Below, piece after piece: positions 1-31,670 of a DNA stretch of 31,670 nt. Location: IMG/VR virus record IMGVR_UViG_3300027797_000087, positions 1 through 31,670 of that record; one strand, written 5' to 3'. The DNA is from a virus. Within the stretch, counting starts at the first letter, position 1. Each line of letters starts with the position of its first letter. A program made the translations under genes and the position numbers. The notes beneath the pieces were generated by a model. The model was not told the origin of the DNA. It made no database searches and saw only the letters and a program-made list of their open reading frames with translations.

Positions 1-2
1 AT

Positions 3-3000
3 TATGCACCCCAAGAAGGCCAGTTAGGAAAAGATTTAAGTCAATTAATGACGGGCATTGATTATGGAGGTGTTATAGTAGACGGGTTAGGATTTAACAT
101 AACAACAGGATGGAGTTCACAACCTTATTATACAGACAAGTGGGATAGTGTTGACAGTAAATTTGATGATTATTTTGTAACTGTTAGTGCTGGTACCCGT
201 ACGTTCCCTCCAGTAAACGGAGTACCGTTTCCTAGCAGTTGGAGTACAGGCACTCAAGTTAACATATACCATGTTAAAAATAACGTTGACTCTTATGTGT
301 CTAACGGTATACAAAAAGAATTTGTCTATAATCTGCTTAATAATAATTCAGTAGTTACTACTGTTGCAACAATACAAACTGTTGGATTATCAAAAACATT
401 TGTTGAAGCAGGAAGTTATGATACCACGTTAAAACTTTCTGATACAACTGGTATAGTTGAAGGAATGGGCATTATAGGAATTGGATTTGCATCTAATGTT
501 GCGGCATTGGTTACCACAGGCATTACTGGAAACGGATCAGTAGTTACAGTTGCCTTTGACACCCAAACTACTCCTCCTTACAATGTGGGCCAAACAATTA
601 TAATATCAAATGTCCTACCAACTGCTTACAATGGTTCACATATTGTTACAGAATGTACCACTACCTATGTAAAATTTACAGCAACAACTACGGGATCTCA
701 AACACGTCCAGGTACTGTTCGAGGAAGTTCTGTTCATACTGTAGATTCAATAGTGGATTCAACAACAGTACGACTAAGTAGAGCTCCAGACAGTATCTCA
801 ACTGGTCAACTGATTTTTACATTTGGATTTTCTGGAAGTACATACTTGTCTGTAGCTAATTCTGCTAATATACATATAGGAGACGTGGTTGCTTGCTCAA
901 CGGTTAAGGCACTACTGTATAATGCAACAGTTACAGAAATAGTTAATAGCACAACTGTTAAACTTAATTCACTAGTTTATGCAAACTTATTACCAGCTAT
1001 TAATTTAACATTTACAAGAACACTAGTAGAACCTAATGATGTTACTATCAATGCTAACGGAACATTTGTATTAGTAAATCCAATACCGTTAAATGTGGTA
1101 ATAAATGTAACAGGTACTATTAATCCAGTACGATTAGACGATCCGTATTATGGAATATATAGTGGCGCAAATATACAAACAAATGACAATGCTGTAATAA
1201 CAACTCCAGTGTACAATGGAACTACAGGATTTTCTATTACATTGCCAAATACATTTACAGTAGTTGACGGTGATAGATTTATTTTTAGAAAGAACACAAG
1301 TGATGGATCAGTGTCACCAGCTGAAGCTGATTATGATACTTCATTAATTGGTGGCAATTTATCTTACACAACAGCAGTTGGTATTGCGGCCGATGACATC
1401 TTAGTTGACGGTGATGGGTTTATAACACCTACATCAAGTCCAGCACCTGAAGAAGTTGTTCCTGGCCAAATAGTAGATGCAGTTGCTATCAAAGTATATG
1501 ACAGGCCTAGTTCAGGTTCTGCAACTATGAAGGTAGATAATTTTGTAGCTACAGGAACTCAAAGTACATTTGTTATGTCGCAACAACCCAACAGTAATAA
1601 AGCAGTTATTGTCAAAGTTGGAAATTTCATAAAAACTTCAGGTACTGACTATTCAATAGATTATAAAAATAAATCAATAACTTTTGTAACGCCACCGACT
1701 GTTAATCAAATTGTTAGCATTTTTAATATTGGATTTAATGGTTCAAATTTACTAGATCTCGATTATTTTATAGGAGATGGTTCTACAGTAGAATTTATTA
1801 CTAAAGCACCTTGGTTGTCAGCAATTACAACATTAATTTATATAGACGGAATACCAACAGCACCTGAATTATTCCAAACAGATAATTCCTATGACTTTGT
1901 TAATGCAGTTGGGTTAAGATTTATAGATCCACCAACAGCTGGAAGTCTTATTAATTTTATTGTTGTAAGCGGCTCCCAACAAACTTTTGCAATTACAAAT
2001 ACAGAACGTGTTGCTACGGACGGAGTGGCTAAGACTTATAAATTAAGTAATGCTGTTGGAGTTACATACCCACTAGAATCCAGTATGTTAGTGCGTGTTA
2101 ATCAAACAATACTCAAAGGTCCAAATGATAATTATTTCACTATAGAAAAAAACAGATTAAGTTATACTCTTGATCCTGCTAAAGTTTTACCTAATTCCGT
2201 AGAATTAGATGACGTTAATGTTTTAGCTGACGGTGTTAAACTATCATTAGGAAAAGATTATACAGTTGATTTATCTGGAATCACAATTAAAATTACAAAG
2301 GCTGCGTATTTGAAATATAAAAATACCTCGTTGATTGTAAGCATTACTAGTAATCAAGGATATTTTTACAATCCAGCTACTCAGGAAATCACATTTAATT
2401 TAGTTTATAGTACCAATGATATTGTTGAGGTTGTAAGTTCTTACAATCATGCAATATTAGATATGCAACGAACAGAGATCAACATTACTTCTAATGTATC
2501 GTTAACTCCTGATACATTGGAATTTTACTATTATTCAGAAATTAAATCAGGATTAATACATTTAGATAGGTCAGTAATTGATGATAATTATCTGTGGGTT
2601 ATTAAAGATAATACGTTGCTTGTTCCAAGTATCGATTTTAAAGTTAATGATGATAGAAAATCTATTCAATTGGCGGTTTCTCCAACTACCAATCAGGCAA
2701 TAACAGTTATCACTTTCAGTAGTAACGTATTATCGTCTGGTATTGCGTATCAGCAGTTTAAAGATATGCTTAATAGAACTCACTTTAAACGTTTAAGTTC
2801 AAATAAACGAACTAAATTAACTCAACCGCTATCATGGAAAGATACTATTATAGCTGTTGAAGATGCAACAAATTTTGATACTCCAAATTCTTCAAAGAAT
2901 TTACCAGGAGTGGTTGAGATTAACGGAGAACGAATTGAGTATTTTTCTAAATCTGGCAATACTCTAAGTAGACTACGCCGAGGTACTTTGGGAACAGGTG

Positions 3001-3662
3001 TTAAAAATCTATATGCTGTTGGCACAGCAGTACAGGATATTGGACCTACAGAAACAGTACCCTACACTGAAAGTTCTATTGTGGAACAAATTATTTCAGA
3101 TGGCACACACATTGTTAATTTAGGATTCACACCAACAAAGTCAAAAGAGATGTGGACATATAGATCTGGTTTTACCAGTAACATTCCAACCGGGTACGGA
3201 CAATCTGATGATATTGAAGTGTTTATTGGTGGGTACAACGACGGAGCAATTTGGGCGCCAAATATTGTATACCCAGTTGGAGTTATTGTAAATGTTGGTA
3301 GTTATACCTACAGATGTACAGCAGGACATACTAGTGGATCTAACTTTATTGATGATGTTAATAAATGGGAGTTTTTTGTAGGTAATATTCGATTAAAGAA
3401 AAAACCTTACAAGATGCACAATGTTAACAACGCTCCTCGTAGCCCTGCTGGGGATGTGCAGTTAGATGCTGAATTTGCCGTTGACGGGTTGACAAATCAG
3501 TTAAGATTAACTCATTTACTAAGTACAGGAACGCAAGTAACTGTTGTTAAGCGCACCGGCACCGCCTGGGACAGCATAGTAAATATTCAGAACGATACTA
3601 GCAAAATTTCTGAATTTTTAAAGTCTAGCCCTGGAATTTGGTACACAGATTATAAGAATTAA
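3..3662 (+). CDS. Large virion structural (tail/baseplate-associated) protein, 5' partial
   Basis: The frame is open to the left edge of the window: the codons before the first ATG (base 48) read YAPQEGQLGKDLSQL and continue smoothly into MTGIDYGG, so the true start lies outside and the ATG at 48 is probably internal. About 1,219 residues are visible. The sequence is rich in Thr, Val, Asn, Ile and Ser and has repeated beta-strand-like units, for example 'Y-x-I-D-(15-20)-I-T-F-x-x-P-P-x-x-x-x-I' near residues 530-560 and again near 590-660, as in phage fibre and baseplate proteins. No enzyme motif was seen. The GKDLSQL..GIDY opening and the VVKRTGTAWDS C-terminus resemble large structural proteins of aquatic T4-like phages (from memory). 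It opens the fibre cassette, so a role at the baseplate or fibre attachment is inferred. The exact T4 counterpart is not known. Confidence 0.75.
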   Translation, partial: YAPQEGQLGKDLSQLMTGIDYGGVIVDGLGFNITTGWSSQPYYTDKWDSVDSKFDDYFVTVSAGTRTFPPVNGVPFPSSWSTGTQVNIYHVKNNVDSYVSNGIQKEFVYNLLNNNSVVTTVATIQTVGLSKTFVEAGSYDTTLKLSDTTGIVEGMGIIGIGFASNVAALVTTGITGNGSVVTVAFDTQTTPPYNVGQTIIISNVLPTAYNGSHIVTECTTTYVKFTATTTGSQTRPGTVRGSSVHTVDSIVDSTTVRLSRAPDSISTGQLIFTFGFSGSTYLSVANSANIHIGDVVACSTVKALLYNATVTEIVNSTTVKLNSLVYANLLPAINLTFTRTLVEPNDVTINANGTFVLVNPIPLNVVINVTGTINPVRLDDPYYGIYSGANIQTNDNAVITTPVYNGTTGFSITLPNTFTVVDGDRFIFRKNTSDGSVSPAEADYDTSLIGGNLSYTTAVGIAADDILVDGDGFITPTSSPAPEEVVPGQIVDAVAIKVYDRPSSGSATMKVDNFVATGTQSTFVMSQQPNSNKAVIVKVGNFIKTSGTDYSIDYKNKSITFVTPPTVNQIVSIFNIGFNGSNLLDLDYFIGDGSTVEFITKAPWLSAITTLIYIDGIPTAPELFQTDNSYDFVNAVGLRFIDPPTAGSLINFIVVSGSQQTFAITNTERVATDGVAKTYKLSNAVGVTYPLESSMLVRVNQTILKGPNDNYFTIEKNRLSYTLDPAKVLPNSVELDDVNVLADGVKLSLGKDYTVDLSGITIKITKAAYLKYKNTSLIVSITSNQGYFYNPATQEITFNLVYSTNDIVEVVSSYNHAILDMQRTEINITSNVSLTPDTLEFYYYSEIKSGLIHLDRSVIDDNYLWVIKDNTLLVPSIDFKVNDDRKSIQLAVSPTTNQAITVITFSSNVLSSGIAYQQFKDMLNRTHFKRLSSNKRTKLTQPLSWKDTIIAVEDATNFDTPNSSKNLPGVVEINGERIEYFSKSGNTLSRLRRGTLGTGVKNLYAVGTAVQDIGPTETVPYTESSIVEQIISDGTHIVNLGFTPTKSKEMWTYRSGFTSNIPTGYGQSDDIEVFIGGYNDGAIWAPNIVYPVGVIVNVGSYTYRCTAGHTSGSNFIDDVNKWEFFVGNIRLKKKPYKMHNVNNAPRSPAGDVQLDAEFAVDGLTNQLRLTHLLSTGTQVTVVKRTGTAWDSIVNIQNDTSKISEFLKSSPGIWYTDYKN

Positions 3663-3690
3663 TTTAATAAACTAGCAGATAATAGCTGTT

Positions 3691-3698
3691 GATAAATA
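3691..3698 (+). promoter_or_regulatory. Candidate T4-type late promoter (GATAAATA)
   Basis: GATAAATA differs from the T4 late consensus TATAAATA at the first base. It ends 20 nt before the ATG of the 202-aa structural gene and lies in the 56-nt gap after the large structural gene. Two other structural genes have the same core at 20-21 nt, which makes chance less likely. A purine-rich AGAGAG between motif and ATG can serve as ribosome binding site. Confidence 0.5.
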
Positions 3699-3718
3699 TA
3701 AGATAAAGAGAGATTGAT

Positions 3719-4327
3719 ATGCAGACTAAAGACGCAACTGGAATCCATATAGAAGGTCATATTAAAATATTTGACCCTGTTTCCGCTGAAGTTTATATTG
3801 ATAAACGCAACGCAATTCATTACGAAAATATCAGCATTGCCCTAGCAGAAAGTATGGCTAACAGCGGTCAAGGTTTTATTTACACAATGGCATTTGGAAA
3901 CGGCGGAACAGCAATCGATCCTACAGGTATTATCACGTATCTGACTCCAAATACCAGTGGCACAAATGCAAGTTTGTATAATCAAACATATAGCAAGGTA
4001 ATTAATAACAATGCCAGTACCAACCTTGATCCTACACGAAATTTTATAGAATCTCGACACGTAACAGGCACAAATTACACTGATATTTTTGTTACTTGTT
4101 TACTGGACTACGGCGAGCCTGGCGGACAAGGCGCATATGACACTGCATCAGATAACGAATCAACTTTTGTTTTTGATGAATTAGGTTTACAAAGCCGCAA
4201 TGAAGACGGTTCGGCCTTGTTATTAACCCATGTTGTTTTTCACCCGGTACTTAAAAGTCTTAACAGATTGATACAGATAGATTACACTGTGCGTATACAA
4301 AGTTTAACTGGCCTAGTGGGAGTTTAA
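3719..4327 (+). CDS. Conserved phage virion structural protein (202 aa)
   Basis: A complete 202-residue protein. It starts with a short segment (HIKIFDPVSAEVYIDKRNAIHYENIS), followed by a glycine-rich stretch around residues 45-60 and a C-terminal beta-rich part (LLLTHVVFHPVLKSLNR). I recognise the DPVSxEVYxDKRNAIHYEN and FHPVLKSLNR signatures as those of a conserved structural protein of aquatic T4-like phages; its exact position in the virion is not known to me. No catalytic motif, signal peptide or membrane segment is seen. It sits between two tail genes, has its own late-promoter-like motif, and ends only 3 nt before the collar-fibre gene, so it is probably translated together with it. 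A baseplate or fibre-connector role is an inference from position. Confidence 0.72.
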   Translation: MQTKDATGIHIEGHIKIFDPVSAEVYIDKRNAIHYENISIALAESMANSGQGFIYTMAFGNGGTAIDPTGIITYLTPNTSGTNASLYNQTYSKVINNNASTNLDPTRNFIESRHVTGTNYTDIFVTCLLDYGEPGGQGAYDTASDNESTFVFDELGLQSRNEDGSALLLTHVVFHPVLKSLNRLIQIDYTVRIQSLTGLVGV

Positions 4328-4330
4328 ACC

Positions 4331-6481
4331 ATGACTTATCAAGTTACCTTTACTGAAGCAGATAATCCAGCAAAACCGCCATTAGTTGTTCAAGATCTAA
4401 GTCTTAACAGTCAAACAAGTATATCATTTGTTGGACAAAACTATTCAGGATATGGGCCAATAATTGCCAACAATTTTTTACATTTGTTAGAAAATTTTGC
4501 TAGCCCAACGGCTCCAAGTAGTCCTGTTGAAGGACAGCTATGGTACAATACTGCTGTTAGTACATTATATGTATGGGATAGCACCAGCTGGAACACAGCA
4601 GGGTCATTAAAAAAATCAACAAGTGCTCCAGAAGTTGCAAATAGCCTTCAAGGAGATTTGTGGGTTGATACTGCAAACAGCCAACTATATTTGTTTTCAG
4701 GATCTAATTGGTTACTGGTTGGACCACAGTACAGTCAAGGCACATTAACAGGGCCAATAGTTGAGAGTATTGTTGATACAAACAATATTTCACATAGCGT
4801 AATTTCTAATTATGCTTCCAATGCATCAACTAGAGTCAGTTATAGAATCAGTATTGTTAGCAAAGATACATTTACTCCCAAACTGTTGGTTCCTGGATTT
4901 ATCACAATTAATCAAGGTGTTAATTTAAGTACAGTAGATGCCACTAGCACATCTAGTCTTACAAGATTTTGGGGTACAGCGCAACAAGCTGACGCATTAT
5001 TAATTGGCACAACAACAGTTCCTGCGGCAAATTTTTTAAGATCCGACACTAGTAGTGTAAGTAATTTTCCTATCAGTATTAGATCAAGTGGCGGCCTGAC
5101 AGTGGGTTCTGATCTAAGTTTTAATATTGGAACTTCGGGTAGCTCAACAGTACTTTATAATAGAAATAGTGGCAGTAACATTTCGTTTCAACTGAATAGT
5201 GGTACTAGAACTCAAACAACATTGTATCTTGATTCAACAGGCAAAATTGGAGTTGGTTTAGATAACACAAGTCCAGCTTCAACTTTAGATGTAGCAGGAC
5301 TAATCACAGTTAGTACAGGAATAAATGTTACTGGTAATACAAATTCAACCAGTTTAACTACTGGTAGTATTAAAACGCAAGGGGGACTGGCTGTTACACT
5401 AAACAGTAATTTTGGCGGAACTGTTTCAACATATGGTAATATACTAACAAATAATTTAATTAACGGAAATCCCACTGCTGGCCCAGTTATATTACCAGGT
5501 GCAGATTCAGCAACTGGGTTATACGATATTGGATCTTCTGCTAGAAGATTTAGAAACATTTATGCACAATCATTTATTGGAACTTTTAATGGTAGTTTTA
5601 CTGGATCATTAGCAGGAAGCGTAAATGGCAGTGCCGCAAAATTGGCAAGCCCAACACAATTTAGTTTAACAGGTGACATATCTAGCAATATTGTTAGTTT
5701 TGATGGCCAAAGTAGTTCAAGTCAAGCAATTTTTACTACCACAGTTAGTAATGCTATTATCAGTAATAAAACTTCAGTATCGGATACTACACTTAGTGAT
5801 GAATTTTTAATGCACCGACCAGGAGTTGGATTATTAAAAACAACTAAACAAACATTATTAAACCATGTTGCAACAATGCCAGTTGGTTGTGTAATGCCAT
5901 TTGCAGGCGTAATAATTCCAACAGGATACTTGTTATGTGACGGAAGTGAATTGCCAATAAGCACTTATTCTGTATTATTTGGAGTAATTGGTTATACTTA
6001 CAAAGCGGCAGTATTATTACAAGGATTAAACACATTTGCAATTCCTGATCTTAGAGGAAGGTTCCCGTTAGGTCGAGACAACATGAGTAACGGATTAACA
6101 GTTCCTTACAAAGACGGATCTGGTACGCAGATCAGCGCAGGCGGTGGAGCCGCAAACCGTGTCAGTGATGTCACAGCAGACATACTTGGAACAGGATCGG
6201 GCGCCCAACAGGTTACCTTAACTTCGTCAAATTTACCTGACCACAAACATAGTTTAAAAAGTGATAGTAATACTCAGTATTATGCAGTTGGCATCCAAAA
6301 TGCTCCAGCAGATCCTTATTCTGCTGGATCAGCAGTATCGTTAGCGGCAGCAGGCAGCACAGGGCAAGGACAAGCATTGTCAAATAGTGGTGGAATAATA
6401 TCAACGCAAACAGGAGCATCCATCAACATTATGAATCCTTACGAAACTATTAATTATATAATTTTTACTGGTGTCATATAA
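4331..6481 (+). CDS. Tail fibre with phage tail-collar domain (gp12-like)
   Basis: A 716-residue fibre. Residues 1-135 form the N-terminal module shared with the next three genes (GQNYSGYG, NNFLHLLENF, GQLWYNT, then GDLWVDT and GPQ). The middle is a Ser/Thr/Gly-rich beta shaft that includes a GTAQQADAL unit near 215-223 and a GLYDIGSSARRFRNIYA element near 396-411. Residues 516-582 match the phage tail-collar domain: PVGCVMPFAG, P-x-GYLLCDGSEL, IPDLRGRFPLG. The C-terminus has DHKHS (His638 and His640, the HxH arrangement that binds metal in T4 gp12) and ends NPYETINYIIFTG, typical of collar fibres. It is therefore likely a receptor-binding short tail fibre assembled as a trimer. GGGAG lies about 8 nt before the ATG. 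The stop overlaps the next start (TAATG). Confidence 0.88.
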   Translation: MTYQVTFTEADNPAKPPLVVQDLSLNSQTSISFVGQNYSGYGPIIANNFLHLLENFASPTAPSSPVEGQLWYNTAVSTLYVWDSTSWNTAGSLKKSTSAPEVANSLQGDLWVDTANSQLYLFSGSNWLLVGPQYSQGTLTGPIVESIVDTNNISHSVISNYASNASTRVSYRISIVSKDTFTPKLLVPGFITINQGVNLSTVDATSTSSLTRFWGTAQQADALLIGTTTVPAANFLRSDTSSVSNFPISIRSSGGLTVGSDLSFNIGTSGSSTVLYNRNSGSNISFQLNSGTRTQTTLYLDSTGKIGVGLDNTSPASTLDVAGLITVSTGINVTGNTNSTSLTTGSIKTQGGLAVTLNSNFGGTVSTYGNILTNNLINGNPTAGPVILPGADSATGLYDIGSSARRFRNIYAQSFIGTFNGSFTGSLAGSVNGSAAKLASPTQFSLTGDISSNIVSFDGQSSSSQAIFTTTVSNAIISNKTSVSDTTLSDEFLMHRPGVGLLKTTKQTLLNHVATMPVGCVMPFAGVIIPTGYLLCDGSELPISTYSVLFGVIGYTYKAAVLLQGLNTFAIPDLRGRFPLGRDNMSNGLTVPYKDGSGTQISAGGGAANRVSDVTADILGTGSGAQQVTLTSSNLPDHKHSLKSDSNTQYYAVGIQNAPADPYSAGSAVSLAAAGSTGQGQALSNSGGIISTQTGASINIMNPYETINYIIFTGVI

Positions 6482-8133
6482 TGAGTTATACTATATTAAA
6501 AACAGACGGATCGGCATTAACTAGTGTAGTAGATGGCTCGATTGATCAACTTGCAACAGATTTAACGCTGATAGGAAAGAATTTTTCTGGGTTTGGTGTG
6601 TTCATTAACGATAATTTTGTTAGATTATTAGAAAATTTTTCCAATACAGTAGAGCCTAGCAACCCAATAACTGGTCAATTATGGTATGATACAACTGAAA
6701 ATCGTTTAAAAGTATATAATGGAACGCAATTTGTTGTAAGTGGCGGCACTATAACATCAAGTACACCTCCCAGTAATTTAGCCGCTGGCGATTTATGGAT
6801 TGATAATATTCGTGAGCAACTATATTTTAATGATGGTATTGCAACACTGTTGGCAGGCCCAATTTATTCAGCTCAGCAAGGATTGTCAGGGTTCACCGTT
6901 GAAGACATCTTGGATTCGAATGAAATTTCTAGATCAGTGGTTTATTTGTTTGTGGCTCAAACTTTACTAGGAGTTTTTAGTAAGGTTGCATTTACCCCCA
7001 AAACACAAATTATCGGAATGCCAGTGAGTTTAAATGTGGGATTCACATCTAGTACAATTTCAGGATTTGTATTTGACACTATTACTACTAAAGCAAATGC
7101 TTTGGTATCAGCAGAAGGTATATTAAAGACAGCAGAAGACTTTGTATCAACCAGCAATGACAGTCAGAGCACTGGGACACTTAGCATACAAAATTCAACT
7201 CCTTTGAAGTTGGGCACAGGCTCGGACAGTGAGCTATATGTAACGTCGTCTGTATTTAATATTAAATCAAATAGAGCAGATCAAAATTTTCAAATTCAAA
7301 CTAAGACTAGCTCATCACAGCCAGTTGCATTTTTTATCAACGGTTCTGCAAACAAGATAGGAATTTTTACTCAAACACCAGAAACAACATTGGATGTAAA
7401 CGGCGATCTTACTGTTCAAGGAAGTTTAGTAGTAAAAGGCAACACACTCACAGTCAATTCAACAACGTTAACAGTTACTGACAAAAATATAGAGTTGGGA
7501 AAAATTTCATCACCAACAGATGTATTAGCTGATGGCGGCGGTATCACGTTGAAAGGAACAACTGATAAAACTTTTAATTGGATTGACAGCACTGATTCGT
7601 GGACAAGTAGCGAGCATATAAATTTAGTATCGGGAAAAACTTATAAAATTAATGGTCTTGATGTTATAACTGCAAACAGTTTAAGTTCGTCAATTATTTC
7701 AGCACCTGGATTACAAACAATTGGTACATTAACATTTTTTCAAGCAGCCAACATTGGGATTGCTACAAACATAATAAGTTTTGTGAATCCTGTTGCAGGC
7801 AATGGTAATGTTGTTTTAAAACCAAAAGGCACCGGCAGTGTTGATGTTAGTTCAGCTACTATTACTAGTGTAGCAACCCCAGTGAATTCAACAGATGCGG
7901 CAAACAAAACTTATGTTGATACACAAATACAACTTGCATCTGTTGCATTGTCTTTAACCACAACTGGGTTAACTAACTCACAAATAGCAATTAATTATTT
8001 GAGCAAAGTATTTCCGTCTGCCGAACACCAACCAAATACAATTTGTCGAGTGGTTTGTACAGACGGCGTAACAGTAACTATACGGCAGTTTCAATTGCTA
8101 GCAGGAACGTGGACTTTTCAGTTTAATGTATAA
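6481..8133 (+). CDS. Tail fibre protein, paralogue 2 (550 aa)
   Basis: Residues 1-130 carry the shared fibre module (LIGKNFSGFG, NDNFVRLLENFS, GQLWYDTTENRLKVYNG, then GDLWID and AGPIYS). The shaft at about 300-395 holds a recognisable phage fibre segment: TLDVNGDLTVQG, TVTDKNIELG, DGGGITLKGTTDKTFNW, WTSSEHINL. Near residues 465-480 is a TPVNSTDAANKTYVD element common in tail fibres. The C-terminal 70 residues (from about 490) form a small domain without a collar or YADLAE signature, so this protein probably carries a different tip from its neighbours. The start codon overlaps the previous stop by one base and no strong ribosome binding site is visible, which suggests translational coupling. 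The exact binding target is unknown. Confidence 0.83.
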   Translation: MSYTILKTDGSALTSVVDGSIDQLATDLTLIGKNFSGFGVFINDNFVRLLENFSNTVEPSNPITGQLWYDTTENRLKVYNGTQFVVSGGTITSSTPPSNLAAGDLWIDNIREQLYFNDGIATLLAGPIYSAQQGLSGFTVEDILDSNEISRSVVYLFVAQTLLGVFSKVAFTPKTQIIGMPVSLNVGFTSSTISGFVFDTITTKANALVSAEGILKTAEDFVSTSNDSQSTGTLSIQNSTPLKLGTGSDSELYVTSSVFNIKSNRADQNFQIQTKTSSSQPVAFFINGSANKIGIFTQTPETTLDVNGDLTVQGSLVVKGNTLTVNSTTLTVTDKNIELGKISSPTDVLADGGGITLKGTTDKTFNWIDSTDSWTSSEHINLVSGKTYKINGLDVITANSLSSSIISAPGLQTIGTLTFFQAANIGIATNIISFVNPVAGNGNVVLKPKGTGSVDVSSATITSVATPVNSTDAANKTYVDTQIQLASVALSLTTTGLTNSQIAINYLSKVFPSAEHQPNTICRVVCTDGVTVTIRQFQLLAGTWTFQFNV

Positions 8134-8165
8134 TACACATGAATAATTATTAATAGAGAGCGACA

Positions 8166-10067
8166 ATGTCATATAACATAACTAAATTTAACGGAGAACA
8201 ATTTGCACTAGTTGCTGATGGCACCATTAACAACACTTTAGATATTACTCTAATTGGTAAAAATTATGCTGGCTACGGTGAAAAACAAAACGAAAACTTT
8301 TTGTGGTTGTTAGAACATTTTGCTAACGTAACTCCGCCTCCTAAAGCTACAAAAGGACAGGTATGGTTTAACACTACTTCTGATAAATTAAAGTTAACTG
8401 TATACGATGGCGTAACATGGAAACCTCTTGCAATTAACAGCGTAACAACGCCAAGCAATCCTGTTCCTTCTATTAATCCTCAGCTAGGAGATATGTGGTA
8501 CGATGAGACCTCAAAGCAATTAAAAGTTTTTAACGGAAGCGATTACACATTAATTGGACCTCAAAGTGTTACCGGTTATGGTGTTACACAGATGAAGAGC
8601 GTTGAAATAGAGGATAGTCAAAGTAATTTTCGTGCTATCCAAGAAGCATGGGCAAATGGCCAACGAGTATTTGTTATAAATTCTAATGCAGATTTTACTC
8701 TTAAGAATAATGTTACTGGATTTACAACAATTTTTCAAGGTATAACATTAAATTCTTCTTATAAATTATACGGTACTGCAACAAATTCTGAAAAACTAGG
8801 CGGACAATTGCCTGCATTTTATGCACCGATAACAAATCCAACATTTTCAACTGGTATTAATGTTCCAAATGATGGAATTAATATTGGTACAGCATTTACT
8901 ATTAAAAATCTTTCTGGTATTCCTACTATAAAAAATAATTCAGGAGATACTGTAAAATTTCAAACTACTAGCGGATCCACAGTTAATACTCCTTTACAGT
9001 TAGTTGGAAAAGATATACTACCCAGTGTTAATTTTGGAACAGACATAGGTAGCGCACTGGCACAATTTAATAATGTGTATGCTAGTTATATATATTCAAC
9101 TGCTCAAAAAGCAGATTCATTAAACTTATCCGGCAATTATTTAACAGCAAGTACCAGTGCAGGCCCAAATACTATTGCTGCCAGAGATTCTTCTGGTAAT
9201 CTAACTGCAACTAGATTTTTTGGTCTGGTAGAAACTGCAACAACTGCAACAACTGCTCAGACAGCAAACTATGCTACAAATGCACTTCGAGCAGTTAGTT
9301 CTAATGAAGCAGACTTGGTAGCATGGGCAAATGTTTCAGGAAAACCAACCAATTTTGTTTATAACAATAGCGAAACTTATAATATCAGTATCACTGGTAA
9401 TGCTCTAACAGCGTCAGGTGTTCCTTTTTCGGGGATAAGAGATACACCAACTACATTGTCTGGATACGGAATTACTGATTCAGTAGCATCCAGCAGTCTT
9501 GCAAATTCTGCTACTATAACGGCCCGTACTGATGCTGTTATAGATACCATAGTGCTTAGAGATCAGTTTGGTAATAGCTCTATTAAAAAATTATATGCAG
9601 ACGGTCTAATAGGATCCGCAGGCGGATCCTTAATAACCGGAACATGGACGTTGGATGTGGGAGCAAGATTCCAAGCAACGTATGCTGACTTGGCTGAAAG
9701 ATTTGAAGCAGACGAATTTTATGATGCTGGAACAGTAGTTGAACTTGGCGGCACTGCTGAAATTACGTCTGTTAAAGATGATTTAAGTAGTAAAGTATTT
9801 GGAGTTGTTAGTACCAGTGCTGCCTACTTGATGAATTCGCAAGCAGGCACCGATCAAACTCACCCTGCAATTGCAGTATCTGGACGAGTTCCAGTTAAAG
9901 TTAGCGGTAAAGTTAAAAAAGGCGACAGATTAGTTAGTGCTGGAAACGGCATTGCTCGCGCCGCAGACGTATCAGAAATTACTGCTTTTAACACCATTGG
10001 TCGAGCATTAAAAGATAAAAATACAACTGGAACTGGCATAGTTGAAGCAATTGTGACAATAAAGTAA
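8166..10067 (+). CDS. Tail fibre protein, paralogue 3, with YADLAE C-terminal domain (633 aa)
   Basis: It has the shared N-terminal module (LIGKNYAGYG, NENFLWLLEHFA, GQVWFNT at 1-90; GDMWYDE and LIGPQSVTGYGVTQM at 108-143). The shaft contains one copy of the STAQKADSL...NYL.AST...ARDSSGNLTA unit at about 311-350 and a Thr-Ala-rich linker near 356-366. Residues 506-633 form a compact C-terminal domain that starts YADLAERFEAD and includes GTVVELGG, FGVVST-AYLMNS, GRVPVKVSGKVKKGDRLVSAGNG and IGRALKD. The next gene has the same domain. Such domains end many aquatic phage fibres; a trimerisation or intramolecular-chaperone-like role is possible but not shown. AGAGAG lies about 8 nt before the ATG. 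A perfect 9-bp inverted repeat lies in the gene just before the C-terminal domain. Confidence 0.85.
   Translation: MSYNITKFNGEQFALVADGTINNTLDITLIGKNYAGYGEKQNENFLWLLEHFANVTPPPKATKGQVWFNTTSDKLKLTVYDGVTWKPLAINSVTTPSNPVPSINPQLGDMWYDETSKQLKVFNGSDYTLIGPQSVTGYGVTQMKSVEIEDSQSNFRAIQEAWANGQRVFVINSNADFTLKNNVTGFTTIFQGITLNSSYKLYGTATNSEKLGGQLPAFYAPITNPTFSTGINVPNDGINIGTAFTIKNLSGIPTIKNNSGDTVKFQTTSGSTVNTPLQLVGKDILPSVNFGTDIGSALAQFNNVYASYIYSTAQKADSLNLSGNYLTASTSAGPNTIAARDSSGNLTATRFFGLVETATTATTAQTANYATNALRAVSSNEADLVAWANVSGKPTNFVYNNSETYNISITGNALTASGVPFSGIRDTPTTLSGYGITDSVASSSLANSATITARTDAVIDTIVLRDQFGNSSIKKLYADGLIGSAGGSLITGTWTLDVGARFQATYADLAERFEADEFYDAGTVVELGGTAEITSVKDDLSSKVFGVVSTSAAYLMNSQAGTDQTHPAIAVSGRVPVKVSGKVKKGDRLVSAGNGIARAADVSEITAFNTIGRALKDKNTTGTGIVEAIVTIK
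9611..9630. repeat. Perfect inverted repeat inside fibre gene
   Basis: The arms AGGATCCGC (9611-9619) and GCGGATCCT (9622-9630) are exact reverse complements separated by AG. The repeat encodes a GSAGGS linker at about residues 483-488, at the junction between shaft and C-terminal domain. Whether it is a hairpin, a recombination joint or coincidence cannot be told from one copy. Confidence 0.6.
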
Positions 10068-10079
10068 GAGTTATATTAG

Positions 10080-10087
10080 CATAAATA
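10080..10087 (+). promoter_or_regulatory. Candidate T4-type late promoter (CATAAATA)
   Basis: CATAAATA keeps the ATAAATA core of the T4 late consensus and ends 21 nt before the ATG at 10109. An AAGGAA ribosome binding site (10095-10100) lies between them. It sits in the 41-nt gap between the third and fourth fibre genes. Confidence 0.5.
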
Positions 10088-10108
10088 CTACAATAAGGAA
10101 CGAGCGAA

Positions 10109-12082
10109 ATGTCATACTCAATTAACAGATGGAATGGAACTTTATTAAAGACGGTTGCCGATGGTACTGTTGACACTTCTCTTGACATCAAATTAATTGG
10201 AAAAAGTTATGCAGGATATGGACAAGCACAGAATGAAAATTTTGTACACCTGTTAGAAAATTTTTCCAATTCTGTACAACCTCCTAGCCCTTTGTCAGGC
10301 CAAATTTGGTTTGATAGCGGAAATAAAAAATTAAAGTTTTATGATGGTAATAAATTCCGTAATGCAGGAGGTGCTGAAGTTAGCATAACTGCTCCCACAG
10401 GATTGAGTACTGGAGATTTTTGGTTTGATTCAAGTAGTAAACAGCTTAAAGCATGGGACGGAACTACATTTCAGTTAATTGGACCACAAGCAGTAACAGG
10501 TGCCGCAACTACACAAATGCAAAGTGTCAGTGTAAGAGATTCAACCGGCGGAACACATGCTATAATTGAAGCTATTAACAACGGAAATGTAGTTTTTACA
10601 ATCAGTTCTGATGCTGACTTTATTCTAGATAATACTGCTAATGCTATTCCAGGTTTTACTAAAATTCGTCAAGGTGTAACTTTATGTTATTCAAACAACG
10701 ATGCTCAAGAAGGTCAGACAACTTCAAGTCATAGATTTTACGGAACTTCTACTAATTCGGATCGTCTAGGCGGATTAACTGCTAGTAATTACATACGTTC
10801 TTCAAATGCTGGTTTTAGTTCATTAGTTAATTTTTCTGATACAGGTTATACAGTTGGTAATCCAATAGCTAAATTAGCAGTATTTAATGACGGTGCAACC
10901 ACACCAACTATCCAGTCAATGGTAAACAGTACACCAATTGTATTTCAAACTAAATTAGCAGACAGTTCAACAGCATATCCAATGAAAGTATTAGGTAACG
11001 ATGTGTTACCAGGTTCTTTAACTGCTACAAACAATTTAGGATCTGTATCATTGCAATGGAAAAATGTCTATGCCGGATATTACTACGGTACTGCTCAACA
11101 AACAGATGCATTATTAGTCAGCGCACAATACGTTCAAACAAATACAGTTTTACCAACTACTACTAATAAAACCAGTGTTGTGGCACGTGACAGCAACGGA
11201 GACTTTACAGCAAGAAACATCACAGCAACAGTTAGTCAAGCTGATACTTTAAAATACGGAGCCACGTATATTTCTACAAGTGTTACGTCAGTAGCTAATT
11301 CAATTGTAGTTAGAGATGCTAATCAAAGTATTGCAGTTACTTATATGTCAGGGACAGCTCAACAATCAGATGCGTTAAAAGTTGGCAGTGATTACTTATC
11401 CGCTTCTACGACTGCTGTTAATACTGTTGTAGCAAGAGATTCGTCAGGCAATTTTACAGCCAACGTTATTACTGCAAGTTTGACAGGCAATGTCACAGGT
11501 ATTGCAAGTAAATCTGCTCAATTGCAAATTGACGGTAATTTATATGCTTCAGCAATTACTAACTCTTTGGCAAATACCATCGTAGTTCGTGATGCTAGCC
11601 AAAACATCACAGTGCTTAAAGTAACTACAAACGAAATTACTAAAACTGGAACAAATGGTGTTGGCGATATTGGACAAACTGGCAACAGATTTGGTGTAGT
11701 GTACGGTACTTCAACAAGTGCTTTTTATGCTGACTTGGCTGAAAAGTATCTTGCTGATACTGAATATGAGGTAGGTACAGTTATGTCAGTTGGCGGTGAC
11801 AAGGAAGTTACTGCCAGCAAGTTTGGTGATCGTGCAATTGGTGTTGTAAGTGCTAATCCAGCTTATATTATGAATGATGATCTAGTTGGTGGTACCAAGG
11901 TTGCACTAAAAGGTCGAGTTCCAGTTAAAGTTATAGGAGCAATTGAAAAAGGTCAACGTTTAGTTGCCGCTAACCATGGAACAGCCATGGTCGCAGTACC
12001 CAACGCTAACGATGTATTTGCCATTGCTTTAGAATCAAATAACTCTGTCGAAAGCAAGTTGATTGAATGTGTTATTTTATAA
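10109..12082 (+). CDS. Tail fibre protein, paralogue 4, with tandem shaft repeats and YADLAE domain (657 aa)
   Basis: The closest relative in the window is the preceding fibre gene: both begin MSY-I with a shared module (LIGKSYAGYG, NENFVHLLENFS, GQIWFDS, GDFWFDS, LIGPQAVTGAATTQM, residues 1-137). Residues 327-505 hold four degenerate tandem repeats of about 43 residues, each patterned GTAQQ-x-DAL-x(3)-Y-x(8-12)-VVARDxSGNFTA, with hydrophobic-polar alternation expected of a beta shaft. Residues 540-657 are the YADLAE C-terminal domain (YADLAEKYLAD, GVVSANPAYIMN, GRVPVKVIGAIEKGQRLVAANHG). Short stretches of DNA in that domain are identical to the neighbouring gene, so duplication or gene conversion is likely. 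It has a strong AAGGAA ribosome binding site and its own late-promoter-like motif. It probably forms an accessory or alternative host-recognition fibre. Confidence 0.85.
   Translation: MSYSINRWNGTLLKTVADGTVDTSLDIKLIGKSYAGYGQAQNENFVHLLENFSNSVQPPSPLSGQIWFDSGNKKLKFYDGNKFRNAGGAEVSITAPTGLSTGDFWFDSSSKQLKAWDGTTFQLIGPQAVTGAATTQMQSVSVRDSTGGTHAIIEAINNGNVVFTISSDADFILDNTANAIPGFTKIRQGVTLCYSNNDAQEGQTTSSHRFYGTSTNSDRLGGLTASNYIRSSNAGFSSLVNFSDTGYTVGNPIAKLAVFNDGATTPTIQSMVNSTPIVFQTKLADSSTAYPMKVLGNDVLPGSLTATNNLGSVSLQWKNVYAGYYYGTAQQTDALLVSAQYVQTNTVLPTTTNKTSVVARDSNGDFTARNITATVSQADTLKYGATYISTSVTSVANSIVVRDANQSIAVTYMSGTAQQSDALKVGSDYLSASTTAVNTVVARDSSGNFTANVITASLTGNVTGIASKSAQLQIDGNLYASAITNSLANTIVVRDASQNITVLKVTTNEITKTGTNGVGDIGQTGNRFGVVYGTSTSAFYADLAEKYLADTEYEVGTVMSVGGDKEVTASKFGDRAIGVVSANPAYIMNDDLVGGTKVALKGRVPVKVIGAIEKGQRLVAANHGTAMVAVPNANDVFAIALESNNSVESKLIECVIL
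11087..11623 (+). repeat. Four degenerate ~43-residue coding repeats in fibre shaft
   Basis: The repeats cover about residues 327-372, 373-412, 414-457 and 458-505 of the fourth fibre protein. Anchors are AQQTDALL / VSQADTLK / AQQSDALK / SKSAQLQ, followed by VVARD / VVRDA / VVARD / VVRDA. Single copies of the unit also occur in the first and third fibre paralogues. The copies are diverged at DNA level, so this is an old amplification. Confidence 0.65.
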
Positions 12083-12085
12083 ATA
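12078..12085 (+). promoter_or_regulatory. Candidate T4-type late promoter (TATAAATA, exact consensus)
   Basis: TATAAATA matches the T4 late consensus exactly and overlaps the stop codon (TAA) of the fourth fibre gene. It ends 20 nt before the ATG at 12106, with AAGGA at 12095-12099 between. Spacing is the same as at the other two candidate late promoters on this strand. Confidence 0.55.
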
Positions 12086-12105
12086 AAAACGATTAAGGAT
12101 ATCCT

Positions 12106-13059
12106 ATGGCAGTCGTAGCAGGAACAGATAAACCAACAGCGGCACAGTATAATAGTATTCAAACCACTATGAATACAGTGTTGGCCACAAGATGGGGCCA
12201 AACTCCAAGTAGTAGCCAACTTACATTACCTGGTACAAGTACAAAAATAACGTCAGCCGCGTGGACTAATTTACGATCAGATATTTTAAAAGCAAATAGA
12301 CATATCTATTTGGTTGCCAACCGTGGAACACTAACCGATCCAACAACTAGTACAGTCATTGCCGCCGCGGATTACAATGCTTATGAAACAATGGCAAACG
12401 ATTCTTCTACTAATTACTTACAATTTCCGTATGACCACCCGTTAGGATCAATAAACTCAGTTGGGTTTCAAATGAGTTCAATACCGCAGTGGGGAAGATC
12501 TACTAGAAGTAAGTTACAATATGTTCTTCTTGGAAGGTTTCCTTCCAATGCTGGTGCTAGATATTTTTATAATTCTGGCGGCCAGACTAGATTTGATACT
12601 ATACTAACAGGCGCCGGCGTGGCCAATGTAGGCTCTAAGGATTATTCTTGGAGAAGTGCTGTAAATGAAATGGGTACACTGGTCATGACTGCCAATGCTA
12701 CTACATCAATAAATACCACAGCAGGACTTGGGGGTACTGGATCTGCAATAGGATGGTATCAACTTACCACGTCTGATCAGCTTGTATTTTCTAAGAGCAC
12801 AACCACTTACAGCCCTAATTCAATTAAAATTTATGCTCGTTGTAACGGAGATCCTGCTACTACAGCAACTATACTAACATTAACAATTGTATATTTTGAC
12901 GAAAACGATCCTGCCGGCACATACACAATTGACGAAGATGTTGGTGCCACGTTTCAAGTAAATTTAGCGTCTTACTACAGTTCTGGAACTGGTGAAGTTA
13001 ATGTTACTGGTTATCGTCCAAATCTTGAACTAAGCACGGGCCCAACTGTTCTTGCATAA
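12106..13059 (+). CDS. Phage virion structural protein (317 aa), fibre-cassette end
   Basis: A 317-residue protein with an N-terminal helical-looking part (residues 1-125: KPTAAQYNSIQTTMNTVLATRWGQ, AAWTNLRSDILKANRHI) and a beta-rich C-terminal part. The segment near residues 145-165 (GRFPSNAGARYFYNSGGQTRF) matches the 'yFfNsGGqiR' motif I associate with phage tail or fibre proteins. The C-terminus (ILTLTIVYFDENDP... VTGYRPNLELSTGPTVLA) is again of structural type. It is the last gene of the fibre block; after it comes a 74-nt gap with a sigma70-type promoter. AAGGA lies 6 nt before the ATG and an exact late-promoter motif precedes it. Its place in the virion is unknown. Confidence 0.75.
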   Translation: MAVVAGTDKPTAAQYNSIQTTMNTVLATRWGQTPSSSQLTLPGTSTKITSAAWTNLRSDILKANRHIYLVANRGTLTDPTTSTVIAAADYNAYETMANDSSTNYLQFPYDHPLGSINSVGFQMSSIPQWGRSTRSKLQYVLLGRFPSNAGARYFYNSGGQTRFDTILTGAGVANVGSKDYSWRSAVNEMGTLVMTANATTSINTTAGLGGTGSAIGWYQLTTSDQLVFSKSTTTYSPNSIKIYARCNGDPATTATILTLTIVYFDENDPAGTYTIDEDVGATFQVNLASYYSSGTGEVNVTGYRPNLELSTGPTVLA

Positions 13060-13083
13060 TCAGATCTTTGATGTTCTAAATTC

Positions 13084-13112
13084 TTGACAACATAACTACT
13101 GTAGTGTATTAT
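13084..13112 (+). promoter_or_regulatory. Sigma70-type promoter before the glycosyltransferase operon
   Basis: TTGACA (13084-13089), a 17-bp spacer and TATTAT (13107-13112) match the sigma70 consensus at 11 of 12 positions. The expected start of transcription near 13119 is just upstream of GGAG and the ATG at 13134. The perfect inverted repeat at 13101-13122 covers the -10 box, a place typical of operators. Confidence 0.75.
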
Positions 13113-13122
13113 AGTACACTAC
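13101..13122. promoter_or_regulatory. Inverted repeat over the -10 box (operator candidate)
   Basis: GTAGTGTA (13101-13108) and TACACTAC (13115-13122) are perfect reverse complements with a 6-bp spacer TTATAG. The repeat spans the -10 box and probable transcription start. A dimeric repressor or activator site is the simplest reading; an RNA hairpin is less likely because most of the left arm would not be transcribed. Confidence 0.5.
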
Positions 13123-13133
13123 GGAGTTTATCT

Positions 13134-13484
13134 ATGGATGAGAGAATTGAAAAAGCCTTTGAAGTTGCTAACTATATGGCAACCTTATCAAATCAACGGC
13201 GTATAGTTTTAGAAGAATACAATCAAAAATTAGTACACTATATTAATGGTGCTACATTTCAAATTACGCCTGAATTAATTAATTTTACTAAAACATTGTT
13301 GGATATTGGAAAAACAACAGATGTTACTTTAGTTGACTCTAATAATTTTCCAGTGTGCATATCTGACGTTCAAAAATTCTTTGACAGTATCGTAAATATT
13401 TACTTTGAAGCTACCAATGAATACAATGTTAAATATTTGACCTTGAAATCTAAACGCAGTATCCTTGCTATAGTTGACCTATGA
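13134..13484 (+). CDS. Phage protein of unknown function (116 aa)
   Basis: I do not recognise this protein. The ATG at 13134 is chosen because GGAG lies 7 nt before it; the in-frame GTG at 13104 lies inside the promoter and upstream of the expected transcript. The sequence (MDERIEKAFEVANYMATLSNQRRIVLEEYNQ...) is mainly helical with charged faces in the first 35 residues, followed by a mixed segment with no cysteine cluster, membrane helix or nucleotide-binding loop. It is the first gene after the operator-like promoter and overlaps the first glycosyltransferase gene by ATGA, so it is likely co-expressed with the glycosyltransferases. A regulatory or adaptor role is only a guess. Confidence 0.65.
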   Translation: MDERIEKAFEVANYMATLSNQRRIVLEEYNQKLVHYINGATFQITPELINFTKTLLDIGKTTDVTLVDSNNFPVCISDVQKFFDSIVNIYFEATNEYNVKYLTLKSKRSILAIVDL

Positions 13485-14329
13485 CCAACGGTGCTGTAAT
13501 TTTTGCGCAAAATAGTGCTAATTTAGATTATATAAAGATGGCAGTTTTTTCTGCTAAAAAACTAAAAGAGCATTTGGATATTCCTGTCTCGCTTATCACA
13601 GACAGTGCTGGATGGCTTGAGCAAGGCTATCCTGACCATGTGTTCGATAACGTTATATCTATCGACTCCCCTCCAAATAATCAGTACAAAAAAATAAACG
13701 ATGGTACATTGACAAGTAAACAGATTGAATGGAAAAATCTTACCAGAGATAGAGTTTATGAATTAACACCGTATGATAAAACTTTAGTTATAGATAGTGA
13801 TTATATTATTAATTCTTCTATATTAAAACCTGCATTTGATAATGATTACAATTTTCAAATTTATAAACGTAGTATGGATCTTGCAATGTGGAGACCCACT
13901 GCGGAGTTTACTCGGGTCAGTCAATGGAGTATTCCGTTTTATTGGGCTACCGCATTTATCTTTACAAAAAATAATATCATGGAATCGTTTTTTGATTTAG
14001 TAGCATATATCAAGTCTAACTGGACATATTTTAGAACCTTGTATTGTATAACTTCAGGAACTTATCGAAACGATTTTGCCTTTAGTATTGCTATTCATAT
14101 TATGAATGGAAAAACAAATGGACAATTTGCAATAGAGTTACCAGGTATAATGACTTATTGTACAGATAAGGATTTATTAATAAAAATGGATGGTAATCAA
14201 TTTCAATTCTTAGTTGAAAAAGAAAACTATATTGGTCAATATACTGTAGCAAAAACTCAGGGCATAGATATCCATGTCATGAATAAACTAAGTTTATGCA
14301 GATGTATAGATGGAGGTTCTGGTGTCTAA
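13481..14329 (+). CDS. Glycosyltransferase-like protein, GT-A fold, pair A member 1
   Basis: A 282-residue protein that starts with NGAVIFAQNSANLDYIKMAVFSAKKLKEHLDIPVSLITD, a beta-alpha-beta opening like that of nucleotide-sugar transferases. It then has TPYDKTLVIDSDYII, where Asp105-Ser-Asp107 is the DxD motif that binds metal and the sugar nucleotide in GT-A enzymes. The next gene is a paralogue: both share IFAQN near the N-terminus and 'SPYD/TPYD-T-VIDSD/VLDAD'. The later part (FYWATAFIFTKNN, GTYRNDFAFSIAIHIMNG) resembles GT8-like phage proteins. No membrane segment is visible, so it is probably cytoplasmic. Donor and acceptor are unknown; position next to the fibre genes suggests virion decoration but DNA is also possible. 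Gene starts with an ATGA overlap and overlaps the next gene by 8 nt. Confidence 0.72.
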   Translation: MTNGAVIFAQNSANLDYIKMAVFSAKKLKEHLDIPVSLITDSAGWLEQGYPDHVFDNVISIDSPPNNQYKKINDGTLTSKQIEWKNLTRDRVYELTPYDKTLVIDSDYIINSSILKPAFDNDYNFQIYKRSMDLAMWRPTAEFTRVSQWSIPFYWATAFIFTKNNIMESFFDLVAYIKSNWTYFRTLYCITSGTYRNDFAFSIAIHIMNGKTNGQFAIELPGIMTYCTDKDLLIKMDGNQFQFLVEKENYIGQYTVAKTQGIDIHVMNKLSLCRCIDGGSGV

Positions 14330-15167
14330 AGGATTTTTAATTTTTGCACAAAATACAGACTGTGTTGATTATTTAGAGCAGGCTTATGCATTGGCCCTTT
14401 CAATAAGATATAGTCAACATTCTATTAAAAATGTATCAATAGTTACATCGGATAAAGTTCCTAAAAAATATAAATCAGCGTTTGATAAAATTATACCTAC
14501 ACCGTGGACAGACAAATCTACAAATAGTAGATATGCAACTGAGCATAGGTGGAAATTGTATCACATTAGCCCTTATGATGAAACAATAGTACTGGATGCA
14601 GATATGCTGATGCTAGAAGATATATCAACTTGGTGGGATTATTGCGGTAACTATGATTTAAAAATATGTTCTCGCATTAAGAATTATAAACTAGAAGTTG
14701 TAAAAGACACATTTCATAGGAAAACGTTTATTGCCAATCAACTGAGTGAACCTTATGTAGCACTGCACTATTTTAAAAAATCTGATAGTGCATACGAATT
14801 TTATAAGACACTTGAATTTGTTTGCAATAACTGGGAATGGTGTTGGGATAAATTTGCTCCGGTTGAATACCAAAATACGTGTAGTTTAGATTTAGCAACA
14901 GCAGTTGCTATTGAAATACTCATGTGTCACGATACTATATTTGACAAACATAGTCCTTTAGAATTTATTCATATGAAGGCCCATTTACAAGGATGGGATT
15001 CTCATAGTGAAAATTGGCAAAATACTGTTCCTGTAGTTTTTAATGCTAAAGGAGATTTAGTTGTTGGAAACATCAAACAGAGTAAACTTTTTCATTATAT
15101 AGAAAAAGATTTTATTACTCCTAAGCTACTTAAACGTTTGGAGGATTTAGTAAATGGCCAAATTTAA
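14322..15167 (+). CDS. Glycosyltransferase-like protein, GT-A fold, pair A member 2
   Basis: The GTG at 14322 is chosen as start: GGAGG at 14312-14316 is placed 5 nt before it, and the protein then begins MSKGFLIFAQN, in register with its paralogue MTNGAVIFAQN. An in-frame ATG at 14310 overlaps the Shine-Dalgarno sequence and is less likely. The 281-residue product has ISPYDETIVLDADMLM with a DxD at residues 92-94, and later HMKAHLQGWD near the C-terminal third, which fits the metal-binding His region of GT8-like enzymes. A Trp-rich loop (NNWEWCWDKF) lies in the middle. It probably transfers a sugar from a nucleotide-sugar; substrate unknown. It overlaps the next gene by 14 nt. Confidence 0.74.
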   Translation: MSKGFLIFAQNTDCVDYLEQAYALALSIRYSQHSIKNVSIVTSDKVPKKYKSAFDKIIPTPWTDKSTNSRYATEHRWKLYHISPYDETIVLDADMLMLEDISTWWDYCGNYDLKICSRIKNYKLEVVKDTFHRKTFIANQLSEPYVALHYFKKSDSAYEFYKTLEFVCNNWEWCWDKFAPVEYQNTCSLDLATAVAIEILMCHDTIFDKHSPLEFIHMKAHLQGWDSHSENWQNTVPVVFNAKGDLVVGNIKQSKLFHYIEKDFITPKLLKRLEDLVNGQI

Positions 15168-15756
15168 AAAAAATCTAGATCCGCCGGTTCATACGTATTA
15201 TGCTTATTTTAATCCTGAAACTGAGAAGTTTCATTCGTCTTCAAATATGTTAGACCTATCTCTAACTCATTATGCCATAATCAAAGTCGATGAGCACATA
15301 GCGTTATGTTCGGGTAAAATAAAATTAGATGACTGTATGCTTGACAAACAAGTTGACTTTGACGGAACAATTACATATAAATTAATAACTCCTCAGTTGC
15401 AAAATGAGTTTAATTTTCAAAATACACTACTAGAGTGGGTTTTGGAATCGCCTGTAAAAGATACAGAATTTACAATAGAATGGAACAAGGTAGATCGACA
15501 ATGGGTATTCTATATTTCAGATGCAGGACGAGAAATTCTAGAAGGTCCAATGTACGATAGTACTTTGGTATTTTTTGTCATGCTAGAAACAGATTTTGAT
15601 TTTTTGATTAGGACATTTTATATTAAATTACATACTATATTAAAAGAAGGAAAATTAGTGTACGATTTTGAAAGTAAATTAGAGGATGATATTAGCAAAC
15701 TTTCAATATCAACTAGACGATTTTTTAACAGTTACGGATTAAAAATAAATGATTAA
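15154..15756 (+). CDS. Phage protein of unknown function in glycosyltransferase operon (200 aa)
   Basis: I do not recognise a domain. The 200-residue protein begins MAKFKKNLDPPVHTYYAYFNPETEKFHSSS and contains mixed acidic and aromatic segments (FQNTLLEWVLESPVKDTEFTIEWNKVDRQWVFYISDAGREILEG), compatible with a soluble alpha/beta protein. No DxD motif, so it is not an obvious third glycosyltransferase. GGAGG lies 9 nt before the ATG. It overlaps both neighbours by 14 and 8 nt and stands between the two pairs of glycosyltransferase-like genes, so it may be an accessory or acceptor protein for them; this is inference from context only. Confidence 0.68.
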   Translation: MAKFKKNLDPPVHTYYAYFNPETEKFHSSSNMLDLSLTHYAIIKVDEHIALCSGKIKLDDCMLDKQVDFDGTITYKLITPQLQNEFNFQNTLLEWVLESPVKDTEFTIEWNKVDRQWVFYISDAGREILEGPMYDSTLVFFVMLETDFDFLIRTFYIKLHTILKEGKLVYDFESKLEDDISKLSISTRRFFNSYGLKIND

Positions 15757-16639
15757 AATTATAGAACAGGATATTGTATTTTTAAGTTACGACGAGCCCA
15801 ATGCTGAAAAGAATTATGCAGACTTATTAAAAAAAGTACCATGGGCAAAACGTGTGCATGGAGTCAAAGGCAGCGATGCCGCGCACAAAGCCTGCGCCGC
15901 AGTCAGTGAAACAGAATATTTTGTTACGGTAGATGGTGACAACATCATAGATCCTAAATTTCTCGAAGTTGAAATTGATGTTGAAAAATTAAAATTAACT
16001 CCGGATCATGTATTCAGTTGGTGCGGCAAAGTTCATGTTAATGGACTTATGTATGGTAACGGCGGCCTGAAATTATGGACACGCAAATTTGTTAACGAAA
16101 TGAAGACACATGAAAACAGTGATCCAACCGATAAAAAAGGTCTAGTAGAATTTTGTTTTGATGACAAATATTATCAGTTTAATGAAAACTACAGCGAGAG
16201 CTTTACTAATGCCACACCATTTCAAGCATGGCGAGCAGGATTTCGCGAAGGTGTAAAAATGTCATTAGATCAAGGATCTAAAGTTCCTGATCTTAAAACT
16301 ATTTGGTGGCAAAATTACGATAGATTACTGATTTGGTGTAATGTTGGTGCAGATGTTATAAACGGTGAATGGAGTATGTACGGTGCTAGAGAAGGTGCTT
16401 ATCTCACTAACTGCACTGATTGGGATTATGCTAATGTGCGTGATTTTGAATGGCTTACTAACAAATGGAGCAACAAGTATAGTAAGATCACAGATGAAAT
16501 GCTACCATACGAAATAATGGGCTTGGGCGAAACATTAACACGCGAGTGCGGTTTAGAAATGGCAGAGCTATCCACAGACGGCAGTAAATTTTTTAAAGCA
16601 GTGTACAACAATTCTCCAAGAATTATTCGGAGACGCTGA
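15749..16639 (+). CDS. Glycosyltransferase-like protein, pair B member 1
   Basis: A 296-residue protein beginning with IVFLSYDEPNAEKNYADLLKKVPWAKRVHGVKGSDAAHKACAAVSETEYFVTVDGDNII. The FLSYDEP opening, the RVHGVKG..AAHKA segment and the acidic DGD at residues 62-64 are characteristic of a phage glycosyltransferase-like family that I recall from T4-like aquatic phages. The mid-part NGLMYGNGGLKLW and TPFQAWRAGFREGVKMS is repeated in the next gene (NGLEYGYGGVKLL; DPLSTWRSAFRECAKL), so the two are paralogues. The rest of the C-terminus (WWQNYDRLLIWCNVGADVINGEWSMYGAREGAYL) may form the acceptor site. Substrates are unknown. It overlaps the previous gene by 8 nt and the next by 1 nt (TGATG). Confidence 0.7.
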   Translation: MIKIIEQDIVFLSYDEPNAEKNYADLLKKVPWAKRVHGVKGSDAAHKACAAVSETEYFVTVDGDNIIDPKFLEVEIDVEKLKLTPDHVFSWCGKVHVNGLMYGNGGLKLWTRKFVNEMKTHENSDPTDKKGLVEFCFDDKYYQFNENYSESFTNATPFQAWRAGFREGVKMSLDQGSKVPDLKTIWWQNYDRLLIWCNVGADVINGEWSMYGAREGAYLTNCTDWDYANVRDFEWLTNKWSNKYSKITDEMLPYEIMGLGETLTRECGLEMAELSTDGSKFFKAVYNNSPRIIRRR

Positions 16640-17397
16640 TGTACGACATTGTGTTTATATCATTCAATGAACCAGATGCTGATAGTCGATATTCTATTTT
16701 AGTAAAACGAGTATTAAAATTAAAAAACGGTATTCATAGAGTACATGGTGTTAATGGAATTCATCAAGCTCATATAGCCGCCGCAAAACTTGTACGTACC
16801 AAAATGTTTTGGGTAATTGATGCAGATGCTGATATACTTCCTAACTTTAAATTTGATATAGATTTAGATCCTAGCGAAGAAGATATTGTACACGTTTGGA
16901 GAAGTATTAATCCAATTAATGGATTAGAATATGGTTATGGCGGCGTTAAATTATTGCCAACAGGATTAACACGGTCAATGGATGTAACTAATCCAGATAT
17001 GACAACTAGTATAAGCTCTCGATTTAAAGCAATGGAAACTGTTTCAAATATCACAGCATTTAACACGGATCCTCTCAGCACATGGCGCAGTGCATTTAGA
17101 GAATGTGCTAAATTAGCCAGTAAGAGCATTAGCGGCCAAGAGGATACTGAAACAGAATACCGTTTAAAAGTTTGGACCCATACAGGTGGAGATAAACCGT
17201 TTGGAGAATACGCCAAAGGCGGTGCCAGTGCAGGTGAATGGTTTGGAAAAACTTATAAAGATAACAAAGAAATGCTAGCCAAGATAAATGATTACACTTG
17301 GCTAGAATATGAATTTAACGGGCATGTTAAAATGTTTCCACCGGAAACATTTAAAGGAGACTGGCCGCTAGAGGAAAAATCTCAGCAATCACTTTAG
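16639..17397 (+). CDS. Glycosyltransferase-like protein, pair B member 2
   Basis: A 252-residue paralogue of the preceding protein: IVFISFNEPDADSRYSILVKRV, RVHGVNGIHQAHIAAAK, and FWVIDADADILP with a DxDxD at residues 61-65. It shares NGLEYGYGGVKLL and the TWRSAFRECAKLAS segment. CGGAG lies 8 nt before the ATG, which overlaps the previous stop. Its last 47 bp run into the 3' end of thyX on the opposite strand. The C-terminus after about residue 235 (KGDWPLEEKSQQSL) lies in this overlap and is probably recently acquired or dispensable. It is predicted as a cytoplasmic sugar-nucleotide-dependent transferase; substrate unknown. Confidence 0.7.
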   Translation: MYDIVFISFNEPDADSRYSILVKRVLKLKNGIHRVHGVNGIHQAHIAAAKLVRTKMFWVIDADADILPNFKFDIDLDPSEEDIVHVWRSINPINGLEYGYGGVKLLPTGLTRSMDVTNPDMTTSISSRFKAMETVSNITAFNTDPLSTWRSAFRECAKLASKSISGQEDTETEYRLKVWTHTGGDKPFGEYAKGGASAGEWFGKTYKDNKEMLAKINDYTWLEYEFNGHVKMFPPETFKGDWPLEEKSQQSL

Positions 17398-18013
17398 CAC
17401 AAGCAACAGCAACTTCCTGATGCTCTTTCTGAGTACCGTTAGCACTACGTAGTTCAATAAAGTGTACCCAACTACGTAGTGTACCATTCATGTAAATTCT
17501 ACTTTCTGTAAGACCTTCTGGCAACACAGCACGAGCCTGTTCTTTTGCTATGCCGTTAGCAATAGCCCACTCGTACTCACGTTTAGCGGCATAGATAACT
17601 CGTTGTTGAGCCCTGAACCATTCGTTTTGTAGCAATTGATCTTCAACTGAGACGCTGTTCTGTCTGTTCTTGGGGTCTTGAAGTCTAGCTTCTCTTGTAA
17701 CAAAATTGAGATCTTTCGTTGGGTCAGCATAGCGTTGAGAGAACTCTTGGAAACTGAAACTTCTATGCCGCAAGATTTGTCTAGCAATGTCCCTAGTGGT
17801 TGTGATTTCAATACAGGCGGAGACCATTTCAAGTGGGCTCCAGTGCTGGTGTTTGACCAAGTATCGTATGAGCTTGTCAGATGTCTCGGTGTTAAGTTGG
17901 TTGCTTGGGTTGGACACACGGGCGCAATACGCAATGAGTTCCTGCGCATCTGCGATGCCCATATCTGCAAATTCTTTAGTGGGTTGGCTGTAACTGAGTA
18001 GTCGAACATGCAT
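17351..18013 (-). CDS. thyX: Flavin-dependent thymidylate synthase ThyX
   Basis: A 220-residue protein, normal length for ThyX. It makes dTMP from dUMP with FAD, NADPH and methylene-tetrahydrofolate. Residues 82-95 (RHRSFSFQEFSQRY) contain the ThyX signature RHRx7S. A Gln stands where many ThyX proteins have Asn in the extended motif. Other family features are KHQHWSPLEM (54-63), TTTRDIARQILRH just before the signature, and the C-terminal LPEGLTESRIYMNGTLRSWVHFIELR with a following TQKEHQEVA. It supplies thymidylate for phage DNA synthesis in an AT-rich genome. The ATG at 18013 follows the upstream gene closely (3 nt). Its 3' end overlaps the last glycosyltransferase gene by 47 bp in convergent orientation. 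Confidence 0.95.
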   Translation of the reverse strand: MHVRLLSYSQPTKEFADMGIADAQELIAYCARVSNPSNQLNTETSDKLIRYLVKHQHWSPLEMVSACIEITTTRDIARQILRHRSFSFQEFSQRYADPTKDLNFVTREARLQDPKNRQNSVSVEDQLLQNEWFRAQQRVIYAAKREYEWAIANGIAKEQARAVLPEGLTESRIYMNGTLRSWVHFIELRSANGTQKEHQEVAVACAKVIAEIFPLAASLL

Positions 18014-18016
18014 TAT

Positions 18017-18337
18017 TTATAACTTCTTTTTTTTAAGGAATTTTTGAGTACTTGCTTCTATGTCTTTTCTTACTTTTTCAGTGTCTAATTTAAAATCTAT
18101 ATTGTCAATTTTTTCTTCGTAAGTTCTAAAAATTTCAGCAAGGCTTTTTTCAAAGGCAGTCCAACCTTCACGTTTAGTTTTGGCTGTTATACGTATTTCC
18201 CAAATTTTGCCATCTTTAAAACTAACCAGTACGGTATGAAGATACCTCAAGGGTAACACATTTAATTGTACTTCACCAAATACTTCTGGCCAGTGTGCTA
18301 TGACATCCTTGGGAAGAATTCTTCCCTGGTTTGTCAC
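18017..18337 (-). CDS. Conserved phage protein of unknown function (106 aa)
   Basis: A GTG start is supported by the TAGTG overlap with the upstream stop. The protein reads MTNQGRILPKDVIAHWPEVFGEVQLNVLPLRYLHTVLVSFKDGKIWEI, a signature I recall from a conserved small protein of T4-like aquatic phages without assigned function. The first 50 residues look like a beta-rich domain; the C-terminal 60 residues are charged and helical (WTAFEKSLAEIFRTYEEKIDN...) and end in a Lys-rich tail (FLKKKKL), which could bind nucleic acid. It is translationally coupled to the 198-aa gene before it and followed 3 nt later by thyX. Confidence 0.7.
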   Translation of the reverse strand: MTNQGRILPKDVIAHWPEVFGEVQLNVLPLRYLHTVLVSFKDGKIWEIRITAKTKREGWTAFEKSLAEIFRTYEEKIDNIDFKLDTEKVRKDIEASTQKFLKKKKL

Positions 18338-18933
18338 TATACTTTCTTTTTGGTCGGAACCAACTCCTCGGCTTTGCGGCGCATTTCAGCGGCTTGCTTG
18401 GCCATTTTATCAGCTTGACTACGATAGAATCGTGCTTCAGTTTCGGGACTATCAAACGTAGTGGGTTCATCAGTTTGAGTTGGTTCTGCAACTTTAATAA
18501 CGGTTTCAGCTTTCTTAGATACTTTAACCTTATCTTCTAAAGATTCTTTTAGAGAAAGATCGTCAACTGACACTCCGCGTTGTTCTGCAATAACTTGATT
18601 TAACTCCGATAGTAACAAACTATACCCAGTGGTAGGAGTCATCTCAATAGCGCCTGTTGATACTTTGATTAACCGTCCAGTTGCATGTAGTGCTGGCAAC
18701 ATTCTACTACCGTCAGGAAATTGAGTTCGATCCATAGCTTCGGCAAACTCGTATGCTTCTTGACCAGAATTACTTTCTACCAAATTAATCAATGCATCGT
18801 GATATATATCCGGTAAATTTTCTGTTGGAACAATCAAGCAATAATGTGCTTCACCAGGCAGTGTTCTATATGCTATCAAACATTTTTTGTTTGTAGCTTT
18901 GACACGACCCACGTGTTTGAGTTCTTGGGCCAT
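18337..18933 (-). CDS. Conserved phage protein of unknown function (198 aa)
   Basis: The protein begins MAQELKHVGRVKATNKKCLIAYRTLPGEAHYCLIVPTENLPDIYHDALINLVESNSGQEAYEFAEAMDR, which I recognise as a conserved T4-like phage protein without known activity. Residues 1-135 form the conserved domain. From about 136 to the end it is Lys/Glu-rich and low in complexity (KVKVSKKAETVIKV, then a coiled-coil-like SQADKMAKQAAEMRRKAEEL and a basic KKKV tail). AGGAG lies about 7 nt before the ATG. It begins 1 nt after the upstream stop and overlaps the next gene by one base, so these small genes form one translational unit. No enzyme motif is visible. Confidence 0.72.
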   Translation of the reverse strand: MAQELKHVGRVKATNKKCLIAYRTLPGEAHYCLIVPTENLPDIYHDALINLVESNSGQEAYEFAEAMDRTQFPDGSRMLPALHATGRLIKVSTGAIEMTPTTGYSLLLSELNQVIAEQRGVSVDDLSLKESLEDKVKVSKKAETVIKVAEPTQTDEPTTFDSPETEARFYRSQADKMAKQAAEMRRKAEELVPTKKKV

Positions 18934-18934
18934 A

Positions 18935-19183
18935 TTATGCTCCTGTAGCTGGTGCGGCTGGCGTAGCTGGTGCTGGATTTGCGGCCTGTTGAGCTGCCAC
19001 CGATTCTAAGAATGTAGTCAATTTAGTATACGTTTGTCCAACGGCTACCATTTCGTTTGGTTTAAATGCACCACGTGAACTAGCAATATCAATGATAACT
19101 TTCATTGCATTAAGATCGTTAATTGTAAGTTCGTTTGAAGGTGCTTGTTCGCCTGCGGCGGGTTGTTGTACGGATTCAGTCAT
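18935..19183 (-). CDS. Small conserved phage protein (82 aa), Ala/Pro-rich tail
   Basis: The core LTINDLNAMKVIIDIASSRGAFKPNEMVAVGQTYTKLTTFLESV (residues 19-62) is a conserved helical domain that I associate with small proteins of T4-like aquatic phages; no function is known. The last 20 residues are an Ala-Pro-Thr-rich flexible tail and the first 18 are also disordered in appearance. AAGGAG is placed about 7 nt before the ATG in a 30-nt gap. The helical core between flexible ends would suit a small adaptor or binding protein; this is inference. Confidence 0.7.
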   Translation of the reverse strand: MTESVQQPAAGEQAPSNELTINDLNAMKVIIDIASSRGAFKPNEMVAVGQTYTKLTTFLESVAAQQAANPAPATPAAPATGA

Positions 19184-19213
19184 GAATATCTCCTTGTGTA
19201 AGTACGTAATTAG

Positions 19214-19501
19214 TTATCTTGTTTGTAAATGCGGACAGGCAATTGTGAAAAAACTTAATTCTTTCTCACTTTCAAAGCCTATTTTAGTAGTATAAACAAT
19301 GGTGTTAGTGTTGTCCAAAGTAATACCCTGTCCTACATAATACCTATTATTTAAATTCTTTCTGATCCAAGAGTCGATAGATTTGACTAAATTTGGATTA
19401 TATTTTTCTATAGCCATATACCTAAAATGCGGGCAAGCAAACTCAACCCTTCGTAAGTCAAAATAATTTAAAGGATTGGGTTTGCCGTTTTTAAGACTCA
19501 T
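19214..19501 (-). CDS. Phage protein of unknown function (95 aa), Cys-Pro-His motifs
   Basis: A 95-residue protein with two similar short motifs: FACPHFRYM near residues 21-29 and IACPHLQTR at the C-terminus (87-95). The repeated A-C-P-H suggests paired metal ligands or a symmetric structure, but this is only suggestive. The middle part (IRKNLNNRYYVGQGITLDNTNTIVYTTKIGFESEKELSFFTI) looks alpha-beta. Start ATG overlaps the stop of the VWA gene (ATGA), so it is translated with that gene and may serve the same process. No recognised family. Confidence 0.62.
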   Translation of the reverse strand: MSLKNGKPNPLNYFDLRRVEFACPHFRYMAIEKYNPNLVKSIDSWIRKNLNNRYYVGQGITLDNTNTIVYTTKIGFESEKELSFFTIACPHLQTR

Positions 19502-20682
19502 GCTTCTTCAGTTACTTGTTCGTAGTATGCGTATTCGCCCCAAGGTGGAACAATGCTGTTGTTACCGTGAATAATGAATACTGTTTCACAGTAGTTTTCA
19601 TCACCCCAAGAACCATACGGATATCCGTCAGTGAACATGATAAACTTTTTAGGGTTAATATCGTGTTCTTTCATGTATTCCCAATTGCAATCAAACTCAG
19701 TTCCGCCACCACCCATGGGCTTGTAGTCGTCAAATTCATCCATGGAATAACCGTCATAATCAGCTTCGTTGTACACTCGAGTATCAAAGCACCACACTTT
19801 AATTTTAAAGTCTTTGTATTCTTGCATAATGCCTTTGATCTCGGTTAAGAAATCTTTTGCTTGTTCGTCACCAATTGATCCAGACATGTCAATGCCCACA
19901 CAAACATCAATTGTTTCTTGAAATTGTGTACCAGGCAAGATTGCGTTCATATGCCAACCCTTGCGGTTGGGACGCATAAACGAATAATCATTTTTGATGA
20001 TACTTTGGATTTGCTGACGAATAATTTCACGCCAGTTCATTTTAGGTTCAGTGAGTTCTTTAATCATGCGTTGCACATTAGCCGGAGTATTTCCCGCACC
20101 CGCTGCCTGCGCCGCCTGAATTGTTGCTTCGCGAATTTCATCACGAATTTGTTTTAATTCTTCTTTGGTGTATGTGGGCTTTCCGTCCTTGCCGTTTTCG
20201 CCCCAGTCAATGTGGTCGTCAAGTAATTGACCTAAAGCGTCTAACTCTTGCTCGTCCATTTCGTCAAAGATTTTGTCGTAGACTTCTTCTGCACCCATAC
20301 CATAGTATTTTGGATCATGGAAGATTTTAATACCTTCGATATCGTGTTCACCGATACGATCACGTACCAATTGTCCATTTACACAATAGTCAGCGGCAAT
20401 GTTAAAGATCTTAGCATTACGGCCTTCACGACGGCCCATGTGATCAAATACATTGTGCAAAATTTCGTGGGCAATAACAAACTCGACTTGTTTAACTGAG
20501 AGCGGAGTAAAAAATTCACGATTGAAATAAATGGTTCTACCGTCTGTTGCGGCTGTACCCATCCATTCACTTCCTTCTTCAATTTTTAGGCGTGTAGCCA
20601 TGTTACCAAAGAAAGGGTGACGCAATAACAAACCAACTCGTGCTATAATAATTTTATCTATGATCGGATCTACATGCGACAT
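19498..20682 (-). CDS. VWA-like protein with HExxH metallopeptidase-like domain (DUF2201 type), MoxR partner
   Basis: 394 residues in two domains. The N-terminal domain has AHEILHNVFDHMGRR with HEILH at residues 72-76, the zinc-peptidase HExxH pattern, and a nearby NIAADYCVNGQLV helix (94-106). A Glu/Gln-rich helical linker follows (140-215). The C-terminal VWA domain has the metal-ion-dependent adhesion site DMSGS (265-269), Thr328 in MGGGGTEF and Asp352 in TDGYP, so all MIDAS elements are present. This architecture matches the DUF2201 family, usually encoded beside MoxR ATPases, as here. It probably binds a substrate complex that the ATPase remodels; proteolysis is possible but unproven. 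AAGGAG precedes the ATG, and the gene has its own promoter with a hairpin in the spacer. Confidence 0.87.
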   Translation of the reverse strand: MSHVDPIIDKIIIARVGLLLRHPFFGNMATRLKIEEGSEWMGTAATDGRTIYFNREFFTPLSVKQVEFVIAHEILHNVFDHMGRREGRNAKIFNIAADYCVNGQLVRDRIGEHDIEGIKIFHDPKYYGMGAEEVYDKIFDEMDEQELDALGQLLDDHIDWGENGKDGKPTYTKEELKQIRDEIREATIQAAQAAGAGNTPANVQRMIKELTEPKMNWREIIRQQIQSIIKNDYSFMRPNRKGWHMNAILPGTQFQETIDVCVGIDMSGSIGDEQAKDFLTEIKGIMQEYKDFKIKVWCFDTRVYNEADYDGYSMDEFDDYKPMGGGGTEFDCNWEYMKEHDINPKKFIMFTDGYPYGSWGDENYCETVFIIHGNNSIVPPWGEYAYYEQVTEEA

Positions 20683-20711
20683 AATTGCTCCTTAACTGTT
20701 ACTATGTATAT

Positions 20712-20740
20712 AGTATAACACCTCCCGAAGGAGGTGTCAA
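20712..20740 (-). promoter_or_regulatory. Sigma70-type promoter before the VWA gene
   Basis: On the minus strand TTGACA (20740-20735), a 17-bp spacer and TATACT (20717-20712) match the sigma70 consensus at 11 of 12 positions. It lies in the 74-nt gap after the MoxR gene and points at the VWA gene, whose ATG is 30 nt from the -10 box. The spacer is almost entirely a palindrome, described separately. Confidence 0.75.
20718..20737 (-). terminator. CUUCGG-loop hairpin inside the promoter spacer
   Basis: Read on the minus strand, ACACCTCC-TTCG-GGAGGTGT forms a perfect 8-bp stem closed by C(UUCG)G, one of the most stable RNA tetraloops. It lies 19 nt after the stop codon of the MoxR gene, so it would sit at the 3' end of that mRNA. 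No clean U-tract follows (TTATACT), so it may be a weak terminator, an mRNA-end stabiliser, or a DNA operator. CUUCGG hairpins are known in T4 intergenic mRNA regions. Confidence 0.6.
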
Positions 20741-20756
20741 ATGGTGCTAAACCAAA

Positions 20757-21857
20757 TTATTTGCGACCTTGTTTTTCGGTTGCCGCAGAAATATACTTAC
20801 CAAATTTAGCGTGGAACGCATCAAAGCATTTGATTTCGTCCGGATCTAACGGCAGTTTGTAAGTGCTCAATGCCAACTTGGTACCCATAATAACCAATTC
20901 TGTTTCAAAGTTATTCATCATAAATTCAAAAAAGTTGTTGGTCTGGTCATTCCAATTCTTAGCATTCTTGTCGCAAGCATCTTTCAATTCGTAGCACAAA
21001 GACACAGTCAAAGAATACATTGCTGAAATTTCTTTTGAGTCCATCTTCTTAACTTTGCCGCTCAAAATGTCTGTAGGGTTAGGCATTTTACTAGAGTGTT
21101 TGCGGTGAGCCATAAACTTAATAGCCAAACCCTCTCCAACAGAACCCGATACCAAGTCAGTCAATGTGTCAGAATCGCAGTCATCGTCGTGCAATAACTC
21201 GCTAACAAACGACCAGCTACGAGGAGTAGCAAACGCACGTGAACTAGACTTAGGATCAAAATCGTACAAGTCCTTTTTAGAGAAGCTCAAAAAGCCAACC
21301 ACGTCCTTGTGAATCTTGTTTTCAGCGGCCCACTCAAAATAGTCTTCCCATTCGACAGTCATTTCCAAGTGAACAAAACGGTTAGCCAGGGGAGCAGGCA
21401 TACGATAAGTAACACCCTTGTCAGTTTCACGGTTACCAGCGGCAACCATTACCACGTTATCGGGCAATTCATAAGTGCCAACTTTACGGTTAAGCACCAA
21501 CTGATAAGCCGCGGCCTGAACGCTGGGAGCGGCACTATTCATTTCATCCATAAACAGGATAATTTGTTTATAATTTTTAGCAAATTCTTTGCTGGGCAAT
21601 TCACCAGGAGGTGCCCATACCATTGTGTTAGAATTTGAATCAAAGTATGGAATACCTTTGATATCGGTAGGTTCCCACAAACTCAAACGAACGTCGATGA
21701 CGTGAGCTTCAAGTTCAAACCCCAATTGTTTAATAATATCCGACTTACCAATTCCGGGAGGACCCCACAGGAAAATTGGACGTTTATTTTTAAACGCTTT
21801 GCGGAGGGATTTTTTAGCACCTTTTGGGCCCACAGTGCGAGAAGTAATTTCTGCCAT
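20757..21857 (-). CDS. MoxR-type AAA+ ATPase
   Basis: A 366-residue AAA+ ATPase. Walker A is GPPGIGKS at 32-39, Walker B is LFMDEMNSA at 101-109, sensor 1 is VAAGNRE at 138-144, and LANRF at 157-161 carries the arginine-finger-type residue. The DVRLSLWEPTDIKGIPY segment (55-71) and the PAPLANRF order fit MoxR-type ATPases, which remodel partner proteins and often help metal or cofactor insertion together with a VWA-domain protein. The very next gene encodes that VWA protein. The C-terminal 150 residues are a helical lid. AGGAAC precedes the ATG. The gene has its own near-perfect sigma70-type promoter and ends in the CUUCGG hairpin. Confidence 0.9.
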   Translation of the reverse strand: MAEITSRTVGPKGAKKSLRKAFKNKRPIFLWGPPGIGKSDIIKQLGFELEAHVIDVRLSLWEPTDIKGIPYFDSNSNTMVWAPPGELPSKEFAKNYKQIILFMDEMNSAAPSVQAAAYQLVLNRKVGTYELPDNVVMVAAGNRETDKGVTYRMPAPLANRFVHLEMTVEWEDYFEWAAENKIHKDVVGFLSFSKKDLYDFDPKSSSRAFATPRSWSFVSELLHDDDCDSDTLTDLVSGSVGEGLAIKFMAHRKHSSKMPNPTDILSGKVKKMDSKEISAMYSLTVSLCYELKDACDKNAKNWNDQTNNFFEFMMNNFETELVIMGTKLALSTYKLPLDPDEIKCFDAFHAKFGKYISAATEKQGRK

Positions 21858-21909
21858 TTTCGTTCCTATCGTAGTAAAAAAATTGTTGTTTAACGCTGTC
21901 TATGTATGT

Positions 21910-21938
21910 ATTATACGGGAGAAGCAGTGAAGTGTCAA
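21910..21938 (-). promoter_or_regulatory. Consensus sigma70-type promoter before the MoxR gene
   Basis: On the minus strand TTGACA (21938-21933), a 17-bp spacer and TATAAT (21915-21910) match both boxes perfectly. The ATG is about 52 nt downstream of the -10 box. It stands in the 98-nt gap between the 133-aa gene and the MoxR gene, one of the largest gaps in this block. It would be read by host RNA polymerase early after infection. Confidence 0.85.
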
Positions 21939-21955
21939 CGTCTTTTTAAACTATT

Positions 21956-22357
21956 TTAGTCCAGTTTTGCCAAATCTTTATCGCGTTCGTTCATGGCCTT
22001 TAGTAGCCCAAATTTACGAATGTCGTCCGAAAACAACATTAGCTCAAAACCTTTGCGCTCGGAAAATACAGTAATGCTCATATTGGTAAGATAATATGGA
22101 CAATCCACATACCTTTCCAAAAATATAATTGTTTGTGGACTAAGTTCAATGGGCTCGGTGAATGGAACTTCGTACTCTTTCAAGTCCAATTCTTTAACCA
22201 AAAAATCATATCCGTCGTCGCTCAGTCGAAAATTAGTTTGTTTACCAGCACGAGTACTTTGCCACCATTTTCGGCTAAACAATTTTACATTGGTTTCGTC
22301 TATGCTTTTGCCCCACTGCTGTAAAAATATTTTGGTTAGAGCATCTCTTGTGATCAT
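21956..22357 (-). CDS. Conserved phage protein of unknown function (133 aa)
   Basis: The protein reads MITRDALTKIFLQQWGKSIDETNVKLFSRKWWQSTRAGKQTNFRLSDDGYDFLVKE, then IELSPQTIIFLERYVDCPYYLTNMSITVFSERKGFELMLFSDDIRKFG. I recognise it as a conserved small protein of T4-like aquatic phages, without known function. The first half could be a winged-helix-like part (LRLSDDGYDFLVKEL is typical of 'D-G-Y/L-F' wings), which would make it a nucleic-acid-binding protein; this is weak inference. It starts in an ATGA overlap with the previous gene and is the last gene before the MoxR promoter. Confidence 0.72.
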   Translation of the reverse strand: MITRDALTKIFLQQWGKSIDETNVKLFSRKWWQSTRAGKQTNFRLSDDGYDFLVKELDLKEYEVPFTEPIELSPQTIIFLERYVDCPYYLTNMSITVFSERKGFELMLFSDDIRKFGLLKAMNERDKDLAKLD

Positions 22358-22638
22358 TTTATTATTGTGCCTTGCGTTAATTTGACCACTTGGAAGTCTG
22401 TAGTTCCAAATGTTAAATTAAGTTTTTTAGCAAGATTAATGGCATGCCCTGGATTTGAAAAACTTGTTTTCTTATATTTTGGTCCAGGATAGCTGGTAAG
22501 GCTATTGAAGCTTTTTAGATTGAATGGTTCGTTTTTATAGAAAACAGCCCAAATGGCTTCCGCTTCCAAGATCTGCTCAGATTTATAAGTTTTTTTGTTA
22601 GTGTATTCTAACAATACTTGTGGTTTAGGCCTTGACAT
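22354..22638 (-). CDS. Conserved phage protein of unknown function (94 aa)
   Basis: The ATG at 22638 (MSRPKPQVLLEYTNKKTYKSEQILEAEAIWAVFYKNEPFNLKSF) is preferred: an in-frame ATG 24 nt upstream touches a late-promoter-like motif and has no room for a ribosome binding site. The family consensus I remember also begins at MSRPKP. The middle is a conserved AIWAVFY-x(3)-PFNLKSFNSL-x-SYPGPKYKKTSFSNPGHA block followed by LAKKLN. No enzyme motif is visible. It overlaps the next gene by ATGA. Confidence 0.72.
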   Translation of the reverse strand: MSRPKPQVLLEYTNKKTYKSEQILEAEAIWAVFYKNEPFNLKSFNSLTSYPGPKYKKTSFSNPGHAINLAKKLNLTFGTTDFQVVKLTQGTIIK

Positions 22639-22663
22639 ATATGCATATCCAAATGTACGCATA

Positions 22664-22671
22664 TATTTATC
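22664..22671 (-). promoter_or_regulatory. Candidate T4-type late promoter (GATAAATA)
   Basis: On the minus strand GATAAATA ends 25 nt before the preferred ATG at 22638, and lies in the short gap after the 81-aa gene. It resembles the motif found before three structural genes on the plus strand. With the upstream ATG at 22662 it would abut the start codon, which supports the downstream start. Confidence 0.4.
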
Positions 22672-22673
22672 TA

Positions 22674-22919
22674 TTATTTGTTAGAAAAGCCGCCACCGTC
22701 CATGGAAACAGAAATAGGTTCTTCGGTTACACCGCGTTTTAATGCGTTGTACATTGTTTCGTAATCTTGATGCAGTTGATCCATTAATTCAATAAGGGCT
22801 AGATTCATTAGCCTAGCCTGTTGAATTGGAATCTTAACCTCTTTGCTTTGAGATAATTCTGCAGACCTTACTATTTGGGCAAACTGAGTGATTGGGCTGA
22901 GATTAATCGGATTTTGCAT
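22674..22919 (-). CDS. Small conserved phage protein (81 aa)
   Basis: The protein MQNPINLSPITQFAQIVRSAELSQSKEVKIPIQQARLMNLALIELMDQLHQDYETMYNALKRG is all helical in appearance and ends in a short Gly-rich tail. I associate its NPINLSPITQFAQIVRSAE opening with a small conserved protein of T4-like aquatic phages of unknown function. AGGTA lies about 8 nt before the ATG. The start overlaps the upstream gene by 17 nt. Possibly a helical-bundle oligomer; nothing more can be said. Confidence 0.7.
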   Translation of the reverse strand: MQNPINLSPITQFAQIVRSAELSQSKEVKIPIQQARLMNLALIELMDQLHQDYETMYNALKRGVTEEPISVSMDGGGFSNK

Positions 22920-23382
22920 TAGACAGTACCTGTTTCATCTCAAACTCTGTTTTAAACGGACCTTTATATGGATTACGTTCCAGTGTGATCAATTTGGGAC
23001 AAAAGCTCTTAACCCATCCTTTATTGAATTGGATAGTGTAGTAACCTGCACAGTACAAACTTTTACTGGCGTTGCTTTTAGTAAACAGAGGTAATTTATT
23101 TCTAACATCATACATGCTGTTATAAGGATTTACACTAGTTGGAAATCCGTGGCAATCAGTTGAATCTGTACCAGTAACTTTAACCTTTTTATTAGTTAAA
23201 AAGAAATCTTTACCAAACTGCCTAGTGAGATCGTCTTTTTTATTAAACATGACCTCGCCGCTAGTACTGCTAAGAATAAATTTGTTATTTTCTTTTTTAT
23301 GCAGTGTAGCAATTTTAGAACCATCCTTTTCAACAATCCAAAATTTTCCATCTATTATTGGCTTTGCATATATCTCTGTCAT
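22903..23382 (-). CDS. Conserved phage protein of unknown function (159 aa)
   Basis: The 159-residue protein begins MTEIYAKPIIDGKFWIVEKDGSKIATLHKKENNKFILSS, and its second half has a strongly conserved block, CHGFPTSVNPYNSMYDVRNKLPLFTKSNASKSLYCAGYYTIQFNKGWVKSFCPKLITLERNPYKGPF. I recognise this as a T4-like aquatic phage protein, often found next to the RNase H-type nuclease, without known activity. The block holds Cys and His residues (CHG, YCAGYY, FCPKL), so metal binding is conceivable. Its ATG overlaps the stop of the nuclease gene by one base (TAATG-type). Confidence 0.74.
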   Translation of the reverse strand: MTEIYAKPIIDGKFWIVEKDGSKIATLHKKENNKFILSSTSGEVMFNKKDDLTRQFGKDFFLTNKKVKVTGTDSTDCHGFPTSVNPYNSMYDVRNKLPLFTKSNASKSLYCAGYYTIQFNKGWVKSFCPKLITLERNPYKGPFKTEFEMKQVLSNAKSD

Positions 23383-24368
23383 TATTCTTCCTTGTACTTG
23401 GCTTGGAACGGCTCAGCATACGTTTGTATGTTGTCTGCAATTTTCTTCATGTCCCACGTATTGCAGAATTTAAGCATACGTATACCCACTTGATCTACTG
23501 CTTTGGGCACTGCATTTGCTTGAATTGTTTCTTTAATTTTAACTCTAACTTCTTCTGGTTGTGCAGTCAAGTCGCACAGTTGCACATTGCGCTGATAATC
23601 TTCTAGTACGCGATGCTCGACACCGTTATGGTCGACCCACCGTTGCAACATGAGATTGTTCCAAGAATATCCGCGGCTTTTACGATCCGCAAACGCTTCA
23701 GTAAGACCCACTTTGTTTTTAGAACCTTTAGTACGCACACCGGGATATGCTGAAAACACATTGTCGCTGGTATCGCCACGCATACATTTCTCAAACAGCA
23801 TCCATTCTGGATCTTGTGCTGGCTTAGGTTCGCCGGTCTTTTTGTCTTTAACGGGTTTACCTTTGGCATCAAAGATGCCTTCGTGTGTGATGTGTAAATC
23901 GCCTACACCGTTATACTGACTAACAGTGGGGCTAACCAATTGTGCAAAATCACCGTCTGTGCTGATAATAACATGCTTTGCATCTGGATGACTTTGTATC
24001 CAACCTGCAATCAAATCGTCTGCTTCTAGATTGGGATGTTGCATCACAGTGCAATTAGTTTTTTCTGAAATGAAGTTTTTAAACTGATCAAATGCTTCCC
24101 AGAACAATTTATCTTCGTCTTGTTCGCGTTGCGTCATAGCGTCACGAGTTTCTTTACGATTGGCTTTGTAAGGTTTGTAAACATCTTTACGCCAGCTTCG
24201 ACCTTCGAGGCAGAACACCACATGAGTGCCACCAAAGTCTTGCCATGCTTTTTTAATTGAGTTGAAAGTAATGTGAAAAGCCATGCCTAATTTAATATCG
24301 GCACTGCCTTGCACCACATGTCTAGCACGAAAAAATGTGTTAGCTGTATCAACTATAATATGTGTCAT
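23382..24368 (-). CDS. 5'-3' exonuclease / RNase H-type nuclease (FEN family)
   Basis: A 328-residue nuclease of the flap-endonuclease superfamily, the type called RNase H in T4-like phages; it removes RNA primers from lagging-strand fragments. Metal-binding acidic residues are visible in order: Asp7 in IIVDTANTFFRARH; the basic arch region RSWRKDVYKPYKANRKETR (57-75); EADDLIAGW (115-123); STDGDFAQLV (136-145); and GDTSDNVFSAYPGVR (198-212), which starts the helix-hairpin-helix DNA-binding part. Length is similar to T4 Rnh (about 305 residues). The start overlaps the stop of the previous gene by ATGA. Confidence 0.88.
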   Translation of the reverse strand: MTHIIVDTANTFFRARHVVQGSADIKLGMAFHITFNSIKKAWQDFGGTHVVFCLEGRSWRKDVYKPYKANRKETRDAMTQREQDEDKLFWEAFDQFKNFISEKTNCTVMQHPNLEADDLIAGWIQSHPDAKHVIISTDGDFAQLVSPTVSQYNGVGDLHITHEGIFDAKGKPVKDKKTGEPKPAQDPEWMLFEKCMRGDTSDNVFSAYPGVRTKGSKNKVGLTEAFADRKSRGYSWNNLMLQRWVDHNGVEHRVLEDYQRNVQLCDLTAQPEEVRVKIKETIQANAVPKAVDQVGIRMLKFCNTWDMKKIADNIQTYAEPFQAKYKEE

Positions 24369-24796
24369 TCTACTTGAGCCCTGCCATTTGGCAATTTACT
24401 TACGTTAATATAACCAGCAGTTGCTCGACTTGGATCTTGTCCAGCCTCTGCCAACATGTTGCCTGCTAAATCTCTGAACCAGCGATCCACAATTTCTTCT
24501 TCTGGATCGCCATCAAAACCGTAACCTGCTTGTTTCAATTGTACTACAAATTCGTCGTTCCAGTCAAGCTCAAAAAACCCATTCCTAATGTTTTCTTTAT
24601 TAACATGGGTATTCAAAACAGCAACATATGGCTCACCTTTGGCAGTAGCACGGGCTTTTGGTGTTAACTTGGCCTTTATTTCTTCGTCTTGAGCTTTTTT
24701 AGTTTCTTCTTGAGCAATAGTCAATGCCGCTTGAGCTTCTGTTTTTTCAGTTTCAAGTTTATCTATTCCAAATAATTTTTTAATTAGTTTTTTCAT
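24365..24796 (-). CDS. Conserved phage protein of unknown function, N-terminal coiled coil (143 aa)
   Basis: The ATG at 24796 (MKKLIKKLFGIDKLE) is preferred because it overlaps the queE stop (TGATG) and has GGGGA at a good distance; the in-frame ATG 12 nt upstream has no clear ribosome binding site. Residues 1-48 are a Lys/Glu/Ala-rich coiled coil. The conserved domain follows: GEPYVAVLNTHVNKENIRNGFFELDWNDEFVVQLKQAGYGFDGDPEEEIVDRWFRDLAGNMLAE. I know this domain only as a T4-like phage protein of unknown role. It stands between queE and the 5' nuclease, both nucleic-acid-related. Confidence 0.72.
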   Translation of the reverse strand: MKKLIKKLFGIDKLETEKTEAQAALTIAQEETKKAQDEEIKAKLTPKARATAKGEPYVAVLNTHVNKENIRNGFFELDWNDEFVVQLKQAGYGFDGDPEEEIVDRWFRDLAGNMLAEAGQDPSRATAGYINVSKLPNGRAQVE

Positions 24797-25659
24797 CAAG
24801 TTCCCCATTCGTTTTTAAACAACGGCACTTGTAAACGGTCACTGTAGCGCCAGCCACGTTTCATTGCCGCCAGTGCTACGTTTTTTGCATTTAAATTGTA
24901 AACACTTTCAACACCGCCCACTGGCATCAAATATACATGCCCTTTAAATCCTGCTGTTCTAAATTCTTCTACTGCACGTTCTGCATCTGCAATGTCTGCT
25001 TCTGTTGCAACAACAAATTTAAGATATGCTGTGCCAACTTGTTCATATTTGCAAACTACTTCCGGACAAATTGCTTCTTCCCACTTCTCACCACTTGCTG
25101 GTAGTTTAGCACTTACGGAGAATGTGACTTCTCTATTCAATTGATGATTGGTGATCTGCCATTTTACTAGATATTCTTTAAACTCTGGTGTAAGTTTCTG
25201 AGTACCGTTTGTTTCAAACGTAATTTCTTTCAAACCAGCCATCTTAGGATGATCTAACAACTCTGGATAAGCCTTCTGCCAGCCCAACAATGGCTCACCG
25301 CCGGTGATAACCAAGTGTTCATTTTGCCATTCACCGTGCGGAATAATTTCTGTAATTCTGTCGGCAATTGCTTCGCTAGTAAGCATTGGACTAAGATCTT
25401 TAAAGTCAGGATGCCAACTGGCATAACTGTCACATCCTGTGCTTACTAGTGGAAGTTCATTATAGGTAGGCCACTTATTATACTTAATTTGTTTTTCTGC
25501 CAGCACATCTGCTTCGACGCTCAATGTACCACGTGGCATGCCAAAGCCTGCACATTTAAAGTTGCATCCAAATGTGCGTAAGAATACACTAGGCACTCCC
25601 ATGTATCTACCTTCACCCTGTATACTATAAAATAACTCAGCTATTTTTATTTTGCTCAT
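24796..25659 (-). CDS. queE: QueE-like radical SAM enzyme (7-carboxy-7-deazaguanine synthase)
   Basis: A 287-residue radical SAM protein. QueE rearranges 6-carboxytetrahydropterin to 7-carboxy-7-deazaguanine, on the way to preQ0. The start MSKIKIAELFYSIQGEGRYMGVPSVFLRTFGCN is the QueE opening (SIQGEG, G-x-P-x-x-F-x-R-x-x-GCN). GGEP occurs as ITGGEPLL at about 118-125, and FETNGT follows. Cys32 and Cys36 fit the first two cluster ligands, but the third is not at the usual C-x-x-C place; Cys76 in TGCDSYASW, which looks like the family's CDTxYAW, is the likely third, after a 39-residue insertion. AGGGA precedes the ATG, overlapping the upstream gene by 23 nt. Together with FolE it points to 7-deazaguanine synthesis. 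Confidence 0.85.
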   Translation of the reverse strand: MSKIKIAELFYSIQGEGRYMGVPSVFLRTFGCNFKCAGFGMPRGTLSVEADVLAEKQIKYNKWPTYNELPLVSTGCDSYASWHPDFKDLSPMLTSEAIADRITEIIPHGEWQNEHLVITGGEPLLGWQKAYPELLDHPKMAGLKEITFETNGTQKLTPEFKEYLVKWQITNHQLNREVTFSVSAKLPASGEKWEEAICPEVVCKYEQVGTAYLKFVVATEADIADAERAVEEFRTAGFKGHVYLMPVGGVESVYNLNAKNVALAAMKRGWRYSDRLQVPLFKNEWGT

Positions 25660-25987
25660 ATCTTTCCCTAAATCTTTCTACATCGTCGATTGCTGATTGT
25701 AACACAGTTGCATAGTTAAGAGCAACCTGTTTTTTCATAATTAAATTTGCTTCAGTATCAATATAACCTTTGGTTAACAATGTCCAAATGTGATACCACC
25801 GTGTCTTTGACCAAAAGTTAGTTCTAGTTGTAGTGTAAATGGTTACAGTGATTCCTGTATCTTCAGCTTCGACCCAAACATTATGATCACAATCATTGCT
25901 ACTGCACTCGCATACAACTCTATATGTTTTTGAGTCGCCCCAACTGTTTTGTTTTAAAATTCCTTCTGCGGGTATTTCGGGTGTCAT
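25637..25987 (-). CDS. Conserved phage protein of unknown function (116 aa)
   Basis: The ATG at 25987 is chosen because it overlaps the upstream stop (ATGA) and follows GGAGAAG; an in-frame ATG 18 nt upstream (MVWRRS) would lie deeper in the previous gene. The protein has KTYRVVCECSSNDCDHNVWVEAED near residues 20-45, with Cys-x-Cys-x4-Cys-x-His that could bind a metal, then VTIYTTTRTNFWSKTRWYHIWTLLTKGYIDTEANLIMKKQVALNYATVL. I know it as a conserved protein of T4-like aquatic phages without known activity. It overlaps queE by 23 nt. Confidence 0.68.
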   Translation of the reverse strand: MTPEIPAEGILKQNSWGDSKTYRVVCECSSNDCDHNVWVEAEDTGITVTIYTTTRTNFWSKTRWYHIWTLLTKGYIDTEANLIMKKQVALNYATVLQSAIDDVERFRERYEQNKNS

Positions 25988-26199
25988 GCTTCTTCTCCAA
26001 ACCATTCATCTACCATGGATTCTGCTTCTTGTTGTGTGAGCGCAGGCACAAATATACGAGCAGGTTCTCCTGTTGTATGTTGTACATTAAATTTAATTAC
26101 ACCTCTTGGTATATGGTGTATGTCTCGTTCCACAACAAACTCTTTCAGATGTTTAGCACGATTAATTAATTGATCAGTTAAGTCTTTAGCAGTTGTCAT
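25984..26199 (-). CDS. Small phage protein of unknown function (71 aa)
   Basis: A 71-residue protein: MTTAKDLTDQLINRAKHLKEFVVERDIHHIPRGVIKFNVQHTTGEPARIFVPALTQQEAESMVDEWFGEEA. It consists of a helix, a beta-rich middle and an acidic C-terminal helix. AAGGATATTAT lies before the ATG. It is 7 nt downstream of the possible nuclease gene and overlaps the next gene by ATGA, so it belongs to the folE-queE operon. No family with a known function is recognised. Confidence 0.68.
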   Translation of the reverse strand: MTTAKDLTDQLINRAKHLKEFVVERDIHHIPRGVIKFNVQHTTGEPARIFVPALTQQEAESMVDEWFGEEA

Positions 26200-26206
26200 A
26201 ATATCC

Positions 26207-26872
26207 TTAGAACTTATAAATGGGTAGTGTGTATATTGGATCAGTCCAACATTTTTTGTGAAATAGAATTTCCATTCTACTTTTGCTATTGTAATATCTT
26301 ACCTTTAAAAAGTCTTGATCTGTTATGCCCAAAATATTCATCATAGTACCGGTAAACGTACATAGTGTATCTGAAAACATGGGAACAGTATCGGTAACTT
26401 CAAATGCACATAGATTACAATCTAAAGTTGCTTTTTCTCTTAGAATTCCAATAAGATAATATTTTTTAAAAGATTGTGCTTTTGCAAACCAGCCATTAAC
26501 ATATAAATTCCATAAAGACTGTTTATCTTTATTAATAAAGAATTGTTTTGCATCTTGATCAAAATTTTGATACATGCTGGCTTCTGTAGTTTGCTTTGAT
26601 TGTGGGCCATAGCTAAGTGATTTGACATCAGCACCAACACCTGGCGTAATCATAACATCGATTAAACTATGTCCTGCACCATTCCATACAGCACCCGGTA
26701 TGCTATCAGAAACAACATATTCCCAAAGCTCTTTACCCATGCTTAATGGTCTTCCTAGTGCAATATGTTTCCTCAACGGAGCCACTATGGCATCCATTTC
26801 AGACTGAAACGTAGCAACAAAACCAGGCCCAAGAAGAGCCATAGTTTGTTGTGCAGTTAACGGGACTATCAT
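26207..26872 (-). CDS. Phage protein of unknown function, possible PD-(D/E)XK nuclease fold (221 aa)
   Basis: No confident family. The 221-residue protein has Glu48 in KELWEYV, then Asp72 in HSLIDVMITPGVGADVKSLSYG and the pair Asp82-x-Lys84. The order E...D-x9-D-V-K is that of PD-(D/E)XK nucleases, with the helix, the metal-binding strand and the DxK motif. After it comes a Gln-rich stretch (SKQTTEASMYQNFDQDAKQF), then YYLIGILREKATLDCNLCAFEV, compatible with further core strands. The start overlaps the folE stop (ATGA), so the two are translated together. A nuclease next to a DNA-modification-type pathway would fit host DNA degradation or protection, but this is inference. Confidence 0.55.
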   Translation of the reverse strand: MIVPLTAQQTMALLGPGFVATFQSEMDAIVAPLRKHIALGRPLSMGKELWEYVVSDSIPGAVWNGAGHSLIDVMITPGVGADVKSLSYGPQSKQTTEASMYQNFDQDAKQFFINKDKQSLWNLYVNGWFAKAQSFKKYYLIGILREKATLDCNLCAFEVTDTVPMFSDTLCTFTGTMMNILGITDQDFLKVRYYNSKSRMEILFHKKCWTDPIYTLPIYKF

Positions 26873-27639
26873 CGTGGTGCAAATTCCTGTTGCATTTTAA
26901 TATTGTCAAAAAACTCTTTCTTTGTACCATGGTCGTCTTTAAACGCACCTTTAAGTACTGTAGTTTGTGTAAGACTAGAATGTGCCATAATGCCGCGATT
27001 CTCGCAACAACCGTGCGTGGCTTGAATATAAACACCTAGGTCTGTTGCACCTGTTGCTTTTTGGATTTCTCTAGCTATGTCGTTACACAATTCTTCTTGG
27101 AGGGTACCTCGACGAGCACACCATTGTGCAATACGTGTATACTTGGACAGTCCGATGAGTTTTTCTGCGGCAATGATTCCGATGTAGGCAACGCCAACAA
27201 CAGGCTGATGATGATGACTACACATACTACGGAGCTCACTCCTAACCACCAACATACCTTCGTACCTATCTTCACTATCATTTGGAAAAGCTGTTGCATC
27301 TGGTGCTGGTTCATATCTACCTGCCATTATTTCATTAAAATACATTTTAGCAAGACGCCTTGCTGTGCCCTTTGAGTTAGGATCGGTTTCTCGATCAATA
27401 AGCAAACGATCAAGAACTGTTTCAAACGCTTCTGCGGCTTCGTCAATTAGTTGTTCTTTGACATGTTCATTAGTAACGTATTCACTGACGTTATCGCCAG
27501 CCCAGAACCGTTTACCTTCACGTTTCATTTTAAAGCGAAGATAGTTGCCTAAATACTTTTCTTCTTTATAGTCTTTGTCGTCATCTCCTTGCTGTTCTGC
27601 GCCAGCAAGTAGATTTTTGTATATTATGGATTCAGTCAT
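26869..27639 (-). CDS. folE: GTP cyclohydrolase I (FolE)
   Basis: A 256-residue enzyme that converts GTP to dihydroneopterin triphosphate, the first step to tetrahydrofolate and to 7-deazaguanines. The N-terminal 60 residues are an extension relative to E. coli FolE (222 aa). The catalytic part has DPNSKGTARRLAKMY (86-100), the zinc-site segment MCSHHHQPVVG (139-149; Cys140, His143), GLSKYTRIAQWCARR (163-177) and HGCCENRG (209-216, Cys211 as third zinc ligand), followed by SSLTQTTVLKG. A Ser replaces the Glu of the usual CEHH. It has its own sigma70-type promoter and AGGAG before the ATG, and heads the folE-queE operon. Confidence 0.93.
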   Translation of the reverse strand: MTESIIYKNLLAGAEQQGDDDKDYKEEKYLGNYLRFKMKREGKRFWAGDNVSEYVTNEHVKEQLIDEAAEAFETVLDRLLIDRETDPNSKGTARRLAKMYFNEIMAGRYEPAPDATAFPNDSEDRYEGMLVVRSELRSMCSHHHQPVVGVAYIGIIAAEKLIGLSKYTRIAQWCARRGTLQEELCNDIAREIQKATGATDLGVYIQATHGCCENRGIMAHSSLTQTTVLKGAFKDDHGTKKEFFDNIKMQQEFAPR

Positions 27640-27657
27640 TATTACTCCTATGTTCTT

Positions 27658-27686
27658 ATTATATAGGTTTATTTAGGTTTTTGCAA
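27658..27686 (-). promoter_or_regulatory. Sigma70-type promoter before folE
   Basis: On the minus strand TTGCAA (27686-27681), a 17-bp spacer and TATAAT (27663-27658) match the sigma70 consensus at 10 of 12 positions, with a perfect -10 box. The ATG of folE is 18 nt beyond the -10 box, and AGGAG lies between. The -35 box lies in the 3' end of the small membrane-protein gene, so it may give folE early expression independent of the upstream operon. Confidence 0.7.
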
Positions 27687-27884
27687 GTTATTTGTTGCTC
27701 GAAGTTGCCTACATGCTTCGCGCATTTCGTTAGTAAAGTCTGGACTTATTTCACTCCAAGTGCAGTCAATCCTAACAACATCACCTCGTTTTGGAAGTGC
27801 TAAAAACATCATTGGTATAACTATTAAAAACACAATGATGACCACTGCTATTTTTATAGTCTCTCGCTTAGGAGTATTCTGCAT
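27669..27884 (-). CDS. Small membrane protein (71 aa)
   Basis: A 71-residue protein: basic N-terminus (MQNTPKRETIK), one transmembrane helix at about residues 10-30 (IAVVIIVFLIVIPMMFLALP), then a soluble C-terminus with RGDVVRIDCTWSEISPDFTNEMREACRQLRA. Positive residues precede the helix, so the N-terminus should be inside and the C-terminus in the periplasm. The C-x-W-S-EISPDFT-x-EMREACR block looks conserved, and its two cysteines could form a disulphide outside. AGGA lies 9 nt before the ATG. It overlaps the upstream gene by 31 nt. Function unknown. Confidence 0.72.
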   Translation of the reverse strand: MQNTPKRETIKIAVVIIVFLIVIPMMFLALPKRGDVVRIDCTWSEISPDFTNEMREACRQLRATNNLQKPK

Positions 27885-28054
27885 AGGTCTGCATCCTTTT
27901 GATTTTTGAAATTAAAATACATAGCATCGTGTTTTGGATGGGTTGCATATCTTTCACCGGGTAACCCAAACACTTCTAACACCATGGCACAGGTTTCATT
28001 CCACCAAAACCCGTTTTGATTATCCCATACTACAGTAACAGTGGTGTCTGTCAT
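27854..28054 (-). CDS. Small phage protein of unknown function (66 aa)
   Basis: A 66-residue protein: MTDTTVTVVWDNQNGFWWNETCAMVLEVFGLPGERYATHPKHDAMYFNFKNQKDADLCRILLSERL. The pattern of an N-terminal strand with aromatic residues, a helix (ETCAMVLEVFG), a strand (DAMYFNF) and a final helix (KDADLCRILLSERL) suggests a small alpha-beta fold. It starts in an ATGA overlap with the HIT gene and so is translated with it. Not recognised. Confidence 0.66.
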   Translation of the reverse strand: MTDTTVTVVWDNQNGFWWNETCAMVLEVFGLPGERYATHPKHDAMYFNFKNQKDADLCRILLSERL

Positions 28055-28419
28055 TTACGATAGTTTCCTCGTTCTGGAATAACATGTCTAACTCCTCCAC
28101 GAGGATCTGCCATGTCACCCTTACGCCTGGGAATCATATGGACATGGGGATACATGACCGTTTGGCCAGCAGCCTCGCCACAGTTTTGCCCGATGTTGAA
28201 ACCGTCCCATTTTTTTGACGCAACTCCATCGTATCCAAACTTGTATGCGGCTTTGAAACATTCGTGGAGATTTTCCATTTTTGTTTCGGTAGGCACAAAT
28301 AACAAATGTCCTTCTGTAACAGCATAAGCATCCTTAAACACCCAAAAAGTTTTAGTTCTATATTCTATCTCAGTCCACGGAGCAAGTTTATTTGCCAGTG
28401 CTTTTTCTAACTCTGTCAT
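28051..28419 (-). CDS. HIT-family protein (histidine triad variant)
   Basis: A 122-residue HIT-domain protein; the family hydrolyses or transfers nucleotidyl groups from nucleoside phosphate derivatives. The ATG at 28419 (MTELEKALANKL) is chosen because GGAAGAAG precedes it; an in-frame ATG 48 nt upstream lies inside the previous gene. HIT features are WVFKDAYAVTEGHLLFVPT, FNIGQNCGEAAGQTV and MYPHVHMIPRRKGD. Against the usual H-x-H-x-H pattern, the first position is Tyr90 while the catalytic middle His92 and His94 remain, so activity is possible. The neighbour phosphoribosyltransferase gene makes a role in nucleotide salvage plausible. It overlaps the next gene by ATGA. Confidence 0.85.
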   Translation of the reverse strand: MTELEKALANKLAPWTEIEYRTKTFWVFKDAYAVTEGHLLFVPTETKMENLHECFKAAYKFGYDGVASKKWDGFNIGQNCGEAAGQTVMYPHVHMIPRRKGDMADPRGGVRHVIPERGNYRK

Positions 28420-28570
28420 CTTCTTCCAACATTTTAAGCTCGTCTTTGAGATATGCAAGATAATCAATCAACGTAGTTCTTTTCTTTTCGTTATTTTCAC
28501 CTTGCACGTTCTTGATATCTTCTTCGACACGTTTTATTTTTTGAATTAGCAATTCAATTTCACCGTTCAT
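28388..28570 (-). CDS. Small coiled-coil protein (60 aa)
   Basis: A 60-residue charged helical protein: MNGEIELLIQKIKRVEEDIKNVQGENNEKKRTTLIDYLAYLKDELKMLEEDDRVRKSTGK. Heptad-like hydrophobic spacing (Leu, Ile, Val, Ile / Leu, Tyr, Leu, Leu) on both sides of a GENNEKK turn suggests a helical hairpin. The start overlaps the membrane-protein stop by ATGA, and the 3' end overlaps the HIT gene by 32 nt. No enzyme motif; function unknown. Confidence 0.68.
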   Translation of the reverse strand: MNGEIELLIQKIKRVEEDIKNVQGENNEKKRTTLIDYLAYLKDELKMLEEDDRVRKSTGK

Positions 28571-28758
28571 TTTCTATACCTAATTCCGCTTGCACCGCCC
28601 AGTAACAATGCAAAAGCCGCCCAAGTTTCAAATGTAAATGGAATATTTAAAGATGGAAACAGTGTATTAAGACTCCATATTCCCAACAACGGTCCAATAG
28701 CAACGGCAATTACAACTAGAGTAATACCAAAAACAAGTTTAATCAATGCAGATGTCAT
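28567..28758 (-). CDS. Small membrane protein (63 aa)
   Basis: The ATG at 28758 overlaps the phosphoribosyltransferase stop (ATGA) and is preferred to an in-frame ATG 63 nt upstream that lies deep in that gene. The protein has two hydrophobic segments: ALIKLVFGITLVVIAVAIGPLLGIW (about 4-28) and FETWAAFALLLGGASG (about 43-58), joined by a loop SLNTLFPSLNIPF. The IGPLLGIWSLNTLFPSLNIPFTFETW block is one that I recall in small phage membrane proteins. Probably a two-helix inner-membrane protein; function unknown. Confidence 0.72.
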   Translation of the reverse strand: MTSALIKLVFGITLVVIAVAIGPLLGIWSLNTLFPSLNIPFTFETWAAFALLLGGASGIRYRK

Positions 28759-29246
28759 AGCCAAAATTCCTCCCAAGGATAAACCAACCAACAATCTTCT
28801 TCTGCTTTGTTTACAGTCCATACATGGTAATCTGGATCTTTAAATTGACTGCTGATATTATGTGTTAAAAACGCAAATCGAACAGTATCTCCCCAAATGG
28901 TAGACCAGTTAGGGTGACTAGGTAATGCATTTGACTGCCAATCTTCTTTGATCCATGCAACAGTAGATCCTTGATCGTTGATGTCGTCAACAATGAGTAT
29001 TTTTTTACCTTCAAATGCATCTTCAGACATGCCACAATTACTAACACAGTCGCCTCCATCACGTAAACTGATGTCTAAACTATTCATTTTAATACCAGTA
29101 TACTGACTAAGAAGATTTGCCGGAATAAGTCCACCACGGCCAATGCCAACAATGTAGTCTGGCCGCCAGTAATGATTGCTCATTTGACGAGCAATGTCTA
29201 AACAAGCACCCTGTACTTGTTGCCAGTTATAGTATATTTTTTTCAT
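28755..29246 (-). CDS. Phosphoribosyltransferase (type I fold)
   Basis: A 163-residue protein with the PRPP-binding loop KILIVDDINDQGSTV (82-96), in which two Asp residues precede the flexible Gly-Ser-Thr turn, and an N-terminal GIGRGGLIPANLLSQ (34-48) typical of type I phosphoribosyltransferases. These enzymes attach a base to ribose 5-phosphate using PRPP, mostly in nucleotide salvage; the base used here cannot be named from sequence. The segment GGDCVSNCG (64-72) has two Cys that may matter for regulation. The start overlaps the previous stop (ATGA). It fits the nucleotide-metabolism theme of this strand. Confidence 0.87.
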   Translation of the reverse strand: MKKIYYNWQQVQGACLDIARQMSNHYWRPDYIVGIGRGGLIPANLLSQYTGIKMNSLDISLRDGGDCVSNCGMSEDAFEGKKILIVDDINDQGSTVAWIKEDWQSNALPSHPNWSTIWGDTVRFAFLTHNISSQFKDPDYHVWTVNKAEEDCWLVYPWEEFWL

Positions 29247-29482
29247 AAAGTTAATGCGTATGCAAGTGAATTTAATTCACTCTTAGTCATAAAAAAATTG
29301 TAAGTGCTTGACTCTGTTACTTCGCCTTTACTATTCAATGACTCGTTAATAAGATCAATATTGAATGTGCCTTTTGGGCTTAAACATTCAAATTTTTCCA
29401 TGCGAAGTCTAAAACTTTCAGACTCTTTAATAACTATTTCCTTTGCAGTGTGTGCAACTGATTCGTGTAATTCTCTCATCAT
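29243..29482 (-). CDS. Small phage protein of unknown function (79 aa)
   Basis: A 79-residue protein: MMRELHESVAHTAKEIVIKESESFRLRMEKFECLSPKGTFNIDLINESLNSKGEVTESSTYNFFMTKSELNSLAYALTL. Two adjacent ATG codons are possible starts; the first gives ATGA with the upstream stop and the second gives TGATG, and GGAG suits the second slightly better. The protein is mixed helix-strand without a recognised motif. It is coupled to the phosphoribosyltransferase gene by another ATGA. Confidence 0.65.
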   Translation of the reverse strand: MMRELHESVAHTAKEIVIKESESFRLRMEKFECLSPKGTFNIDLINESLNSKGEVTESSTYNFFMTKSELNSLAYALTL

Positions 29483-29961
29483 TCTTCTCCTTTAATTGCT
29501 TCAAATGTTCTGTACTTACCCAAAGCATGTATGTATTCGTCATACAACTTCTTTAGCTTTGGATGTTTCTTTTCAAGTATAACATCTCTTTCAGGAATAT
29601 GCAAGACTTTTTCAATGGTATCTAACCGTTCTTCCAAGTCTCTATCATTTATAACAACCTTGCCTTTGACCGTTAATGTTGCATCTTTTTCCAAAACAAT
29701 TTCGTCTTTGCCAGCAGGTACAGACATAATGGCTTTGCCGTTACTGTTATTAAATTGAGTACTTGAATTAATCCAACTTGTTCCGTTAGATCCAGTTGTT
29801 AAAAACTGTCCGCTACTACCGCCTCCTAGACTTGTATTGTTAGTGGTATAAACTTGTCCAACTGTTAGTGGTGGAATTGCGCCATACCCTGGTGAAATAT
29901 TTACAGTACTTCCAATTAATCCGTTTTTAATGTTGTTTGTTTGCTTCGAGGTAGTTGTCAT
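29479..29961 (-). CDS. Conserved phage protein, Gly/Ser/Asn-rich N-terminus (160 aa)
   Basis: The ATG at 29961 (MTTTSKQTNNIKNG) is preferred to an in-frame ATG 24 nt upstream, which lies deeper in the cupin gene. Residues 1-75 are Gly/Ser/Thr/Asn-rich (SLGGGSSGQFLTTGSNGTSWINSSTQF), like fibre or display proteins. The C-terminal half (KDEIVLEKDATLTVKGKVVINDRDLEERLDTIEKVLHIPERDVILEKKHPKLKKLYDEYIHALGKYRTFE) is a conserved helical domain I recall from T4-like phages, starting with a short beta segment and a coiled coil. It overlaps the cupin gene by 35 nt. Function unknown, possibly structural. Confidence 0.7.
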   Translation of the reverse strand: MTTTSKQTNNIKNGLIGSTVNISPGYGAIPPLTVGQVYTTNNTSLGGGSSGQFLTTGSNGTSWINSSTQFNNSNGKAIMSVPAGKDEIVLEKDATLTVKGKVVINDRDLEERLDTIEKVLHIPERDVILEKKHPKLKKLYDEYIHALGKYRTFEAIKGEE

Positions 29962-30403
29962 TATGAATCCATTTATTATCAACAAGAAATCCCCATTCTC
30001 GTTTGTGCGGTCCTGGCATAAACAACGTCCAAGGTGTTACACCTTCGCATAGTTCAATACGATGATAAGAAGTAGCACCACATAGGCGGAAATGGCCAGG
30101 ACCACGCCACATTCTTTCCTCACCAATTTTTTTGCCAATGGAGTCAAATTTAGGAATCCATTCATAATACCCACCTTTAAGAATTAGTGTTGCGTAGGGC
30201 CACGGATGATCATGCACATCTCCAGGGTCGCCTTTGTGGAACTTGTGCAAGAATATGTTAAACGGGAAATGTTTACGATCCTTTAAGAACAAGTAGTAAC
30301 GAGTTAACAACGGCTCGTTGCATTGACGATCCATAATAATACGTTTGCGGTCATGCCGCTCTAACCAATTAAGGTTTAGGTCTTTGATCTTCTGGAGTAT
30401 CAT
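29927..30403 (-). CDS. Cupin-fold phage protein (158 aa)
   Basis: A 158-residue protein. The core FPFNIFLHKFHKGDPGDVHDHPWPYATLILKGGYYEWIP carries the cupin metal motif: His64 and His66 in VHDHPW, GGYYEW around 77-82 and a later His114 in ATSYHRIEL, which fits the second cupin motif. The MDRQCNEPLLTRYYLFLKDRKHFPFN segment before it is a conserved lead-in. Cupins include dioxygenases, isomerases and non-enzymatic sensors, so the substrate cannot be given. The upstream ATG at 30403 is used as start but no strong ribosome binding site is seen. It overlaps both neighbours by 35 nt. Confidence 0.75.
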   Translation of the reverse strand: MILQKIKDLNLNWLERHDRKRIIMDRQCNEPLLTRYYLFLKDRKHFPFNIFLHKFHKGDPGDVHDHPWPYATLILKGGYYEWIPKFDSIGKKIGEERMWRGPGHFRLCGATSYHRIELCEGVTPWTLFMPGPHKREWGFLVDNKWIHNDNYLEANKQH

Positions 30404-30788
30404 AATGGTCTTTCACAAGTTTATATGTTGTTTTAAACTTTTCAAAGGCAACAGCCAAGCCTGGATATTCTTTGCACATTTTCTCTATTCTATTGTAGTC
30501 TGGCATACAGTCTACAAACTCTTCATTCTTCCAATTAAATGCAGTTGCTCCAACACTATTACTAATTGTATAAGTTCCAGTACCGATGCCAACATTGCCG
30601 TTTGAACTAATAGTCATGCCGGTAGTATACATCATATTTGAACCGGTGGTAATAGTAATAGTGTTGGAAGACATAGTAGAAGAATTTAAAGTAATAGTAT
30701 CGGACAACACTGTACTAATTTCTTGTGCCATGAATCCAGTATTACTTGATGTTATCGAGCAATCCAGTGGCGCTGAAGAATCGTTCAT
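30369..30788 (-). CDS. Conserved phage protein, Ser/Thr-rich N-terminus (139 aa)
   Basis: The ATG at 30788 (MNDSSAPLDCSITSSNTG) is chosen because AAAGGA lies 7 nt before it; the frame is open further upstream but there it is in the glycosyltransferase gene and reads like non-coding sequence. Residues 1-85 are rich in Ser, Thr and Ile (TITLNSSTMSSNTITITTGS, GNVGIGTGTYTIS) with fibre-like strand pattern. The C-terminus, FNWKNEEFVDCMPDYNRIEKMCKEYPGLAVAFEKFKTTYKLVKDHYDTPEDQR, is a conserved phage domain I know without function. It has a 47-nt overlap with the upstream gene. Possibly a small structural or tail-associated protein. Confidence 0.7.
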   Translation of the reverse strand: MNDSSAPLDCSITSSNTGFMAQEISTVLSDTITLNSSTMSSNTITITTGSNMMYTTGMTISSNGNVGIGTGTYTISNSVGATAFNWKNEEFVDCMPDYNRIEKMCKEYPGLAVAFEKFKTTYKLVKDHYDTPEDQRPKP

Positions 30789-31670
30789 GTAAATCCTTTG
30801 CTTGTTTATGTACCGTAGGAACAAACTTTTTATAGTTCTCCATAAACTGAATAATTTTATTACACAAGTCAGGACGAAATACAGTGTATGATTCAAAACT
30901 TTCAGTCCATTCACTTGGATACTTGAATGTATCATAATACATTTCTGTGTAGCTGAGTCTGTCTGGCACCATGGGTATAGCATCAACCACAGCACCCTCG
31001 TAACAACTAATACCCAGAGTTTCTTGCAAGTTGGCACTGAACACAATCTTGGCACGACCCAACAACTTGTGATATTCGTGTTTGTCTAATTGTGTATCTT
31101 GACAAACAACAAACTCGTATTGTGGCAAATGTTTAGCCAAGTCGCGGAATATCTCAACTTGCTTTTCTGGTGCAAGACGATGTGGAAACAGAATTAGATC
31201 ACGCTTGGGATTGGTACAATAGTTTTCTAATGTATCAGACATATATTCCATGGGCCAGCCAGTGCGTACAAATTTGCCGTCATCGTGACGTTCTTGCCAA
31301 TCTTCTTCGTACCATGGATTTTCAATTGGTATTCCATTGTGTAGTAGATTATCAAAGAATATCTTTTCGTGAAACTCTGTGGCAAAGTAGTTGTGATTGA
31401 ATGCGTGGAAGAAACTCAACTCCGCACGTCTCACCCATTTGGCATTGCCAATAAGACGACCTAAAAAGTCTTGAGGATCGTAGCTACCAGCATGCCACAA
31501 GCCGTGTATTGTTACTGGAATGCCCAGCAGTTCACTCATGTATTTGAGATTGATGACGCCAGGGTGCCAAGCATCAGTAAATATAAAATGATCACCTGCG
31601 CAAACGGCTCCGTCGCAAAATAGCCGACCCATGGTTTCAACTTGTTTAGCCTTGTAGATATTAGTGCCGC
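30742..31670 (-). CDS. GT-B glycosyltransferase, 5' partial
   Basis: The frame is open to the right edge: the codons upstream of the ATG at 31632 read GTNIYKAKQVET and join the protein, so the start is outside the window. About 308 residues are visible. The C-terminal half is typical of retaining GT-B glycosyltransferases (GT4-like): LILFPHRLAPEKQVEIFRDLAKHLPQYEFVVCQ, then GRAKIVFSANLQETLGISCYEGAVVDAIPMVPDRLSYTEMY, which has the E-x7-E donor-binding motif (ETLGISCYE). The N-terminal part has a Rossmann-like FTDAWHPGVINLKYMSELLGIPVTIHGLWHAG. The sugar donor and acceptor are not known. It is the only GT-B enzyme in the window, unlike the four GT-A-like ones. It overlaps the next gene by 47 nt. 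Confidence 0.8.
   Translation of the reverse strand, partial: GTNIYKAKQVETMGRLFCDGAVCAGDHFIFTDAWHPGVINLKYMSELLGIPVTIHGLWHAGSYDPQDFLGRLIGNAKWVRRAELSFFHAFNHNYFATEFHEKIFFDNLLHNGIPIENPWYEEDWQERHDDGKFVRTGWPMEYMSDTLENYCTNPKRDLILFPHRLAPEKQVEIFRDLAKHLPQYEFVVCQDTQLDKHEYHKLLGRAKIVFSANLQETLGISCYEGAVVDAIPMVPDRLSYTEMYYDTFKYPSEWTESFESYTVFRPDLCNKIIQFMENYKKFVPTVHKQAKDLHERFFSATGLLDNIK

Follow-up and report, generated by a model that had tools for sequence, protein, structure and literature searches.

The window, by which we mean the whole stretch of DNA analysed, is a record of 31,670 bases from a virus of bacteria. On its minus strand, positions 19214–21857 hold a gene for a MoxR-type ATPase, a gene for a VWA protein whose N-terminal domain is a zincin, and a gene of 95 codons that is ATGA-coupled to the latter, and all three open reading frames were confirmed (Table 1). 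Judging from the families, the MoxR ring remodels a client, which the VWA partner selects.

Table 1. Genes and regulatory features around the ATPase and VWA genes (positions in the window).
Feature	Position	Strand	Remarks
MoxR-type AAA+ ATPase, 366 aa	20757..21857	−	phrog_1297; N4 gp24 family
VWA cochaperone with N-terminal zincin metallopeptidase domain, 394 aa	19498..20682	−	DUF2201_N + DUF2201; phrog_1314; N4 gp25 family
95-aa gene, 4-nt overlap with VWA stop (ATGA)	19214..19501	−	predicted beta-alpha-beta-beta-alpha; apparent accessory of phage group
ATPase sigma-70 promoter, TTGACA-17-TATAAT (12/12)	21910..21938	−	conservation in relatives
VWA sigma-70 promoter, TTGACA-17-TATACT (11/12)	20712..20740	−	conservation in relatives
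Hairpin ACACCTCC-TTCG-GGAGGTGT filling the VWA promoter spacer	20718..20737	−	covarying stem, YNMG-type loops
82-aa gene	18935..19183	−	phrog_13789; near the pair in several jumbo phages too
198-aa gene	18337..18933	−	phrog_15894; near the pair in jumbo phages too

The ATPase matches the Pfam family AAA_3 (MoxR-type, PF07726) with 30.2 bits against a cut-off of 27, and phrog_1297 of the PHROGs collection over nearly its full length (1.4e-99). Its Walker A motif is GPPGIGKS (~21741-21764) and its Walker B motif LFMDE (~21543-21557); the sensor-1 residue is Asn142 (~21432-21434), and R160 (~21378-21380) is a candidate arginine finger. Conservation was scored over sequences clustered at 70% identity, which gave 24 clusters for the ATPase and 25 for the VWA protein. 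Over the 24 clusters, both Walker motifs, N142, R160 and R213 vary little or not at all, so that the Walker A, Walker B, sensor 1 and arginine-finger residues, which the preliminary description had called intact, are conserved as well as present. Two other assignments were rejected: the bpMoxR domain of the MoxR–vWA–beta-propeller ternary conflict system scores 17 bits, below its cut-off of 27, and PADLOC gives only weak partial P-loop matches to known anti-phage defence systems (DolB, 5.9e-4; IetA, 4.1e-3).

The partner combines two Pfam domains, the DUF2201_N metallopeptidase domain (1.8e-38, 133.1 bits against a cut-off of 23.2) and the VWA-like DUF2201 domain (1.1e-13, 51.9 bits against a cut-off of 26.4), and matches phrog_1314 near full-length (1.2e-110, PHROGs). 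The zinc motif HEILH lies at ~20455-20469, and the MIDAS consists of DMSGS (~19876-19890) plus T328 and D352. Over the 25 clusters, H72, H76, D98 and the MIDAS residues D265, S267, S269 and T328 are invariant, E73 and D352 nearly so, and H81 and N102 invariant or nearly so; its invariance makes D98 a candidate third zinc ligand. Of the 162 VWA sequences in all, 160 have an intact HExxH and 161 an intact MIDAS. The earlier reading of the locus as a phage MoxR–VWA/HEILH pair, in which the partner has both a complete MIDAS and an HEILH motif, is thus borne out by families and active sites alike. The catalytic Glu of HExxH is replaced by Gln in Atu_ph07 (HQILH; NC_042013.1, L217) and by Gly in the V5 record (HGVGH; DQ832317.1, L221), with the remaining zinc ligands retained in both. 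We dropped this loss as a sign of a dispensable peptidase, because HE is present in other vequintaviruses and the V5 gene appears to be split; the HGVGH of V5 may be a sequencing error.

PHROGs labels phrog_1314 as an “HNH endonuclease”, and many phage records repeat the label (e.g., NC_019526.1, NC_071039.1, and NC_042013.1). This identity was rejected, with zero HNH families among the Pfam matches up to E = 1. The label looks like an annotation error that has spread, and in these records it hides a MoxR–VWA system.

Of 50,697 phage records, 747 have a relative of the VWA protein and 813 one of the ATPase, and the host counts of the two sets are almost the same. The carriers include N4-like phages, vequintaviruses, RaK2-like and PA5oct-like phages, the jumbo phages Atu_ph07 and Phosso, phage G, and cyanophage S-TIM5, so that some 750 cultured phages, among them the N4-like and many jumbo phages, keep a pair that is core in the N4-like group. 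Adjacency is not universal: among the vequintavirus stretches read, only that of the Certrevirus has the ATPase gene next to the VWA gene.

The pair (phrog_1297/phrog_1314) is therefore already known rather than new, as it is also found in the literature: N4 genes 24 and 25 belong to the 14 core genes of N4-like phages and lie on middle transcripts (PMC4193335), a two-subunit MoxR chaperone of Bacillus phage 0305φ8-36 was named in an earlier paper (PMC2147016), and a 2021 study of jumbo phages describes a MoxR–vWA pair with a fused metallopeptidase, proposing that it acts in virion assembly and proteolytic processing (PMC7824862). The preliminary description had held that the phage role of such pairs is not established; this stands in that we found no experiment in the literature showing the role of the pair in a tailed phage, and nothing on the pair in the literature on gene essentiality and RaK2 proteomics, but a role had already been proposed. 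The group 2.2 jumbo-phage pair of that study (ASV44729/ASV44728) resembles the one in the window, with MoxR adjoining a vWA protein that has an N-terminal metallopeptidase domain and with the same families by description. Unlike the function, which is proposed there, the 95-aa gene, the promoters, and the hairpin found here are not reported in the passages searched. The likeness extends to N4 gp24/gp25: RaK2 members of both families are annotated as N4 gp24-like and gp25-like, and the two families are adjacent in the N4-like phage nithesis, as they are here. However, the N4-like loci are without the 95-, 82-, and 198-aa genes, and the VWA identity is only ~25–27%.

A new finding at this locus is that a conserved consensus sigma-70 promoter, early in type, precedes each of the two genes, that of the motor and that of the partner. 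Sites of at least 10/12 lie upstream of the ATPase gene in 105 of 121 relatives, compared to 4 in shuffled controls, and upstream of the VWA gene in 136 of 158, compared to 3; for eight neighbouring genes, the same threshold is reached in none to 10 of 57–137 relatives. The argument rests on this conservation, since weaker sites are no more frequent than chance in the sigma-70 scan overall (63 found against 64 expected). A second candidate, TATANTANATACATAG as a phage-specific promoter, is not above chance across the window. Expression of the two proteins, each from its own promoter, probably falls in the early or middle phase of infection.

The strong, conserved host-type promoters that both genes carry would also be expected if an early-made pair dismantled, modified, or cleaved a host complex, with the VWA protein picking the target and the 95-aa protein serving as an adaptor specific to its phage group. 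The small downstream gene does vary among phage groups, as parts that follow the host should. The catalytic core, however, is conserved in phages whose hosts differ widely, and N4-like phages have it among their core genes, so a constant phage client is likelier than a host target, and the ATPase has been found by virion mass spectrometry. We consider a role in host takeover unlikely.

The 17-bp spacer of the VWA promoter is itself a hairpin (z −3.6), which covaries and has stable YNMG-type tetraloops inside a conserved promoter; this too is new. A stem of at least 7 pairs is found in 97 of 100 near relatives, compared to 2 of 100 shuffled sequences, and in 7 of 10 relatives at 50–75% identity, and is absent in most distant relatives. 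Among 38 versions of the hairpin, with six arm sequences, three pairs are changed on both sides, and the covariation score is 0.413 compared to 0.099 after shuffling. As these versions were selected for pairing, the percentage paired among them is biased, whereas the count of 97 in 100 is free of that selection. The loops are of the YNMG type in 31 of the 38, although this type was not a condition of the search. Because the arms change while pairing is kept and the loops are stable, we favour an RNA hairpin, formed in message that reads through from the ATPase gene, rather than a fixed site for a protein; having no clear U-run, it would be a weak terminator at best. Rfam gave no match in 17300-23000. 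Phage T4 has CUUCGG intercistronic hairpins, and the hairpin of the window is likewise intergenic with a stable UNCG-type tetraloop, but differs in that it exactly fills a sigma-70 promoter spacer.

A scan of virus contigs for the pattern of the element alone, YNMG loop required, returned at least 80 elements, of which at least 67 precede VWA genes, at least one follows an ATPase gene at a contig end, and at least 12 lie elsewhere. The arrangement TTGACA-hairpin-TATAAT occurs before unrelated genes, such as clamp-loader-like and lipoprotein-like ones (L352, L367, L398, L406, L415, and others), and usually lies 26-52 nt upstream of the next ATG. Given this recurrence in other phage contigs, a hairpin in the promoter spacer may be a general phage regulatory module, and it stands as a separate regulatory idea.

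Downstream of the 95-aa gene come the 82-aa and 198-aa genes, which lie close to the pair also in RaK2-like phages, XaC1, Vibrio 2.275.O, and others; in PA5oct, they are near the pair but on the opposite strand. Among the matches listed, all 40 of 40 cultured phages with the 198-aa family have the VWA gene, at a distance of ~7 kb in Atu_ph07 and ~15 kb in Phosso. A structure model of the 198-aa protein, made from one sequence, reached a pLDDT of 50, too low for use. The neighbours of the pair in the window are metabolic genes, including ThyX, QueE, GTP cyclohydrolase, and a cysteine-dioxygenase-like gene. One minus-strand stretch, 24796-31632, holds QueE-like, GTP-cyclohydrolase-like, phosphoribosyltransferase-like, and cysteine-dioxygenase-like genes; PA5oct has a similar order of QueE, 5'-exonuclease, and the MoxR–VWA pair. 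The 3' ends of ThyX, on the minus strand, and of a 252-aa gene, on the plus strand, share 47 nt (17351-17397) in a tail-to-tail overlap.

Such neighbours, together with a thymidylate synthase close to the pair in several lineages, would suit a pair that inserts a metal or cofactor into a phage metabolic enzyme, or otherwise activates it. The bacterial pairs RavA–ViaA, NorQ/NorD, CbbQ/CbbO, and CobS/CobT have the same general build, an AAA+ ring with a MIDAS-bearing VWA partner (PMC7159879). Even so, the pair is retained as the enzymes around it change from lineage to lineage (ThyX or Td; RNA ligase in Atu_ph07 and Phosso). To our knowledge, the DUF2201_N peptidase domain is absent from the VWA partners of all four bacterial pairs, and a peptidase domain is foreign to the activases CobS/CobT, NorQ/NorD, and CbbQ/CbbO, on which enzyme maturation would be modelled. 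This explanation therefore seems improbable to us.

The 95-aa gene is real, and its product is exactly 95 aa long in 84 of 93 distinct homologues. It had been described as a gene fused by ATGA to the VWA gene and coding for a small Cys-Pro-His protein with two A-C-P-H motifs. The coupling holds, and both motifs are present in the copy in the window (residues 22-25 and 88-91); they are not features of the family. The Cys of the first is Ala in 22 of the 93 homologues, the His of the second is kept in 38 and lost in 55, and seven more distant contigs have, directly after the VWA gene, a divergent homologue with no intact ACPH. With neither motif conserved, the reading as a metal site fails. What the family does conserve is PHF, W45, NL-N-RYY, and GFE-EKELSFF. 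AlphaFold2 predicts a β-α-β-β-α arrangement with modest confidence (pLDDT 72). Fold searches of viral and PDB structures with this model gave nothing at E 0.001 or better and returned only generic small alpha/beta folds, and a PDB sequence search with the family profile gave nothing better than E 0.09.

Within its phage group, the 95-aa gene is strictly linked to the VWA gene, a further new observation. Among 199 distinct VWA genes, it follows downstream on the same strand in 146, within 150 nt in 140 of these and farther away in 6, while 41 more distant VWA genes have no homologue detectable by sequence and 12 loci are cut short. The figure of 146 cannot be read as an unbiased proportion of VWA loci, because many loci were retrieved with the 95-aa query itself; all the 95-aa homologues found nevertheless follow a VWA gene, save one located at a contig end. 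Presence of the gene beside the pair across phages, proposed earlier as a check, is hence found among near relatives and not at the 41 distant loci. The gene was found neither in cultured phages (tblastn, E up to 0.1) nor in cellular genomes. With no homologue at any of the 41, the 95-aa gene is, judged by sequence, an accessory of one phage group and lies outside the core machine.

The 95-aa protein could be a bystander, a small alpha/beta phage protein coupled to the VWA gene by genome packing and with no functional link, a view that we rate somewhat below even odds. The 41 distant loci would fit this, as would the proteins weakly similar to it at several places in Phosso-like phages and the ~490-910 nt of other DNA that separate the two genes in six loci. 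Against it, every one of the 146 checkable cases follows VWA on the same strand, mostly with an overlapping start, and the divergent homologues hold the same place. Moreover, Phosso-like jumbo phages have a small protein of similar pattern at this position. Profile comparison of the two (hhalign) gave E 0.0022 and 13% probability, and E 2.7e-5 and 74% with L313 added, compared to 0.029 or worse for unrelated neighbours; the likeness is suggestive only. In L062, L065, L032, and L064, a gene of ~182-189 aa, class I methyltransferase-like by eye, is inserted between the VWA and 95-aa genes. A bolder picture, of a three-part MoxR–VWA–small-adaptor machine whose core genes are uncoupled by a 29-bp dual element, acting both as sigma-70 promoter of the VWA–adaptor transcript and as a read-through RNA hairpin that ends or protects the ATPase message, is tentative and on balance doubtful.

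As for the client of the pair, virion proteomes offer a lead. The MoxR ATPase of PA5oct (gp149) is marked ESI-MS/MS, and the phAPEC6 virion list includes the MoxR ATPase as gp265c with 6 peptides, an assignment made by mass (49.52 kDa compared to 49.51 kDa for MoxR of the near-identical 121Q). The VWA protein was not found among the virion mass-spectrometry hits seen for these two jumbo phages, PA5oct and phAPEC6. The phAPEC6 preparation also lists soluble proteins (thymidylate synthase and a PhoH-like protein), and the ATPase in virion preparations is possibly carry-over. Genes annotated as structural form a run ahead of the pair in 121Q, and roseophage RPP1 encodes virion proteins close to its gp24/gp25 counterparts (PMC4193335). 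A precedent exists in the Acidianus two-tailed virus, in which p618, the MoxR protein, makes up a major part of the virion and is linked to the development of the tails; it binds the VWA protein p892, which has itself not been found in the virion (PMC4124505). That virus differs from the one studied here in being archaeal and in having a larger ATPase and a VWA partner without a peptidase domain (PMC7824862).

We propose, with a probability of about one half, that the pair is a chaperone–peptidase made early in infection, whose client is a phage protein and whose purpose is probably virion assembly, a proposal also made independently in PMC7824862. The families, the intact ATPase, MIDAS, and HExxH sites, and the two separate host-type promoters are read from the DNA itself; the steps that follow are conjectural. 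The ATPase would form a hexameric ring, on which the VWA protein would dock, holding the client through its MIDAS. ATP hydrolysis would then remodel the client and the zinc-peptidase domain would trim it, the likeliest client being a virion or tail protein that needs remodelling or clipping before assembly. Both proteins would be made early or mid infection, with some ATPase ending in particles, and the 95-aa protein, translationally coupled to VWA, may assist the VWA protein as a helper or client adaptor specific to the phage group, and not as a metal-binding protein. Assembly is favoured by the core status of N4 gp24/gp25, the nearby virion genes of RPP1, the ATPase hits in virions, and the Acidianus virus precedent, and is opposed by the early-type sigma-70 promoters, the middle rather than late expression of N4 gp24/gp25, and the metabolic neighbours in the window. 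Taken together, the promoters, the virion proteomes, and the Acidianus virus make it a testable question whether a virion protein is remodelled or cut.

The tail genes on the other strand show features of their own. Some have, by eye, the T4-late-like TATAAATA or a similar sequence upstream. Four successive tail/virion-type genes at 4331-12082 (plus strand) have N-terminal matches to phrog_15511 and phrog_14394 in common, which suggests a repeated attachment domain.
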